In this document: positions 1-64,000 of the stretch, piece by piece
How positions within the stretch are numbered: the first letter of the stretch is position 1
Layout: every line of letters begins with the position of its first letter
Assembly (NCBI RefSeq): GCF_036860695.1
Contig: NZ_JAYKGJ010000001.1
Location: 868,001 to 932,000 of the forward strand
Source: Rosettibacter firmus
GTDB lineage: Bacteria; Bacteroidota; Ignavibacteria; Ignavibacteriales; Melioribacteraceae
Direction: 5' to 3'
DNA: 64,000 nucleotides
The notes under the pieces: generated by a model
What the model was told of the DNA's origin: nothing
Databases searched by the model: none
What the model saw: only the letters and a program-made list of their open reading frames with translations
Position numbers and translations under genes: made by a program

Positions 1-1271
1 GTAAGCTCATCAAATGCAGCAGCAGCCTCTGCAACAAGTATTATTGCTAAATCTTCTGTAGAAATTTCCGGTAATTCAACAGGAATTAATTCTACGCCAA
101 GTTCCTTTAATTTCAAAAGAGCAATTGAATCATTTTTATGAAATGGATAATTACTATCAAAATCATTTTTCAAATAACCAACTCGAATTTTTTTAATATC
201 AATTTCTGGTTTATAATTAAAAGCTGCATCATAAATTGTTGGATCAATATTATCAGTTCCTCTTATTGCATCAAACACAATAGCAAGGTCTTCTGCATAT
301 CTGCAAATAATTCCTAATTTATCCATCGACCAGCTTAAAGCCATAGCACCTGTTCGGCTAACTCTACCATACGTAGGTCTTAAACCTGTTACACCACATA
401 CAGTTGAAGGAGAAACAATTGATCCCCAGGTTTCTGATCCAATTGCAAATGGAATTAAACCTGCAGAAACCGAAGCTGCTGAACCAGCTGAAGAACCACT
501 GGAACCTTTTGTTGTATCCCATGGATTTCTTGTCATTCCACCAAACCAAACATCTCCCCACGCTAATGCACCTAATGAAAGTTTTGCTACCAAAACAGCA
601 CCAGCATCGTGTAATTTTTTTATCACAGTTGCATCTTCGTCAATTATTTGATCCTGATATGGTTCAGCTCCCCATGTGGTTTTGTATTTTTTTGTTGATA
701 ACAAATCTTTCACTCCATAAGGTATACCATGTAACATCCCTCTATATTTCCCCTGAGCAATTTCTTCATCAGCTTTTTTTGCTTCTTCAAGTGCTCGTTC
801 TTCTGTTAAGGTTACTACGCTATATAACTTCGGCCCAAATTTTTTTAATCGTTCTAAAAAGAATTTTGTAAGTTGAGTTGAAGTGATTTTTCTTGTTTTT
901 ATTAAATATGCCAGCTCACCAATTGAATAGTAAGCTAAATCATCAGGATTTTCTGGAAGCTTAGTATAACTATAATCATTAAAGGAAATTTGTTGTTGTA
1001 CATTGTTAATTTTGAAACCAGCAGGAACAGGATTAAATTGAATTGCTGGAGGGATACTATTATCAATTTTGATTTTACGAATATTTAAATAATTTGCTAA
1101 TTGTTCATTCAAAGCATCAAGCATCGAATCTCGTTCTGCATCTGTAAATTCAAGCCCAATTATTTTTTCTGCATTAACTACATTTTCTTTTGTGATCTTT
1201 TCTTGAGCATTTATGCTTTGAAGTATGCCATAAAATAATAACAGAATAAAAACCTTTAAGACTAACTTCAT
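1..1271 (-). CDS. Exported amidase (amidase-signature family), 3' end cut by window edge
   Basis: The reading frame starts at the ATG at 1269-1271 and stays open to base 1, so about 423 residues of the N-terminal part are present and the C-terminus is missing. The protein opens with a hydrophobic signal peptide ending in INAQ, then shows the amidase-signature core: a Lys in VKDLLS, a Ser-rich stretch GSSGSSAGSAS, and GSETWGSI. These supply the Lys / cis-Ser / Ser triad of this family, which hydrolyses amide bonds. The family covers many substrates (peptide amides, aryl amides, Glu-tRNA amidotransferase GatA). A signal peptide argues against GatA and for a periplasmic or secreted amidase. The next gene upstream, the GH38 gene, ends 25 bases away on the same strand, so the two may be co-transcribed. 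Substrate unknown. Confidence 0.88.
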   Translation of the reverse strand, partial: MKLVLKVFILLLFYGILQSINAQEKITKENVVNAEKIIGLEFTDAERDSMLDALNEQLANYLNIRKIKIDNSIPPAIQFNPVPAGFKINNVQQQISFNDYSYTKLPENPDDLAYYSIGELAYLIKTRKITSTQLTKFFLERLKKFGPKLYSVVTLTEERALEEAKKADEEIAQGKYRGMLHGIPYGVKDLLSTKKYKTTWGAEPYQDQIIDEDATVIKKLHDAGAVLVAKLSLGALAWGDVWFGGMTRNPWDTTKGSSGSSAGSAASVSAGLIPFAIGSETWGSIVSPSTVCGVTGLRPTYGRVSRTGAMALSWSMDKLGIICRYAEDLAIVFDAIRGTDNIDPTIYDAAFNYKPEIDIKKIRVGYLKNDFDSNYPFHKNDSIALLKLKELGVELIPVELPEISTEDLAIILVAEAAAAFDEL

Positions 1272-1296
1272 GGTTTTAGACCTTATGATTTTAATG

Positions 1297-4200
1297 TTAT
1301 AAAATAACTTTCAAAATTTTTATAGAATTCTTTTTCAAAGAAAATCTGATAGTATTTTTTGTAAACTGAATTTCTTTCAAATTTTCCTCGAGTATATTTG
1401 ATTCATAAACTCGAGATGGATTAAAAGGTAAGCTTAATTCTACTTCACTATCTTTTCCAGTAGATTCGTAGATTGTAATTAAAAATGCATTTGCATCTTC
1501 TTCTGATTGTTTCATTGAAGTTAAAATTGCATTCTCAGGATTTATTTGAATAAATGAATGTGTTTCTGGTAAATCGCCCGAATGCAAATCTTCTGCAATA
1601 CAAAGAAGTGGATAATTAAATTCATATCCTTTGAAAACTGTTTCGCTCTGTTCAACTCTTTTTTCATGAGGATAAAGTGAATATTCAAATGAATGATTTC
1701 CTCTATCTGCTGTTGGGTCCGGCCATTGAGGAGAACGAAGCAAAGATAATCGCATAATATTTCCTTTTGTATCATATCCATATTTTGAGCGATTCAATAA
1801 ACTAATACCAAAATTATCATCTGATAAATCAGCCCATTTCTGAGCATTAACTTCCCATTTCCCTTTATCCCATTGAGCTTTCAAAGTTGTTGATCGTTTA
1901 ATAAATCCAAAAGGAATTTCATAAGTAGCTAAAGTATCGTAAACATTAAATGGGAATGAAACTTTTAGCATTGTTTTATTTTCCCACCATTCAATACTGG
2001 TTTTAAAATCAATTCTATCCATTCCATCATATAAAATAATATCCTGAACAAAAAATGAATTTGGAAAATCTTCAGTAGGAAATTCTTTAACAACTCCAGG
2101 TTTCAAATAATCCCTATAGCATCTTAATACTTTTCTTACAGGACCATTTTCTACCAGTTCAGCTTTTCTAAATTTAGATGGATACTCAATTCCAGTTAAA
2201 CCAATATTCCAGGCATCCCATGCTGATGGTTTATCTTCAAGAATTTGAAGTTTATTTCCTTCGTCTGCAAGTAATTCTTTATTAAATCTTTTATCATAAA
2301 TACTTTTTATCCATCCAGTTTCTGGATTAAGTTTTATATGGAATAGCTCATTTTCTATTTTATAAATGTCTTTTTCAATTTTCACTTCATCTTTGTTTTT
2401 ATTCAAATCAGATTGTTTTAAAACAAATGTTCTATAACCAAGCGCAGGTATATTTTGTGCAATAAACAAAATCTCTCGTGTTAACAAATCTTTCTGAATT
2501 GTTTGAGATGGAATTTTATTACCATTCAAATCAAAAATTTCATAACCATTAAAATCACCTTCATTAAGTTGAAATTTTACAATATCAGTTCTTTCCCAGC
2601 TAAGAGGATTAAATACAATTAATGCTTTACCTTCAGTTACAATAGAAGTATTAATTTTCTTAGCAATATCTTTTAGAGAATTCTTCAGAACAAAATTGCC
2701 AAGTTTATAAGATTCTTTATAATCATTTTCTGCATCAATATAAATTTCTCGTATACCTGAACCAGGAAGAATATCATGAAATTGATTGAACAATACATTT
2801 TTCCACGCTTCTTTAATTAATGGATGATAATCTTTTTTAGTTAATAATTGAGAGATAGAAGAAAATTTTTCTGCATTGGTTAGCAATACTTCACTTTTGC
2901 GATTCCACATTTTAATATTTGATTGAGTGGTTGCTGTGCCCCGATGATATTCGAGATAAAGTTCATCATTCCAGATTGGAAGTTTAGATAGATCATGTTT
3001 TCTCAACCAGTCGATATAATTTTGAGCAGTATTAAATTCAATATTAGGAAACACAAATAAATTTTTTAATTCATCAATTCTTGCCATCATTTCAAGAGAA
3101 GGTCCTCCACCATGATCTCCAACACCAAATAATACGAGTAATTTTGTGAAACCAGTATTTGCTTCAAATTGTCGTAACCAATCAACTAACTGAAAAGGAT
3201 TATCAATTGTATTAACATAATCGAATGGGAAATAAGTAAGTATTTTTGAACCATCAGGTGCTTGCCACCAGAACAATCTATAAGGAAAAACATTTGTATC
3301 GTTCCAGCCAATTTTTTGAGTAATGAATGCATCCAATCCACCCAGTAACATAAATTGAGGTAGATTCCAATTATAACCAAAAGAATCTGGATTCCAGCCA
3401 ATTCGTGCTTTAATTCCAAAATTATCTTGAAAGAATTTTTGACCATACAATATTTGTCGTATCCATGAATCACCGCTGGGCAAATTGCAATCTGGTTCAA
3501 CCCACATACCGCCAGAAATTTCCCATCTTCCTTTCTTAACATAATTTTTTATTTGATCAAATAAGTCTGGATAATCTTTCTTCATCCAGTTATAAAATGC
3601 AGCTTGACTTTGTGTGTAAGTAAAATCTGGTCGTGCATTAAACATATTCATAACTGCAGAAAATGTTCTTTTGCAAACTTCTTCTGTTTCTTTTTTCCTC
3701 CATAGCCATGCAGCATCGATGTGTGCATTTGAAGCAAATTGTAAAGTAAAATTTTTAACAAATTTTTTTACTGGTTCTAATTTCTTCAATACTTTATTAA
3801 CAGAATTTATGAATCTTAATGTATCGCCATTATTCAAACCGCTTAAATCAATTTCAGATGCAAGATTTTGAAGAAGTGTATTTAATTTCTGTTTTTCTTT
3901 TTTGTCAAATTTTGAGAGGTCAATTTTAGGATCGGTTTTAACTCTTGCATTTGTTTGATAAGTATCGAAGCTCAAAAGTTTGCGGGCTACTTTAAAACTT
4001 AAGGAAAGATTCTTCATAAGTTTTTGTGTAGAAGTCTGAATTTCAAAATCTAACTTTGCTCTAATTAATCTAAGTGGACCACCTGTATTAATAGCTTTTA
4101 TTAGTATAACATATTTTTCTTCTGGAATTGCATTGTCAGTTAATAAAACTTCACCGTCCCATGGAAATTTTCCTTTGAATTGACCATTAATCCACATGTA

Positions 4201-4524
4201 ACTGAAGTCATCAACAGAATTAAAAAATTTAATTCTTCCTTTAACAGGTGTTCCTGCAATAAAAGATGGGATAACAATAATTTTTCTAAACCAGCATGAA
4301 TCAAGCTGAAGGCGTTCATTAAGCTTAGCAGTTTTCCAGCTGGAGTCATTAAAATCAATTTGGGATAACTGTTCAGGTGTTAACGAAAAATCAGTAGAAT
4401 ATTTCCAGTTATCGAATGATACTTCGCTTAATGAATCAAGAGCATTAATTAAAAGATCAATTTTACTTTGTGCAAATAGAACTGAATGAAAAAATATTAA
4501 CAGGAAAAATATTTTCTTATTCAT
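1297..4524 (-). CDS. Exported glycoside hydrolase family 38 alpha-mannosidase
   Basis: The product is 1075 residues from the ATG at 4524. A TTG fifteen bases further upstream would add five residues, but the ATG is preceded by a GAGAGA ribosome-binding site and begins a good signal peptide (MNKKIFFLLIFF...FAQ). After the signal peptide comes a beta-rich, probably galactose-binding-like region (about 30-160). The GH38 catalytic domain follows: NAHIDAAWLW carries the zinc-binding His and Asp, GGMWVEPDCNLPSG is a family core motif, and NPDSFGYN contains the expected Asp nucleophile. The C-terminal half is the mannosidase middle and beta-sandwich domains. The enzyme should release alpha-linked mannose from glycans outside the cytoplasm. 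The neighbouring symporter operon upstream could import a product, but a terminator-like hairpin separates them. Confidence 0.93.
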   Translation of the reverse strand: MNKKIFFLLIFFHSVLFAQSKIDLLINALDSLSEVSFDNWKYSTDFSLTPEQLSQIDFNDSSWKTAKLNERLQLDSCWFRKIIVIPSFIAGTPVKGRIKFFNSVDDFSYMWINGQFKGKFPWDGEVLLTDNAIPEEKYVILIKAINTGGPLRLIRAKLDFEIQTSTQKLMKNLSLSFKVARKLLSFDTYQTNARVKTDPKIDLSKFDKKEKQKLNTLLQNLASEIDLSGLNNGDTLRFINSVNKVLKKLEPVKKFVKNFTLQFASNAHIDAAWLWRKKETEEVCKRTFSAVMNMFNARPDFTYTQSQAAFYNWMKKDYPDLFDQIKNYVKKGRWEISGGMWVEPDCNLPSGDSWIRQILYGQKFFQDNFGIKARIGWNPDSFGYNWNLPQFMLLGGLDAFITQKIGWNDTNVFPYRLFWWQAPDGSKILTYFPFDYVNTIDNPFQLVDWLRQFEANTGFTKLLVLFGVGDHGGGPSLEMMARIDELKNLFVFPNIEFNTAQNYIDWLRKHDLSKLPIWNDELYLEYHRGTATTQSNIKMWNRKSEVLLTNAEKFSSISQLLTKKDYHPLIKEAWKNVLFNQFHDILPGSGIREIYIDAENDYKESYKLGNFVLKNSLKDIAKKINTSIVTEGKALIVFNPLSWERTDIVKFQLNEGDFNGYEIFDLNGNKIPSQTIQKDLLTREILFIAQNIPALGYRTFVLKQSDLNKNKDEVKIEKDIYKIENELFHIKLNPETGWIKSIYDKRFNKELLADEGNKLQILEDKPSAWDAWNIGLTGIEYPSKFRKAELVENGPVRKVLRCYRDYLKPGVVKEFPTEDFPNSFFVQDIILYDGMDRIDFKTSIEWWENKTMLKVSFPFNVYDTLATYEIPFGFIKRSTTLKAQWDKGKWEVNAQKWADLSDDNFGISLLNRSKYGYDTKGNIMRLSLLRSPQWPDPTADRGNHSFEYSLYPHEKRVEQSETVFKGYEFNYPLLCIAEDLHSGDLPETHSFIQINPENAILTSMKQSEEDANAFLITIYESTGKDSEVELSLPFNPSRVYESNILEENLKEIQFTKNTIRFSLKKNSIKILKVIL

Positions 4525-4574
4525 AGTATCTCTCAACAAAATTTGTTATGTGTATTTAGTGTTTTAAAATAATA

Positions 4575-4631
4575 AACACAGATAACCAGGATTAATATCA
4601 TCAAAATCATTTTACCTGAGTTATCTGTGTT
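4575..4631 (-). terminator. Hairpin at the end of the symporter operon
   Basis: Two perfect 12-base complementary arms (4575-4586 and 4620-4631) are extended by four more pairs (4587-4590 with 4615-4618) after a one-base bulge. Reading leftward, the structure lies just past the stop of the 41-residue gene and is followed by a T-rich stretch. It probably ends the 6765-to-4640 transcript before the mannosidase gene. Confidence 0.6.
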
Positions 4632-4639
4632 AATTAAAT

Positions 4640-4765
4640 TTATTTAGAAAATTTTTTATAAAGTAACCATGTTAAAAAAATTGATAGTCCTAAAATTAAT
4701 GCGGGAAATATTATACCCAAGATGGGACTACCAATTCTCTGTAAATTATCAATTAGAGAAATCAT
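4640..4765 (-). CDS. Small single-span membrane protein, last gene of symporter operon
   Basis: This 41-residue frame starts at the ATG at 4763-4765 and stops at 4640-4642. It has a short polar N-terminus, one hydrophobic segment (about residues 13-36) and a Lys-rich tail ending KKFSK, which fits a single membrane span with the tail inside. Its ATG overlaps the stop of the preceding 38-residue gene (ATGA at 4762-4765), so translation is coupled. No homology can be assigned by eye. Several sodium:solute symporters are known to travel with tiny accessory proteins, so a stabilising or regulatory subunit of the symporter is the most economical guess. Confidence 0.6.
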   Translation of the reverse strand: MISLIDNLQRIGSPILGIIFPALILGLSIFLTWLLYKKFSK

Positions 4766-4878
4766 TTTTCACCCTTTTTAGAATGTTTATTATGAGAGTA
4801 CCACGCTAAAATCAGTCCAAGAAAAGATGCTACATATGCTATTGACATCCCAATTACCATAGCTAAACCTTTATCCAT
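4762..4878 (-). CDS. Small single-span membrane protein, symporter accessory candidate
   Basis: This 38-residue frame starts at the ATG at 4876-4878 and ends at the TGA at 4762-4764. The first 27 residues form one hydrophobic helix containing GLILAWY, followed by the basic tail HNKHSKKGEK. Its start lies inside the end of the 99-residue gene (8-base overlap) and its stop overlaps the next start by 4 bases. This tight packing supports a real gene. The shape (short helix, aromatic residues at the membrane edge, Asn/His-rich tail) resembles the small accessory proteins reported beside SSS-family symporters; that is a resemblance only, not a database match. Confidence 0.6.
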   Translation of the reverse strand: MDKGLAMVIGMSIAYVASFLGLILAWYSHNKHSKKGEK

Positions 4879-5170
4879 TTAATTCCTCCCAGCGTGCTTG
4901 ACGCTCTAATTGTTCTAAATATTCATGTTGTTTTTTTTCATATTCACCTGAAATCACTTTTAATTTTGGATCAATAATCCAGTGCATTAGCCATGTTAAG
5001 AATGCACCAATAATCAAAGTTACAAAACCCCATAAATTCAACAAAAAGCTTCCTACTGTTCCAATCATTAAAAGAATATAACAGATTGGTGATAAAATAA
5101 CAGCAAACCAATCTTCTTTATGCCATTCATCAGCTTCCCATGGTGTCCATTTTCTTCTTATAAAACTCAT
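4871..5170 (-). CDS. Small two-span membrane protein in symporter operon
   Basis: A 99-residue protein with a charged, Trp-rich N-terminus (RRKWTPWEADEWHKEDW), two hydrophobic spans (about 22-45 and 47-67) and a charged C-terminal helix (YEKKQHEYLEQLERQARW). Its ATG at 5170 overlaps the stop of the symporter gene by four bases (ATGA), so it is made together with the symporter. I do not recognise a named family. Position, size and topology suggest a small subunit that assembles with the transporter, as YhdT does with PanF or YjcH with ActP, but there is no sequence evidence that it belongs to either of those families. Confidence 0.8.
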   Translation of the reverse strand: MSFIRRKWTPWEADEWHKEDWFAVILSPICYILLMIGTVGSFLLNLWGFVTLIIGAFLTWLMHWIIDPKLKVISGEYEKKQHEYLEQLERQARWEELNG

Positions 5171-6765
5171 TTATTACCTCCACTATTATTTTCAATATGA
5201 ACTAATAGACCAAGTCTTTGTGCTTCTCTTTTAACCGGTCCCCACCATCCAATAGGTCTTGCCTGAACATAATATTTTACAAGATGTTCCATTGGTTCTG
5301 GTTTGGTTAAAAGAGTAACCGGAATAAAAATAATTGCTCCAAGAATCATTAAAAGCCAGAATTGTTGATAGTCTGCTAAATGAGGTAAAACACCCCAATG
5401 AGGTAAAATCCAAACAACCAGCCAGCTTAAACCGAGATTAGCTATCCAGGCAGATAAATAACCCCATGCATTAAAACGCCACCAGACAACCTGTAAAATA
5501 TTAGGTAACCATATTCCTGCAGCCATAAGCCATAATGCAAAAATTAGCCATGAGGTTATATCTTCCATCATTAAACCATAGAAGAAAGAGCCAAGTAATA
5601 AAATTAGAGTAGCAATTCTTCCGACCCAAACAAGTTCTTTTTCTGAAGCAGTTGGTTTGAAATAATGTAAATAAAGATCTCGTGTAAAATACATTGCACC
5701 AAGATTAAGATGAGAAGCTATTGTTGAAACATGAATTGCAATTAAAGCTGCAAAGAAAAATCCAATTAATCCAGTTGGTAAGGATTCAAATCCTAATCTC
5801 AACCAGCCAAGTTCATATTCTGCTTGAGATGAAATATTAGGAAACATAACAAAAAAAGCCAGAACAGCTGCAGCCCATATAGCATTTCGAGTAAGCACAA
5901 GTGCAGTTCCCCACCATATACTATAACTTGCATCTCTTACAGATTTAGCACTTTGAATTCTTTGAGCTTCGACATACCAATCTATACTTGTTCCCATTCC
6001 AAATCCACCAAGAATAGCAATAATCATCATTGTTATAAACCATGCAACCGGGAAATCACCTTCGAACCAGCCAGTAAAAGCAAATGGATTAAGTCTCCAC
6101 GATTGGCCCATAGCAATTAATTTGTTTTGAATTTCGAATGGACCTCCAGCAGCAATAATTCCCCAAATTGATACTAACAAGATCATTAAAAATGCAATAA
6201 TACCCTGTTGAAAATCTGCCATTATCACACCCCAATAACCAGCAGCTAATACATAAATAGCACACAAAGAAGAAAAAACAACAAGACCTATCCATAATTC
6301 CCAACCAAATAAGTAATTACAAACTTTTCCCATTGCAATTCCAACCCAGCCAAGAATAAACATATTCATAAAAACCTGCCAGCCAGAAATCCAACCTCTT
6401 AACATTTCAGCTCCAAGTCCATGAAATCTCAAGGTATTCCATTCTGCTTGAGTATAAGCAAGCGAGCGTCTAAAAATTCTTGTGGAAACAAAAGCACTAA
6501 TTGCACACCAGGCAGAAAAGAAAGTATACCAGAGTCCTGCAACTCCATATTTGTATATTACACCTGTAACCCAGATTGGAGTATCTGTAGCAGTATGAGT
6601 AGCATAAACAGAAGAAGCTGGCAACCACCATGGTAATCCTCTCCCTGCAAGAAAAAAATCTGCCTCAGAACGTTTACCAAGTCTATAAAATGCTACTCCC
6701 AGACTAATAGTTACTAAAAGAAATGCAATAACCCAGAACCAATCAAGGAATTGAAATTGAACCAT
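5167..6765 (-). CDS. Sodium:solute symporter (SSS family)
   Basis: A 532-residue polytopic inner-membrane protein with about 13-14 hydrophobic spans. The N-terminal block (YRLGKRSEADFFLAGRGLPW) is typical of the SSS family, where the F/Y-LAGR-x-LPWW turn follows the first span; the following ASSVYATHTATDTP segment matches the region around the sodium site. SSS proteins couple sodium entry to uptake of sugars, amino acids, vitamins or organic acids. The substrate cannot be read from the sequence; the secreted mannosidase and amidase downstream make a sugar or amide breakdown product plausible. The gene heads a coupled operon with three small membrane proteins. Confidence 0.92.
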   Translation of the reverse strand: MVQFQFLDWFWVIAFLLVTISLGVAFYRLGKRSEADFFLAGRGLPWWLPASSVYATHTATDTPIWVTGVIYKYGVAGLWYTFFSAWCAISAFVSTRIFRRSLAYTQAEWNTLRFHGLGAEMLRGWISGWQVFMNMFILGWVGIAMGKVCNYLFGWELWIGLVVFSSLCAIYVLAAGYWGVIMADFQQGIIAFLMILLVSIWGIIAAGGPFEIQNKLIAMGQSWRLNPFAFTGWFEGDFPVAWFITMMIIAILGGFGMGTSIDWYVEAQRIQSAKSVRDASYSIWWGTALVLTRNAIWAAAVLAFFVMFPNISSQAEYELGWLRLGFESLPTGLIGFFFAALIAIHVSTIASHLNLGAMYFTRDLYLHYFKPTASEKELVWVGRIATLILLLGSFFYGLMMEDITSWLIFALWLMAAGIWLPNILQVVWWRFNAWGYLSAWIANLGLSWLVVWILPHWGVLPHLADYQQFWLLMILGAIIFIPVTLLTKPEPMEHLVKYYVQARPIGWWGPVKREAQRLGLLVHIENNSGGNK

Positions 6766-6851
6766 ATAGACTCCTGTTAATGTCAGTTTTCAAATAGATT
6801 AACATGAAATTATGGAGAGATTATATTGAAGTCAATAAAAATTTTCTGTGT

Positions 6852-9800
6852 TCATTTTGCTAAAGGAATAGTGAAATAGACAGTTGTTCCTTTATTTAAT
6901 TGGCTTTCGATCCAGAGTTTTCCACCATTTTTAATAATATGTTCTTTACATAGTATCAATCCCAGACCAGTCCCTTTTTCGCCTGTTGTTCCAAGCTTAG
7001 TAAATTTTGAATCAAGAGAAAATATTTTATTAATATCTTCTTGATCAATTCCAATTCCAAAATCTTGAATTGTTACTTCAGCATAATTTTCATTTTCTTT
7101 TACTTTTACTAAAATGTCACCTTTGGGATAAGAAAATTTAATTGCATTTGATAACAAATTCATTAAAACAGATTCTATCGATGTTTTATCTGCAAGAACA
7201 ATTATACCATCCTTGCAATTACAAGTTATATTTATTCCCTTTTGTTTAGCAAAAATGTCTACAACCGAAATTGAATTTTTTATGCTTTCAGTAATATCAA
7301 AATTATGAAATACATATTCTAATTTTTTTGTTTGAATACGAGACCACTCCAGAAGGTTCTCAATTAAATTATAAAGAGTTAACGAAGAATTTCTAATTTG
7401 TAATAACATATCATCTAATTCTTCATCTGTAAGTTCTTTTCTATTATTGTGTAGAAATTCTGAAATTGATGATATAGAATTTATAGGATTTCTTAAATCG
7501 TGAGAAAGTATGGATATGAACTTATCTTTTGTACTGTTTACTTTTTCAAGTTCAGCTGCATATTCTTTTAATTCATTTTGTGCTTTTTCTCTTTTAATTA
7601 TTTCATCATTTAATTCTTCTGTTCTTTTTCTTACTAAATTCTCAAGCTTTTCATTTAATGCTTCTTGCTTACTTAATTTCCATTTTATTATTACAAATAC
7701 AAGTCCAATAAAAAATAATGGTGCGAAAATCTTAAAAATAGTTGTTTGATAAAAATAAGGTGGTATTATAACTTTTACAGTAGCTTCTTTATTGTTCCAT
7801 TGATTATAATAATTAGATACTTTTACTCTGAACTTATATTCTCCAGGTTCAAGATTATAGTAAATTACAAATCTTCTATTAGAAAATTCATGCCATTTAT
7901 TTTCAAATCCTTCAAGTATATATCTATATTTTAATTTTCTTGGTTCAATAAAAGAAGGTGCAATGTAATCAAAGCGAAGTATATTAATCCCAGCAGTTGT
8001 TTTAATAATTGGTTTTAATTCAACAGGTTGAAAATCAGCCAAAACACGTGTAACATGAACAGGTGGAATAAAACTACTATATTTCAATTTAGCTGGATTA
8101 ACAAAAGTAACCCCATCAATAGTAGCAAACCATATTTTGCCAGTATTATCTTTAAAAGTAGTCCACATATAACCACCATTACATTCAGAGTTTTTCATTC
8201 CATCATTTGTATTAAAAATTTCTACATGTATAGTATCAACCTTTCCCTTAACAAATTTTTCTAAATTGGATTTTGAAACTTTGAAAATCCCATTATTATA
8301 ACCACACCAGAAATTCCCCAAATTATCCTCTGTTATTGTTTGTATTTCATTTGTTGGCAATCCATTTCTTTTTGTGATTTTCGTAAACTTTTTACCATCA
8401 TAATGAACAATACCACCACCACTTGCTGTCATCCATAAATTACCTTTGAGATCAGAATAAACAGAATAAATTAAATTGCTTGGAAGACCATCTTCTTCTG
8501 TATAATAAGTATAATTATTTCCATCATACTTTATTAATCCCTGACCAACTGTACCGAAATAGTATGTATTATTAATATTTTCTGTAATAAATCTAATTCC
8601 CAATCTTGAAGATTTATCATCTTTACTAAGACTAATTAATTTCCCTGCTTTTAATTCAAATAATCCTCTATCACCACTTCCAATCAATAATCTATTCTTT
8701 GAATCACGAAATATTGATGCTATTGAGAAATCACAATATTTTTTTGTTCTATTGTTATAGAAAAGATATAAACCAGTTCTCGTACCAATCCAGATGCTAT
8801 CACCCAAAGCATACATTGTTTGTACTATTGAATTATCATTTCTGTTAAGGAAGAAATTTTTTATTTCTTTATTATTAATAAGTGATATGTATCCACTTGA
8901 GGAAGCAACCCAGATGCCTTTTGAATTTTGTGTTATTGCTCTTATAAATCTTTCTTTTAATCCTTCTTCTAAGGAGTATGTTGTAAAATTACCATCACGA
9001 ATTCTATATAATCCATTATTATAACTTCCTACCCACAAGTTTTCTTCCTTATCGATAAATAGGTCAAGTATTAAATTATTTTCCAAATTATTTTGGAATG
9101 TATAAAAATCAATTTTATTATTAACAATTCTACAAATTCCTTTTTGTGTAGCCAGATATAGAATTTTGCTTTCATCTTCAATAATATCCATTATCTGCAA
9201 ACCATAAAGAGCGTTTTTTAAATTATAATTTTTTACTTGAGCATTAACAATTAAATCCAATCCTTTATCAGTACCCACTAACAATCCATTATTACTCAAA
9301 TGTAAAGCACGAACATAATTACTTGATAACCCTTTATTTTTGTCAACTACTGTGATTACAAAATTATTCTTTTTAGAATAGTCAATAATTACAACACCAG
9401 AATTTTGAGTGGCTAAATAAATTTTACCATTTTTATTTCCAATAATTCTATAGATAATTTGATTATCAAGAAATGATGCCTCATTAAATTTCTTTATTTT
9501 ATTATTTTCAAAATAATTTAATCCTGTTGATGTCCCCACCCATATTCTTCCATACTCATCTTCATACAGTGATCTTATCATACTATTCATAAGACCATCT
9601 TTTGATGTATATAGTTTTATTTCTTTCTCTGAATACTTCAGTAAGCCATCGAATGTACCAACCCATAAATTTCCTTTACTATCTTCAATTATATTTACAA
9701 CAAGTGAATTCTTCATTTCCTCAATATTATCTGGATTATAAATAGTAAACCTAATTCCATCAAACTTAACAAAACCTTCTTCTGTACCAAACCAAATAAA

Positions 9801-9977
9801 ACCATCTTTTGTTTGAATTATACTATAAGCAGAATTTTGAGGTAAGCCTTCTTTTGTAGTCCATTGATCTACAACATATTGTGTAAATAATTTCGAGGTA
9901 TCTAAAACCTGAGAATATAAAATTTCGGAGAGCAAAAAAACTAATAAATAATATATCTTTATTTTAATGGTATGCAT
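6852..9977 (-). CDS. Propeller-type sensor histidine kinase (Reg_prop, Y_Y_Y, HisKA, HATPase)
   Basis: The product has 1041 residues. A signal peptide (ending LYSQ) is followed by about 600 residues of repeated W-x-G-T and N-G-L/D-G-L blades, which form the extracytoplasmic two-component-regulator beta-propellers. A Y_Y_Y immunoglobulin-like domain (about 666-742), one transmembrane helix (about 745-768), a coiled coil and a kinase core follow. The phospho-accepting His is about residue 826 in ILSHDLRNP. The N box is LLSNAIKFS and the glycine boxes are DFGIGID and GTGLGL. Similar sensors in Bacteroides detect oligosaccharides, but those hybrids end in a receiver and an AraC domain; this one ends after the ATPase domain. 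Its partner regulator is not next to it. It sits beside the symporter and mannosidase genes, so a glycan signal is possible. Confidence 0.93.
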   Translation of the reverse strand: MHTIKIKIYYLLVFLLSEILYSQVLDTSKLFTQYVVDQWTTKEGLPQNSAYSIIQTKDGFIWFGTEEGFVKFDGIRFTIYNPDNIEEMKNSLVVNIIEDSKGNLWVGTFDGLLKYSEKEIKLYTSKDGLMNSMIRSLYEDEYGRIWVGTSTGLNYFENNKIKKFNEASFLDNQIIYRIIGNKNGKIYLATQNSGVVIIDYSKKNNFVITVVDKNKGLSSNYVRALHLSNNGLLVGTDKGLDLIVNAQVKNYNLKNALYGLQIMDIIEDESKILYLATQKGICRIVNNKIDFYTFQNNLENNLILDLFIDKEENLWVGSYNNGLYRIRDGNFTTYSLEEGLKERFIRAITQNSKGIWVASSSGYISLINNKEIKNFFLNRNDNSIVQTMYALGDSIWIGTRTGLYLFYNNRTKKYCDFSIASIFRDSKNRLLIGSGDRGLFELKAGKLISLSKDDKSSRLGIRFITENINNTYYFGTVGQGLIKYDGNNYTYYTEEDGLPSNLIYSVYSDLKGNLWMTASGGGIVHYDGKKFTKITKRNGLPTNEIQTITEDNLGNFWCGYNNGIFKVSKSNLEKFVKGKVDTIHVEIFNTNDGMKNSECNGGYMWTTFKDNTGKIWFATIDGVTFVNPAKLKYSSFIPPVHVTRVLADFQPVELKPIIKTTAGINILRFDYIAPSFIEPRKLKYRYILEGFENKWHEFSNRRFVIYYNLEPGEYKFRVKVSNYYNQWNNKEATVKVIIPPYFYQTTIFKIFAPLFFIGLVFVIIKWKLSKQEALNEKLENLVRKRTEELNDEIIKREKAQNELKEYAAELEKVNSTKDKFISILSHDLRNPINSISSISEFLHNNRKELTDEELDDMLLQIRNSSLTLYNLIENLLEWSRIQTKKLEYVFHNFDITESIKNSISVVDIFAKQKGINITCNCKDGIIVLADKTSIESVLMNLLSNAIKFSYPKGDILVKVKENENYAEVTIQDFGIGIDQEDINKIFSLDSKFTKLGTTGEKGTGLGLILCKEHIIKNGGKLWIESQLNKGTTVYFTIPLAK

Positions 9978-10092
9978 TAATTTTTTATATAACTTCCCTC
10001 AATTATTATCGTAGTAATTATAAAATTGTTTAATGTTATTTTTAAAAATATTTTAATTAAATTTTAATATCCACAAAAAAATTTAAATAAAC

Positions 10093-10737
10093 ATGTTAAT
10101 TAAAAATTATAAACATATTATCTGGGACTGGAACGGTACAATATTAAATGACATAGACTTAAGCTTGAATATCATCAACAATATACTTAAAGAAAGAAAT
10201 CTTAACACTCTCACAAAAAACAGTTACAGAGAACTTTTTACAATTCCTGTTAAAAACTATTATGAAAAATTAGGTTTTGATTTTAATAAAGAATCCTTCG
10301 AAGAAATTGGTAAAATCTGGATTGAAGAATATGAAAAAAGAAAATATGAATGCTCACTTTACAATGGGATTGAAATTGTACTAAAAAAAATTAAAGATTC
10401 AGGAATCGAGCAATCAATACTTTCAGCTTATTCTCAGCATACACTCGAAGAAATGGTAGATTATTTTAGTCTGAGAAAATACTTCAAATACATTGTAGGA
10501 TTGGATAATATTTATGCAGCAAGCAAATTACATCTTGGAATAGATTTGATGAAAAAACTTAAAAATGGAAAAGGCGAAACGTTAATGATAGGTGATACAC
10601 TTCATGATTATGAAGTTGCCACAGAAATAGGTGCAGATTGTATATTAGTTGCAGAAGGTCATCAAAGTAAAGATATTCTAATAAAAAGCGGTGTAAAAGT
10701 TATTAATAATATTTTAGAATTAATTGAGTTTGACTAA
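10093..10737 (+). CDS. HAD-superfamily phosphatase, phosphoglycolate-phosphatase-like
   Basis: A 214-residue soluble protein. Motif I is WDWNGT with the nucleophile Asp12, motif II is a Ser in ILSAYSQ, motif III a Lys in AASKLHLG, and motif IV is MIGDTLHDYEVA with the metal-binding Asp pair. A helical cap lies between motifs I and II. The residue two after the nucleophile is Asn14 instead of the usual acid/base Asp; I believe this DWNGT form recurs in a branch of the family, so it does not by itself mean loss of activity. Probable small-molecule phosphatase; the substrate cannot be named. The gene is convergent with the M23 peptidase gene, 13 bases apart. Confidence 0.85.
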   Translation: MLIKNYKHIIWDWNGTILNDIDLSLNIINNILKERNLNTLTKNSYRELFTIPVKNYYEKLGFDFNKESFEEIGKIWIEEYEKRKYECSLYNGIEIVLKKIKDSGIEQSILSAYSQHTLEEMVDYFSLRKYFKYIVGLDNIYAASKLHLGIDLMKKLKNGKGETLMIGDTLHDYEVATEIGADCILVAEGHQSKDILIKSGVKVINNILELIEFD

Positions 10738-10750
10738 TTATACACTCATT

Positions 10751-11578
10751 TTAATTCAATTCTTTTATATCAAACAAACTCATAGGATCAATTCTTTTAT
10801 TAAACCATTGAACTCCAAGATGAAGATGAGGACTTGTAGATCTTCCGGTTGAACCAACCAATCCTATTAATTCTCCCTTTTTAACTTTTTGATTCTTCTT
10901 AACAAAAATTTTACTTAAATGTAAATAAATACTACTTAATCCCTGACCATGATCAAGCAAAACAAAATTTCCATTATAATAAAAATTTTCTCCAGCTAAT
11001 CTTACTATTCCATCTGTAATTGCATAAACAGAATCACCTTCTGCACCCTCAAAGTCCACTCCATTATGAATATTATGCGGTTCATTATTAAGAATTCTTT
11101 GAACTCCAAAATTTCCTGTAACTTTAATTGAATCGAGTGGATAGCTAAAACCAGCAGAGTATAAAGCAGTTTTTACTTTCCCAATTTTTTTACGAGCTGT
11201 TTTAATTATCCTGGTTTCATTTTTAATTCTCTTTAGTTCCCTTTTAGGCGGTCGGATATATTTTTTTTGAATTACCAAACTTTGCTCTCCGTAATCTCTC
11301 TTTTCTATCTCATATTCATATTTTAAAGTTTTTTTATTTGTCAATTTTATATTAAGAGTAAAACTTCCCTTTGCATTTCTATCGAATCCAAATATAAAAG
11401 TACCAGACTTATCAACTATTAAAGGCTTTTCATTAAGTCTTGCTGCTTTTATATTTTTGCCCTGCCCAATAATTATTCCACCAGCTTTTGCTTCACCATA
11501 AAATTTTATTTCTTGAGATAATATATTCGATATAGCCAAAAAGAAAATAAATATATAAGAAAACTTTTGATGTTTCAT
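10751..11578 (-). CDS. Exported M23-family (LytM-type) metallopeptidase
   Basis: The product is about 275 residues from the ATG at 11576-11578, which begins a clear signal peptide (MKHQKFSYIFIFF...LSQ). An upstream TTG at 11611 would add eleven polar residues before the signal peptide and is unlikely. The C-terminal third is an M23 domain: HNGVDFEG has the zinc His and Asp, IYLHLS follows, and HLHLGV carries the H-x-H pair. The N-terminal part is a beta-rich region of unknown role with a basic linker (about 110-145). M23 enzymes cut peptide cross-links in peptidoglycan. All expected zinc and catalytic residues seem present, so it is likely an active endopeptidase in the periplasm. Confidence 0.9.
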   Translation of the reverse strand: MKHQKFSYIFIFFLAISNILSQEIKFYGEAKAGGIIIGQGKNIKAARLNEKPLIVDKSGTFIFGFDRNAKGSFTLNIKLTNKKTLKYEYEIEKRDYGEQSLVIQKKYIRPPKRELKRIKNETRIIKTARKKIGKVKTALYSAGFSYPLDSIKVTGNFGVQRILNNEPHNIHNGVDFEGAEGDSVYAITDGIVRLAGENFYYNGNFVLLDHGQGLSSIYLHLSKIFVKKNQKVKKGELIGLVGSTGRSTSPHLHLGVQWFNKRIDPMSLFDIKELN

Positions 11579-11666
11579 AAAATTACTTTTTATTTGAAGT
11601 TTAGTAATCAATCCTTTACAAATGTATAAAATCTTTTATATAATTAGTAAAAAAGTATACTGAATT

Positions 11667-12932
11667 ATGATAAAAATGTTTTTAATAATAATATTTATTT
11701 CACTACTCACAATTTACCCACAGGAAATAAAAAGAGAATATTATAAAAATGGGAAATTAAAATCCGAAACCACTTACGTTAATGGAGTTAAACATGGTAT
11801 CTACAGAGAATATTATGAAAGTGGTAAACTATGGAAAGAATGGAATTTTGTTAATGGTAAAGAAGAAGGAATTTCTACCTGGTATTTTGAAGATGGTACA
11901 AAAAGTATGGAGTGGAATTATCACAATGGTAAATTAGAGGGAATATCAAGGTGGTATTACGAAACAGGTGAATTATGGGCAGAACCAAATTATGTTAACG
12001 ATGTTCAGGAGGGATTAAGTAAAACTTATTATAAAAGTGGTGCACTTCAGGCTATCTGGAGTTATCGCAATGGCAAATTAAATGGCATTTCAAAAATATT
12101 TTATGAAAATGGTCAACTCGAAGTTGAAAGAAATTATGTTGATGATAAGTTAGAAGGTGTAAGTAAAGTTTATTACGAATTTGGAGCTTTAGCTCTCGAA
12201 GCAAATTTTAAAAACAATCAATTAGATGGCAACTCATATTTTTATTATCCTGATGGTTCAATAAAAGTAATCGATACTTATTCAAATGGACAAATAGTAA
12301 AACGTGTAAGATATGATATCGGTGGTAAATTCGATAAAATAGAAGAAAGTTTTGATGAATATTACGACGAAGGAACATTAAAAGCCGAGCTTAATTTCAA
12401 AGAAGGAAAGAAAAATGGTAGAATTGTTTATTACTATAAAAATGGCTTTGTAAAATCAATTTTAAATTATATTGATGATAAATTAGATGGTGAGTGTAAG
12501 TTTTATTACGATAATGGAATAATTTCAGAAATCACAAATTTTAAAAATGATCTTAAAAATGGTTTATCAGTAAAATTCAATAATAAAGGAATTAAAATTT
12601 CAGAAGATAACTATAGCGATAACATACTCGAAGGTAAATCGAAAACTTTTTATGAAACTGGTGAACTCAAATCAGAAAGATATTTTAAAAATGGCAAACT
12701 CGATGGAACAGTAATTACTTATTATAAAAATGGAAAAATAAAAGCTGAAGAGAATTATAGAAACGGATTAAAAGAAGGCATTTCGAAGTGGTATTATCAG
12801 AATGGAATAATTTCAGATTTTTTGATTTACAAAAACAATTTATTAAATGGAAAATGTTATAGTTATAACGAAGATGGAATTGTTATTAAAGAGACAGTTT
12901 ATAAAGATGGAGAAATAGTTAATTCACATTAA
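11667..12932 (+). CDS. Exported MORN-like (YwqK-type) repeat protein
   Basis: A 421-residue protein with a signal peptide (MIKMFLIIIFISLL...YPQ). The rest is built from about 17 copies of a 22-24 residue unit of the form YYENGKLxxExNYxNGKxxG. This is the MORN_2 unit found in proteins annotated as YwqK-family antitoxins, but here it is secreted and much longer, and no toxin gene is next to it. The repeats should fold as a long beta-meander. One unit (about residue 215-230) is longer and breaks the period. Likely a structural or binding surface protein; the antitoxin label of the family should not be transferred. It stands alone between the M23 gene (opposite strand) and the coiled-coil gene. 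Confidence 0.85.
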   Translation: MIKMFLIIIFISLLTIYPQEIKREYYKNGKLKSETTYVNGVKHGIYREYYESGKLWKEWNFVNGKEEGISTWYFEDGTKSMEWNYHNGKLEGISRWYYETGELWAEPNYVNDVQEGLSKTYYKSGALQAIWSYRNGKLNGISKIFYENGQLEVERNYVDDKLEGVSKVYYEFGALALEANFKNNQLDGNSYFYYPDGSIKVIDTYSNGQIVKRVRYDIGGKFDKIEESFDEYYDEGTLKAELNFKEGKKNGRIVYYYKNGFVKSILNYIDDKLDGECKFYYDNGIISEITNFKNDLKNGLSVKFNNKGIKISEDNYSDNILEGKSKTFYETGELKSERYFKNGKLDGTVITYYKNGKIKAEENYRNGLKEGISKWYYQNGIISDFLIYKNNLLNGKCYSYNEDGIVIKETVYKDGEIVNSH

Positions 12933-13019
12933 GTTTTTCGATAAAAATAAAAGCTATTTTTAATAAAGTTTATTATCTTTAATTAAATAAATTAAATTAA
13001 TCATGGAGGGAGCATTTTA

Positions 13020-14681
13020 ATGCCAATATTTTCGTCGAAAATTAAAATGGACCTTGAAAAATTAAAAGAAGAAAATGATGAACTAAAAAATACCCTCCAC
13101 GCTTATGTTCAAAAATATTCCAGTCTTACAGAACTTAATTCACAAATTGAACAGGCAAAAAAAGAATTAGAAGAATTAAAGAATAGAATCGACGAATTAA
13201 AAAACAATGCATTAATTATTGAAGATGATATCAATGAAAAAAATATTCAACTAAATCAACTTAATGAACAAATAAAAGAACTGGAAGAAAAAAAATCTAC
13301 TCTTGAAGCCAGCACTTCTTTACAGTATGTAGACCTTAGTGAAATTTCAGAAGAAAAGAGAGATATTTTAGATGAATATGAACAACTCAAAAAGGCATAC
13401 CAGCAATTAAATGAAGAATATTTAGAACTTCAAAACGAATTCAATCAATTCAAAATACAAAAAGAAGAACAATACGATAAACCAAATATTGAACAGGATG
13501 AAGAGTTAATTAAATTAACTGAGATCCGTAACGAACTCATTAATAAAATCGAGCAATTAAAAGAAGAAGAAAGTCAAAGAAATTCAATACTGCAAAAACT
13601 TGAAGAAAAAATATCAGTATCCGAAGAAATTAAAACCAATCTTGAACAAAGCCTTAGCACACTCATTAATCAACTATCCGAAAAAGAAAAAATTTATACC
13701 GAATTTATATTCAACAGAGACGCATTATTAGAAGAAATTCGTAATATCGAAAAACAACATGATGAATATGAAATCAAAATTAACTTCAATAAAGAGCAAG
13801 CAGAAATTTTAGAAAAAGAAATAAAGGAATTAAACGAGAAAAAAAATGAAATTATTAATGAGATAAGAAATTATGAACATTTTAAAAATGAATTACAGGA
13901 AAGATTACTGATTCTTAAAAAAGAAGAAGAAAATTTAATCGAAAATATTTCCAAACAAAAACAGGAAATAGAAGAATACGAAAAAAGAAAATATGAAATT
14001 GAAAAATCTCTATTACAAATAGAAAACAATATTTCACAGGCACTCTTAAAATTTACCGAAGAAATTAATTCTTCTCAGAACAAATTAAATCTTATTAAGC
14101 AGGATATACTCAGTAAAGAAAGAGAGATCAATGAAAAAGAAAAAGTTCTACTCGAAAAAGAATCCAGAATAGCTGAATATGATGGAAACATAAAAGTTCT
14201 CCTTAAAGAAAAAAATTCCATTGAAGAATCTATATTAATGCTTAAAGAACAACAAAAAGATTTGAATGAAGAAATAATAAATCTCAAAGATTATATCACA
14301 AAACAAAAATCTTTTCTGAATGAATTAAAGTCTGAGATTCATGTTTTAATGAGTAAAAAAGACTCTCTTGAAAAAGAAATCAAACAACTATTAAAAACAG
14401 CAAACGAAAATTATTCCACACTCGATGAGAGTAAATATAAACTTGCACAGGATATAATTGAAAGTCAGGAAGAATTAGATAATCTAAAAAATCAAATCAG
14501 CACCTTAAAAGAAGAATTGAGAAATCTAAAAACAGAAAGAGCTAACGAAGAAATAAGAAAAGAAGAATATACCACCAAGATTACAGAATTAATTGCTATG
14601 GAAAATAATCTAAAGTATAAAATCTCTGAATATGAAAAACAGCTTTTAAACTTACAACAGCAAACTGAGAAATCATCTTAA
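13020..14681 (+). CDS. Long coiled-coil protein
   Basis: A 553-residue protein with a strong GGAGGG ribosome-binding site 10 bases before its ATG. Nearly the whole length (about 8-550) is charged heptad sequence rich in Glu, Lys, Leu, Ile and Asn, with no signal peptide, no membrane span and no recognisable ATPase or DNA-binding motif, so it is not an SMC protein. It resembles cytoplasmic filament or scaffold proteins. It ends 25 bases before the first gene of the acylation operon on the same strand and may be co-transcribed with it. Function unknown; coiled-coil sequence makes distant matches unreliable. Confidence 0.8.
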   Translation: MPIFSSKIKMDLEKLKEENDELKNTLHAYVQKYSSLTELNSQIEQAKKELEELKNRIDELKNNALIIEDDINEKNIQLNQLNEQIKELEEKKSTLEASTSLQYVDLSEISEEKRDILDEYEQLKKAYQQLNEEYLELQNEFNQFKIQKEEQYDKPNIEQDEELIKLTEIRNELINKIEQLKEEESQRNSILQKLEEKISVSEEIKTNLEQSLSTLINQLSEKEKIYTEFIFNRDALLEEIRNIEKQHDEYEIKINFNKEQAEILEKEIKELNEKKNEIINEIRNYEHFKNELQERLLILKKEEENLIENISKQKQEIEEYEKRKYEIEKSLLQIENNISQALLKFTEEINSSQNKLNLIKQDILSKEREINEKEKVLLEKESRIAEYDGNIKVLLKEKNSIEESILMLKEQQKDLNEEIINLKDYITKQKSFLNELKSEIHVLMSKKDSLEKEIKQLLKTANENYSTLDESKYKLAQDIIESQEELDNLKNQISTLKEELRNLKTERANEEIRKEEYTTKITELIAMENNLKYKISEYEKQLLNLQQQTEKSS

Positions 14682-14706
14682 TCATATTAATTGAAGTTAA
14701 TGATAA

Positions 14707-15417
14707 ATGAGAATACCATATAAAATTCTTTGCCTGATTTTAATAACTTACTTTTCATACATAAATTATTTATACTCTCAACAAAAAAATGACACCGTAA
14801 GATATAAAGCAAATCCAAATTACACTTTGCAAACCGCAATGTTCGATATCTATAAAACAAAGCAAGCTGATATTGTAATGCTCGGTAATTCTTTAACTGC
14901 TGGAACAAACTGGTCTGAACTACTGGGTAGAACAAATGTTGTTGCTCGTGCTATTCCAGGTGATATTCTTCCAGGATTTATTGCAAGACTGGATTATGTT
15001 ATTAAACTTAAACCAAAAATTGTTTTTATTATGGGAGGTTTAAATGATATTTATAATTGGACTCCAGTTGAAGAAATTTTTAATAACTATGTAAAAATTG
15101 TTTCAACACTAAAATCCAGAGGTATTATTCCTGTAATTCAATCAACAACTTATGCTGCAAAAGATTATGCAAAAGATTGGGGTGGTACTCCTGAAGTAAA
15201 TGGTAGCAGAAACAGAGAAATTGATAAATTAAATAAATTGTTATTTGAATATGCCAGAAAAAATAATCTTGATTTCATTGATATAACTTCTAAATTAGCA
15301 ACAAGCGATAAATTTTTACGACCAGAATTAACATGGGATGGAATTCATCTCAATGCTGAAGGTTATAAGTTGTGGGCTGAAGAAGTTGAAAAAGTTTTAT
15401 CAAAATATAAATTATAA
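14707..15417 (+). CDS. Exported SGNH/GDSL-family hydrolase, first gene of acylation operon
   Basis: A 236-residue protein with an N-terminal signal peptide (ending LYSQ) and a full SGNH esterase set: Ser62 in MLGNSLTAG, Gly in AIPGDI, Asn in GGLNDIYN, and Asp211/His214 in WDGIHLN. All catalytic residues are present, so it is probably an active periplasmic esterase or acyltransferase. The same-strand neighbours are a second, membrane-anchored SGNH protein, a fatty-acyl-AMP-ligase-like enzyme, an acyl carrier protein and an MBOAT. It could remove or transfer the acyl group that the operon exports. Stand-alone esterase activity on other substrates cannot be excluded. Confidence 0.88.
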   Translation: MRIPYKILCLILITYFSYINYLYSQQKNDTVRYKANPNYTLQTAMFDIYKTKQADIVMLGNSLTAGTNWSELLGRTNVVARAIPGDILPGFIARLDYVIKLKPKIVFIMGGLNDIYNWTPVEEIFNNYVKIVSTLKSRGIIPVIQSTTYAAKDYAKDWGGTPEVNGSRNREIDKLNKLLFEYARKNNLDFIDITSKLATSDKFLRPELTWDGIHLNAEGYKLWAEEVEKVLSKYKL

Positions 15418-15434
15418 ATCGCATGGGTAACAAA

Positions 15435-16826
15435 ATGAATAATGAAAATAAAATTAAAGAACCTTTAATCGTTATTGGATTAACCATCATTATTTTGTAT
15501 GCCATTTCCTTTATTAAAATTGATTATGAAATTGCTGGCTTTAAAATTAAAACAGTAGACATTTTTTCTGATATTAAAAAAGAAAATTCTGATAATAGTT
15601 TTCTAAAAAAAGAATTTAAATACCATCAACCTTTAAAAGCAGATTTATTGATTGGTAACTCACTAAGCTACTTAATTAACTTTTTCAAATCTTTTTATAT
15701 ATCAAATGATATTTTAGCAATACAGGGACAAAAAACTAAAATTACTGGAAACACTCAACAACTCTCCTATTTTTTTGATGCATTAAAAAACATAAAATCA
15801 AAACCTGTAAGAATAGCACATTATGGCGATTCAATTATTGAAGGTGATTTAATTTCAGCAGATATACGCGAAGCTCTTCAAAAAAAATATGGTGGGAATG
15901 CTGTTGGATGGCTTGGTATTGTATCACAGGATATTACATTTAGAACTACAACAAAACATACATACTCAGATAACTGGGAAAGTGCATCAATTTACACAAA
16001 CAATCCTAAAAAATTACCATTTGGAATTAGTGGTGAAGTAGCCATTCCAAAAGGCAATTCATGGGTACAATACGAAACAACAAAAATTAGAAAATCGCTT
16101 AAAGATTTTTCAATTGTTAAACTTTACTATTCTCACGCAAAAAGTTCCCAGATCTTTTATTCATTTGATGGGAAACCAAAACAATCTGCACAATTAAAAA
16201 CTGGCACAAACATTCAAGAATTAATTCTTAAACCAGAAGGCAAAGCTCAATCCATAAGAATCGAATTTCCTGTTGCTGAACAAGCATATGTTTATGGTGT
16301 TAGTCTCGAAAATGAATCGGGAATTTTTGTAGATAATTTTCCACTCAGAGGAAACTCTGGAGTTGATATAAATCAAATTTCACCTGCAGTTATGAAAGAT
16401 TTTTCTAAGTATCGTGATTATAATTTAATAATACTAGAATTTGGTTTGAACATTTTAGGTTCATTAACTAAAGATTATAATTGGTATGAAAGAGAAATGA
16501 CAAAAGTTATTAATCTCTTCAAGTCAACATATCCTAAAGCAAGTATAATAATGATTAGTGTACACGATAAAGCAATGAAGAGAGGTTCAAATTTTGTAAC
16601 TGATCCTGCTGTGTTAAAATTACTCGAAGCACAAAAAAATATAGCAATGAAAAATAATATTGCATTCTGGAATATGTTCGAAGCTATGGGAGGAGAAAAT
16701 TCAATGTCTAAATGGGTTAATTCAAATCCACCTTTAGCATATAAAGATTATGTTCATTTCAATGACCTGGGGGCAGCTAAAATAGCACAACTCTTTATTG
16801 AATCACTAATGAATGAATACAAATAA
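15435..16826 (+). CDS. Membrane-anchored SGNH-fold protein, DltD/AlgJ-like role
   Basis: The product is 463 residues from the ATG at 15435; an ATG at 15423 would add four residues and cannot be ruled out. One transmembrane helix (about 10-30) anchors a large extracytoplasmic domain. SGNH blocks are visible: Ser133 in HYGDSIIEGD, Gly in RGNSG, Asn in FGLNILG, and the Asp/His pair in DYVHFND. About 120 residues lie between the anchor and block I. An anchored SGNH protein beside an MBOAT is the arrangement of DltD with DltB and of AlgJ/AlgX with AlgI, where the SGNH protein passes the acyl group to the final polymer. The same job is inferred here from context. Confidence 0.85.
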   Translation: MNNENKIKEPLIVIGLTIIILYAISFIKIDYEIAGFKIKTVDIFSDIKKENSDNSFLKKEFKYHQPLKADLLIGNSLSYLINFFKSFYISNDILAIQGQKTKITGNTQQLSYFFDALKNIKSKPVRIAHYGDSIIEGDLISADIREALQKKYGGNAVGWLGIVSQDITFRTTTKHTYSDNWESASIYTNNPKKLPFGISGEVAIPKGNSWVQYETTKIRKSLKDFSIVKLYYSHAKSSQIFYSFDGKPKQSAQLKTGTNIQELILKPEGKAQSIRIEFPVAEQAYVYGVSLENESGIFVDNFPLRGNSGVDINQISPAVMKDFSKYRDYNLIILEFGLNILGSLTKDYNWYEREMTKVINLFKSTYPKASIIMISVHDKAMKRGSNFVTDPAVLKLLEAQKNIAMKNNIAFWNMFEAMGGENSMSKWVNSNPPLAYKDYVHFNDLGAAKIAQLFIESLMNEYK

Positions 16827-16837
16827 AGTATAAATAT

Positions 16838-18571
16838 ATGACTGATTTTTATTTCAATATCGAAGAAGCAAATACACTCTGGAAAAGATGGGAATTAAAT
16901 TCCGAAAGAAATCCTGAGCGTGAAGCCATTATTCACTGGGTAGCCGGTCAAGAACCTTATCGCTGGACATATCATAATTTAATTCAAACAGCAAAAAAAT
17001 TTTCGCAGGAACTATTAAAGCTTGGAATTAAACCAGGTGAAGTTTGTGCAATCATCATTCGACATAATCCATTGTTCTATCCTCTCTATCTTGGTATTTC
17101 AAGAATAGGTGCATTGCCTGCAATTTTAGCTTATCCAAATCCTCGACTTCATCCCGAAAAATTCAGACAGGGACTTGAAGGAATGTCACAACGTTCTGGA
17201 CTCGATTATATTTTAACAGAAAAAGAACTCGATCCAATGATTCGACCATTAATAGAAAATCCCAAAAGCACAATTAAAGCAGTTCATTTCCCGCTTGAAT
17301 GGGATTTATCAAATTCATTAGATGAAAAACTTGAAGAAGAGATTAAAGGAATTATAAATCAAATTAAACCAGAAGATCCTGCGTTTCTTCAACACTCATC
17401 TGGAACAACAGGGTTACAAAAGCCTGTTGTGCTTTCACATCGAGCTGTACTAAATCATGTATTAAATTTAGGAAAAGCTTTTAAACTTTCTGAAAATGAT
17501 AAAGCCTGTAGCTGGCTACCTCTTTATCACGATTTTGGATTAATAGCTGCCTTTCATATTCCTCTTGCTTATGGAATTACAACTGTTCAACTTAATCCTT
17601 TTGAATGGGTTTTAGCTCCAGTAATCTTGCTTGAAGCAATTACAAAAGAAAAAGCAACAATGTCATTCTTACCAAATTTTGCTTACAATGTTTTAGCAGA
17701 TAAAATTGATGAAGAAGAATTGGAAGGAATTGATCTTTCGAGTTTAAGAATTATTGTAAATGCAGCTGAACCTATTCGTCACGATAGCCATGAAAAATTT
17801 GTAAAAAGATTTCAGAAATATGGATTTAATCCTCTTGCACTCGCTTGTCTTTACGGAATGGCAGAAGCTACACTTGGAGTAACAGTTACAGAGCCAGGTA
17901 AACCAATTACAGAATTAGCTGTAGATAGAAATGAGTTATCGAAAGGAATAGTAAAATTTGCAGACAATAATTCTGTAGTAAGAATATGTGTTTCATCAGG
18001 AAAATTAATTGATGGATGTCAGGCAAGAATTGTTGATGACAATAGAAATGATATTCCCGATGGATTTGTTGGCGAAGTTGCTGTAAAATCTATTTCTCAA
18101 TTTGATGGCTATAGAAACTATCCAGAAAAAACTGCAGAAGTTGTTCAAGATGGCTGGTATTTTACAGGAGATTATGGATTTAGATATAATGATGAGTATT
18201 TTATTATTGGAAGAAAAAAAGATATTATAATTGTAGCTGGAAAAAATATTTATCCAGAAGATATTGAAGACGCAGTCAATTATGTCGAAGGAGTAATACC
18301 GGGAAGAGTAATTGCTTTTGGTGAAGAAGATCCAGACTTAGGAACGGAATTCGTAAGTGTTGTTGCAGAAACAAATGCTCAAACAGACGAAGAAAAGAAC
18401 AAAATTAGAATGAATATTTTAAAAGCCGGTATGAGTATTGACATTGCTATTCATAAAGTTTATTTAGTTCCACCAAGATGGTTAATTAAAAGTTCATCTG
18501 GTAAACCGAGCCGCAAAACAAACAAAGAAAGATTATTAAGCAAAACAGATCCACAAGTTTGGAGTAGATAA
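16838..18571 (+). CDS. Fatty-acyl-AMP-ligase-like adenylate-forming enzyme
   Basis: A 577-residue cytoplasmic enzyme of the acyl-adenylate family. The ATP loop is SSGTTGLQKPVVLSH (about 186-200); WLPLYHDFGLI and LPNFAYNVLADKI match FAAL-type signatures; AAEPIRHDSHEKF and YGMAEATLGV follow; the hinge and C-terminal motifs are YFTGDYG, GRKKDIIIVAGKNIYPEDIE and the active Lys region SSSGKPSRK. FAAL enzymes make acyl-AMP and load it onto a carrier protein instead of CoA. The next gene is such a carrier, overlapping by one base (TAATG), and the MBOAT follows. It fills the place of DltA but its signature motifs look fatty-acyl rather than D-alanine type. The true substrate is not determined. Confidence 0.88.
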   Translation: MTDFYFNIEEANTLWKRWELNSERNPEREAIIHWVAGQEPYRWTYHNLIQTAKKFSQELLKLGIKPGEVCAIIIRHNPLFYPLYLGISRIGALPAILAYPNPRLHPEKFRQGLEGMSQRSGLDYILTEKELDPMIRPLIENPKSTIKAVHFPLEWDLSNSLDEKLEEEIKGIINQIKPEDPAFLQHSSGTTGLQKPVVLSHRAVLNHVLNLGKAFKLSENDKACSWLPLYHDFGLIAAFHIPLAYGITTVQLNPFEWVLAPVILLEAITKEKATMSFLPNFAYNVLADKIDEEELEGIDLSSLRIIVNAAEPIRHDSHEKFVKRFQKYGFNPLALACLYGMAEATLGVTVTEPGKPITELAVDRNELSKGIVKFADNNSVVRICVSSGKLIDGCQARIVDDNRNDIPDGFVGEVAVKSISQFDGYRNYPEKTAEVVQDGWYFTGDYGFRYNDEYFIIGRKKDIIIVAGKNIYPEDIEDAVNYVEGVIPGRVIAFGEEDPDLGTEFVSVVAETNAQTDEEKNKIRMNILKAGMSIDIAIHKVYLVPPRWLIKSSSGKPSRKTNKERLLSKTDPQVWSR

Positions 18572-18804
18572 TGATTTCACCAGAATTAAAACAGGTAATA
18601 TTAAAACAACTTAACCTCGATGATTTCGATATTAAAGATGAAACCACTGCACCAGAAGTTCCGGGATGGGATTCACTAAATCACATTAATATTATTCTTG
18701 CAATCGAAGAACATTTCAAAGTTAAATTCAAAAGTTATGAATTGCTTCGCTTAAGATGCGTTGGCGATTTACAAAAACTTCTTGATTCTAAATTAGGTAA
18801 ATAA
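18571..18804 (+). CDS. Acyl carrier protein of the acylation operon
   Basis: A 77-residue acidic protein with the phosphopantetheine site PGWDSLNHI, where Ser35 would carry the prosthetic group. Length and helix pattern fit an acyl or peptidyl carrier protein. Its ATG overlaps the stop of the ligase gene by one base, so the two are made together. It is not the housekeeping fatty-acid ACP (which has a GADSLD-type site and a different gene neighbourhood). The likely role is to receive the acyl group from the ligase and present it to the MBOAT at the membrane, as DltC does for DltB. Confidence 0.92.
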   Translation: MISPELKQVILKQLNLDDFDIKDETTAPEVPGWDSLNHINIILAIEEHFKVKFKSYELLRLRCVGDLQKLLDSKLGK

Positions 18805-18816
18805 TATTGATTAATT

Positions 18817-20316
18817 ATGCTGTTTAATTTTGACCTCTATAAAATTTACGAACAATTAAAATTTATTCCTGACTCTCCTCTTATTTTCAGTACAAGCTTA
18901 TTCCTAATTCTCTTTTTCTTCTTTCTTCTTATCTATAATCTTTTTATAAAAAATAAAACTCTAAGACTTGCCTGGTTAATCCTTTTCTCATTTTATTTTT
19001 ATTATAAATCTGCAGGATATTATGCTGGAATTCTTATTGTTTCTGCTGCAGTAAATTTTCTATCTGGTAAATGGATTGCATCAACAGAAAAATTTTCTCT
19101 GAAAAAATTATATCTTCTTCTGGCTTTAATTATTAATCTTGGAATTCTTAGTTACTTCAAATACACCAATTTTATTTTACAAATATTTCATGATATAACT
19201 AATTCGCAATTTGAACCTCTTGATATTTTTCTTCCAATCGGAATTTCTTTCTACACATTTAAATCTCTAAACTATGTTTTTGATATTTACTTTGATACAT
19301 TAAAACCTACAAACAGTTTTAGAGATTTTTGTGTTTATGTATTTTTCTTCCCAAATATATTGGCTGGACCAATCGATCGTGCTTCTGATTTCTTACCACA
19401 AATAGATAAAGAACCATTTATTTCAAAAGAAGATCTCGGCAGAGCAATATTTCTAATAATTCTTGGTTTATTTAAAAAAGTAGTAATTGCAGATTATATA
19501 AGTATCAATTTTGTTGATCGTGTTTTTGATTTCCCATTGAGATATACTGGCATAGAAAACCTTCTCGCTATTTATGGATATGTTCTTCAAGTCTATTGTG
19601 ATTTTTCTGGTTACTCCGATATGGCAATTGGAATTTCATTAATGTTTGGTTTCAGATTAATGGAAAACTTCAACTATCCATTTAAAGCAACAAGTATTGC
19701 TAACTTCTGGCGTAGATGGCACATTTCACTTTCAAAGTGGTTACTTGATTATTTATTCAGACCTCTTCAAATGAAATACAGAAACTTAAGAGTTTATGGA
19801 AATATGATTGGTATCTTTATTACTTTTTTGATTTGTGGTTTATGGCATGGTGCAGGCTGGAATTACATCTACTGGGGTGCTATGCATGGATTTATGATGT
19901 CTTTTGCACTTCTAATTCAAAAACCAAAAACAAAATTTTATAATTTACTAAAGATTAATAACACTAAATTTCTCACCATCATTCAAACAATTATTACCTT
20001 TCATCTTGTTGCAATTTCATTTATGATTTTTAGAAGTAGCGATATTCAAACTGTATTTGATATGTTCTCACAAATATTTACATTCTTTCATGGTGAAGTA
20101 TTCATCCAGTTTATTGAAAGATTGCCATTAATCTCTGGTTTAATTTTCCTGGGTTATTTATTCCACTTTATGCCATCAAAATTAGAGAACATGATTATAA
20201 ATCAATTTGCAAAAACTCCCGCTATCGGGAAAATCATAATTCTGGTAATTGCTATCTGGATTGCTGCACAATTTAAAACTGCAGATATTCAACCATTCAT
20301 TTATTTCCAATTCTGA
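18817..20316 (+). CDS. MBOAT-family O-acyltransferase (AlgI/DltB-like)
   Basis: A 499-residue inner-membrane protein with about 11-12 spans. It carries the family core FPNILAGPIDRASDF, the block IANFWRRWHISLSKWL, and GLWHGAGWNYIYWG with the catalytic His344. MBOAT proteins of this branch (AlgI, DltB, PatA) take an acyl group from a cytoplasmic donor and deliver it through the membrane to an outside acceptor. Here the donor should be the acyl carrier protein coded 12 bases upstream. The acceptor may be a polysaccharide, lipid or the anchored SGNH protein. It is the last gene of the operon; 193 non-coding bases follow before the stressosome genes. Confidence 0.93.
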   Translation: MLFNFDLYKIYEQLKFIPDSPLIFSTSLFLILFFFFLLIYNLFIKNKTLRLAWLILFSFYFYYKSAGYYAGILIVSAAVNFLSGKWIASTEKFSLKKLYLLLALIINLGILSYFKYTNFILQIFHDITNSQFEPLDIFLPIGISFYTFKSLNYVFDIYFDTLKPTNSFRDFCVYVFFFPNILAGPIDRASDFLPQIDKEPFISKEDLGRAIFLIILGLFKKVVIADYISINFVDRVFDFPLRYTGIENLLAIYGYVLQVYCDFSGYSDMAIGISLMFGFRLMENFNYPFKATSIANFWRRWHISLSKWLLDYLFRPLQMKYRNLRVYGNMIGIFITFLICGLWHGAGWNYIYWGAMHGFMMSFALLIQKPKTKFYNLLKINNTKFLTIIQTIITFHLVAISFMIFRSSDIQTVFDMFSQIFTFFHGEVFIQFIERLPLISGLIFLGYLFHFMPSKLENMIINQFAKTPAIGKIIILVIAIWIAAQFKTADIQPFIYFQF

Positions 20317-20509
20317 TTTAGTGGAATTATAAACTACGAAGTCATTGGCATTTAAGCATCATCTAAACATAAATATTCCTGCAAATCTTTTTTCATTCTC
20401 ATCTATATTTAAGTAAACTAAAGTCACACTGTGAATATTTTAGATTGTAATTATTTTTACAATTATTTATGTTGTATTAAAAATAAAACAATAAACTTTC
20501 GGGGGCTTT

Positions 20510-20914
20510 ATGGCAGAAAAAAATAATGAAATAATGAATATTCCAATCTCTATTATATGGGAAGGAATTCTCTTCTGCCCTATCTGGGGAATTCTTGATT
20601 CTCAAAGAACACAGCTTATAATGGATGCGGTGCTTGATAAAATTGAGTCGACTCAATCAAAAGTATTAATCATAGACATAATTGGTGTTGTTACTGTTGA
20701 TAGTGCTGTAGCCAATCACTTAATTAAAATAACAAAAGCCACAAAATTAATGGGCTGCGAAAGTGTAATATCAGGTATTTCACCTTCAGTAGCACAAACA
20801 ATAGTAAATCTGGGCATTGATTTAAGTGGTATAATTACAAAATCAACTATCAAAGAAGCTCTTGATTTTGCATTCAAAAAGCTAAACTTAAAAATTATAT
20901 CTGACCAAAAATGA
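20510..20914 (+). CDS. RsbR-type STAS protein without sensor domain (stressosome)
   Basis: The product has 134 residues and starts at an ATG preceded by GGGGG. It is a single STAS domain. The segment DIIGVVTVDSAVANHL followed by VAQTIVNLGIDLSGI closely resembles the RsbR C-terminal domain of the Bacillus stressosome. Where RsbR has its first phospho-Thr, this protein has Ser65; the Thr of AQT (97) is the candidate second site. The usual N-terminal sensor half of about 130 residues is absent, so this protein probably builds the stressosome shell without sensing by itself. It overlaps the next STAS gene by four bases (ATGA). In the known system such proteins with RsbS hold RsbT until stress. 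Confidence 0.85.
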   Translation: MAEKNNEIMNIPISIIWEGILFCPIWGILDSQRTQLIMDAVLDKIESTQSKVLIIDIIGVVTVDSAVANHLIKITKATKLMGCESVISGISPSVAQTIVNLGIDLSGIITKSTIKEALDFAFKKLNLKIISDQK

Positions 20915-21282
20915 TAACACAAAAAAAATTGATTACAAGTAATGTAATTAACAATTATTTAAATGTAACATTACCTAATGTAATAACTGATGATCAATAT
21001 GAAATAATTAAAAAAGAAATTCTTGAAAAAACTGCATCAATGAATATTAAAGGTGTAATATTAGATGTATCTGCAACTAATTTTATCGACTTGAGTATGC
21101 TACACTTATTTAAAAATATTATTGATGCGATTAAAGTTCTGGGTAAAAAAGGGATAGTGATTGGTATGAATTCATCTTCAGTCTCTGCACTTGTTCATTT
21201 AATTGATGAAGATCTAAATATTCCAATTGCTACGTGTTTTGATGAAGCTGTTCTAATTATTAATCAAGATTATGAAAATTAA
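20911..21282 (+). CDS. rsbS: RsbS-type STAS protein (stressosome), divergent phosphosite
   Basis: A 123-residue single STAS domain between RsbR-like and RsbT-like genes, which is the place of rsbS in known modules. The core VILDVSATNFIDLSMLHLF aligns with the RsbS region around its phospho-Ser. The Asp-Ser pair of RsbS reads Asp60-Leu61-Ser62, so the acceptor Ser is either lost or moved by one residue. Expected role: core scaffold that binds RsbT and is released on phosphorylation. Overlaps: 4 bases with the gene before and 11 bases with rsbT, so the subunits are translationally coupled. Identification relies on fold pattern plus position. Confidence 0.8.
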   Translation: MITQKKLITSNVINNYLNVTLPNVITDDQYEIIKKEILEKTASMNIKGVILDVSATNFIDLSMLHLFKNIIDAIKVLGKKGIVIGMNSSSVSALVHLIDEDLNIPIATCFDEAVLIINQDYEN

Positions 21283-21694
21283 AAGAAAAAAGATATTCAA
21301 CATTAAAATTAACAATGATAATTCGTACCAGGAAGTTATTCAAGAAACATTAAAATATTGTTTAAAACTTGGATTTAAAAAAAAGTATAGCAACGAATGT
21401 GCAATTATTTCAGCTGAATTAGCTACCAATATTATTAAATATGCATCTTTTGGCGAAATAACATTAAATAAAATTACAAAGGGAAAAGAGAAGGGCATCG
21501 AAATAATTGCAAAAGATAAAGGTCCTGGCATTGAAAATACAGAATTAGCATTGCAACAAGGGTATTCTACAGGAAAAAGTCTTGGTATTGGTTTACCAGG
21601 AGTAAAAAGAATGGTTGATGAATTTGTCATTAAATCAATATTAAACAAAGGAACAACAGTTAAAATTATAAAATGGGAAAAGTCAAATCACTAA
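21272..21694 (+). CDS. rsbT: RsbT-type serine/threonine kinase
   Basis: A 140-residue GHKL-fold kinase. The N box is ISAELATNIIKYA with the metal-binding Asn53; the glycine boxes are KDKGPGIEN and SLGIGLPGVKRMVDEF, the latter close to the RsbT consensus. RsbT phosphorylates the STAS proteins RsbR and RsbS, leaves the stressosome, and binds a downstream partner. In Bacillus that partner is the phosphatase RsbU; no rsbU, rsbV, rsbW or sigma-B-like gene is in the window. It overlaps the RsbS-like gene by 11 bases and the RsbX-like gene by 22 bases. All ATP-site motifs are intact, so it is likely an active kinase. Confidence 0.92.
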   Translation: MKIKRKKIFNIKINNDNSYQEVIQETLKYCLKLGFKKKYSNECAIISAELATNIIKYASFGEITLNKITKGKEKGIEIIAKDKGPGIENTELALQQGYSTGKSLGIGLPGVKRMVDEFVIKSILNKGTTVKIIKWEKSNH

Positions 21695-22263
21695 TTGATT
21701 ACTATTTTATAATCAAACCACATCCTGAAATGAATGTAAGCGGTGACACATGTATTATCTTAAATAATAAAGAAGGATTATTTTTTTCATTAATTGACAT
21801 AGCAGGACATGGAAAACGAGCTTATGAACAAGCCGAGTTTTGTAAAGATTTTATAACAAAAAACTACGATGATAATATCATTGAATTAATAGAGCAAATT
21901 CATTTAAAAGCTAAGAACCATTTCGAACTTGTTGGCTTTTTCATGAAATTAATCAAACATGAAAAAAGAATAAATTATATTAATATCGGTAACATAAAGG
22001 TAAAAATTTTTAATAATAATAAAATTCATTTAAATAACACCGAAGGAATAATTGGCTACATTTTACCAAAACTTACATTAAACGAATTCAATTTTACTGA
22101 TCATAAGATTCTTATTGCATGCACTGATGGGATTCACAGCTTCTTTGAGTTCAATCCAGTGATTTTTAATAATAATTATTCTTCAAAAGATATTTGTAAT
22201 TATGTAATAAATAAATATTACAAAAATACTGATGATGCAGCTTGCCTTGCGATTAAAATATAA
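21673..22263 (+). CDS. rsbX: RsbX-type PP2C-like phosphatase
   Basis: A 196-residue SpoIIE/PP2C-fold phosphatase. Metal-binding motifs are visible: VSGDT near residue 25, LIDIAGHGKRA (about 40-50), IACTDGI (about 145) and NTDDAACLAI at the C-terminus. Size and lack of extra domains fit RsbX, which dephosphorylates RsbR and RsbS and resets the stressosome, rather than RsbU, which has an N-terminal RsbT-binding domain. It overlaps rsbT by 22 bases and is followed after 6 bases by the kinase gene. It is therefore the feedback part of the switch; its direct substrates are inferred. Confidence 0.87.
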   Translation: MGKVKSLIDYYFIIKPHPEMNVSGDTCIILNNKEGLFFSLIDIAGHGKRAYEQAEFCKDFITKNYDDNIIELIEQIHLKAKNHFELVGFFMKLIKHEKRINYINIGNIKVKIFNNNKIHLNNTEGIIGYILPKLTLNEFNFTDHKILIACTDGIHSFFEFNPVIFNNNYSSKDICNYVINKYYKNTDDAACLAIKI

Positions 22264-22269
22264 TGAAAA

Positions 22270-23871
22270 ATGAAACTGATAGAATTAAATATTGATAGTA
22301 ACTATTCAATAATTGATGCACGTGAAAAATTCTTTGTTCTACTAACTGACTTAGGATTTTCTGTTAAAAAAGCAGCAAAAATTTGTGTCGTAATTTCTGA
22401 GATTACACGCAGTATTTACAAAAAATATATTAATAAAAAATTAATCATAACATTAGAAGATATTAATAATTTCTATTCTTTAAATATCCAGTTCCCAAAA
22501 TGTTTTGACATGGAAAAACTTAATTATTTCTTTGATGATTCAAGGATTATTAAAAAAAATAATAATGAATATCAGATTGCTTCCCTTTTGATTGATAAAC
22601 ATAAAATCCCATCCTTAAAAAAGTTTGTTGATTCAGAAAAAGAAAAATTAATGTACATTATAAGTGCTAATAATGTAGATGAACTAAAGAGAATAATTGA
22701 AGAAAAAACATCTGAGATTATTTATTCTTCAAAACTATTAGACTCAATTTTAAATAACATGGGCGAAGGAGTCTATGTAGTTGATATGAATTCAAACGCA
22801 ATTTATGTTAACAATACCTGTCTTGAACTATTAGGATATGACGAAAATGAATTAATAAGTAATAATATGCACCTATTAATTCACCATCATAAAAAAGATT
22901 TATCTGAATATCCTGCTGAAGAATGTCCAATATTAAAATCCATTCAAAATAAAAATTCTATTTTAGTTTCAAATGAAGTTTTCTGGAGAAAAGATGGCAC
23001 TTGTTTCTCTGTAGAATATAATGCTACACCTTTAATTGCAGAAAACAAAGTACTGGGAGGTGTAATTATTTTCAGAGATATTTCTGAAAGAATAAAAGCA
23101 GAAGAAGCCATAAAAAAATTAAATGAGGAACTTGAACAAAAAGTAATAGAAAGAACTCAAAAGCTACTCGAAGCTAATAAAGAATTAGAATCTTTCAGCT
23201 ACTCTATATCACACGATTTAAGAGCACCACTACGACATATTATTGGATTTATTGAACTGCTATCAAAAAAATATACTTTTGAAGATAAAGCTGCTCAATA
23301 TTTTAATATTATTACTACAACTGCAAAACGAATGTCTCAATTAATTGAAGACTTATTAAATTTTTCAAGAATTGGTAGAGCATCACTTAAATTAACTGAA
23401 GTTGATTTGAATGAGATTCTTCGATCATTATTAACATTTTTTAAAGATGATATTGAAAAAAGAAACATTCAAATTAACATACAAACATTACCAAGAATTT
23501 ATGCTGATTACATTTTAATACAGCAAGTCTGGCAGAATTTAATTTCAAATGCAATAAAATATACAAGCAAATGCAGTAATCCGTGCATTAATATTGGTTT
23601 TAAAAAGAATAAAAATTTTTATACTTTTTACATAGAAGATAATGGTATTGGCTTCGATATGAAATACATTGATAAATTATTTAATGTATTTCAAAGACTC
23701 CACATTGACGAGGAATTTGAGGGAACAGGAATTGGACTCGCCATTACAAAAAAAATAATTGAAAAACATGGCGGAAAAATTTGGGCAGAAGCCAAAATTA
23801 ACGAAGGTGCTAAATTTTATTTTACATTACCAATAGAATACATTAATGAAAAAAACAATCTTAATAATTGA
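22270..23871 (+). CDS. Histidine kinase with N-terminal RsbT-like domain and PAS domain
   Basis: A 533-residue cytoplasmic protein with no membrane span. Residues 1 to about 110 follow the RsbT/anti-sigma ATPase pattern (IIDAREKFFVLLTDLGFS, then VVISEITRSIYKKY), but the N-box Asn is Ser48 and no glycine boxes follow, so this part should not bind ATP normally. A PAS domain (about 155-275), a coiled coil, HisKA with His315 in SISHDLRAPLRH, and HATPase_c with NAIKYT, DNGIGFD and GTGIGLAI complete it. The gene lies 6 bases after rsbX in the same operon. The likely reading is that the pseudo-RsbT part connects this kinase to the stressosome, replacing RsbU as output. The next gene is a receiver protein, overlapping by 26 bases, and is its probable phosphate acceptor. 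Confidence 0.87.
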   Translation: MKLIELNIDSNYSIIDAREKFFVLLTDLGFSVKKAAKICVVISEITRSIYKKYINKKLIITLEDINNFYSLNIQFPKCFDMEKLNYFFDDSRIIKKNNNEYQIASLLIDKHKIPSLKKFVDSEKEKLMYIISANNVDELKRIIEEKTSEIIYSSKLLDSILNNMGEGVYVVDMNSNAIYVNNTCLELLGYDENELISNNMHLLIHHHKKDLSEYPAEECPILKSIQNKNSILVSNEVFWRKDGTCFSVEYNATPLIAENKVLGGVIIFRDISERIKAEEAIKKLNEELEQKVIERTQKLLEANKELESFSYSISHDLRAPLRHIIGFIELLSKKYTFEDKAAQYFNIITTTAKRMSQLIEDLLNFSRIGRASLKLTEVDLNEILRSLLTFFKDDIEKRNIQINIQTLPRIYADYILIQQVWQNLISNAIKYTSKCSNPCINIGFKKNKNFYTFYIEDNGIGFDMKYIDKLFNVFQRLHIDEEFEGTGIGLAITKKIIEKHGGKIWAEAKINEGAKFYFTLPIEYINEKNNLNN

Positions 23872-24277
23872 CGATAACCCAAACGATACCTTCTTAATGC
23901 TCGAAGCTTTAGATGAAATTACAAAAAAGTATGAAGTAAAAATATTCAATGACAGCGAAAAGGCTCTCGAGTATCTAAATTCAAAAAATTCCAATGAGAA
24001 TTTTATAATACCATCCCTTATTCTGCTTGATGTCAAAATGCCAAAAATAAATGGATTTGAAATTCTAAAAACAATTAAATCAAATAATGCACTTAAGTTT
24101 ATTCCTGTTGTAATGTTTTCATCATCAAAAGAAAAATCAGATTTAGAAAAATGTTACATGCTGGGTGCAAATGCTTTTGTTGTTAAACCAACAAACTTTG
24201 ATGAATTTATTAATACATTAAAATCTATTGGAAATTTCTGGCTTGAAATAAATGAACTTCCACTCTCTTACAATTAA
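23846..24277 (+). CDS. Single-domain response regulator (Rcp1/CheY-like)
   Basis: A 143-residue stand-alone receiver domain. The acidic pair is DDNPND, the phospho-Asp is in LILLDVKMPKING, the Thr/Ser switch residue is in VVMFSSSK, and the Lys is in AFVVKPT. Rcp1-like receivers are usual partners of phytochrome-type and HDLRAP-box kinases such as the one just upstream, and the two genes overlap by 26 bases. There is no output domain, so it must pass phosphate on or act by protein contact, perhaps with the hybrid kinases that follow. Confidence 0.93.
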   Translation: MKKTILIIDDNPNDTFLMLEALDEITKKYEVKIFNDSEKALEYLNSKNSNENFIIPSLILLDVKMPKINGFEILKTIKSNNALKFIPVVMFSSSKEKSDLEKCYMLGANAFVVKPTNFDEFINTLKSIGNFWLEINELPLSYN

Positions 24278-24300
24278 TCAATTTTATAACGAGGGTAGAG

Positions 24301-26247
24301 ATGGAAAATAAAATTAAAATTCTTCTTCTTGAAGATGATGACAATGATGCCTTACTAATAGAAAACATATTAACAACAAGTGACTTGAATGTAGAAATAA
24401 TAAGAGCAAAGAACAAAGAATCATATCTCGAATTACTTGATAAATTAGATTTTAATATAGTTATAAGTGATTACACAGTTCCACATTTCGAAGGTATAAA
24501 AGCATTAGTAGAATTAAAGAAAAGGAATAAAAATATACCTTTCATATTTTGCTCGGGAACTATTAACGAAGAAAAAGCTATTCAATGCCTCCAACTTGGT
24601 GCAATGGATTATGTTTTAAAAGATAAAATTGAAAAACTTATCCCTGCAGTTAAACGAGCAATAAAACTAGTAACCGAAACACTCGAAAAAGAAAAATTAG
24701 AAAAAGAACTCATTCAATTCAAAAGAGCAGTAGAAAATGTGCACGAAGTAATTTTTTATACTAATCCTGATGGGATAATACTGTATGCTAATAAAGCTTT
24801 TGAAGATATTTATGGCTGGAAAATTGAAGAAGTAATTAATAAAACAACACCAAGAATTTTGAAAAGTGGCTTATACGACAAAAATTTTTATTCAGAGTTC
24901 TGGAATAATATAAAATCCAAAGACCACTTCGTAATTGAAATGATTAATAGAACTAAAAAAGGAGATTTAATAGAAATAAAGAATATGATAAGTTCTATAT
25001 ACGATGCTAATAACAAATTAATAGGATTTATCTCAATTCAATCAAATATTTCAGAAAGAAAAAAGAAAGAACGAGAACTCCAGAGAGCTAAAGAAGCAGC
25101 TGAGGAGATGAATAAAATAAAATCATATTTCCTTTCTAATATTAATCACGAGCTCAGAACACCTTTAATATCAATATTAGGATTTTCAGAAGAACTTATG
25201 AATGAAATTACAGAACCCGAATTAAAAGAATATGCAAAATATATACACGAAGCCGGTCAAAGATTAAATCAAACTCTGAATAATATTCTTTCGCTGGTCG
25301 AACTCGAGAAAAAAAGAATAGAAATAAAATATGAAAGCATCAATTTAACTGAATTACTGAAGGATTTAATAAATCAATATTCTAAAGAAGCAGAAAAAAA
25401 AGGATTAAAATTTATTACAAAGTTTGAATCTCATAAAATTTCAATTCATTCTGATTATGAAATAACAAAAAAAGTTTTATCAATAATCCTCGACAACTCA
25501 ATTAAATTTACAAACGAAGGTGGTATTTTATTAAGTGTAAGAACAGAAAAAATTAACAGCTTCACTCATCCAGTAATTAATATTGTAGATACTGGTATTG
25601 GTATTCAGTCAGAAAAGATAGAACATATATTTGAACCATTTAGACAGGTTAGCGAAGGACTAACTAGAACTTATGAAGGACTTGGAATTGGACTCACCAT
25701 TGCAAAACAACTTCTTGATTTAATAGGTGTAGAAATTAAAATACAAAGTCAGTTAAATAAAGGAACTATGATAACACTTATTTTCCCGACAGTAGCTAAA
25801 GAAGAAGAAATAAAATCAGAAGTCGAAAAAAGAAAAATTACTATAGTTGAAGAGCCATATGAAAAAAAATCAACCAACCCGGAAATTTTATTAGTTGAAG
25901 ATAATCCTGGCAATAGAATGTTATTTAAAAAGTATTTATCCGAGTACTTTATTGTAGATGAAGCAATAGATGGACTCGAAGCTATTGCAAAAGCCGAACT
26001 TAAGTCATACGATTTGATTCTCATGGATATTCATTTAGGATCAGGTATTGATGGAGTAGAAGCTTTTAAAAGAATCAAATCATTTCCTAAATATAAAAAC
26101 ACTCCAGTTATTGCAATTACAGCTTATGGTATGACAGATGATCGAGAAAAATTTATTGATGCTGGCTTTACAGATTATCTTAAAAAACCAATAATGAGAA
26201 CCGAGCTTATAGAAACTATATATAAATACACATACAAAAACAATTAA
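24301..26247 (+). CDS. Hybrid histidine kinase, REC-PAS-HisKA-HATPase-REC
   Basis: The product has 648 residues. The N-terminal receiver (5-120) has phospho-Asp57 in VISDYTVPHFEG. A PAS domain (about 137-255) follows, then HisKA with His283 in NINHELRTPL, HATPase_c (about 390-500; DNSIKFTN, DTGIGIQ, LGIGLTIA), and a second receiver (about 529-645) with its Asp in LILMDIHLG. There is no membrane span. Being flanked by two receivers, it can both take phosphate from another kinase and pass its own on. It starts 23 bases after the single-domain regulator and belongs to the stressosome operon by spacing and strand. An AAGGG-free but GAGGG-containing leader (around 24291) serves as ribosome-binding site. 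Confidence 0.92.
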   Translation: MENKIKILLLEDDDNDALLIENILTTSDLNVEIIRAKNKESYLELLDKLDFNIVISDYTVPHFEGIKALVELKKRNKNIPFIFCSGTINEEKAIQCLQLGAMDYVLKDKIEKLIPAVKRAIKLVTETLEKEKLEKELIQFKRAVENVHEVIFYTNPDGIILYANKAFEDIYGWKIEEVINKTTPRILKSGLYDKNFYSEFWNNIKSKDHFVIEMINRTKKGDLIEIKNMISSIYDANNKLIGFISIQSNISERKKKERELQRAKEAAEEMNKIKSYFLSNINHELRTPLISILGFSEELMNEITEPELKEYAKYIHEAGQRLNQTLNNILSLVELEKKRIEIKYESINLTELLKDLINQYSKEAEKKGLKFITKFESHKISIHSDYEITKKVLSIILDNSIKFTNEGGILLSVRTEKINSFTHPVINIVDTGIGIQSEKIEHIFEPFRQVSEGLTRTYEGLGIGLTIAKQLLDLIGVEIKIQSQLNKGTMITLIFPTVAKEEEIKSEVEKRKITIVEEPYEKKSTNPEILLVEDNPGNRMLFKKYLSEYFIVDEAIDGLEAIAKAELKSYDLILMDIHLGSGIDGVEAFKRIKSFPKYKNTPVIAITAYGMTDDREKFIDAGFTDYLKKPIMRTELIETIYKYTYKNN

Positions 26248-26255
26248 GAACTTTT

Positions 26256-28598
26256 ATGGAAACTAAAGTACTCTACATTGAACACAATATACTCGATTAT
26301 GAATATTTAAAAGAATCCCTTAAAAATAATGCAACCCATATTAAATTATTTCATACTCCTCTTTCTAAACAAGGCATAGAATTACTAACGAAAGAAAAAT
26401 ATGATTTATTACTGGTTGACCTAACTATGCCTGATATGAACGCTATCGATGTGATTAAGAATTGTAAAAGCAACAATATAGATATACCAATAATTGTAAT
26501 AACAGGTTTTGGTAAAGAAGAAGATGCCGTAGAGGCTTTAAAAGCTGGAGCTTATGATTATGTTACTAAAAAAGATAACTATGCATTAAGACTCCCTCAG
26601 ACTATTGAAAATGCTATAAAAACACATCAGCAGGAATTATTAAATAAAAAATTAATTGAAGAACTTAAAGCTAAAAACGAAGAATTAAATAAACTTTTAA
26701 ACGAAGAAATAAGATTAAAAAAGTTATTAAGAAAAAAACTAAATCTAAGTGATGAAAGATTTAAAATACTAACAAATACAAGTCCTTCCTCAGTTTTTAT
26801 TTATAAAGGTGAACATTTTATTTATACAAACGATAAATGCAGCGAACTAACCGAATATTCACGTGAAGAATTACTAAAAATTAAATTCTGGGATTTGGTT
26901 CATCCAGAAGAAAAAGAACTTGTAAAACAAAGAGGCTTAGCTCGATTAAAAGGAGAATCAATTCCACAATCTTATGAATTCAGAATTGTTACTAAAAGCG
27001 GAAAAGTAAAATGGATTCACTTTACAGCAGGTTTTCTGCATGAATTTGAAGAAGGTGCTGTGATTGCTACAGCAACCGATATAACTGAATTAAAAAATAC
27101 CATTAATGAATTAAATGAAAGTAAAGAAAGATATAAATCTCTTATTGAAGGAATTAATGAAGTAATTTACAGGATAAAACCAGAAGCTAATTCCGAAGAA
27201 GTTAAAATTGATTTCGTAAGTCCACAAGTTTTAAATATTATTGGACTAAGCAGTGATGAGTTAATGAAAAGACCCATTTCATGGTTCGAAGCTGTTATTG
27301 ATGAAGATAAAGAAATTATTAAAAATTTTTATAATGAATTTTATAACAACAAAAAAACTGTTAGCTATTGTTATAGAATTAAAAACTATTCAACCAATAC
27401 TATTCACTGGATAGAAGATAAGTTAATGCCTAAACTTGATGAGCAAGGTAATTTAATAGAAGGTTTAGGTATTATACGTGATATCACAGAAAAGATTTCT
27501 TATGAAGAAGAAAGGAACAAATTAATTCAAGCTATAGAACAAAGTTCAACAATAATAATAATGACTGATCTGGAAGGCAAAATAATATTTGCAAATAAAA
27601 AATTATTCACTACAACAGGTTATAATAAAGATGAAATTCTTGGTAGCAACTTTATACAATTAATAAAAATAAAATCTGATACTGATATTTGCGACTACTG
27701 GAAAAAACTACCAGATATAAAAAATTGGGAAGGTGAATTAAAATGCTTGAAGAAAAATGGGGATTTTTTCTGGTCTTATATAGTAATTTCTCCTGTATAT
27801 AACACAAAGAATCAAATAGTAAATTTTATTATTGTTATTGATGATATTACAGAACGGAAAAAAATTCTTGAAGATTTAATTTTAGCTAAGAATAAAGCAG
27901 AAGAAGCAGATAAGTTGAAATCTAACTTTCTGGCACAAATCTCTCACGAAATAAGAACACCATTAAATGCTATAATGAGTTATACCGAACTTATACGAGA
28001 TGAAGTTTGTAGTGAGAAAAAAGAAGAATATTCAGAGATATTTGATGGCATCGCTAATGCAGGTTCAAGAATAATTAGAACAATTGATATGATATTAAAT
28101 GCTTCGGAACTTCAAGCAGGTGCTTATGAAATGATTATTAAACCTGTCGATTTATTTAATGATGTTATTTTAAAAGCTTACAAAGAAGTAAAATTAAAAG
28201 CAGATAGCAAAAAATTAGATTTAAGAGTTAAAAAACTAACCGATCACACAACAGTAAATTGCGATGAATATTCTGTTTATCAAACACTGATAAACTTAGT
28301 TGATAATGCAATTAAATATACTAAAACTGGTTTTGTAGAAATAAGATTACTAAGAGCACAAAAAAATAATTTACAAATTGAAGTGGAAGACAGTGGCATT
28401 GGAATTAATGAATCTTTTCTACAAAATATATTCGAACCTTTTACACAGGAAGAATCTGGTTATACAAGAAGATTTGATGGTACAGGACTTGGCTTATCTC
28501 TTGTCAAAAAATATTGTGAATTAAATAATATCGAAATTAATGTGAAGAGCAAAAAGAATATTGGAACAACATTTACATTAACTTTTCTAAACAGTTGA
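26256..28598 (+). CDS. Histidine kinase, REC-PAS-PAS-PAS-HisKA-HATPase
   Basis: A 780-residue cytoplasmic kinase. The N-terminal receiver (4-120) has phospho-Asp55 in LLLVDLTMPD, but the acidic pair that normally binds magnesium near residue 10 reads Glu9-His10. Three PAS domains with PAC-type ends follow (about 165-275, 285-410 and 415-540). The HisKA His is residue 564 in QISHEIRTPLN; HATPase_c has DNAIKYTK, DSGIGIN and GTGLGLSLV. It ends the operon that began at 20510. Three PAS domains allow it to merge several signals, and the receiver makes it a downstream member of a relay. No DNA-binding output is found in the whole operon. Confidence 0.92.
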   Translation: METKVLYIEHNILDYEYLKESLKNNATHIKLFHTPLSKQGIELLTKEKYDLLLVDLTMPDMNAIDVIKNCKSNNIDIPIIVITGFGKEEDAVEALKAGAYDYVTKKDNYALRLPQTIENAIKTHQQELLNKKLIEELKAKNEELNKLLNEEIRLKKLLRKKLNLSDERFKILTNTSPSSVFIYKGEHFIYTNDKCSELTEYSREELLKIKFWDLVHPEEKELVKQRGLARLKGESIPQSYEFRIVTKSGKVKWIHFTAGFLHEFEEGAVIATATDITELKNTINELNESKERYKSLIEGINEVIYRIKPEANSEEVKIDFVSPQVLNIIGLSSDELMKRPISWFEAVIDEDKEIIKNFYNEFYNNKKTVSYCYRIKNYSTNTIHWIEDKLMPKLDEQGNLIEGLGIIRDITEKISYEEERNKLIQAIEQSSTIIIMTDLEGKIIFANKKLFTTTGYNKDEILGSNFIQLIKIKSDTDICDYWKKLPDIKNWEGELKCLKKNGDFFWSYIVISPVYNTKNQIVNFIIVIDDITERKKILEDLILAKNKAEEADKLKSNFLAQISHEIRTPLNAIMSYTELIRDEVCSEKKEEYSEIFDGIANAGSRIIRTIDMILNASELQAGAYEMIIKPVDLFNDVILKAYKEVKLKADSKKLDLRVKKLTDHTTVNCDEYSVYQTLINLVDNAIKYTKTGFVEIRLLRAQKNNLQIEVEDSGIGINESFLQNIFEPFTQEESGYTRRFDGTGLGLSLVKKYCELNNIEINVKSKKNIGTTFTLTFLNS

Positions 28599-28692
28599 TA
28601 TTTTTATATTATTGCTACAGAATCTACAATTATAATTTTTAGAAGAATTTTAATAACTTTGACTTAACAAAAACACACTATAATCCATTTTG

Positions 28693-31593
28693 ATGTATAA
28701 AAAAGATGCAAACCTTTTTTTTGTAATTATATTCTTTTTACTCATATCTCAAGTATTTCCACAAAATTCTGAAATTGAGCAACTCAAAAAGTATGCTCTT
28801 TCCCATATGCAAGCAGGAAGATATGGAGATGCTATTGATCAATTGAATAAATATATATCTGCATTACCCCAACAGGCAGAAGGATATAATCTTCGTGCAA
28901 TTTGTTTTGAAAAAAGAAAACAATATTACAACGCTGTGCTTGATTATCGCAGGGCAATTGCACTCGAAAAAAATACTACAAAAAGAAAAGAATATGAAAA
29001 CAATCTTCGAAAAGTAGAGGAAACCTGGTATGCTTTGCTGAATAAAAAAATTGAAGGACATTTAAGAGAAATTGCAATTAATCCAGATAACCCGATTAAT
29101 TACCTGGAAATTGGTAAATCATATCGATGGATGGAAATATGGGATAAAGCAGAAAGCTGGTATGATGAATACCTCAAACGTGATGAAAATGCTTCTGCTG
29201 ATGAAATAATTCGTTATACCGAAATACTTGCAAAAACTGGGAGTATTGCTAAAGGCGAAAAGATTTTAAAAAAATATGTAGAACGTTATCCTGAAGATTG
29301 GCGTCTCTGGAGTCGTTATGGTTATTTTACAATGTGGTTAGCAAAATACTCAATTGCAAAAAAAGCTTTTGAAACATCACTTAAGATAAAGCCTTTCTTT
29401 AAAGAAGCACAGGATGGTCTGGATATGGTTACAAAACAAGAATATGCAACACTCCAAAGTCCACGTGCTTTTGAAAAAGAATATCCAATCGATAGATATT
29501 ATAGATTATTAAAAAGAAATCCTTCTGATGCAGAAACAAGATTTAAACTGGTAGATGAATTAATAAATGCAAAAAGAATTGAAGAAGCATATCAACAACT
29601 TCAAATATTATCTCTTACACATTCAGAAGATCAGCGATACAAAGATAAATGGGAACTTGTTGCAACACTTAGAGAAAAAACTTTTCTCGAAAGATTACAG
29701 GAAGCAAAAGAAAAACTAAAAATAAATGAATACGATAAAGAAGCTATTAAAATAGCTGCTCAGAATTACGAGAATCTTCAATATTATGATAGTGCAATGG
29801 TTCTTCTAAATAAATATTTTGAAAAATTTCCTGATGAAAGAGATAGTGATTTAGTTTTTAAATATGCAAAGATATTAGCCTGGAATCGTGAATTTGATAA
29901 AGCAATTGAAATTACAGATAAACTTTTAAAAGACTATCCAGATAATTTAGATTATCAACTTTTTCGAGCTCAAGTTTCTGTATGGATAAACAGAGACCTG
30001 AACGAGGCTGAGAAATACTTAGAAAATGTTCTTAAAGAAAGACCTAACAATCTTGAAGCAAATATAGCAATGGGCTCATTAATGCTTATAAAAAAAGATT
30101 ATGATGCAGCTCAGAAGTATGCAGATAAGGCTAAAGAAATTAATCCAGCAAATGATGAAGTAATTAAACTCCAGTCAAATATTGACTGGCAAAAAATGAG
30201 AGAAGAAGAAGAAAAGCTCTATGCAATTCTCGAAGAAGGACGCAAAAAAGTTATTGCTGAAGATTGCAAAGGAGCTCTTCCTTATTATGAAGATTATCTT
30301 TCTAAAGCTGAACCTAATGTTCTAATACTTAAAGAATATGGTGATGTTCTGTTTTGTGCAAAAGAATATAATAAAGCTCTACAAACTTATAATGAAGTGC
30401 TTGAAATAAATTATAATTACGATGCTGCAATGCAAAGAGCTAAAGTTTATTATGCAATGGGTGATTCTTTAAATGCACTAAAGGAATTCAAAAATTTAGT
30501 AAAACAAGATTCTACAGATTTTGAAGCTCAAATGTACTTAGGAGATTCATTTGCAAAATTAGGAGAACATGATTCTGCAAGAGTAATTTATAATAATTTA
30601 CTGGAAAACTGGCAGCTCGATTCAACACAAACAGAAATGATTAAACTTAGAAAAAAATGGCTGCCTCCTACTGGATTAGCAGCAATACTTGAAACATTCC
30701 CAAATTATGTTGGACTTGCACCATTTTCACAATTTTACAGTGATAATCTAAGTTTTAGAATTTGGTCTATCGGTTCACGAATAGATTTAGGGACAACTAA
30801 CTTTTTTACAATTGGAATTACATTCTCACAATCTCAATTATATGCAAATGCACAGAGCCTAAATCAGGATTTAATTTCTTCATATAATTTTACAGGAATA
30901 AAAATATTTAGAACTCTTAAAGGTCATTTATTATTTAGATTGTCAAAATATCTAAATGCTGGAGCTGGATTTGGAACAACTAATGCACAAAGCTTTAGAG
31001 CAAGAAATGAAAGAGATGCTTTTATAAGATTTGAAAAAAAAGATACACTTTCAGTAGCATTTGTTTATCAGAATTCTGATGCAGCTTTAATTCTTTATTC
31101 ACCTTATTTAATTGACCTTCGTTATTACTCATCTTTGTATCGTTTTGAAGGATTGTACAGACATCACAATGGACTTATTCTTAAAGGAGCATTTCAATAT
31201 ATTACTGTTTCAGATGAAAATGAAGGGAATGATTTATCTTTAAGAATAGGCAAATCTTTGTATAAAGATTTATCTCTTGGCTATGAATATTACTATACGA
31301 ATTACAAATTAAAAAAAGATTATTATTATTCACCACAAAATTTTGAATCTCATAGCATTTGGGTAGATCACGATTTAGAAAATAAAGATGAACTTAAAAT
31401 CATATTAGGTGGAAAAGTAGGAATAATTCCAAGAAATAAATTTCTTGCACTGGAAGCACATGTTGAATTTTACTATCAACTATTTAAATATTTTTTAGTA
31501 AGTGGAAAAATTGGAATGGGAAGTACTTCACGTGATGAAGCCAGTTACAGATATTTCTCATCTCAATTATCAATCTACTGGAATGTTTATTAA
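28693..31593 (+). CDS. TPR protein with C-terminal outer-membrane beta-barrel
   Basis: The product is 966 residues from the ATG at 28693; a TTG just before it would add one residue only. A signal peptide (ending VFPQ) is followed by about 650 residues of tetratricopeptide repeats (A-x-x-Y-x-x-A and W-x-x-Y motifs, some irregular). The last 280 residues have alternating aromatic/hydrophobic strands ending in YFSSQLSIYWNVY, a typical beta-barrel C-terminus. The TPR-then-barrel design is that of PgaA, BcsC and YaiO, which export or organise polysaccharide. No polysaccharide synthase is nearby, so the cargo is unknown. Confidence 0.8.
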   Translation: MYKKDANLFFVIIFFLLISQVFPQNSEIEQLKKYALSHMQAGRYGDAIDQLNKYISALPQQAEGYNLRAICFEKRKQYYNAVLDYRRAIALEKNTTKRKEYENNLRKVEETWYALLNKKIEGHLREIAINPDNPINYLEIGKSYRWMEIWDKAESWYDEYLKRDENASADEIIRYTEILAKTGSIAKGEKILKKYVERYPEDWRLWSRYGYFTMWLAKYSIAKKAFETSLKIKPFFKEAQDGLDMVTKQEYATLQSPRAFEKEYPIDRYYRLLKRNPSDAETRFKLVDELINAKRIEEAYQQLQILSLTHSEDQRYKDKWELVATLREKTFLERLQEAKEKLKINEYDKEAIKIAAQNYENLQYYDSAMVLLNKYFEKFPDERDSDLVFKYAKILAWNREFDKAIEITDKLLKDYPDNLDYQLFRAQVSVWINRDLNEAEKYLENVLKERPNNLEANIAMGSLMLIKKDYDAAQKYADKAKEINPANDEVIKLQSNIDWQKMREEEEKLYAILEEGRKKVIAEDCKGALPYYEDYLSKAEPNVLILKEYGDVLFCAKEYNKALQTYNEVLEINYNYDAAMQRAKVYYAMGDSLNALKEFKNLVKQDSTDFEAQMYLGDSFAKLGEHDSARVIYNNLLENWQLDSTQTEMIKLRKKWLPPTGLAAILETFPNYVGLAPFSQFYSDNLSFRIWSIGSRIDLGTTNFFTIGITFSQSQLYANAQSLNQDLISSYNFTGIKIFRTLKGHLLFRLSKYLNAGAGFGTTNAQSFRARNERDAFIRFEKKDTLSVAFVYQNSDAALILYSPYLIDLRYYSSLYRFEGLYRHHNGLILKGAFQYITVSDENEGNDLSLRIGKSLYKDLSLGYEYYYTNYKLKKDYYYSPQNFESHSIWVDHDLENKDELKIILGGKVGIIPRNKFLALEAHVEFYYQLFKYFLVSGKIGMGSTSRDEASYRYFSSQLSIYWNVY

Positions 31594-31613
31594 AAATTAT
31601 TGCGAGAGCAAAA

Positions 31614-32027
31614 ATGTTTTCTACAAAAATTAAAACTCGATTTTTTGATGCAGATCCAGCTGGAATTATTTTTTATGGAAATATTTTTAAGTATATCCAT
31701 TCAGCTTATGAAGATTTCATTGCAGGTTTAAGATTAAAAAGAAATTATTTTCTCGATAAAGATTTTGTTTTACCAATTCTGCATGCCGAAGCTGATTATC
31801 ATTTACCAATAAAATATGGTGAAACTCTAACAATTAACATTGAAGTTACAAAACTAAAAAGATCATCTTTTGAACTAAGTTATAAAATATTCAACAACAA
31901 AAAAGTTGAAGTTGCTACTGCAAAAACTGTTCATGTATGTGTATCAAAGAATACTTTCAAAAAAATAGAAATGCCAGATGAGCTTTTTAATAAGCTTAAT
32001 TCTCACTTACAAAATCTTAACGATTAA
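31614..32027 (+). CDS. Acyl-CoA thioesterase, 4HBT (YbgC/FadM-like)
   Basis: A 137-residue hot-dog-fold protein. The signature TRFFDADPAGIIFYGNIF, with catalytic Asp and the GIIFYGN loop, matches the 4-hydroxybenzoyl-CoA thioesterase group, as do the length and the downstream AYEDF. It should hydrolyse acyl-CoA or similar thioesters in the cytoplasm. It starts 20 bases after the TPR/barrel gene on the same strand and converges on the giant surface-protein gene. Substrate chain length cannot be read. Confidence 0.9.
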   Translation: MFSTKIKTRFFDADPAGIIFYGNIFKYIHSAYEDFIAGLRLKRNYFLDKDFVLPILHAEADYHLPIKYGETLTINIEVTKLKRSSFELSYKIFNNKKVEVATAKTVHVCVSKNTFKKIEMPDELFNKLNSHLQNLND

Positions 32028-32068
32028 TTTATTTTCAAAGCCTTTTTAATAATTGTTCAAAAATCATT

Positions 32069-35000
32069 TTATAATTTCCTTGCTATGACTAATGGTGTTT
32101 TTATAACTTCTGTTACTCCATTATCACTAATTATTTCAATCAACAAAACATAAATGCCGACTCTCAATGGTCTCCCTGAATCATCAAGACCATCATAAAT
32201 AAAAGAATTATGAGATGCAGAAGGCATATTATATTTTATTGTTCTAACCAATCTTCCCTGACTATCAAATAACCGAATTCTTGCCTGAGATATTTTATAA
32301 GGCAAATCAAAATTAATTATCGTAAAATCTTCGTAACCATCATTATCAGGTGAAAAGGGATTGGGATAAATTGTAACTTTTGATTTATTATTCAGAATCT
32401 CTGTAAAAAGTGAATTCTTTTTTAGTGGTGTAGCACCTTCATTCGAGACCGATGTACTCCAATTAGTATTGTCATCTGAATTAAGATAGGGATTGATTCT
32501 TTCAAGCGATTTATTTTTTACAGAAATAAAATTTCGATTATGCCAGTCAGGCATATAATTTAAAGAATCAATTATAGCTCCATAAAAATCTTTTAATATT
32601 ATTTTAGCCCCAGTATTAGGTAATGATAAAGATTTATTTATGAAAACATTTTCATAATCTTTTAATTCATAATTCACAAATATTGATGAATCGTTTGCAA
32701 CAACAAAAAAAGCTCCAGGAATAAGTTTGAAATAGTGTGAGACTAAATTCAATTTATTGTTATTAACATATAATTTCATTCCACCAATTTGAACCGTATC
32801 ATCTGTAGTATTAAATAATTCAATAAATTCTGAATTGCTCTCACCTGGTTCATACATTATTTCGTTAATAACTATAGAATTCTTTTCATAGGACAAAATT
32901 TTTATAACTGAGTTTTCCAATCCAGGAGTAGCTCCACTTTTACTTATCGATAAAAACCAATTTGTACTATCTGTAGAAGCAGAAAAAGATTTTCGTTCGA
33001 GCGAATATCCTTTTTGATTTCCCCAATTAGAATTATAAAACACACTATCAATAGTTCTGCCATTATAATCATAAATTACAATTCCATCCCCAGAATTATT
33101 TAAAGCACCAAATTTAGCTTGATAAATTTTTGCCTGTATTTTAAATGCAAATTTTGATGTATCATTTGTTATGATAGCATATTCATTAGGCAATAAATAA
33201 TCATCTTTGTTTGTAATTACAGATTTTGTTTTTTCAGGAAATATATCTGCAATCATCCATTCTTTTAAGTTTATTGAGGCATCAGAAACATTCACAATTT
33301 CAATCCATTCAGATTCGTCATCAAAAGGATTATACATAATTTCATTTATCATAACTGATCTGGGAAAGCTTTGTATTCTAATTTGCTTTTCTAAAAAATT
33401 GTTCAGTGTATCTTCATCTTCATTAAATATTATTTTGCAAAATATCTTTACATCATTTGATAATTCTAATTTCTTATCAGACTTTAAATCAAGTGAGTCG
33501 TTTGGCAATAAATTGTTACCAGATAATTCATCAAAAAATTCATACTGGTTTTTATTCCAGTAATAAATTTTCACACTAAAATTTAAGGCAGAGATCAAAG
33601 AATTATTAAATATCCTTGTAATTATATTAACTTTTTCACCAGCATAAGGATTTTGTGGTTCAACAAAAATGTTTTTCAATATCAAATCGTAAACTTTTCT
33701 ATATATGCTATTTATTCTGCCAGGTGTACTTAATTCCAGATCACTTGACGAGCCCCAATTATTTTTTTCTATTGACGATACTGAAAGAGATTTTCGTTCT
33801 AATGATTTTCCATATAAACCGCCATAACTTTTATCATAATAAACTGAATCAATAGTAAATCCATAAAAATCTTTTATAACAACACCATCTTCATCATTAT
33901 TTAAATTCGCAAATGGATTTACAATTAAACTGGAAGGAATATTCTTATGATAATTTATAATAGAAGAATCTTTTGAAATTACAGCAAATGATTTCCTGGT
34001 AATAACTCCATTTTTAATTTTTGTTTGGACAGAGCTTTTTAAAACATCTTTTATAGACCATCCTTCTAAATCAATATCATAATCGGAAGCATTAAAAATT
34101 TCTATCCATTCTGGTTCTCCATTTTCTGGATAATACATTATTTCATTTATTAATATCGAATTGGGAGAATATTTAGGATAAATATTTATATCAAGAGTAT
34201 TGTTTGATAAAACATCATCTAAATTATTTTCTAATGTAACTTCTAATTTAATCTTCGAAATAAAGTCAGTTACAACATCATCAACAATCACCGCAGTGCT
34301 ACTATCTGCCTGTATGGAAGGAAGAGTTAGCTGTTTAATTAATAAATTACTTTCTGATTTAAATATTTTCAAAATCCCATCTGCTGAATATCTACCATAA
34401 TTTTTTACATATAAAATTAATTTTATATTATCATTGATTGATGGCACTGCAGGTTCTAAATCATAATTAATAATTGCAAGATCATAATTTCTTTTAGAAA
34501 CTGAATTAATAGAACAGGGAGTACTTCTATTGAATGCACTTTTCCAGTTAGTTGAATCCGTGCTTGATTTTTCATAATCAATTCTTTCAAGTGAATTTCC
34601 GTTTCCATCGCCCCAGAGAGATTTGTAGTAGACAGAATCAATTGTTCTATTTAATGAATCACTTATAATTATCACATCTGCATAATTATTTAATAATGGG
34701 AATGAACAGACTACTACGTTTTGAATTTCTGGATAAATTGAAAATATGCTCGAGTCCCTTGAAACTACAATATAACTATCAGGTCTAAAGATTAATTCTT
34801 GGTTTGTAATAATACTTTTTGTTTTGCTATTACCAATTTTATATCCCATTAAATTAATCAACTTATTACTTCTATTATAGAGCTCAATCCATTCTGGTTC
34901 TGGGGAATCTGGAGCATACATTATTTCGTTAATAACAATATCATATTTTTCAACATTTATTATAACTCCATTAATCATACAATATGCAATGTTATTCTCC

Positions 35001-38000
35001 AGGTATTCATCCTGAGAATAATTTGCTCTCAAAATAAAATTATTGTTCCCTTCTGTAATTTTACTCACACTAAATTCTATATCTATAAAATTATGCGGTT
35101 CAATTTCTATTATTTTTTTATCTAAATAACTTTCATCTAAAATTCCATTCTTATTTTCATCTTTGAACAATAATAATTCAACATTTTCTGCTTTTTGATT
35201 TCCAGTATTTTTAACTATACACTTTAATGTTGCATTTTCCCCAAGCTCTACAAAATTAGTTATGCTACCAAAAAAGTTAATCTCAACATCATAATTCTTA
35301 GGTGATACCGAATTTATTTTTCCAGGAGTTGCTTGAAAATTGCTTATAGAGTTCTTCCAGTTGTTTTTAGATATACTGCTGGAATCGGTGTTTACTCTTT
35401 CAAGAGAAATTCCACTCTTAGTTCCCCAGCTTGAATAATATTTCATACTATCTATAGTTCTATAATTTGAATCTTTTACTACAACATTATCTCCATTATT
35501 ATTAAATACTGGTAAATTAGCAATCAACAAATTATCTATGCCTGAATAAAAATTGTTTATCGATGACTCTCTGCTTATAATCAGATACTCTTTAGGTTCA
35601 AGCTGATAATCATTTGTAGTAATTTCAGAAAGAGTAATACTATCTCCAACTTTCCAATTTTTCAAGTTTATTATTCTATTTGATCTATTAAATAATTCAA
35701 TCCATTCTGGTTCATCATTATCAGGAGCAAACATTATCTCATTAATAACAACATCATTATACTCTGGTGGTTTTTCCTGAATATTGTATTTCAAGTAAAC
35801 AATATTATTTGAATCATATTCATCTTCATCAAAAATCACTTTTGCTATTAAACATTTTTCTCCAACATTATATTCTTTTGTTTTAAAATAAAAGATCATT
35901 GAATCACCTGGACTTAAGTATGCATACTCATATCTATTAATTAAATACATTTCGTTAATCAATGAAGTGCAATTGACATCTTCATATAAGAGAAGCACAA
36001 AATTATTTGCAATATTTTTTCCCTTGTTATAAATAATAAATTTTAGAACTGTTGTATCATCTACTGTTGAATTAATCTGTTCTACATTATCACACAAAAT
36101 CTGAATATCATAATTAAATGGAGTTACAGAATTCTTTTTGCCTGGTGTTCCTTTTAAGTTGATAGGACTTTTCCAATTAGAAGAATCAAGTGATGATAAT
36201 TCCGCATCTATTCTTTCGAGCGATTTGCCTCCCTTTCCTCCCCAATTTGATTTATAACTTACAGAGTCAATAACTCTATTTAAGGAATCGGTTATTACAA
36301 TGACACCTTCGTTATTATTCAAAACAGGGAAGTTACTTATAATTAAATTATCGATATTATCATAAAGCGAAGTTATTATTGAATCTTTAGCTACAACATA
36401 AAATTCATTCGGCTTTATAATTTTATCTTCTTTAATAATTACATTACTATTTGTTTTATCTCCAACTTTATAGCCTTTAAGATTAATTAGTTTATTACTT
36501 CTATTATAAATTTCGATCCATTCTGGTTCAGGTGATATTGGAGCATACATTATTTCATTTACGACCAAATCATTTTTTTCTTCATTTATTATTACACCAT
36601 TTATACTAAATATTTTATAATTATTCTCATCAAATTCATCGTTAGCAAAATTTATATGCAAGATAAACTGGTTATTTCCATAAACAACATCATTAACTAA
36701 AAAAGTAACCTGAACTTCCTGATTATTAATTAAATTGGTTATTATTGTTTTATCATATAAAACTTCATCAACTACACCATTCAGATTTAAGTCTTTGTAT
36801 AATTCCACTTCAAAATTTTCTGCTACTTTTCTTCCATTATTTTTAATAATTACATTCAATTCTAATTTTTTATCAACTTCAGCATAGTTCGATTTAGATA
36901 GAAAAGATATAACACTTAAATCATAATCCTTTTCGGAAATAGAATTTATTTTGCAAGGAGTAGCTCTGTATTTGCTTACGGAAGTTCCCCAGTTATTTTT
37001 TTCATTACTCAGTAAATCAACACTTTTTCTTTCAAGAGATTTTCCACCACTTCCTCCCCAATCTGGAAAATATCTTACACTATCAATTGCGTTATTATAA
37101 ATATCTTTAATAACAACTACATCTCCATTATTATTCAATGTAGGAAGAGAACATAATATTAATCTTTGGACAGATGAATAAAAATTAATTATAGATGAAT
37201 CTCTTGTAAGAATTAAATACTCTCCTGGTTGGATTAAACATTCATTATTTGAAATATTTGTCAGAGTTGAATTATCACCTACTTTCCAGTTTTTCAAATT
37301 TATTTTTCTATTAGAACGATTATAAAGTTCAATCCATTCAGGTTCATCATTTTGTGGTGCATACATAATTTCGTTAATAACAATATCATTATACAAAGCT
37401 AATTTTTCTAAGACTGTTACATTGGCAATTGCTCTATTATTTGTGAAAACTTCATCGTTCAAAAAATTTACACTTGCTATAAATAAGTAATTGGTTGGGA
37501 CTTCTACATAAATCGATTTTTGAATTACAAGAGAATCTCCGCTGTATAATTCAGTAAAGTCTTGATAAAAAATATTTTCTTCTGCTTGTTCTGTAGAATC
37601 ATAATTAATATCATTAAAAATATTGACTGAAAAATTGTTGGCAACTAATCTACCTTTATTCAAAACTATAAAAGTAATTTTTAATGAATCTTCTGCTCGT
37701 GGAATCAGTGGTTCAATTTTGTGAAATTTAATTTGTAAGTCATAATCTGCTGGCGATACTGAATTTTTAAAACCAGGTGTTCCATTAATTCTAAGTGAAT
37801 TTTGCCAGTTTGAAGAATTGTCTTTATTCAAAATAATTTTTTCATCTGAAATACCAGAAGAATTATCCGCAGAGTAAGTGTAACTATCAACTATTTGTCC
37901 TGCTGGATTAATTAAATTAATTGTTCTGCTGGTTGTATTAGCCATTCCAGAAGAGCCAAAATTATTAGAACTAATTTTCAATATAATTACATCAGTAGGA

Positions 38001-38305
38001 ATTAATGATTTATAAATTCCATTATTGAAATCATAATTTCCTTGCAGAATTACTGCAAATTTTTGTGGTGCTAATTTTGTCCCACCAATAAATGGTACAA
38101 TATTATTATTTGAAGAAGTATAGTATTTGAATTTGTAACCAGTAAGATCAATAGTATCTGTTAACGATGTGTTAAAAATTTCTACAAACTCGCCATTTTG
38201 TTCTGAAGGATAAAACATCACTTCGCTAAATTTTAAAGGTGAATCGCTTTGAGATAAAATATATACTGGCAGGAATAATAAAAATAAAAAAGAGATACCT
38301 TTCAT
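32069..38305 (-). CDS. Giant exported lamin-tail/CARDB repeat protein with sorting-type C-terminus
   Basis: The product has 2078 residues. After a signal peptide (ending ILSQ) eight lamin-tail domains are recognisable by INEIMYxPxxxEPEWIEL and their DSV/LERK ends; between them are six CARDB-like immunoglobulin domains that begin YDLxI. The period is about 270 residues. The C-terminus (about 1980-2078) holds YPNPFSPDNDGYEDF, then LFDSQGRLVRTI and DDSGRPLRVGIYVLL, a FlgD-like and type IX-sorting-like module. The protein is therefore expected on the cell surface or secreted. Lamin-tail domains in bacteria often accompany nucleases or phosphatases, but no catalytic domain is visible here, so adhesion or matrix building is more likely. 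Confidence 0.87.
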   Translation of the reverse strand: MKGISFLFLLFLPVYILSQSDSPLKFSEVMFYPSEQNGEFVEIFNTSLTDTIDLTGYKFKYYTSSNNNIVPFIGGTKLAPQKFAVILQGNYDFNNGIYKSLIPTDVIILKISSNNFGSSGMANTTSRTINLINPAGQIVDSYTYSADNSSGISDEKIILNKDNSSNWQNSLRINGTPGFKNSVSPADYDLQIKFHKIEPLIPRAEDSLKITFIVLNKGRLVANNFSVNIFNDINYDSTEQAEENIFYQDFTELYSGDSLVIQKSIYVEVPTNYLFIASVNFLNDEVFTNNRAIANVTVLEKLALYNDIVINEIMYAPQNDEPEWIELYNRSNRKINLKNWKVGDNSTLTNISNNECLIQPGEYLILTRDSSIINFYSSVQRLILCSLPTLNNNGDVVVIKDIYNNAIDSVRYFPDWGGSGGKSLERKSVDLLSNEKNNWGTSVSKYRATPCKINSISEKDYDLSVISFLSKSNYAEVDKKLELNVIIKNNGRKVAENFEVELYKDLNLNGVVDEVLYDKTIITNLINNQEVQVTFLVNDVVYGNNQFILHINFANDEFDENNYKIFSINGVIINEEKNDLVVNEIMYAPISPEPEWIEIYNRSNKLINLKGYKVGDKTNSNVIIKEDKIIKPNEFYVVAKDSIITSLYDNIDNLIISNFPVLNNNEGVIVITDSLNRVIDSVSYKSNWGGKGGKSLERIDAELSSLDSSNWKSPINLKGTPGKKNSVTPFNYDIQILCDNVEQINSTVDDTTVLKFIIYNKGKNIANNFVLLLYEDVNCTSLINEMYLINRYEYAYLSPGDSMIFYFKTKEYNVGEKCLIAKVIFDEDEYDSNNIVYLKYNIQEKPPEYNDVVINEIMFAPDNDEPEWIELFNRSNRIINLKNWKVGDSITLSEITTNDYQLEPKEYLIISRESSINNFYSGIDNLLIANLPVFNNNGDNVVVKDSNYRTIDSMKYYSSWGTKSGISLERVNTDSSSISKNNWKNSISNFQATPGKINSVSPKNYDVEINFFGSITNFVELGENATLKCIVKNTGNQKAENVELLLFKDENKNGILDESYLDKKIIEIEPHNFIDIEFSVSKITEGNNNFILRANYSQDEYLENNIAYCMINGVIINVEKYDIVINEIMYAPDSPEPEWIELYNRSNKLINLMGYKIGNSKTKSIITNQELIFRPDSYIVVSRDSSIFSIYPEIQNVVVCSFPLLNNYADVIIISDSLNRTIDSVYYKSLWGDGNGNSLERIDYEKSSTDSTNWKSAFNRSTPCSINSVSKRNYDLAIINYDLEPAVPSINDNIKLILYVKNYGRYSADGILKIFKSESNLLIKQLTLPSIQADSSTAVIVDDVVTDFISKIKLEVTLENNLDDVLSNNTLDINIYPKYSPNSILINEIMYYPENGEPEWIEIFNASDYDIDLEGWSIKDVLKSSVQTKIKNGVITRKSFAVISKDSSIINYHKNIPSSLIVNPFANLNNDEDGVVIKDFYGFTIDSVYYDKSYGGLYGKSLERKSLSVSSIEKNNWGSSSDLELSTPGRINSIYRKVYDLILKNIFVEPQNPYAGEKVNIITRIFNNSLISALNFSVKIYYWNKNQYEFFDELSGNNLLPNDSLDLKSDKKLELSNDVKIFCKIIFNEDEDTLNNFLEKQIRIQSFPRSVMINEIMYNPFDDESEWIEIVNVSDASINLKEWMIADIFPEKTKSVITNKDDYLLPNEYAIITNDTSKFAFKIQAKIYQAKFGALNNSGDGIVIYDYNGRTIDSVFYNSNWGNQKGYSLERKSFSASTDSTNWFLSISKSGATPGLENSVIKILSYEKNSIVINEIMYEPGESNSEFIELFNTTDDTVQIGGMKLYVNNNKLNLVSHYFKLIPGAFFVVANDSSIFVNYELKDYENVFINKSLSLPNTGAKIILKDFYGAIIDSLNYMPDWHNRNFISVKNKSLERINPYLNSDDNTNWSTSVSNEGATPLKKNSLFTEILNNKSKVTIYPNPFSPDNDGYEDFTIINFDLPYKISQARIRLFDSQGRLVRTIKYNMPSASHNSFIYDGLDDSGRPLRVGIYVLLIEIISDNGVTEVIKTPLVIARKL
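34167..37396 (-). repeat. Tandem duplication of a two-LTD, two-CARDB unit inside the giant protein
   Basis: Two copies of about 1.6 kb lie in direct order (about 35763-37396 and 34167-35762). Each codes LTD-A, CARDB, LTD-B, CARDB. LTD-A copies share NDEPEWIEL and INLKNWKVGD; LTD-B copies share PEPEWIE-YNRSNKLINL and GYK. The CARDB after LTD-A shares NGVIIN and EK in both copies. The copies have diverged, so the duplication is not recent. Confidence 0.75.
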
Positions 38306-38429
38306 TATTTGTGTGAATTTATTAATGCCCTGCAGAAAAATAAAAAAATATTCTTGTTGAATGAATAAAAATTTTATGGCTGGTCTGTGCGGATAATATT
38401 TTGGTTATAATTTTTTATGGTATAGCGAG

Positions 38430-38482
38430 ATGGATAACACAAGATTTTTAGTAAATAAAAATCTATTATGAGTGTTATCCAT
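38430..38482 (-). terminator. Nested hairpin after gltD
   Basis: An outer pair of perfect 11-base arms (38430-38440 and 38472-38482) encloses an inner pair of perfect 9-base arms (38442-38450 and 38456-38464). It begins about 23 bases past the gltD stop on the same strand and lies before the giant gene. It is the best candidate for the end of the gltBD transcript, though it lacks a long T tract. Confidence 0.5.
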
Positions 38483-38504
38483 TTTAATAAATGAGTTGCT
38501 AGAT

Positions 38505-39935
38505 TTAGATATTTCGTAAATAATTATCAACTGCATCTGCTACTTTTCTACCATAACTTATAGCTCTAACAACAAGCGAAGCTCCAATGATAGAATCTCC
38601 AGTAGCAAAAAATTTCTTTACAGAAGTTTGATAGTTGTTGTCCACTACAATATTACCACGGTTATCAGTTTTTAAATTTAGATCTTTTACAAGACTTCCA
38701 TGTTCAACATGCAAAAATCCCATAGCGAGTAAAACAAGGTCTGCTTTAATTTTTATATTCGAATTTGGTATTTCTTCGAAACTAGCTCTACCATATTTAT
38801 CGGGTTCAGTCCACTTAAGTTCGCTAAAGGTTATTTCTTTTACATTTCCATTTTCGCCTTCAAAACATTTTGCAGATAGAGACCACAATCTTTCACATCC
38901 TTCTTCGTGAGAAGTAGAAGTAAACAGAATTTTAGGCCATGTTGGCCATAAATTATAAGGAGTTCTTGTTTCAGGTGGTTTAGGTAAAATTTCCACCTGT
39001 ACAATACTTTTTGCTCCCTGTCTTCTTGCAGTACCAACGCAATCCGAACCTGTATCACCACCGCCAATAACAACAACATGTTTATCTTTAGCACTTATAA
39101 TTTTATCCTCAGGGATATAATCTCCTGCATTAATTTTATTTTGCTGAGTTAAGTAATCCATTGCAAAATAAATTCCATTTAATTCTCTACCAGGTATATT
39201 TAAATCTCTTGGAATGGTTGCACCTGCTGCAATAACTATAGCATCAAAAGTACGGTTTAAGTAATTAGCTGAAATATCGACGCCAACATTAACTCCAGTT
39301 TCGAAGACAACACCTTCAGCTTTCATTTGTTCAAGTCTTCGATCAATAATCCATTTTTCTAATTTAAAGTCTGGAATTCCATATCTTAAAATACCTCCTA
39401 TTCTATCGCTTTTTTCAAAAACAATGACATCATGACCTTTTCGTGCCAGTTGTTGAGCAGCTGCAAGTCCAGCCGGACCAGAACCAATTACTGCAATTCT
39501 TTTACCTGTTTTAAAAGGAGCTACTTGAGGTTTAATCCATCCTTCTCGCCATCCTTTTTCCACAATTTGTAATTCAATATGTTTAATTGATACTGGTTTT
39601 TGATTTATTGATAATGTACAGGCATGTTCACATGGAGCAGGACATACTCTTCCAGTAAATTCAGGGAAATTTATAGTAGAATGAAGTAAATCTAATGCCC
39701 TTTTCCAGTGGTTCTTATAAACCATATCATTCCAGTCAGGAATTCTATTATTACATGGACATCCATAAGAATGACAATAAGGTATACTACAATCCATACA
39801 TCTTGCAGCTTGTAAAACTACTTTATCTTCTGGCAAAGGAATTTCAAATTCACGGAAATTTTTTATTCTTTCCTGAACAGGTAATTTTGATGGATTTTCT
39901 CTTTCGTATTCTAAAAATCCTGTTACCTTAGCCAT
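38505..39935 (-). CDS. gltD: Glutamate synthase (NADPH) small subunit
   Basis: The product is 476 residues from the ATG at 39933-39935, which has a perfect AGGAGG site seven bases upstream; the longer frame to 39983 adds 16 residues and is unlikely. The N-terminus carries the Cys clusters CMDCSIPYCHSYGCPC and CPAPCEHAC for two [4Fe-4S] centres. FAD and NAD(P) folds follow (GSGPAGLAAA near 170 and GGGDTGSDCVG near 295). The subunit passes electrons from NADPH to GltB, which converts 2-oxoglutarate and glutamine to two glutamates. The start overlaps the end of gltB by 8 bases, so both subunits are made together. Confidence 0.96.
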   Translation of the reverse strand: MAKVTGFLEYERENPSKLPVQERIKNFREFEIPLPEDKVVLQAARCMDCSIPYCHSYGCPCNNRIPDWNDMVYKNHWKRALDLLHSTINFPEFTGRVCPAPCEHACTLSINQKPVSIKHIELQIVEKGWREGWIKPQVAPFKTGKRIAVIGSGPAGLAAAQQLARKGHDVIVFEKSDRIGGILRYGIPDFKLEKWIIDRRLEQMKAEGVVFETGVNVGVDISANYLNRTFDAIVIAAGATIPRDLNIPGRELNGIYFAMDYLTQQNKINAGDYIPEDKIISAKDKHVVVIGGGDTGSDCVGTARRQGAKSIVQVEILPKPPETRTPYNLWPTWPKILFTSTSHEEGCERLWSLSAKCFEGENGNVKEITFSELKWTEPDKYGRASFEEIPNSNIKIKADLVLLAMGFLHVEHGSLVKDLNLKTDNRGNIVVDNNYQTSVKKFFATGDSIIGASLVVRAISYGRKVADAVDNYLRNI

Positions 39936-42900
39936 TATATACCTCCTCTGTTGCTGATACCGTTTCAACATCTGCATGTTCACTTAATTTCATTCTTTCA
40001 AGTGATTTACGATAATCGATTGGCATTACTTTAACAAACATAGGAAGACTCGATTCCCATTTTTCGAGAATCATTTTAGCTCTCGGACTATTGGTAAAGA
40101 AATAATGTTTCTCAATCATAGAACGAAGGAAGATTATATCCTGTTTATTCCAAACACTTTCAAGGTCAACCATATCGAGATTACATCTTGTATCAAACAT
40201 TTGATTCTCATCAAATACATATGCAATACCACCACTCATTCCTGCTGCAAAATTTTTACCGGTTGAACCTATACATACTACAACTCCGCCAGTCATATAC
40301 TCACATCCATGGTCACCAACTCCTTCAACGACAGCTTTAGCACCGCTATTTCTTACAGCAAATCTTTCACCTGCTTTACCATTAATATAGACTTCGCCAC
40401 CTGTAGCACCATACAAAGCAACATTACCACAAATTATATTTTCATGAGGAGTGAAACCAGCGTTTTCCGGTGGAACAATTATAATTCTTCCACCAGAAAT
40501 ACCTTTACCCATATAATCATTAACATCACCTTCAATTTTCATTGTAATTCCTGGAGCTAAAAATGCACCAAAACTTTGTCCTGCTGAACCTTTAAAATTA
40601 AGTTTAATAGTATCATCAGGTAATCCTTTAGCACCATATCTTTTAACTATTTCGCCACTAATTCTTGCACCAACAGTACGATGTATATTTCTTATTGGCA
40701 TTTCAATCTCAACAGGTTGTTGTTCTTCTAAAGCTGGTTTAATTAATTCCAATAATTGATCATCAAAAACTTCTACCTGATTAGGCACATTTACCATACA
40801 GCACTTTCCTGCAGTATCAACCATTGAGTTTAAGAGAGGATTTAAATCGAATTTTTTTGCTTTCCATAGTTCTGCTGGTGGATCAAATTCAAGAATTTCT
40901 GTATGACCAACCATTTCATCAATAGTTCTAAAACCTAACTCAGCCATAATTTCTCTTACATCCTGAGCAAGGAATTTAAAAAATCTTTCAATGTATTCTG
41001 GTTTACCAGAAAATCTTGAACGTAACAATGGATCCTGAGTTGCAACTCCAACTGAGCAGGTATTTTGATGACATTTTCTTAACATCACACAACCTATTGT
41101 TATAAGCACTGAAGTTGCAAAGCCAAATTCCTCTGCACCAAGTAAAGCAGCAATAACAACATCTCTACCAGTTTTCAATTGACCATCAACCTGAACACGT
41201 ATTTTATCTCTCAAATTATTATGAATCAATGTTTGATGAGTTTCTGCGAGTCCAATTTCCCATGGAATTCCTGTATGTTTAATTGAAGTCAAAGGGGAAG
41301 CACCAGTTCCACCTTCGTAACCCGAGATTAAAACAATATCTGCTTTAGCTTTGGCTACACCAGCTGCTACGGTTCCAACACCAGATTCAGATACTAGTTT
41401 CACAGAAACTTTAGCATTAGGATTAACGCATTTCAAATCATAAATTAATTGAGCCAGATCTTCAATCGAATAAATATCGTGATGTGGTGGAGGCGAAATT
41501 AATGTTACACCAGGTATTGTATGTCGTACTTTTGCAATTTCTGGTGTCACTTTATGACCTGGTAATTGTCCTCCTTCTCCTGGTTTAGCACCCTGAGCTA
41601 TTTTAATCTGTAATTCATCTGCACTTAATAGATATTCAGGAGTAACACCAAATCTTCCAGAAGCAACCTGTTTAACTTTAGATCTTGCTGTATCTCCGTT
41701 TTCATCAACTTTATTCCTTGACATATCTTCGCCACCTTCACCAGAATTACTTCTTGAACCCAATCTATTCATTGCAATTGCAATAGTTTCATGAGCTTCT
41801 TTACTTATAGAACCAAAAGACATTGCAGAGACTACAAATCTTTTAATTATACTTTCAATGGGTTCTACTTCTTCTATTGGAATTGGATTTCTTTTTTTGA
41901 ATTTGAGCATTCTTCGAATAGCAACAGGACTATTTTCACCTTCATTCACAATTTTAGTGTATTCTTTAAATACTTCGTAATCATTAGTTCTTGTAGCAAG
42001 TTGTAATTTTGAAATTGAATCATGATTCCAGAAATGTTTTTCACCACCCACTCTAATACTATATTCACCACCAGCTTCAAGTAAATTATCTGTAATTCCG
42101 TGTTCAGGATAACCTAAATTGTGTCTCATAATTGCTTCTTTTTGTATTTCATATAGACCAATACCACCAAGTCGAGAGATAGTTCCTGTAAAATATTTAT
42201 CAATTACTTCTTTACCAATTCCTATTGCTTCAAAAGTTTGAGCTGCAAAGTAACTATGAAGTGTAGATATACCAAGGCGACTCATTGTCTTAAGTAAGCC
42301 TTTTTTAACTGCAATTATATAAGAATCAATTGCTTCTTCTGGTTTTAAGTTTTGCTCAAGCAAATTATTTTCTGCAAGGTATCTAACTGTATTAAGTGCA
42401 AGATAAGGACAAATAGCATCTGCTCCATAACTTACAAGAAGAGCAAAGTTCATTACTTCTCTTACTTCGCCAGAATCAATAATAATACTTGTTTTTGTTC
42501 TCAATCCTTTCCTGATTAAATGATGATGTAAGCCTGCAACTGCAAGCAATGATGGTATTGGTACTTTATTTTCATCAACGTTTCTATCAGTCAAAATAAT
42601 TAAAGATGTCCCTTCATTAACAAGTTTTTCTGCTTCATTAAAAATAGATTCAAGTGCTTTTTCTAATGCATCATCTCCTGCATGTTTATCAAATAAAATA
42701 TCTATTTTGCCAACTTTTATAGAAGGATGATTAGACTGTTCAATTTTAATTAAATCGTCTGTAGTAAGAACGGGGTGAGAAAATTTAAAACCACGAAAGT
42801 TTATTGGAGATTCTTCCAATAAATTTCCTTCGCCGCCAGCAAAACTTTCTAAAGACATTACGAGTTCTTCTCTTAGAGGATCGATAGGTGGATTAGTAAC

Positions 42901-44490
42901 CTGAGCAAATCTTTGCTTGAAATAATAAAAAAGTAGATTTGGCTTATTAGATAATATAGCTAGTGGTGTATCGTTTCCCATCGCTCCAACAGCTTCTTGA
43001 CCTCTTGATGCCATTGGGGTTATTATTAATTTAAGTTCTTCATCAGTATATCCAAATATTTTTTGTTTTTTAATTAAAACATCTTCTTTTTCTTTTGGTG
43101 CCGATGATGGATTATATAATCCTCTTAGTGTAATTATATTATCTTTAATCCATCTTCTATATGGTTTTTGTCTTGATATTTTAGCTTTAATTTCTTTATC
43201 TGGCACAACTCGATTTTGTGCAAAATCAACCAAAAGCATTTTACCTGGAGATAATCGGCTTTTTTTAATTATATCTTCAGGAGACAGATCAAGCACACCG
43301 CTTTCAGATGCAAGTACAACAAGACCATTTCTTGTAATTGAGTAACGAGCAGGTCTTAATCCATTTCTATCTAAAATTCCTCCAAGAAATCTTGAATCAC
43401 AAAAGACGATTGCAGCCGGACCATCCCAGGGTTCCATTATTGATGAATGAAATTCATAAAAAGCACGTTTATCTTCACTCATCTGAATTTTAGGTCCATA
43501 TGCTTCTGGAACCATCATCATCATTGCATGAGGAAGTGAACGACCTGCAAGCACAAGTAATTCAAGTACGTTATCAAATATTGCTGAATCACTTCCTGAT
43601 TCAACTATAATTGGTTTTATTTTTTCAATATCATCTCCAAACAAATCAGATTTTAATAATGGCTCACGAGCTCTCATGCGATTAATATTACCACTGAGAG
43701 TATTTATTTCTCCATTGTGAGCAATAAATCTAAAAGGTTGTGCAAGATTCCATGTTGGTAATGTATTTGTACTATATCTCTGATGAACCACACCAAAACT
43801 TGAAACTAAATCTTCATCAGAAAGATCAGGATAATAAGTTGTAAGTTGACTTGCAGAAAGTAATCCTTTGTAAACTATTCTATTTGTAGATAAACTTGCA
43901 ATATAAAACTGGCTTGCATCTTCTTTAAGTGATTCAACTTCTTTTTCAACCAATCTTCTTATTACATAAAGTTTTCTTTCAAATGCATCTCTTGATACAT
44001 TGCCACGATGAATAAATAATTGATAAATCTGAGGTTCTGTTTTTCTTGCTAACTCTCCTATTATTGAATTATCGACGGGTACTTTTCTCCATCCTAAAAC
44101 ATCACATCCTTCTTCTATGGTAATTTTCTCAACAATTTCTTTACATTTATCAGAAATCTTTTTATCCACAGGAAGAAAAACCATTCCAGCAGCATAATCG
44201 CCAATATTAGGTAATTTTATATTAGTAACTTCTTTTCTAAAAAACTTATCTGGAATTTGAATCATTATTCCAGCACCATCGCCAGTTGATTTATCACCAC
44301 CTGTAGCACCTCTATGTTCTAAGTTAATAAGAACAGATATTGAATCAGTTACTATTTTGTGAGTTGGATTTCCATCAAGTTTAGCTACAAATCCAACACC
44401 ACAACTATCATGTTCAAATCTTGGATCATATAACCCATTAGCTATTAAACTACCATTAGCTTTTCTGATATTAAAATTGTTATTTCCCAT
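39928..44490 (-). CDS. gltB: Glutamate synthase large subunit
   Basis: The product is 1520 residues, the normal length. An N-terminal propeptide of about 29 residues precedes CGVGFVAKLDG, whose Cys30 is the expected glutaminase nucleophile after cleavage. The glutamine amidotransferase domain (30-430), central domain, FMN-binding synthase domain (about 820-1200, with GEGGEDMSRN and SGYEGGTGASPL, and the [3Fe-4S] Cys group CVMLRKCHQNTCSVG) and the C-terminal beta-helix (GXXG-rich, 1260-1500) are all present. Start choice: ATG at 44490 with AAGGAG eight bases before. Together with gltD it forms the GOGAT pathway of ammonium assimilation. The 489-base upstream region holds a perfect palindrome that may regulate it. 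Confidence 0.97.
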   Translation of the reverse strand: MGNNNFNIRKANGSLIANGLYDPRFEHDSCGVGFVAKLDGNPTHKIVTDSISVLINLEHRGATGGDKSTGDGAGIMIQIPDKFFRKEVTNIKLPNIGDYAAGMVFLPVDKKISDKCKEIVEKITIEEGCDVLGWRKVPVDNSIIGELARKTEPQIYQLFIHRGNVSRDAFERKLYVIRRLVEKEVESLKEDASQFYIASLSTNRIVYKGLLSASQLTTYYPDLSDEDLVSSFGVVHQRYSTNTLPTWNLAQPFRFIAHNGEINTLSGNINRMRAREPLLKSDLFGDDIEKIKPIIVESGSDSAIFDNVLELLVLAGRSLPHAMMMMVPEAYGPKIQMSEDKRAFYEFHSSIMEPWDGPAAIVFCDSRFLGGILDRNGLRPARYSITRNGLVVLASESGVLDLSPEDIIKKSRLSPGKMLLVDFAQNRVVPDKEIKAKISRQKPYRRWIKDNIITLRGLYNPSSAPKEKEDVLIKKQKIFGYTDEELKLIITPMASRGQEAVGAMGNDTPLAILSNKPNLLFYYFKQRFAQVTNPPIDPLREELVMSLESFAGGEGNLLEESPINFRGFKFSHPVLTTDDLIKIEQSNHPSIKVGKIDILFDKHAGDDALEKALESIFNEAEKLVNEGTSLIILTDRNVDENKVPIPSLLAVAGLHHHLIRKGLRTKTSIIIDSGEVREVMNFALLVSYGADAICPYLALNTVRYLAENNLLEQNLKPEEAIDSYIIAVKKGLLKTMSRLGISTLHSYFAAQTFEAIGIGKEVIDKYFTGTISRLGGIGLYEIQKEAIMRHNLGYPEHGITDNLLEAGGEYSIRVGGEKHFWNHDSISKLQLATRTNDYEVFKEYTKIVNEGENSPVAIRRMLKFKKRNPIPIEEVEPIESIIKRFVVSAMSFGSISKEAHETIAIAMNRLGSRSNSGEGGEDMSRNKVDENGDTARSKVKQVASGRFGVTPEYLLSADELQIKIAQGAKPGEGGQLPGHKVTPEIAKVRHTIPGVTLISPPPHHDIYSIEDLAQLIYDLKCVNPNAKVSVKLVSESGVGTVAAGVAKAKADIVLISGYEGGTGASPLTSIKHTGIPWEIGLAETHQTLIHNNLRDKIRVQVDGQLKTGRDVVIAALLGAEEFGFATSVLITIGCVMLRKCHQNTCSVGVATQDPLLRSRFSGKPEYIERFFKFLAQDVREIMAELGFRTIDEMVGHTEILEFDPPAELWKAKKFDLNPLLNSMVDTAGKCCMVNVPNQVEVFDDQLLELIKPALEEQQPVEIEMPIRNIHRTVGARISGEIVKRYGAKGLPDDTIKLNFKGSAGQSFGAFLAPGITMKIEGDVNDYMGKGISGGRIIIVPPENAGFTPHENIICGNVALYGATGGEVYINGKAGERFAVRNSGAKAVVEGVGDHGCEYMTGGVVVCIGSTGKNFAAGMSGGIAYVFDENQMFDTRCNLDMVDLESVWNKQDIIFLRSMIEKHYFFTNSPRAKMILEKWESSLPMFVKVMPIDYRKSLERMKLSEHADVETVSATEEVYNG

Positions 44491-44979
44491 TCTTACTCTC
44501 CTTTACTTCAATCATTAACAAATTAAATTGGTTCAATTAAGAAAGGTAGACTTAATGATGAAAATTAAATTTTACAGTTATGGATATGTATAATCAAATT
44601 CATTTTCAGAATATTAATTTTCACATTAACTCTAGGAATGTACCTACATAAAAGAAGTTTACTAATATATTTTTTATTTATGCTAAGATTCTTCATTTAT
44701 ATTATAAACAAAATTCATCTATTTTTAAAATTTATCTTAAATTTTTTAGCCCTTAGCAGCTTTTGGCATGCATTTGTAAAAGAAGTTATTCTTTTAGAAT
44801 AATCTTTTTAGGTTATAATTTTTTACAAATGTAAAAAATTATAATAGGAATTTCAATCCTTTTTTAATTTTTTTATTTGTTTCTTTAAGTTTATTCCATT
44901 GAAATTATTTAAATAAAATAACTGTATAAATTCAATATTACACCACTTTTTAGATATTCTAGTTTTACATAAGCGTTTA
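44491..44979. other. Non-coding region between gltB and the S9 peptidase gene
   Basis: No frame with coding character is visible in these 489 bases. The region must hold the gltBD promoter and probably the 3' end of the peptidase transcript. It contains the perfect 14-base-arm palindrome at 44813-44844 and a smaller 7-base-arm inverted repeat at 44786-44802. No riboswitch or tRNA could be recognised. Confidence 0.6.
44813..44844. promoter_or_regulatory. Perfect AT-rich palindrome upstream of gltBD
   Basis: Arms 44813-44826 and 44831-44844 are exact reverse complements (14 bases each) with a 4-base spacer AAAT. It lies 323 bases before the gltB start and 136 bases after the S9 peptidase stop. 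It may be an operator for a dimeric regulator of nitrogen assimilation or part of a terminator for the peptidase gene. The stem is almost pure A/T, which argues weakly against a strong terminator. Confidence 0.5.
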
Positions 44980-46056
44980 TTATCTATATGCTGCTTTATT
45001 AATATCCTGAATATTATTAATCTTTACAGATGGATTAAGATATTTATCTAAAAACTTATAAATCTTAACACGTATTTCTCTTGCAGTTTTTGTATCCATT
45101 CTATCAAATGAATGTCCACCCGATAAATTTTGAAATATTTCATACTCAAATTTTTTGTTTTCGGCTTTCAGTGATTTTATAAGATGTTCAACTTCTAAAA
45201 CATTAACATCTTCATCATTCGTATTAGTGTGAATCAAAAGTGGAGTTTGAAGTTTGTGAGCATTCCATGCAGGAGACCTTCTTTTATATTCATTTACATC
45301 TTCATCTGCTGTTTTTCCAATATGATAATCTGCAGAAAATAATTTTCTGTACTCATCGTCTTTATAGCCCATGCGAGCAATCAAATCGCTTACAGGCACT
45401 CCAGCAAAGCATACTTTATAATTTTCTGGATGATTAAATACACACATTAAAGCAATTAAACCTCCATGACTCCAACCAACAATTCCAACACGATTAGCAT
45501 CAACAAATTCATAATTATCAATCATAAATTGTCTACTTGCATCAACATCTTCAATTTCAAGTCCACCATAATCAATTTTTTCATAAAAAGATTTTCCATA
45601 ACCTGTACTACCACGATAATCAGCTGCAACAACAATATATTTCTGATACATTAATTCACGAATTATATGAGTATAATATGTAGTAAAATTTGCATGAACT
45701 CCACCATGAGGCAATACTATTAATGGATATTTTTTTGAATAATCAATTCCTTTTGGAATAAAAACATAAGCCCAGAATTTTACTGGATTGCCTGCTCCCT
45801 GAGCAGTTGGATTTTTTTCTTTTGCTAAAGGAGGACCCGTAAGATAAACTTTATCTATAAAAGCAACGTCACCCACTTTATGATACCAGAGTATGTCATC
45901 AATTTGTTTTTCTAATAAATCTAATCTATGATTAAAAATATCCTTAGATTTTTTTAATTCACTGATCTCTTTTTGTAGTAATTCAAAATTTTGTGAGAAG
46001 GTAATTGCAGGCAATAAAATAAATATTAAGGCTAAAAATCTTACGGAGCTTTTCAT
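44980..46056 (-). CDS. Exported prolyl-oligopeptidase-type (S9) peptidase
   Basis: A 358-residue alpha/beta hydrolase with a signal peptide (ending TFSQ) and a short coiled-coil N-terminus. The nucleophile Ser is in GWSHGGL, the acid is expected in HTNTNDEDV, and the His is in SGGHSFDRMD. ADYRGSTGYGKSFYEKI is typical of the S9 catalytic domain. The beta-propeller of full-length S9 enzymes is missing, so this is a catalytic domain only, like some acyl-aminoacyl peptidases or carbohydrate esterases. Likely role: hydrolysis of peptides or esters in the periplasm. It lies 31 bases downstream of cdsA on the same strand. Confidence 0.87.
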   Translation of the reverse strand: MKSSVRFLALIFILLPAITFSQNFELLQKEISELKKSKDIFNHRLDLLEKQIDDILWYHKVGDVAFIDKVYLTGPPLAKEKNPTAQGAGNPVKFWAYVFIPKGIDYSKKYPLIVLPHGGVHANFTTYYTHIIRELMYQKYIVVAADYRGSTGYGKSFYEKIDYGGLEIEDVDASRQFMIDNYEFVDANRVGIVGWSHGGLIALMCVFNHPENYKVCFAGVPVSDLIARMGYKDDEYRKLFSADYHIGKTADEDVNEYKRRSPAWNAHKLQTPLLIHTNTNDEDVNVLEVEHLIKSLKAENKKFEYEIFQNLSGGHSFDRMDTKTAREIRVKIYKFLDKYLNPSVKINNIQDINKAAYR

Positions 46057-46087
46057 TTTTAAATCCTAATATTTAATAAATTTTATT

Positions 46088-46918
46088 TCATATTTGTGCA
46101 AAGTAATATAAATAGAGATAAATAATAGGGGCACTAAATATTAGTGAATCAAAACGATCGAATATACCACCATGACCAGGAACAATTGATGATGAATCTT
46201 TAACATTTGCATCACGTTTAATCATACTTTCAACAAAATCGCCAGCCTGACCAAATATTCCAATTATTAAACCAACAACTATTGCGTTACCTGTAGTTAT
46301 GAGATCAAGAAAAAATGATTTTGCTACAATCATTGTCAAAATAGAAAAAATAAAACCTGCAAGAGCTCCTTCCCAGCTTTTGTTTGGACTAATACGAGGA
46401 AACATTTTATGTTTACCAAATGCACTCCCTATAAAGTATGCAGCAGTATCGCATATCCATATAGAAGCTAATATTGATATAATTAAATAACCACCTTGAT
46501 CATAATTAAATAATGTTTCTCTGTAAAATTCTCTAATTTTTTCTATTGAAGCAGAAAAAAATCCAATATAAAAAACACCTATTAAAGTTGCTCCTAAATT
46601 TGCTATTGGTGATTCTTTCTTTCTAAAAAGCTCTGTGAGTAAAATTAAAGCAACAATAATCAAAAATAAAAACTCATCTTCAATAAAATTCCAGTAACTA
46701 TTTAGAATTATTGCAAAAACAGAAATACCACCAACAAATAAATTTGGATAAATTCTTTTCTTTTTTAAAATGTTTACAAATTCAAAAAATGAAAGTAATC
46801 CCACAAAAAAAACAAAAACTAAAAAAGGAAATTTACCAGCCATTGCAAGAATAATTATTAAAGGAATTCCAAAAAGAGCAACTATGATTCTTGTGGAGAG
46901 ATTACTCATTTTCACCAT
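46088..46918 (-). CDS. cdsA: Phosphatidate cytidylyltransferase
   Basis: A 276-residue inner-membrane protein with about eight spans. The C-terminal signature GQAGDFVESMIKRDANVKD followed by PGHGGIFDRFDSL is diagnostic of CdsA, which makes CDP-diacylglycerol from phosphatidate and CTP for phospholipid synthesis. SPNKSWEGALAGF is the other family block. The ATG at 46918 has a GGGGGAG site at suitable distance; the in-frame ATG at 46909 is less well placed. The start overlaps the end of the zinc-ribbon gene by 17 bases, so translation is coupled. Confidence 0.96.
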   Translation of the reverse strand: MVKMSNLSTRIIVALFGIPLIIILAMAGKFPFLVFVFFVGLLSFFEFVNILKKKRIYPNLFVGGISVFAIILNSYWNFIEDEFLFLIIVALILLTELFRKKESPIANLGATLIGVFYIGFFSASIEKIREFYRETLFNYDQGGYLIISILASIWICDTAAYFIGSAFGKHKMFPRISPNKSWEGALAGFIFSILTMIVAKSFFLDLITTGNAIVVGLIIGIFGQAGDFVESMIKRDANVKDSSSIVPGHGGIFDRFDSLIFSAPIIYLYLYYFAQI

Positions 46919-47264
46919 TTTCAGCTCCCCCGCTATTTGAATTTCTATTATTAATATCAGTTATTATTTCAAGAGCATTTTCCTGGTCTGTTTTTTTAAC
47001 AAGAAGTTTTATGAGGGATAAATTTCCTACTGCAGGAAAATTTTTATCTTTCTGCGATAGGATTAATGTTTCAATATCTGCACTTTCAAGATTTGTCTTA
47101 AGCATTTCAGCTTCATAATATTCTGAACATATATACACAACTATCCAATCTGATGGATGAACAAGATTACCTTCAAAATCTTCTTGAGGTATTAATTGAG
47201 TACCACAATCAGGACAAACTTTAATACCATCTATATACTCATACTCACAATTTGGACAAATCAT
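46902..47264 (-). CDS. Zinc-ribbon plus DUF2007-like small protein
   Basis: A 120-residue cytoplasmic protein. A zinc ribbon (CPNCEYEYIDGIKVCPDCG, residues 3-21) is joined to a segment (about 38-100) with the pattern of DUF2007, VYICSEYYEAEMLKTNLESADI. DUF2007 proteins are small alpha/beta proteins suspected to have signalling roles; no biochemical function is certain. It overlaps the CPBP protease gene by 4 bases (ATGA at 47261-47264) and cdsA by 17 bases. The three form one coupled unit. A GGAGGGAG site precedes the start. Confidence 0.82.
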   Translation of the reverse strand: MICPNCEYEYIDGIKVCPDCGTQLIPQEDFEGNLVHPSDWIVVYICSEYYEAEMLKTNLESADIETLILSQKDKNFPAVGNLSLIKLLVKKTDQENALEIITDINNRNSNSGGAENGENE

Positions 47265-48202
47265 TCTCCCTCCTGTTTCACTGTTTGAAATTTTTGATAA
47301 TTCTTGATTACATAATAAATAAAAGATATAAACAAGATAGACAATAAAACAAAACTTACAAGATTAGGTATTATTTCACCTTCAGGTTTAACTTTGGAAC
47401 TTATTAAATCTTCGCTTCCAAAAACAAAAAAAGCAGTAATAGCTAAAAAATTATTCGTGAAATGAAGTATCATTGGAATAAAGATTGAATTACTCATATA
47501 CGCAGAAAATCCTAAATAAGTACCGAGTAATATCAGTGGGATCAATCCATATGGATTAAAATGATATATACTAAAAAAAACAGCTGTTAATAGTGCACTC
47601 CAGAAGGGCTTAAATTTATATTCAAAACTTGATTGAACATAGCCTCTGAAAAAAACTTCTTCGCAGACTGCTGGAACTACAGCTACAATTAAGATTATGA
47701 ACAATCCTTCAATAAATGAATGTGCAATTATCAAATTAGTATAAGTTGATTCTAAAAGTTTATCCAGCTGATCTATAACATTTTTTATTGATTTTATTAA
47801 ATAGTTGTTTTCTGCAATTTTTTCTATCAAATAATTTTGAACATATAAAAAATTCTGAAGTAATGGAATTAAAAGTATTAGACCTATTACAAAAACAAGT
47901 ATTTCTTTTTTTGAAGGAAATCTTATACGCAATATAGATGTAACATCAACATAAATATATTTACTGAGAAGAAGAGATGGAACAAGAATTAAAAGAATTT
48001 GTCCTCCCATAGTAAGAAGTCTAACAGCATTAATATCAGCTTTTTCAAAATCAAGTCCAAAAATCAATAAAGTTAATATAGCACCACCGAATTGATATAA
48101 AACAAACACCAAAGCTAAACCAAGAAATGCTGCTGTTACTGGAGTAATGTTTATTACTGGTTTTTCTAATTCAGGTTTTTGTGAATTGTATTCATCATTC
48201 AT
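47261..48202 (-). CDS. CPBP-family intramembrane protease
   Basis: A 313-residue membrane protein with about eight spans. The family motifs are complete: EEVFFRGYVQ (Glu-Glu and Arg), a His in FFSIYHFNPYG, and HFTNN (His and Asn). CPBP/Abi proteins include CAAX-type glutamic proteases and bacteriocin-immunity factors; activity on a membrane substrate is expected. The gene leads the unit with the zinc-ribbon gene and cdsA. It is divergent from the Yip1-like gene, with 210 non-coding bases between the chosen starts. Confidence 0.9.
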   Translation of the reverse strand: MNDEYNSQKPELEKPVINITPVTAAFLGLALVFVLYQFGGAILTLLIFGLDFEKADINAVRLLTMGGQILLILVPSLLLSKYIYVDVTSILRIRFPSKKEILVFVIGLILLIPLLQNFLYVQNYLIEKIAENNYLIKSIKNVIDQLDKLLESTYTNLIIAHSFIEGLFIILIVAVVPAVCEEVFFRGYVQSSFEYKFKPFWSALLTAVFFSIYHFNPYGLIPLILLGTYLGFSAYMSNSIFIPMILHFTNNFLAITAFFVFGSEDLISSKVKPEGEIIPNLVSFVLLSILFISFIYYVIKNYQKFQTVKQEGE

Positions 48203-48412
48203 ATCATTACACTATTATTTTGAAATTAGAATTTTCTCTCTTATAAATTAAGAATAAATTATCAATTTATTAGAATAAAAAATGCATTTAAATATGTGTT
48301 TTACAATTCTTAGAAAAACAAATTCTTATAAAAAATTTTCTATAACTTGAATTATTTTTTATTTAATTTTAGCAATCATTCTTCATTCCATAATTTAGGA
48401 GGAGTATATTTA

Positions 48413-49237
48413 ATGGGAACAAATAATAACCAGCAATTACCTGATGCAACTCCGGTCGAACCGGAAGAAATCGAATTAAATCATACTGATAAGTTAGTGG
48501 GGGTATTTACAGAACCTATAAATACTTTCTCCAAAATAAGTGTTTTAGGTTCAAAGGTTAGTGATTGGTTAATTCCTTTATTTATTTTCATAATAGCTGC
48601 TATTCTATCAAACATTTTAATGATGAGTAATCCAGTAATTAAAGCTTCAGTAATTCAAAAACAGATGGAACAATTTGAAAAAAATCTTAACAATGCCGTA
48701 GAAAAAGGTCAGATGACAGAATCTCAAAAAGAAGCTCAACTCGAAACAATTCGTGAAAGAATGGAAAGAGGGGGAATTGCAAATTATATTATCAATGCAA
48801 TTGGAATTACAATTATTACTTTTATTACCTTTTTTATAGTATCAGGAGTTTTTTACTTATTTGTAAAATTAATTTTAAAGGGGAATGGAACATACAAAGA
48901 TGCTATGACATCTTATGGATTACCATATTATGTTTTAATTATTCAGATAATTGTAATGGTAATATTAGCATTTGCAACTGATAAATTTTATACATCTACC
49001 AGCGTGGGTGCATTTATTGAAACAGAGAGATCATCAATTTCACATTTCATACTTTCTAAACTTGATATTTTTTCAATCTGGTTTTATGCACTCGTAAGTA
49101 TTGGCTTCGGAAAAATGTTTAAATCGGAATCATTAGGAAAGTATTTTATTTTAATATATTGTCTGTGGATTGGCTTTGGGTTACTTTTCTTCTTTTTAGC
49201 TAAAGCAGTACCTTTCCTTAGTTCTCTTAGTATGTAA
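48413..49237 (+). CDS. Yip1-domain-like integral membrane protein
   Basis: The product is 274 residues from the ATG at 48413, which has an AGGAGG site ten bases before; the frame from 48347 adds 22 residues without a ribosome-binding site. The hydrophilic N-terminus (about 1-50, Pro/Glu-rich) is followed by one span, a charged amphipathic stretch (residues 80-125, VIQKQMEQFEKNL) and four more spans. The layout and VFTEPINTFSKI fit the Yip1-like family of bacterial membrane proteins with unknown function. It is monocistronic and convergent with priA across a strong hairpin. Confidence 0.72.
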   Translation: MGTNNNQQLPDATPVEPEEIELNHTDKLVGVFTEPINTFSKISVLGSKVSDWLIPLFIFIIAAILSNILMMSNPVIKASVIQKQMEQFEKNLNNAVEKGQMTESQKEAQLETIRERMERGGIANYIINAIGITIITFITFFIVSGVFYLFVKLILKGNGTYKDAMTSYGLPYYVLIIQIIVMVILAFATDKFYTSTSVGAFIETERSSISHFILSKLDIFSIWFYALVSIGFGKMFKSESLGKYFILIYCLWIGFGLLFFFLAKAVPFLSSLSM

Positions 49238-49251
49238 ATAAAATAATAAAT

Positions 49252-49296
49252 ATGTGCTCTTTGTAACTAACAAACCTAAAACTACAAAGAGCACAT
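49252..49296. terminator. Shared hairpin between convergent Yip1-like gene and priA
   Basis: Perfect 14-base arms (49252-49265 and 49283-49296) with a 17-base loop lie between the two convergent stop codons and touch the priA stop. The leftward side is followed by a T-rich run; the rightward side is not. It probably stops transcription from both directions. Confidence 0.7.
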
Positions 49297-51758
49297 TATA
49301 TTATACTCTGAGGATCAATATCGATTATTAATTTTACATCTTTAAATTTTGATTTCTGATTAAATTCAATATACGAGTTCAAAATAGCATTTCTAAGAAG
49401 TTTTCCTGAAGGATCTGTTTTCTTAAAACTCTTTATTAAAATCTGGTATCGATAGAAACCTTTTAATTTATAAATTACTGCTTCGGTAGGTGGAGATATT
49501 TTTAATCCCTTTTCATATTTTTTCAAATAACTTGCAAATTCTGTAATTGCTGCTTTTGCCCGATTTTCATTTTGATCTTTTATTTCAATCAAACCTAATC
49601 TTGTAAAAGGTGGATATTCTCCTTTTTGTCTAAGCTGAATTTCTTTTTCATAAAATCCTTTATAATCATTTTGTATAACTTTTTGGAGAACAAAATTTTT
49701 TGAATTTTGTGTTTGAATTATTACTTCACCTTGCTTTTCACTTCTACCTGCTCTTCCTGCAACCTGAGTTAATAATTGAAAAGTTCTTTCATCTGCTCTA
49801 AAATCTGGAAGCCATAGAGTTGTTTCTGCAGAAATTACTCCTACAAGAGTTACATTAGAAAAATCCAATCCTTTCGATACCATTTGTGTACCAACCAGCA
49901 TATTAATTTCACCTTTCCTGAAACTATTAAGTATCTCACCAAGTTTTCCTTTTTTATCAATTGCATCAGAATCTACTCTTTCTATTTTTAATTCAGGAAA
50001 ATAAAATGCGAGTTCATCTTCTACACGCTGAGTTCCAGTACCAAAAAATTTTAATGATAAAGAACCACAAACAGGACAGGCTTTTGGAACAGGGAGTTCT
50101 ATTCCACAATAATGGCATTTTAATATATTTTTATTAATATGATGAACCATCGACACTGAACAATCTGGACATAAAATTACTTCACCACAATCATTACAAT
50201 AAACTTGCGTTGCAAATCCTCTCCGATTTTGTAAAATAATTATACTTTCTTTTTTTGAAATTCTATTATTTATTTCATCAAGAAGTGTTTTTGAAAATAT
50301 ACTCTCCATTCTTTTCTTCTTTTGTTCAATTCCAATATCCACTAACTTTATAATTGGAAGTTGTGCTTTATCTATTCTTTGAGGTAATTCCAGCAAATGA
50401 TATTTGCCATTTAGAGCATTATACATACTTTCAACTGAAGGTGTAGCTGAGCCTAATATTATTGGACAATTATTAAATTTTGCTCTCATAATTGCAGCAT
50501 CTCTGGCGTGATATTTAGGAGAAATATCCTGTTGTTTATAACTCTGATCGTGTTCTTCATCAACCACAATCAAACCAATATTTTTTAATGGAGCAAATAA
50601 TGCAGAACGGGGTCCAATCACAATTTTGTACTTTTCAGAAATTATACCTCGCCAGGTATCATATCTTTCTCCAAGAGACATTTTACTATGAAATACTGCG
50701 ACATTATTGCCAAAATAATTTATAAATCTTGAAGTTATTTGAGGTGTTAAAGAAATTTCTGGAACAAGTATTATCACACTCTTTCCTTTAGCAACAGCTC
50801 TTTTTGCTAATTCGATATAAATTTGTGTTTTACCACTTCCTGTAATGCCATATAATAAAAATGTTTCGAATTTATCCTGTTCCAATGCTTCAGAAATTCT
50901 ATTGATTACATTTTGTTGAGTCTCTGTTAATGTAATTTCTTTTATCTCTTCCTGATAAGTTTCTTTATATGTTCTCTCCACTTCTTTTTCATAAATTTCA
51001 ACTAAACCTTTTTTTACAAGACTTTCTACTGAAGCTGAACTTGTTTTTGTTTTTTTCAAAAGTTCACTCAATAAAACTTCATCTCTGGATGATATCAATT
51101 CAAGTAAAATCACAACTTGTTTAGGAGATTTTTTTTCTAACTCTGGAAAGTACTCATAAATTTCATCAATACTTTTTTTCAATTTTACACATTTTACTTT
51201 TTTTACTTTAACTTTTGCACCTTCCAGCTCATTCAGTATGGATACAGCTCCTAATTTTTCAAGATTTCTAAGTAATGTATATAGATTTTTATTCTTAAGT
51301 TCTTTTTGAAGTTGTGAAATTTTTATTACTTCTTTTTGTGATAATATGTTTAATAGTTTTGCTTTAATTGAGTTTTGCTTTTTTTCTTTTGTGAGAAGTT
51401 CAGCACAATAATCTCTATCTGCAACTACTATTCGTTTAGATTCTACTTCGGTACCATAAGGGATGGAATTTTTAAGTGCTTCTCCTAATGAACTTATGTA
51501 ATATTCAGAAATCCACTCATAAAATTTCAATGAATTCTCATCAAACACTGGATAATCATCCAGCACATCTCTAATAGATTTAATTTTATCTTTTAATTCT
51601 GTTGTTTGATTTATTCCTATTACAAATCCTGTAAGAATTCTTTTCCCGAAAGGAACAACAACACGAACACCTACTTTAACTAAATCCACAAACTCTTCAG
51701 GTATTGAATAAGTAAATGCATTTCGAAAAGGTAAAGGGAATACTACTTGAGCATACAT
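49296..51758 (-). CDS. priA: Primosomal protein N', replication-restart helicase
   Basis: An 820-residue protein with the PriA order of domains: an N-terminal 3'-DNA-binding domain (1-100, FTYSIPEEF), winged helix, a helicase core with Walker A YGITGSGKT, the DEEH box in VVDEEHDQSYKQQ, and QVAGRAGR. Eight Cys in two zinc clusters (CNDCGEVILCPDC and CHYCG...CPVCG) follow LQNRRGFA. PriA rebuilds replication forks. The protein is longer than the E. coli protein by a charged insert around 160-260, which is common in this phylum. Nothing suggests loss of function. Confidence 0.97.
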   Translation of the reverse strand: MYAQVVFPLPFRNAFTYSIPEEFVDLVKVGVRVVVPFGKRILTGFVIGINQTTELKDKIKSIRDVLDDYPVFDENSLKFYEWISEYYISSLGEALKNSIPYGTEVESKRIVVADRDYCAELLTKEKKQNSIKAKLLNILSQKEVIKISQLQKELKNKNLYTLLRNLEKLGAVSILNELEGAKVKVKKVKCVKLKKSIDEIYEYFPELEKKSPKQVVILLELISSRDEVLLSELLKKTKTSSASVESLVKKGLVEIYEKEVERTYKETYQEEIKEITLTETQQNVINRISEALEQDKFETFLLYGITGSGKTQIYIELAKRAVAKGKSVIILVPEISLTPQITSRFINYFGNNVAVFHSKMSLGERYDTWRGIISEKYKIVIGPRSALFAPLKNIGLIVVDEEHDQSYKQQDISPKYHARDAAIMRAKFNNCPIILGSATPSVESMYNALNGKYHLLELPQRIDKAQLPIIKLVDIGIEQKKKRMESIFSKTLLDEINNRISKKESIIILQNRRGFATQVYCNDCGEVILCPDCSVSMVHHINKNILKCHYCGIELPVPKACPVCGSLSLKFFGTGTQRVEDELAFYFPELKIERVDSDAIDKKGKLGEILNSFRKGEINMLVGTQMVSKGLDFSNVTLVGVISAETTLWLPDFRADERTFQLLTQVAGRAGRSEKQGEVIIQTQNSKNFVLQKVIQNDYKGFYEKEIQLRQKGEYPPFTRLGLIEIKDQNENRAKAAITEFASYLKKYEKGLKISPPTEAVIYKLKGFYRYQILIKSFKKTDPSGKLLRNAILNSYIEFNQKSKFKDVKLIIDIDPQSII

Positions 51759-51867
51759 TTTATTGGCATTTATTTTAATTATTTATTTACAATTTAATGA
51801 AACTGATTTATCCTGCAAAAATATTAAGAAAATATCTTTATCTTTGAACAATCATAAAGGCTTTCTT

Positions 51868-53169
51868 ATGAAAAGAATTATATTATTAACAATCGCATCT
51901 TCATTATTTTTTTTAAGTTGTTCAAAAAAAGAATCCAGTCCAACCGAAACTCTAATCAATACACAATTAACAGGAATAGTTAGTGATTTATATGGTAATC
52001 CAATAGAAGGTGTTAAAATAACTACAGAGCCAGAAACTTTTGTGTCCATTACAAATCAATATGGAAAATTTGAATTTAATAATATCAACGCAGGCATTTA
52101 TAAAATATTTGCAGAAAAAGATGGTTATTTAAAAAACACAACAACTGCCATAGTAAAATACAATGACACTACAACAATTCAAATTACATTAAAAATGTTG
52201 ATTTCAATTTCAGGAAAAGTAATTGATGAGAATTCAAGTGAAGGGATTGAAGGAGCTTCAATACAAATTGAAAATTATACAAAAAAAATCACAACTGGAT
52301 CTGGCGGAATATTTCATTTCGATAATGTTCCTTCAGGTAATAATATTTTTCTTGTAATAAAAGAAGGTTACTCAATAAAAAAGGAGGTAATTTTTTTAGA
52401 TCCACAAAAAACTTCTGGCTATGAAATAAAAATGAATAAGCTTACAGAACTACAAATGATTTATGTAGCTGGCGGAAATTTTATAATGGGCGATACATTC
52501 GGAGATGGAAATTTCAATGAAAAGCCAGCTCATAATGTTTCATTAAATTCATTTTATATATCAAAATATGAAATAACACAACGAAACTGGCTCGAAACAA
52601 TGGGAAACAATCCATCTAAATTCTGGAATGAAGAAAATCCTGTAGAATCAATTTCTTGGAATGATGCAATTGAATTCTGCAACCAGCGAAGTTTTCTTGA
52701 AGGTCTTCAGCAGTGTTACAAATATGAAGAAGGAAAAATAGTGTGTGACTTCAATGCCAACGGTTATCGTCTTCCAACTGAAGCTGAATGGGAATTTGCA
52801 GCTCGTGGAGGTTTATTGAGCGGAAATACTAAATACAGCGGCAGTTCTAATATCTCTGATGTAGCCTGGTATTATAATAATTCTGGTAATAGTCCACATC
52901 CAGTGGGATTAAAAATTCCAAATGAACTGGGCATTCACGATATGAGTGGAAATGTCTGGGAATTTTGCTGGGATTATTATGATGAAAACTATTACTCTAA
53001 TTCTCCTTCTACTAATCCAGCTGGACCTTCATCTGGCACTTCACATATATTAAGAGGTGGGAGCTGGACAGATGATGCATTTTTCAATAGAGTTTATTAC
53101 AGAAATTATTATGAAGTATTTGCAAGAGGTTCAAATGTTGGATTGCGTGTTGTGAGAAGTGGAAAATAA
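51868..53169 (+). CDS. Lipoprotein with carboxypeptidase-regulatory domains and SUMF1-like domain
   Basis: The product is 433 residues from the ATG at 51868 (AAGG seven bases upstream); the frame from 51763 adds 35 non-conserved residues. A lipoprotein signal ends in FLSC. Two carboxypeptidase-regulatory-like beta-sandwiches (about 30-110 and 112-200) precede a formylglycine-generating-enzyme-like domain (205-433) with GNFIMGD, ISWNDAIEFCN, YRLPTEAEWEFAARG and LRGGSW. The C-terminal region where true formylglycine enzymes carry their catalytic Cys has none (WTDDAFFNRVYYRNY). It is therefore probably a non-catalytic, ligand-binding member of the fold on the outer membrane or periplasmic face. 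Confidence 0.87.
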   Translation: MKRIILLTIASSLFFLSCSKKESSPTETLINTQLTGIVSDLYGNPIEGVKITTEPETFVSITNQYGKFEFNNINAGIYKIFAEKDGYLKNTTTAIVKYNDTTTIQITLKMLISISGKVIDENSSEGIEGASIQIENYTKKITTGSGGIFHFDNVPSGNNIFLVIKEGYSIKKEVIFLDPQKTSGYEIKMNKLTELQMIYVAGGNFIMGDTFGDGNFNEKPAHNVSLNSFYISKYEITQRNWLETMGNNPSKFWNEENPVESISWNDAIEFCNQRSFLEGLQQCYKYEEGKIVCDFNANGYRLPTEAEWEFAARGGLLSGNTKYSGSSNISDVAWYYNNSGNSPHPVGLKIPNELGIHDMSGNVWEFCWDYYDENYYSNSPSTNPAGPSSGTSHILRGGSWTDDAFFNRVYYRNYYEVFARGSNVGLRVVRSGK

Positions 53170-53173
53170 AATT

Positions 53174-53632
53174 TTATTCTTTACAGAACATATTTCTGAA
53201 TTCTTCATTCAAATTTTTTAATTCTTGTATTCTTCGTTCTTCTTCGTCAATAATGTCATTATTATTTATCATATTATAAAATTCTTTTGAAGTCATATAA
53301 TTGCATCCATTGACTTTAGCATATTCCTGCAGAGATAAATCTGATGTTATGATAGTCAACAATCTTTTTGATTTTGCGTTATCTATTTCTTTTCTAATCA
53401 ATTCATCAGCCTGTCTATTTTTCGAATAATAAATTTTACCTTTTACCAATCTTAAAGGAATATTCTCAAAACCATCAAAATGCAATGATACTGTAAATTT
53501 TTTATTCGAAAAATAATTATTCAAAATAACCACCAGATCTTCTCGACTTCTTAGTTTATCCTTTTTGTGTTGTTCATTTAATTCTGGTATACTTCCTATT
53601 AAATTATTCCCATCAATAATATAATGATTCAT
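53174..53632 (-). CDS. NYN-domain (YacP-like) endoribonuclease
   Basis: A 152-residue PIN-like protein. YIIDGNNLIG carries the first metal-binding Asp and Asn; RQADELIRKEI supplies the Asp pair; TSDLSLQEYAK the last Asp. The pattern is that of YacP/Rae1, a ribosome-associated mRNA endonuclease in Bacillus. Length is close to that of Rae1. All acidic residues appear present. The gene is convergent with the lipoprotein gene, leaving 4 bases between stops, and upstream is a short non-coding gap before the NTF2-like lipoprotein gene on the other strand. Confidence 0.85.
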   Translation of the reverse strand: MNHYIIDGNNLIGSIPELNEQHKKDKLRSREDLVVILNNYFSNKKFTVSLHFDGFENIPLRLVKGKIYYSKNRQADELIRKEIDNAKSKRLLTIITSDLSLQEYAKVNGCNYMTSKEFYNMINNNDIIDEEERRIQELKNLNEEFRNMFCKE

Positions 53633-53762
53633 AATTTTTGAATTTTAAACTCATATGAATTTACAATAATTCATTTAAAATGGGAACAAGAAAGTAATAA
53701 TTATTTTTTTACTTCTTTGCTGGAATTATTAATATTGCAGTAGTAAAAAAAGAATTATTAGT

Positions 53763-54248
53763 ATGAAATATTTTTCACTCTTATTAATTATACTATTCAT
53801 TTCTGGATGTACAAAAGAAGTTCCAGAAACAGAAAAAAGAATTTCAAAAACTGTTGAAGAAGAAGCTATCCAAAAATTAATTGAACATTTCTATACAGCT
53901 TATAATTCTGGCGATATTGAAACAGCCGTTACTTTGATCGATGAACATTATAAAGGTATGGCTCCAGATTCAGAAGATGTAAATGGAGTGGATAATTTAA
54001 CTAATGAACTTTATCAGTTTAAAAACGAGTATCCAGAAGGCAAATGGGAAATAAAAATTGAAGAGTTAACAGTAGAAAATAATTTAGCTTATGTAATTAT
54101 AAATGGTTCTTTCTTAATGCCAGATCCTATAGAAAAAAAGATGAATCCAATTTATTCAGAAAGGAGCATTAAGATTCTTAAGAAAGAAAAAAATGAAGGC
54201 TGGAAAATTTATAGATCCATAAGTTTACCTACTTTTACTTACAATTAA
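53763..54248 (+). CDS. NTF2/SnoaL-like lipoprotein
   Basis: A 161-residue lipoprotein with signal peptide and lipobox ending FISGC, residue 16. The mature part has the cone-fold pattern of the NTF2/SnoaL (DUF4440-type) group: helix EEAIQKLIEHFYTAYNSGDIETAVTLI, then strands with ending WKIYRSISLP. Such periplasmic proteins bind small hydrophobic ligands or act as adaptors; an enzyme function cannot be claimed. It is single and divergent from the YacP-like gene, with a 130-base gap. Confidence 0.78.
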   Translation: MKYFSLLLIILFISGCTKEVPETEKRISKTVEEEAIQKLIEHFYTAYNSGDIETAVTLIDEHYKGMAPDSEDVNGVDNLTNELYQFKNEYPEGKWEIKIEELTVENNLAYVIINGSFLMPDPIEKKMNPIYSERSIKILKKEKNEGWKIYRSISLPTFTYN

Positions 54249-54603
54249 ATTGCCATTCAATTCTTACACAAGTTTTTTATATCGATAATTTAGTTACACT
54301 TTCATATTAGTCAATATTCTACGAAAATTTTAGCACTACTGTTTTATCTTATTGCAAACTTAAACTCCTATTAACTTGATTAAATATAAATGAAAAATTA
54401 AGAATAACTTCATAATCAGATTAATAAATTTATCTTTTTTTGTTTTTGATAAATAAACTTTTGAATTAGAAAAAATCTGTAGCTTACATATAACAGGAAC
54501 ATTAACAACAACTTTAGATTTTTGAGTGGAGATAAGAATTGTGCTATTAACTTTTATTGTCAATAAAAAAATGGTTTTTCCACTTGTGTTTAATGTTGAT
54601 AGA
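54249..54603. other. Non-coding region between NTF2-like gene and anti-sigma gene
   Basis: These 355 bases lie at two convergent 3' ends. A 67-codon frame on the minus strand (54360-54563) has no ribosome-binding site or family pattern and was not called. No strong hairpin with a T tract is visible. Confidence 0.5.
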
Positions 54604-55080
54604 TCATTTAAAAAAATAACTAATCACAGCAATTAATATTATTAGCAACAATAAAATTAAACCTAACCTTTTAGTATATTTCTTATCCAATAAACTTTTA
54701 TCAAAAGCTGCTGAAAAAGAACGAGTAATAATACTTTTTCTCACTGGACCACGTAAAGTTTTTAGTTTCCTATCCTGTTTTAATTGTTCACGCCTGAGTT
54801 TCTGTTCTCTTAATTTTGATTTTTCACTCGTCAATTGAACTTCTCTAAGTGATTTATTCAATAGTTCATTGGATAACATTTCAATTACTTCTTCAGGAGG
54901 TTCTACTTTATCTGGGATTTCTTTCAGCAAATCAAAAAACAAAATTAGTCTTAAATACATATCACCACAGCTTTCGCATTTTTGTATATGATTATTAACT
55001 AACTTTTTAGTTTGATCATCAAGCAATTCATCAACAAAATCATGAAGAAATATTTTTACTTCTCCGCAGGTTATTTGCAT
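54604..55080 (-). CDS. Putative anti-sigma factor with zinc-finger motif and C-terminal membrane helix
   Basis: A 158-residue protein. The N-terminus has the zf-HC2 pattern HIQKCESCGDMY (His-x3-Cys-x2-Cys, near residues 31-38) with Cys5 as the likely extra ligand. A basic helical linker (about 80-125) and a single C-terminal membrane span (138-156) follow, with almost nothing beyond the membrane. It overlaps the sigma-factor gene by 10 bases. It should hold the ECF factor at the inner membrane. With no periplasmic sensor domain, the release signal must be cytoplasmic, intramembrane or through a partner. Confidence 0.85.
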   Translation of the reverse strand: MQITCGEVKIFLHDFVDELLDDQTKKLVNNHIQKCESCGDMYLRLILFFDLLKEIPDKVEPPEEVIEMLSNELLNKSLREVQLTSEKSKLREQKLRREQLKQDRKLKTLRGPVRKSIITRSFSAAFDKSLLDKKYTKRLGLILLLLIILIAVISYFFK

Positions 55081-55577
55081 ATTTTACTAATTATATAATT
55101 TCTTGTTTCTATTAATTTTGCTTTTATATCGTCAATTGTATCGGTTTCAAGATAGTTTGCAATTTCTTCATAAGTATATCCTTCGAGATCATGTAATATA
55201 AATATAATTCTTCTTTCATAGTCCAGATTCATAATAAGTAATTCTAAGTTTTTCAATTTATCATCTGTAAGTTCAATTTCTTTATTGGGAATCACTAAAC
55301 GATTAACGTGCTGAATAGCAAACTTTATGGCAATATCTTTTATCCACAAAGCAAAGGAAATCTTGTAATCATAATATTTAATATTTTCCCATGCTTGAAG
55401 AAATGTTTTAACAGCAATCTTTTTGCTTAACTCATAATCTAAAGTTAAATAGTAAATTACAGTAAATACATTCTTCAAATTTATTTCGCATAAATCAAAA
55501 AATGCACTCTTTCTACCTGCTTGCGAAAGTTCGATAAGATAATTTACATAGTTTGTGTTTTCAGAAAATAATTTCAT
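55071..55577 (-). CDS. ECF-type RNA polymerase sigma factor
   Basis: A 168-residue divergent ECF sigma factor. Region 2 is recognisable in YELSKKIAVKTFLQAWENI and SFALWIKDIAIKFA; region 4 in YERRIIFILHDLEGYTYEEIANYL followed by a recognition helix. Region 2.2 lacks the common D-x-x-Q-E acidic cluster (it reads KKIAVKTF), so binding to core polymerase may be unusual. The downstream gene, overlapping by 10 bases, is its likely anti-sigma factor. Targets cannot be named. Confidence 0.85.
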   Translation of the reverse strand: MKLFSENTNYVNYLIELSQAGRKSAFFDLCEINLKNVFTVIYYLTLDYELSKKIAVKTFLQAWENIKYYDYKISFALWIKDIAIKFAIQHVNRLVIPNKEIELTDDKLKNLELLIMNLDYERRIIFILHDLEGYTYEEIANYLETDTIDDIKAKLIETRNYIISKICK

Positions 55578-55985
55578 TTAATCTATTTGTAATAATTACC
55601 AATTATACTTTTTCATAAACTTTAAATTATTGCGAATACATTTATAATTTTAATTCACAACGTATATGCATATTGCTTAATATTATCAATAAAATCAATA
55701 AAAAAGAAATTAATTATTTAATGCTTTCCATTCATTTATAAAAGTATATAAGTGATTTATTTCTATTAGAATCTTGCAGATAATTTGATTTGATTCATTC
55801 ATATTGGTATTCTAATAAACTTTCTCAATAATTAAAAATAACAGTTTTATTATGCAATGGTAAACATATCCTTCGTATGTTATGATATGAATAAAAATTT
55901 TATCCTTCAAGTAAAGAATTTATGGTTATAAATTGAATTATGATTTAAATTTGTTTCAGGTTATAAAAAAATATTTAAAAGAATC
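55578..55985. other. Non-coding region between divergent sigma and dehydrogenase genes
   Basis: 408 bases with very high A/T content and no open frame of note. It should hold both divergent promoters. I saw no convincing operator, RNA gene or repeat. Confidence 0.5.
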
Positions 55986-56804
55986 ATGGAGCAAAAAACT
56001 ATTTTAATAACTGGTTCTACTGATGGAATTGGAAAACAAGTTGCAATTGAACTTGCCAGATTAGGTCACAGAATAATTTTACATGGAAGAAATATCTCAA
56101 AAGTTAATCAAACAGCAAAAGAAATAAATGAATTGACAAATAATTCAAAATTAGAAGAATATGTTGCAGATTTCACTTCATTTAAGGAAGTTAAAGAAAT
56201 GGCATTAAAACTCAAGAATAAATTTGATTGTATAGATGTATTAATAAACAACGCTGGCGTTTATATGAATAAAAAAATAATTACAGAAGATGGCTATGAA
56301 ACAACTTTTCAGGTTAACCATCTTTCTCACTTTTTATTAACAAATCTTTTAATTGATTTAATAAAATTCAGTTCACAGGGGAGAATAATTAATGTAAGTT
56401 CAATTGCACATCAAAGTGCAGATTTTGATTTAGAAAATTTAAATGGTGAAAAATATTTTTCTCCTTACAATGCATATGCAGTATCAAAATTTGCTAATAT
56501 TTTATTTACAAAAAAACTTGCAGAATATTTAAATGAAACAAAAATTACAGTAAATGCACTTCATCCTGGAGTGATTTCAACAAAATTGTTGAGAGCTGGT
56601 TTTAATATTTCAGGGGCATCTGTTAAAAAGGGGGCAGAAACACCCGTATACTTAGCAATTTCACCAGAAGTTGAAAATATCAGTGGCGAATATTTTATTG
56701 ATAAAAGAATTGAAAAAACTCATCCTGACACTTATAACGAATTTCTACTTACTGAATTCTGGAATATTAGTGCTAAAATGGTCGGCTTAGATAATATTAC
56801 TTAA
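55986..56804 (+). CDS. Short-chain dehydrogenase/reductase
   Basis: A 272-residue SDR protein. The cofactor loop TGSTDGIGKQ starts near residue 10, NNAGVYM is at about 88-94, the catalytic Ser is in INVSSIAH and the Tyr/Lys pair is in YAVSKFAN. HGRN after strand beta-2 suggests NADP preference. The pattern fits the retinol-dehydrogenase-like branch of classical SDRs; substrate unknown. The 3' end overlaps the stop of the convergent 150-residue gene by 8 bases. Confidence 0.9.
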   Translation: MEQKTILITGSTDGIGKQVAIELARLGHRIILHGRNISKVNQTAKEINELTNNSKLEEYVADFTSFKEVKEMALKLKNKFDCIDVLINNAGVYMNKKIITEDGYETTFQVNHLSHFLLTNLLIDLIKFSSQGRIINVSSIAHQSADFDLENLNGEKYFSPYNAYAVSKFANILFTKKLAEYLNETKITVNALHPGVISTKLLRAGFNISGASVKKGAETPVYLAISPEVENISGEYFIDKRIEKTHPDTYNEFLLTEFWNISAKMVGLDNIT

Positions 56805-57249
56805 TTGTTGAACGATCTGCTTTGAATTTTATCTCATACTTTTTAGAGTAAGCATTTTCAAATAATGTTAAATTCATTCTTACACCTGGACCTTGAATTT
56901 TAAAGTCGCCAACATTTAGAGTATCAATTTTCATATTTTGTTTTCCACATTCAGTAAGAAAATTGCTAAGAGCATTTTTAGCTTCTTTTTCTGAATTATA
57001 CATAAAATCAACTTGAATTTGATACACTCCTTCTTTATCTGCTATAAAAGCCATTCTTGAATTTTTTGTTTGATAATAAATGCATTCCATATAAGGATTT
57101 GATTTGTCGTGATGTAATGGCTTACCAAATTTTTTTATAACTTCCTGAGAATTTTTTCCAATAAACTGGCAGAGAGAAATATCTTGAGAATAAAGCAAAC
57201 CCTGGAAGAAGAAGAGAAATGTTGCTAAAAAACACAATTTGTTTTTCAT
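56797..57249 (-). CDS. Exported hypothetical protein
   Basis: A 150-residue protein with a signal peptide (MKNKLCFLATFLFFFQG...YSQ). The mature part is alpha/beta with FIGKNSQEVIKKFGKPLHHD, a pattern like the small periplasmic lipoprotein-like (SmpA/BamE-type) fold where a helix-G-K-P turn precedes beta strands. This similarity is weak and I do not assign a family. It follows kup on the same strand but 121 bases away. Convergent 8-base overlap with the dehydrogenase gene. Confidence 0.7.
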   Translation of the reverse strand: MKNKLCFLATFLFFFQGLLYSQDISLCQFIGKNSQEVIKKFGKPLHHDKSNPYMECIYYQTKNSRMAFIADKEGVYQIQVDFMYNSEKEAKNALSNFLTECGKQNMKIDTLNVGDFKIQGPGVRMNLTLFENAYSKKYEIKFKADRSTIK

Positions 57250-57370
57250 AGCAACCTCTTCAAAATATTTATATAAAATACTCTTACTCTAACTCAAGAT
57301 CAAAGTATCTTAAAAGAACTATAATCACATAATAAATTTTACAACATTTTAGAATTAACTTCAACACAAA

Positions 57371-59206
57371 TCAAATTTCAATGCGGGTTATTACACCGTG
57401 CAGTTTTTGATAAGGAAGGTCCAAGAACTGAACAAAATTTGGAGTAATTCTTTTAATTAGTGAAAATATCTTCAAAGTAGCTTTTTTAGTATGAACATCA
57501 TCAACACCATAGAACATAACTTTTGGTTCAATTTGAAGTTCTTTTAAAACTTTCATAACATCCACTTTTTCTTGATATCCTATTTGAACTTCAAGTCCAG
57601 ATAATCCTTCTGTTATTTCAGGCTCGAATAGTTTTTGCATACCAAAAGGTTTATCCATTGTTGCTATTGAAATTAAAATATTATGTTCATAAATAATATT
57701 ACTACTAATTGTGCAATGAACCATATAGGGAGGAATTGTATCAAGATCTTTAGTAAAGAACAATGCTGTACCAGGCAATACATTACCTGTTGCATAGAGT
57801 TGATCAAAACTCGTAATAAAAGTATCGATTGGGAGTGCTCTAAATGCTTTATGCACAGCTCTATTTCCACCTGTCCAAATTCTAATAGTTAATAAAGGTA
57901 TAAGAGCAATAATTATTGACCAGTAACCACCATGTGGAATTTTGAATATGACTGCAACAAGAAAAATTAAATTAACTGTAAAAACAAATAAAGCAATTGC
58001 CACTTTCCATTTTATCTTAAATCTATAAAAAATCCATATCATGAAGAATGTGCTGATTGCCATTGTCATTGTAACAGCAAAACCATAAGCTGCTGCTAAG
58101 TTTTGTGATTTACGGAAAATCAAAATCATTAAAATTACTGCAACCAGTAAAATCCAATTAACAGCAGCAATATAAATTTGTGATTTTAAATGCGTTGAAG
58201 TATACTTAACACGCATCAAAGGAAAGATATAAGTACGAATACCTTGATAAACCAGCGAAAACATTGCAGAGATCATTGCTTGAGAAGCAATTATTGTTGC
58301 CATCAATGTAAGAATTAAAAAAGGTATATATAAAAACTGAGCTTGCGATTTAATCATAGTAAATAGAATATTGAAATTATTATATTTCCCGACATGTTCT
58401 AAAAGAAATGCTCCCTGTCCAAAATAATTTATAACAAGAGCGAAAAATACAATGTACCATGCTCTTCTAATAGGTTCTCGTCCTAAATGCCCCATATCAG
58501 CATAAATTGCTTCTCCACCAGTTGCACACAGAATAACTTCTGATAAAACAAAGAATCCTGTAATTCCATTATGTGTCATAAATTCAATAGCATAATAAGG
58601 ACTTATCGCAGTAAGAACTTGAGGATTTTTAAATAAAGATATAGCTCCTGAGAGAAAAAGAGATAAAAACCATAAAAGCATTATAGGTCCAAAAGAAGCT
58701 GCTACTTTATCCGTTCCTCTTGACTGTACAGAAAATAGAAATAATGTAATGATAATTGTAATAAGTACAATAGTACTTTGTTCAATGTGACCTATTCCAG
58801 GTATTAATTCTAAGCCTTCAACTGCTGAAAGTATACTTATTGCAGGTGTTATAACTCCATCGCCCATCAATAATGAGACGCCTACATATCCAAGAAAAGT
58901 AATAAAAACAATCGAACGCCCTCTTTTAATTGAACTACGGAGTATCTCTTTTAAAACAATTATACCACCTTCACCTTTAGAACTAAGACTCATTGCTAAA
59001 AAAGTATACTCAATTGTAACAAGAATTATTAATGTCCAGAAAACAAGTGATAGAATCCCAAGGACATTTTGAAATGTAGGTGGCGTGATAATAAATATTA
59101 CGGTTAAAGTATAAATGGGACTTGTACCAATATCTCCAAATACAAGTCCCATTGCTTTAAGAATTTCTAAGCTCTCTTTAAGTTTTTTGGAGTTACTATT
59201 CACCAA
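57371..59206 (-). CDS. kup: Low-affinity potassium transporter Kup
   Basis: A 611-residue membrane protein with about 12 spans and a cytoplasmic C-terminal domain. VFGDIGTSPIYTL near residue 25, the KGEGGI motif and GDGVITPAISILSAVEGLE are Kup/HAK hallmarks. It imports potassium, probably with protons. No ATG is available at the N-terminus: the frame begins with TTG at 59206 or GTG at 59203, right after an in-frame stop a few codons upstream. No strong ribosome-binding site is seen. A 40-residue membrane protein is coded 39 bases upstream on the same strand and may supply translational coupling. Confidence 0.95.
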   Translation of the reverse strand: MVNSNSKKLKESLEILKAMGLVFGDIGTSPIYTLTVIFIITPPTFQNVLGILSLVFWTLIILVTIEYTFLAMSLSSKGEGGIIVLKEILRSSIKRGRSIVFITFLGYVGVSLLMGDGVITPAISILSAVEGLELIPGIGHIEQSTIVLITIIITLFLFSVQSRGTDKVAASFGPIMLLWFLSLFLSGAISLFKNPQVLTAISPYYAIEFMTHNGITGFFVLSEVILCATGGEAIYADMGHLGREPIRRAWYIVFFALVINYFGQGAFLLEHVGKYNNFNILFTMIKSQAQFLYIPFLILTLMATIIASQAMISAMFSLVYQGIRTYIFPLMRVKYTSTHLKSQIYIAAVNWILLVAVILMILIFRKSQNLAAAYGFAVTMTMAISTFFMIWIFYRFKIKWKVAIALFVFTVNLIFLVAVIFKIPHGGYWSIIIALIPLLTIRIWTGGNRAVHKAFRALPIDTFITSFDQLYATGNVLPGTALFFTKDLDTIPPYMVHCTISSNIIYEHNILISIATMDKPFGMQKLFEPEITEGLSGLEVQIGYQEKVDVMKVLKELQIEPKVMFYGVDDVHTKKATLKIFSLIKRITPNFVQFLDLPYQKLHGVITRIEI

Positions 59207-59245
59207 TGGAAGATTTTTTTATTGTAAATAAATTACTCAATATAA

Positions 59246-59368
59246 TTAACCAAAAAGCATATCATAAATAAGATAACCAATTACATATAAAATACTTATA
59301 CCTAATATGCCCATTAAAAAATAAAAAGTTATATCCTGAAATTTCTTTTTATCTTGAATTTTATCCAT
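59246..59368 (-). CDS. Small single-span membrane protein upstream of kup
   Basis: A 40-residue frame, ATG at 59366-59368, TAA at 59246-59248, with an AAGGG site about eight bases before the start. A charged N-terminus (DKIQDKKKFQD) is followed by one hydrophobic helix (about 13-39). The strong ribosome-binding site, charge pattern and position 39 bases before kup support a real gene. It may help the transporter in the way KdpF helps KdpABC, but no sequence similarity to KdpF is claimed. Confidence 0.62.
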   Translation of the reverse strand: MDKIQDKKKFQDITFYFLMGILGISILYVIGYLIYDMLFG

Positions 59369-59462
59369 AGTAACCCTTTTTAAAAAATTTTTAAAAAAGC
59401 ACTGCAATACATAGCATTTTATATAAAAAAAAACAAATTAATATTTTATTTTATGGACAATA

Positions 59463-60374
59463 CTAAAACAAATCATCAATCGATAAATAGCGTTCTCCTG
59501 TATCGTAATTAAAAGTAAGTATTTTTTTCCCTGAAGGTATATCCATCAATTTTTTATTAACTGCGGCAAGAGCTGCCCCGGTTGAAATTCCAGCAAATAG
59601 ACCTTCTTCCTTAGCAGCTCTTCTAGCGAATTCAAATGCTTCATCTTTGGTTATCTGAATTACACCATCAATCAAATTCATATCAAAAATTGCAGGTATA
59701 AATCCAGCCCCAATTCCCTGGATTGGATGTGGTCCTGGTGCTCCTCCAGATATAACAGGTGAAGCAGCAGGTTCAACCGCAAATACTTTTAAGTAAGGAA
59801 ATTTTTCTTTGAGTACCTTTGCTACGCCTGTTATATGACCACCAGTTCCAACACCTGTAATAAAATAATCAAATCCATCCGGGAAATCATTTAATATTTC
59901 CTGTGCTGTTGTTTCAATATGAATTTTTACGTTTGCTTCATTTTCAAATTGTTGAGGAATCCACACCCTGGGATTATTCGCTGCCATTTCTTTAGCTTTC
60001 TCTATTGCACCTTTCATACCGAGTTCACGAGGTGTGAGTTCAAATTCAGCTCCATATGCAGCCATGATTTTTCTTCTTTCAATCGACATTGATTCTGGCA
60101 TAACTAAAATTAATTTATAGCCTTTAATAGCAGCTACCATTGCTAATCCAATTCCTGTATTTCCCGATGTTGGTTCAACAATTATGCTATCAGGTTTTAA
60201 TATGCCTTTTTTCTCGGCATCTTCTATCATCGAAAGAGCAATTCGGTCTTTGATACTTCCACCTGGATTTGCTCTTTCTAATTTAATCCATACTTCTTGG
60301 TTGTTACCAAATAGTTTGTTTATTCTTAAATGTGGTGTATTACCAATTAAATCGAGAACATTTAGTGCTTTCAT
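59463..60374 (-). CDS. cysK: Cysteine synthase A (O-acetylserine sulfhydrylase)
   Basis: A 303-residue PLP enzyme of normal length. The Lys that binds PLP is in [11 protein letters not shown], the substrate loop is [12 protein letters not shown], the phosphate loop is [11 protein letters not shown], and [10 protein letters not shown] is family-typical. It makes cysteine from O-acetylserine and sulfide. It follows the serine acetyltransferase gene by 12 bases on the same strand with its own AAGGAG site, so the two steps of cysteine synthesis are in one operon and the two proteins may form the cysteine synthase complex. Confidence 0.96.
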
Positions 60375-60386
60375 TATAACTCCTTT

Positions 60387-61244
60387 TTAAATGACAAAAT
60401 CGATTGTGTTTTCAAATTCTTTTGTTCTTCTTACACGTACTTCACTTTTATTATATACAATTGAATTTGGTGGTATACTTTGAGTAACCCATGAATTACC
60501 CCCGATAATACTATTCTTTCCAATCACTGTATTTCCACCCAGTATTACAGCCTGAGAATATATCACAACATCATCCTCAATTGTTGGATGTCTTTTTTGT
60601 TGCGATAGACTTTTATCAACACTTAGTGCTCCAAGAGTAACACCCTGATATAGTTTTACATTTTTCCCTATGATGGTAGTCTCTCCAATTACAATTCCAG
60701 TACCATGATCAATAAAGAATGGTGAATCAATTGTAGCTCCAGGATGTATATCAATTCCGGTAATCTGGTGAGCATGTTCAGTAAGGATTCTTGGAATAAT
60801 AGGTACTTTCAATAAATAAAGTTCATGAGCTACTCTGTAAATAAGAATAGCCATAAATCCTGGATAAGCTAAAATAACTTCATCTACACTTTCGGCAGCA
60901 GGATCTCCCTGGTAAATAAATTCAGCATCAGCCCAGAGCATATGATGAATATCTGGCAGTTTTGATATAAAGTTATCTGCTATCTCTTCAATGTTAGGTG
61001 GAGCCATTCCATTTAATAATTTTATAAGTTGAATTAAATCTCTTTTCAAAAGCTGAAGTTTTGAAATAATATCTTCTTGATTAAAATAGACTTTATTAGA
61101 AAAATGTGGAAAAAGAAAATCAATCAACCCATTTAGATATTCAATTGCTTCTGTTTTAAGAGAAGAATTGCAAAAGTGAGTTTGTCTTTTAGATAATAAT
61201 TCCTTTGCAAAATTATTCAGTTTATTCCTATCTATAGATTTCAT
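60387..61244 (-). CDS. cysE: Serine O-acetyltransferase
   Basis: A 285-residue left-handed beta-helix acyltransferase. The N-terminal helical domain (1-150) contains DPAAESVDEVILAYPGF, and the hexapeptide repeats (about 175-270) contain IDIHPGATID and HGTGIVIGETTIIG with the catalytic His pair. It acetylates serine from acetyl-CoA. The C-terminal end is VRVRRTKEFENTIDFVI; the terminal Ile is the usual residue that inserts into CysK. Start ATG at 61244 has AAAGGTG upstream. It leads the cysE-cysK operon. Confidence 0.95.
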   Translation of the reverse strand: MKSIDRNKLNNFAKELLSKRQTHFCNSSLKTEAIEYLNGLIDFLFPHFSNKVYFNQEDIISKLQLLKRDLIQLIKLLNGMAPPNIEEIADNFISKLPDIHHMLWADAEFIYQGDPAAESVDEVILAYPGFMAILIYRVAHELYLLKVPIIPRILTEHAHQITGIDIHPGATIDSPFFIDHGTGIVIGETTIIGKNVKLYQGVTLGALSVDKSLSQQKRHPTIEDDVVIYSQAVILGGNTVIGKNSIIGGNSWVTQSIPPNSIVYNKSEVRVRRTKEFENTIDFVI

Positions 61245-61463
61245 GGTTTCACCTTTAATAAAATTCTTTTTTATAAACTATTTAACTAAGAAAAGAATTA
61301 GAAGGAAAAATTAGAGAAGCAACAACAGATGCAATCGCGTGCAACAAATTGGACTTTATTCTTAAACGAAATATTTTTAATTAATAAATTCACTTTTATA
61401 AAAAATTAATAATTTCATTAACAAAAATGCACTCTTTAAAAGAAAAGTTCAACATAATAAAAA

Positions 61464-61482
61464 AGCGGCTTGTAAAGCCGCT
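61464..61482 (-). terminator. Rho-independent terminator of the cold-shock gene
   Basis: Eight-base GC-rich arms (61464-61471 and 61475-61482) with a 3-base loop, followed leftward by a run of T on the coding strand. It lies 27 bases past the cold-shock stop. A textbook intrinsic terminator and the most GC-rich one in the window. Confidence 0.9.
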
Positions 61483-61508
61483 CAGTTGTTGCAAATAATA
61501 AAATTATA

Positions 61509-61721
61509 TTATTTCACAACTTTTACATCTTGAGCTTGAGGTCCTTTTGGTCCTTCACCAACAGTGAACTCCACTTTTTGACCTTTTTCAAGGCTTTTGT
61601 ATCCGTCCGCCTGAATCGAAGAGAAATGAACGAAAACATCACCACCTTGATTGCGCTCAATAAAACCGTAACCTTTTGCAGCATTAAACCATTTTACGGT
61701 TCCGCTTTCACGCTCTGCCAT
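61509..61721 (-). CDS. Cold-shock-domain RNA/DNA-binding protein
   Basis: A 70-residue cold-shock protein of CspA type. RNP1 is KGYGFIE and RNP2 is VFVHFSSI; the start [17 protein letters not shown] and the aromatic surface are intact. It binds single-stranded nucleic acid and melts RNA structure. A strong AAAGGAG site lies eight bases before the ATG, and a rho-independent terminator ends the gene. About 150 bases of upstream sequence could hold a cold-regulated leader, but no defined cold-shock element was recognised. Confidence 0.96.
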
Positions 61722-61871
61722 TGAAAAAACTCCTTTAAAAATGTTACTTACTACTTGAGAAGCAGAAAACTTAAATAGATTTTAATGCCCCCGGCAATAA
61801 AATTTATCAAAGTATCTGCTCTACTATTACAAGTTAATAAATAAATTTTGTAAAACAAAAAATATTATTTA

Positions 61872-62222
61872 TTACATCCCCTTCAACATAAAAGCTATTT
61901 GAGCGGCTTGTTTCTGATTATATTCAAAAGCAATTCTTTTGTAATTAACAAGATCTAATATTGTACCTATAAAACAAATGCCACAAGTTAAGAGATATAA
62001 AATTCCTAAACCTATCTGATCTGTTAAAAATCTTTGTATACCCGCAATCCCAAGAAATCCTACCAGTGTTACAAGTAAAATTGTCTGGGGATCTTTTCTG
62101 CGAGCACGATAGATATTAATAAATTGTTGTGCCTTTTTATCATCATAGTCTTTCAGGAGATTTGAAATATAAATTTGTTCTTCTCCCATAATTTCTGGCA
62201 TTAATTCGTAAATGTTTATCAT
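61872..62222 (-). CDS. TM2-domain membrane protein
   Basis: A 116-residue protein: a charged N-terminal helix region (1-45), then a TM2 domain with two spans (about 47-68 and 70-90) separated by a short GIQRF turn, and a helical tail. The pattern LLVTLVGFLGIAGIQRF...DLVNYKR matches TM2 proteins. Their role is unclear; they often accompany DUF2752 proteins. Here the start overlaps the stop of such a gene by 4 bases (ATGA), so the two are produced as a pair. Confidence 0.87.
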   Translation of the reverse strand: MINIYELMPEIMGEEQIYISNLLKDYDDKKAQQFINIYRARRKDPQTILLVTLVGFLGIAGIQRFLTDQIGLGILYLLTCGICFIGTILDLVNYKRIAFEYNQKQAAQIAFMLKGM

Positions 62223-62593
62223 ATAGACTCCCTAAGTTTAAAGTTATTATAAGTTTTCATAACTAGCATTATGATTCTATGTAAAATGATAATTAATGCT
62301 ATAAGACCCAGTGGATGTGACTTAAATGAATTTGAAAAATCAAAATGAAAAATAAAAGATATTGATCTTCCTAAACCACAACCGGGACAATATGTAATCC
62401 CCATATTATTGAGTGGACAAAGTGTAAATGTTTGTTCAGCATAAGGATTTATTAGCATTAAAAATATAAATCCCATAATCCAGGCTATTGCTTCCCATTC
62501 TATTTTTTTAATTATAAAATTAAATGCATTTAAATACTTTGTTATTCTACTCTTATACTTTATATCAAAACCAATTAATTTAATCTGTGCCAT
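62219..62593 (-). CDS. DUF2752-family membrane protein
   Basis: A 124-residue protein with three hydrophobic spans. The central motif CPLNNMGITYCPGCGLGRSISF (Cys, then Cys-Pro-Gly-Cys-Gly) with a following SHPLG is the hallmark of DUF2752. The Cys and His residues could bind a metal or heme, but no function is established. It is coupled to the TM2 gene downstream. No other gene overlaps its start. Confidence 0.88.
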   Translation of the reverse strand: MAQIKLIGFDIKYKSRITKYLNAFNFIIKKIEWEAIAWIMGFIFLMLINPYAEQTFTLCPLNNMGITYCPGCGLGRSISFIFHFDFSNSFKSHPLGLIALIIILHRIIMLVMKTYNNFKLRESI

Positions 62594-62709
62594 TAATAAA
62601 AAGAATTAGTAAAAAAATATTCTATTAAACAATTTTTATTCTCACAACATTAGTCGCTTGAAGTTCAATAAGGTTTTTTCTTTTATTACTCAAAACAAAA
62701 ATAATTTTC

Positions 62710-63219
62710 TTAATTAAGGTACCGTTCTTTAATTACATTTAAATGATGAAGTGTGTGCCCTGCAATAATATACGCTATTGCTCTTACTGTAATATCTATT
62801 CCATTAATAATACCTTTGCGTAACATCATTTCATCTGTCATTCCTTTAAACATCATAATTGTAGATTTTCTTAGCAATATAAATTCATCCAGTATATCTT
62901 TAAAAGATATTGATGAATAATTAGATTCCTGTATAAATAAATTTTCATCAAATGTTACGAGTTGATTTGGATCGCTTCGAGATACTCTTAATGCTCTGCA
63001 GGCAAATATTCTTTCACTATCTACAAGATGACCCAGAACTTCTTTTATGCTCCATTTATTTTCTGCATAACGATAGTTTGATTTTTCTTCATCAATACTC
63101 TTGAAAAACTCTTCTGTTTCATTCAATTGTTTTTCAAGGACTTCAATTATATTTTCAGATGAAATTAAATCTACATACGATTTGTAGTACTGTGCATATT
63201 CATTTTCACCTGGTTTCAT
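62710..63219 (-). CDS. DinB-superfamily (DinB_2/YfiT-like) putative metal-dependent protein
   Basis: A 169-residue four-helix-bundle protein. NKWSIKEVLGHLVDSERIF gives the first His (about 64), and AGHTLHHLNVIKERYL gives the second and third (about 155 and 159), the three ligands of the usual metal site. The family contains bacillithiol/thiol transferases and hydrolases; no substrate can be named. It is spaced from its neighbours by about 40 and 116 bases and is probably an independent gene. Confidence 0.88.
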   Translation of the reverse strand: MKPGENEYAQYYKSYVDLISSENIIEVLEKQLNETEEFFKSIDEEKSNYRYAENKWSIKEVLGHLVDSERIFACRALRVSRSDPNQLVTFDENLFIQESNYSSISFKDILDEFILLRKSTIMMFKGMTDEMMLRKGIINGIDITVRAIAYIIAGHTLHHLNVIKERYLN

Positions 63220-63258
63220 AACCTAACCTTTCATTTTATTATAATATCATTTTTAATT

Positions 63259-64000
63259 TCATTTTGAAGTTATATTAATATAATAGCCCTTGCTAAATAA
63301 ATACGATTTATGAAATTCAATATAATTACGAATTGCTTCTATACAAATTACCTTTGTAATCCCTGTTCTTAATATTTGTTCTTTTTCTACATAAAGATCA
63401 CCTTTATATGGCACCATAGGATTAAAATCTAAATTTCTGTCTTTAGTTAAAGGATGAATTGTATATTGAAAATCTGCTGGCACAGACTTTATTAATCCCA
63501 CGAGTTCAAAGTTTGGAACTCCATCCCGAATTGCCAGCACAATACCACCACTGGAACCACGATTAAAAACAGCATCAATTAAAAATGTATTTTTTTCTTT
63601 ACTCGAAATACTTACAAGGGCTTTAGATATCATTTTCAAATTCATCGGATAACCAAAAACATAAACAAAATTCCCCCATTCAAGTTCAGATGATTTTCCC
63701 CATGGATAATTAAAAACAGAAGCACCAATAACTTCGTTATAAGATAATTTTTTCCCAAGTAGAGCAATATCAATATTTTTATCCAAAAGTATAATATCAA
63801 GTTCACCCCCCGAAGGTAAATCGGGAATATAATTTGTCTGACGTGTTTTTATTGAAATACTCTGTATATAATCTGAAGTTGTTCCATCTGGATTAAAAAA
63901 ATAAGAAATAATTGTATCTTCAAAAGATACTACATGAGCAACCGTCAAAAAAAGTACTTTATCATTATCCTTATAAATTAAAGTAGCAGTTCCAGAAGCT
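63259..64000 (-). CDS. Trypsin-like serine protease, 5' end cut by window edge
   Basis: The frame is open from base 64000 down to its stop at 63259, about 247 residues; the true start lies outside. The catalytic His is in FLTVAHVV, the Asp probably in NIDIALLGK, and the Ser in FNRGSSGGIV, the order of chymotrypsin-fold proteases. GTATLI before the His block is typical. The signal peptide and any regulatory part are not in view. There is no PDZ domain in the visible C-terminus, so it is not a complete DegP-type protein. Confidence 0.82.
   Translation of the reverse strand, partial: ASGTATLIYKDNDKVLFLTVAHVVSFEDTIISYFFNPDGTTSDYIQSISIKTRQTNYIPDLPSGGELDIILLDKNIDIALLGKKLSYNEVIGASVFNYPWGKSSELEWGNFVYVFGYPMNLKMISKALVSISSKEKNTFLIDAVFNRGSSGGIVLAIRDGVPNFELVGLIKSVPADFQYTIHPLTKDRNLDFNPMVPYKGDLYVEKEQILRTGITKVICIEAIRNYIEFHKSYLFSKGYYINITSK

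Follow-up and report, generated by a model that had tools for sequence, protein, structure and literature searches.

The window analysed is the whole 64 000-nucleotide stretch of the Rosettibacter firmus contig. Five of its plus-strand open reading frames (14707–15417, 15423–16826, 16838–18571, 18571–18804 and 18817–20316) form an operon with intergenic distances, in order, of 5, 11, −1 (a one-base overlap) and 12 bases, a closer packing than the maximum of 17 bases given in an earlier sequence-only reading of these same-strand genes. Their Pfam matches in gene order are Lipase_GDSL_2, Lipase_GDSL_2, AMP-binding, PP-binding and MBOAT, with the second match lying below the Pfam cut-off (28.3 versus 32.9 bits). 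The features are as follows.

13020–14681, plus strand: coiled-coil protein, 553 residues (no Pfam match)
14707–15417, plus strand: SGNH1, exported-looking GDSL protein, 236 residues (Pfam Lipase_GDSL_2)
15423–16826, plus strand: SGNH2, membrane-anchored Ape1-like two-domain SGNH protein, 467 residues (fold and profile)
15423–15575, plus strand: N-terminal transmembrane anchor of SGNH2, about residues 1–51 (sequence)
16838–18571, plus strand: FAAL-type acyl-AMP ligase, 577 residues (PDB-sequence ranking, NCBIfam and insertion)
17900–17977, plus strand: FAAL-specific insertion, about residues 355–380 (YGxxE-to-TGD spacing and alignment)
18571–18804, plus strand: dedicated acyl carrier protein (ACP), 77 residues (Pfam PP-binding; GWDS)
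18817–20316, plus strand: MBOAT O-acyltransferase, 499 residues, catalytic His344 in WHG (Pfam MBOAT)
19756–19812, plus strand: predicted carrier-docking segment, MBOAT residues 314–332 (aligned with the DltC-binding helix of DltB)
20296–20313, plus strand: C-terminal hexapeptide FIYFQF (FXYXXF acyl shuttle), acceptor Tyr496 (motif)

The coiled-coil gene ends 25 bases before SGNH1 and is possibly the first gene of the transcription unit, with a putative membership in the system; it was rejected as a component of the mechanism because it lies upstream of SGNH1 in just 10 of the 22 wide loci retrieved with the orthologous ligase (L002, L039–L044 and L051–L053). A 193-base gap follows the MBOAT gene. 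Promoter-like and terminator-like sites around the operon are no commoner than in shuffled sequence, and a σ70 promoter or terminator bounding the operon was rejected on these grounds.

The ligase is assigned to the FAAL type on sequence grounds, since FAALs lead the ranking of its solved relatives and the FAAL insertion is present, in agreement with the earlier proposal of a FAAL-like enzyme; the motifs on which that proposal drew (LPNFAYNVL and WLPLYHDFGLI) are both located in the ligase reading frame. Among PDB sequences, the highest scores go to 3kxw (210 bits), taken here to be an FAAL, and to 3pbk (176 bits), whose name is fatty acyl-adenylate ligase. The best 18 also include FadD23, FadD28 and FadD32, McyG, an adenylation domain from an assembly line (6ulw/6ulx) and some entries that bear just the name acyl-CoA synthase or polyketide synthase; 4-coumarate CoA ligase enters at rank 19 (98 bits). 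The spacing from YGxxE to TGD is 104 in the window ligase, compared with 73–75 in all seven related AMP-binding enzymes, which were taken as CoA ligases without a family search. The same spacing is 105–115 in four other FAAL-type rows, the search pattern having no match in 13 of the 17 such rows, and the insert is visible in all five ligase orthologues of the displayed alignment. No named NCBIfam FAAL subfamily reaches its cut-off (best PRK09192, 329.5 versus 600 bits), and no DltA model is among the 25 listed of 106 NCBIfam matches. A ligase structure predicted from six sequences had low confidence (mean pLDDT 42) and was set aside.

The adjoining PP-binding protein carries the motif GWDS, with Ser35 as the predicted phosphopantetheine site, and is distinct from a second, stronger-scoring carrier elsewhere in the genome, which bears out the idea of a dedicated carrier. 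The genome encodes one ACPS-type phosphopantetheinyl transferase. The position of DltC Glu40, which pairs with Lys312/Arg317 of DltB, is occupied by Asn in all 21 ACP rows, a point against the carrier-fed reading proposed below. Stand-alone FAAL–ACP pairs of lipopeptide or polyketide pathways (e.g. JamA/JamB) share the placement of the FAAL beside its cognate carrier; the proposed target of the acyl-ACP is an MBOAT here, whereas theirs is an assembly line.

In SGNH1, Ser62, Asn113, Asp211 and His214 are invariant across 17 rows. The block II glycine is replaced by Ser in 12 of these rows, as reported for one PatB, and is retained in the window protein itself. Ser137, Gly310, Asn343, Asp442 and His445 of SGNH2 are invariant across 18 rows. 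The predicted SGNH2 model (mean pLDDT 64.3; >70 in much of the SGNH and inserted domains and <50 at the anchor, linker and some active-site loops) is most similar to three Ape1 entries (Z = 27.5, 26.6 and 26.5, the first being 4k3u over 328 residues), with the next non-Ape1 entry at 15.2 and PatB chains at 12.0–12.8, amid general SGNH folds. Likewise, three Ape1 sequences are the only PDB matches of the SGNH2 profile at an E-value of 0.01 (profile E-value 1.5 × 10−22). By Pfam, the operon has no DUF459 (PatB) match and no DltD-family match, its SGNH proteins belonging to GDSL families only. In L047, L049, L054 and L120, a separate anchor-like microprotein of 51–87 residues is encoded next to the gene for the ligase or the carrier; the C-termini of these four transmembrane microproteins are not of the FXYXXF type.

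The window MBOAT is the sole Pfam MBOAT match in the genome, and its only NCBIfam match is DltB (TIGR04091), at 187.5 bits against a cut-off of 375. The shuttle tyrosine is conserved in all 51 MBOAT rows; PatA is described as auto-acetylating the Tyr of its FXYXXF motif (PMC12148441). The sequence-only reading had called the operon Dlt-like and set it apart from PatA/B systems. The first claim stands for the supply half, since the ligase and carrier would act as DltA and DltC do, but not for the membrane half, which is PatA/AlgI-like with a Tyr shuttle at the MBOAT C-terminus. The second fails, as the ligase-free relatives are of the Pat/Ape (OAP) type and one SGNH protein is Ape1-like. Judged by these sequences, the operon joins Pat-type machinery to a supply of the Dlt type and is not a Dlt operon, because the shuttle is on the MBOAT, there is neither a shuttle-bearing DltX nor a DltD-family match, one SGNH protein is Ape1-like and the ligase-free relatives are of OAP type.

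With PatA/PatB/Ape1, the operon shares an MBOAT with a catalytic His and C-terminal FXYXXF shuttle, two SGNH proteins (one Ape1-like by sequence and fold) and ligase-free SGNH–SGNH–MBOAT relatives, known both within the same family and among Bacteroidales; it differs in having its own FAAL and carrier, in lacking the LGGN segment and in the transmembrane anchor of its Ape1-like protein. With the Dlt pathway, it shares the predicted route from an adenylating ligase through a dedicated carrier and MBOAT to an SGNH protein, and a predicted docking segment that falls, in the alignment, at the site where DltB takes up DltC. Dlt, in contrast, has a D-alanine ligase in place of the FAAL and its FXYXXF shuttle on the DltX microprotein, and here the SGNH proteins fall outside the DltD family and the host is taken as Gram-negative. 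The exopolysaccharide acetylation systems AlgI/AlgJ/AlgX and WssFGHI also combine an MBOAT bearing a C-terminal shuttle with an SGNH partner, but, as described in part in PMC12148441 and PMC9487903, are not known to have a ligase or carrier, and have an acetyl donor and other SGNH families.

Three cluster layouts occur in the same order of bacteria: SGNH–SGNH–MBOAT, SGNH–ACP–MBOAT and SGNH–FAAL–ACP–MBOAT. The ligase, ACP and MBOAT genes are contiguous in all 22 wide ligase loci (L002, L006 and L039–L058), which argues against a chance arrangement and shows the gene order kept in relatives, a check named in the earlier reading. Outside these 22 loci there is one exception, G486, in which an orthologous ligase lies apart from ACP–MBOAT. 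Where SGNH2 is full (17 wide loci), the ligase and carrier always lie between it and the MBOAT. In seven genomes the ACP is present but no ligase gene adjoins it, suggesting that the FAAL is dispensable to the ACP–MBOAT pair; in six of these no orthologous ligase occurs elsewhere either (only matches of 57–89 bits), and the seventh is G486. L118 has ligase and SGNH2 at the end of another contig and is labelled accordingly in a 70-row tree. Ligase-free Bacteroidales relatives have the SGNH–SGNH–MBOAT layout, and for Bacteroides there is a description of OAP clusters in species whose peptidoglycan O-acetylation has been measured (PMC1199599). In a 47-row MBOAT tree, which excludes the long rows L046_10, L067_5, L068_9 and L069_9, all 33 carrier-linked MBOATs group in a single clade (support 100/100) against 14 carrier-free rows; when the long rows are included (51 in all), a branch still sets off the carrier-free group, at a lower support of 83/100. 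The 70-row tree is a quick search without bootstraps and wrongly tags L105_7, whose alignment shows PLGGNQK, as lacking LGG. L070 (Tistrella), an annotated MBOAT with no match from the reading-frame script, was omitted.

The carrier-linked and carrier-free MBOATs are separated by 23 alignment columns, ten of which fall within 19 residues (hypergeometric P = 3.5 × 10−10), although in the main clade this clustering mirrors one single branch of the tree. The 19-residue cluster lines up with the DltC-binding helix of DltB. Here the LGGN of carrier-free MBOATs becomes Q(M/I/F)xxR in carrier-linked ones, the window MBOAT being without LGGN, and the very divergent carrier-linked MBOAT of L046 has PLQ. 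LGG is also missing from MBOATs in other carrier contexts (L168, L170 and Metabacillus L152). Among nine further LGG-less MBOATs, two have a carrier within two genes and four a dedicated ACP elsewhere in the genome; no carrier was found for the remaining three (that of L163 and both in L165). The LGG motif alone was rejected as a predictor of the donor on account of three exceptions.

The sequences themselves show the protein families, their catalytic residues, the motif of the shuttle, the linkage of the genes, the clade split and the changed docking segment. The operon probably specifies a Gram-negative MBOAT–SGNH envelope acylation machine in a carrier-fed form, in which the donor has changed from acyl-CoA to a dedicated acyl carrier protein. 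The FAAL would activate a carboxylic acid with ATP, most probably a fatty acid or another acid that is not acetate, and load it onto Ser35 of the holo-ACP. The acyl-ACP would dock at about residues 314–332, on the cytoplasmic side of the MBOAT, and the acyl group would pass through the membrane to Tyr496 of the FIYFQF shuttle with the help of His344. The shuttle would then swing to an anchored SGNH protein, for which SGNH2 (Ser137) is favoured, and this would pass the acyl group on to a polymer of the envelope, of which peptidoglycan is the likeliest. SGNH2 is the favoured final transferase, although its likeness to Ape1, which is an esterase and not a transferase, counts against this role, as does the PatB-type block II Ser in 12 of the 17 SGNH1 rows (the window protein excepted); SGNH1 would be a second SGNH enzyme, either an esterase or an alternative transferase. 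Because the operon's own activating enzyme and carrier seem to replace the supply of acetyl-CoA, the group placed on the envelope may be other than acetate. A 2025 paper has non-Dlt MBOAT–SGNH pathways without a carrier, which would make this carrier-fed cluster a new variant; the main text of a FAAL review contains 0 occurrences of MBOAT (PMC11837247).

Peptidoglycan is the favoured acceptor, and an exopolysaccharide, lipid or protein in its place is rather unlikely. MBOAT–SGNH pairs are also credited with the modification of alginate, cellulose and secondary wall polysaccharides (PMC12148441), and the checked neighbour of the relative L052 is an NTP-transferase of the sugar-nucleotide kind. 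However, SGNH2 is specifically Ape1-like, Pfam detects no glycosyltransferase or flippase among the window genes searched between positions 6852 and 26247, and peptidoglycan-type neighbours are present, namely an M23 peptidase in the window (10751–11611) and an NlpC/P60 protein adjoining the MBOAT of L058.

Ordinary peptidoglycan O-acetylation, with the ligase and carrier as another route of acetate delivery to a plain O-acetyl product, is distinctly improbable. The OAP character of the membrane half and SGNH2, the single MBOAT of the genome and the relatives that keep the ACP without the ligase, whose acyl group need not depend on the FAAL, would all fit this view. Nevertheless, a FAAL and carrier would be superfluous where acetyl-CoA is available, carrier-free relatives of the same family manage without them, and the acids in the rows covered from a table of the FAAL review span C4 to C18 (PMC11837247). 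A true Dlt system esterifying D-alanine or another amino acid to a polymer is highly improbable: the parts list is identical and DltB is the only NCBIfam match of the MBOAT, but the ligase is FAAL-type, the DltB score is half its cut-off, and the shuttle is on the MBOAT itself with no DltD-family match. An equally slight chance attaches to accidental placement of a ligase and ACP from an unrelated lipid or natural-product pathway, which the PKS/NRPS-type pathways of the reviewed FAALs (PMC11837247) and the separate ligase of G486 would allow, but which the 22 contiguous loci, the single carrier-linked clade with its altered docking segment and the absence of Pfam PKS or NRPS proteins among the window genes searched between positions 6852 and 26247 oppose.

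Within the carrier-fed reading, a further-reaching and tentative proposal, itself somewhat doubtful, is that a peptidoglycan O-acetylation lineage exchanged acetyl-CoA for a dedicated carrier charged by a FAAL and now attaches a non-acetyl (e.g. fatty) acid to peptidoglycan as an ester, that the cytoplasmic MBOAT segment after RWH(I/M)(S/T)L, LGGN-type or not, reports the donor, and that the switch occurred more than once (main clade, L168, L170 and a Metabacillus plasmid). The order of bacteria holds carrier-linked MBOATs with a fused shuttle beside close carrier-free relatives, and such matched pairs offer a route to what decides between the use of acyl-ACP and acyl-CoA. The envelope is predicted to bear an acyl ester, perhaps with peptidoglycan as its carrier molecule, and mass spectrometry could look for it without genetics.

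Titles and abstract openings of the literature matches listed include no carrier-fed MBOAT outside Dlt. A single scan of genome contigs returned five close relatives. Beyond the phylum, the search covered plasmids, with other phyla thinly sampled. Six of 286 plasmids with a ligase match were inspected (H1, H2, H3, H5, H15 and H37), and tblastn with the window MBOAT and ACP as queries found neither in the 6 kb flanks. Among 13 inspected of the 135 plasmids with an MBOAT match, one, from Metabacillus, has ACP and AMP-binding genes adjacent to the MBOAT.

The operon at 14707-20316 probably belongs with the MBOAT-SGNH acylation systems as a carrier-fed variant, closest to the kind that O-acetylates peptidoglycan (OAP; Pat/Ape). 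It consists of five open reading frames on one strand, separated by intervals of 5, 11, -1 and 12 bases, with Pfam matches in the order GDSL_2 (SGNH1), GDSL_2 (SGNH2, weak), AMP-binding (ligase), PP-binding (acyl carrier protein, ACP) and MBOAT. The nearest named records are Melioribacter metagenome-assembled genomes (ligase identity 93 and 90%), which places the host among relatives of Ignavibacteriales. The host genome, presumably that of a Gram-negative organism, contains no Pfam MBOAT match besides that of the operon, a single phosphopantetheinyl transferase (ACPS family) and two PP-binding matches, namely the operon ACP and a stronger one located elsewhere. The flanking genes encode a HAD hydrolase, an M23 peptidase, a MORN-repeat protein and a coiled-coil protein, with STAS and two-component proteins downstream; no polyketide synthase, nonribosomal peptide synthetase, glycosyltransferase or flippase was identified among the flanking window genes searched with Pfam.

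10751-11611, - strand: M23 peptidase; relatives near the cluster also in loci L002, L039, L043, L044, L052 and L053
13020-14681: coiled-coil protein without a Pfam match, 25 bases 5' of SGNH1; 10 of the 22 ligase loci also have it ahead of SGNH1
14707-20316, + strand: SGNH1, SGNH2, ligase, ACP and MBOAT

The downstream run at 20510-26247 encodes two STAS proteins, an HATPase_c_2-type protein, a 196-residue protein that by eye looks like a phosphatase but has no Pfam match, a PAS histidine kinase, a response regulator and a hybrid kinase, and resembles a partner-switching signalling module.

The sequence-only reading had described the ligase as similar to fatty acyl-AMP ligases (FAALs), which is borne out by database comparison. 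The top NCBIfam match is the fatty acyl-AMP ligase model PRK09192 (329.5 bits, short of the cut-off of 600). FAAL entries head the PDB matches, the nearest solved structures by sequence being 3kxw (210 bits), which we take to be a FAAL, 3pbk (176 bits), named a fatty acyl-adenylate ligase, and 7r7g, part of a polyketide synthase. The best 18 PDB matches include FadD23, FadD28 and FadD32 entries and are not purely FAAL, since McyG and the assembly-line adenylation domain 6ulw/6ulx are among them; a 4-coumarate CoA ligase first appears at rank 19 (98 bits). The YGxxE-to-TGD spacing is 104 residues, compared with 73-75 in all seven AMP-binding enzymes from related genomes, which were assumed to be CoA ligases, and the additional stretch (approximately residues 355-380) is presumably the site of the FAAL-specific insertion. 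This insertion is described in PMC8460268, which shows that CoA rejection does not depend on it alone. A tandem pair of orthologous FAAL genes precedes those for the ACP and MBOAT in locus L049 (genome G135; 4326-7838).

Residues 314-332 of the MBOAT, a cytoplasmic segment predicted to dock the carrier, align with the DltC-binding helix and loop of DltB, in which Met302, Val305, Ile306, Met309, Lys312 and Arg317 contact DltC according to PMC11035591. Comparison of 33 carrier-linked MBOATs (with an ACP in the cluster) with 14 carrier-free ones identified 23 columns that separate the groups (90% or more against 10% or less), ten of them within residues 314-332 (hypergeometric 3.5e-10, a guide only, as neither columns nor rows are independent). 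Within this segment LGGN is found in all 14 carrier-free rows and LGG in none of the 33 carrier-linked rows, in which Gln318 (32/33), a hydrophobic residue at 319 (33/33), Arg322 (33/33) and Arg or Lys at 325, equivalent to Lys312 of DltB (30/33), are conserved. Glu40 of DltC, the partner of Lys312/Arg317 of DltB, is replaced by Asn in all 21 ACP rows. Seven MBOATs from plasmids, with no carrier seen in their vicinity (L067-L069, L149-L151 and L153), likewise all have LGG.

A class-level ligase search of 149 genomes (E <= 1e-40) matched 16, comprising 12 orthologues of 57-100% identity (window counted) and four large multidomain proteins of 30-36% identity. At phylum level (395 genomes, threshold 1e-60) 26 matched, with 24 orthologues of 55-100% identity (window counted), all from the taxonomic order of the host, and two multidomain proteins; G131, from another family of the same class, appears in the class-level search only. 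An MBOAT is present in 64 of the 76 genomes of the order (E <= 1e-20), and 20 of the order's MBOAT loci, selected mainly from genomes without the ligase, were opened. The expectation that relatives keep the gene order is supported; ligase-free and carrier-free layouts also exist in the order.

Layouts of opened MBOAT loci
SGNH-FAAL-ACP-MBOAT (full): L115, L119 and L118 (split over two contigs)
SGNH-ACP-MBOAT, no ligase: seven genomes with eight MBOATs, L111 (two), L112, L113, L114, L116, L120 and L121
SGNH1-SGNH2-MBOAT, no carrier: L103-L110 and L117
MBOAT without adjoining carrier or SGNH: L102

Of the seven carrier-only genomes, just one (G486) encodes an orthologous ligase at another site (57% identity), and the ligase search gave only 57-89-bit matches in the other six. 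In a 47-row MBOAT tree the carrier-linked rows form one side of a branch (100/100; 200 of 200 bootstrap trees). The carrier-only rows fall inside this clade among ligase-bearing ones, suggesting, with several forks at its base weak, that the ligase may have been lost from the operon in these lineages. In L147 (G486; 5980-12801) the orthologous FAAL lies apart from ACP-MBOAT, followed by a 1666-residue open reading frame. L103 (G113; 7995-10960) and L108 (G029; 7977-10942) carry a tandem MBOAT pair behind SGNH1-SGNH2, without carrier or ligase. An opposite-strand cluster adjoins ACP-MBOAT in L113 (G485; 9532-14980); its products include an AMP-binding enzyme and another carrier-like protein, whose PP-binding score of 20.2 bits falls slightly short of the 20.8 cut-off.

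The comparison was extended to 23 more MBOATs, two of them from plasmids and the rest (21) paralogues within the order. An LGG or FGG segment is present in 14; none of these has a carrier-profile match within four genes, although a ligase-like gene lies four genes away in one of them (L172). The nine lacking LGG comprise two with a carrier within two genes (L168 and L170), four whose genome encodes the dedicated ACP at another site, and three for which no carrier was found with a profile that may miss other carriers. In L168 (G513; 4062-8522) an orthologous FAAL and ACP adjoin a different MBOAT (41% identity, ending FIYVLF) and a GDSL protein that also differs, an arrangement that makes ligase and carrier look like a portable module. 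L170 (G491; 3725-8542) contains an ACP (Pfam PP-binding) different from that of the operon, in a run that by eye comprises an adenylation-domain end (amino-acid type, without a Pfam match), GNAT-like, ACP, methyltransferase-like, MBOAT and SGNH-like genes, and judged by eye is a second kind of carrier-linked MBOAT. L152, from a Metabacillus sp. B2-18 plasmid (Bacillota; 2054-6382), encodes in a row an ACP, an AMP-binding protein, an MBOAT without LGG that ends FIYGGF and a fourth protein without a Pfam match. Two LGG-less MBOATs flank an AMP-binding enzyme with AMP-binding_C in L165 (G411; 6004-12440), where no carrier was found. Absence of LGG is consistent with carrier use, as in L168, L170 and L152, and is no proof of it, given the three of nine MBOATs without a detected carrier.

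The MBOAT of the window ends FIYFQF, and the shuttle tyrosine is present in all 51 collected MBOAT rows. According to PMC12148441, the tyrosine of the C-terminal FXYXXF hexapeptide of PatA is auto-acetylated and the acetylated hexapeptide is the donor for PatB, whereas in Dlt this motif sits on the microprotein DltX and not, as here, at the MBOAT C-terminus. The same paper states that MBOAT-SGNH pathways other than Dlt have no similar carrier, evidently because acyl-CoA is used; the operon differs from these in having its own. The literature matches listed contained no report of a carrier-fed MBOAT outside Dlt, most subscription journals lying outside the scope of the search. By analogy, the operon would work like Dlt in activation and carrier and like PatA/PatB in shuttle and transfer, so that its earlier description as Dlt-like stands for the first half but not for the second. 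The operon lacks defining features of Dlt, and a true Dlt system is very unlikely. The MBOAT of L119 (G507) ends PPQYFNY, retaining the tyrosine but not the Phe at either end of the hexapeptide.

In a structure search with the predicted SGNH2 model (mean pLDDT 64.3), three Ape1 entries come first (Z 27.5, 26.6 and 26.5; runner-up 15.2), and a four-row SGNH2 profile picks out three Ape1 sequences and nothing else from the PDB; the nearest relatives of SGNH1 are sialate O-acetylesterases. The catalytic residues are invariant in 18 SGNH2 and 17 SGNH1 rows. The block II Gly is Ser in 12 of the 17 SGNH1 rows, that of the window not among them; PatB also lacks the Gly (Ser in Neisseria gonorrhoeae and Asn in Campylobacter jejuni), so that either SGNH protein may be the transferase. 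SGNH2 is favoured over SGNH1 as the final transferase because it has a membrane anchor, which PatB is also modelled to have, and is found more often: the 22 wide ligase loci have a full SGNH2 in the cluster in 17 cases, its TM piece alone in three and neither in two, whereas 16 have SGNH1 there. In seven genomes that lack a full SGNH2 beside the MBOAT, a search for one elsewhere succeeded in five, with an anchor in G321 and G106 and no anchor match in G356, G491 and G135, where a TM piece persists close to the MBOAT; the G058 copy contains internal stops, and none was found in G131. Only the TM anchor of SGNH2 is left next to the ligase or carrier gene in L047, L049, L054 and L120, with an intact catalytic part elsewhere in three of these four genomes and the stop-bearing copy in the fourth (G058).

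Peptidoglycan is favoured as the probable acceptor, by analogy, because of the Bacteroidales relatives and OAP data together with the Ape1 fold of SGNH2. The carrier-free Bacteroidales relatives are arranged SGNH-SGNH-MBOAT. According to PMC1199599, one type of OAP cluster has ape genes upstream of pat, and Bacteroides species are among the bearers of OAP clusters, with peptidoglycan O-acetylation of 69.4% in B. fragilis and 27.0% in B. thetaiotaomicron.
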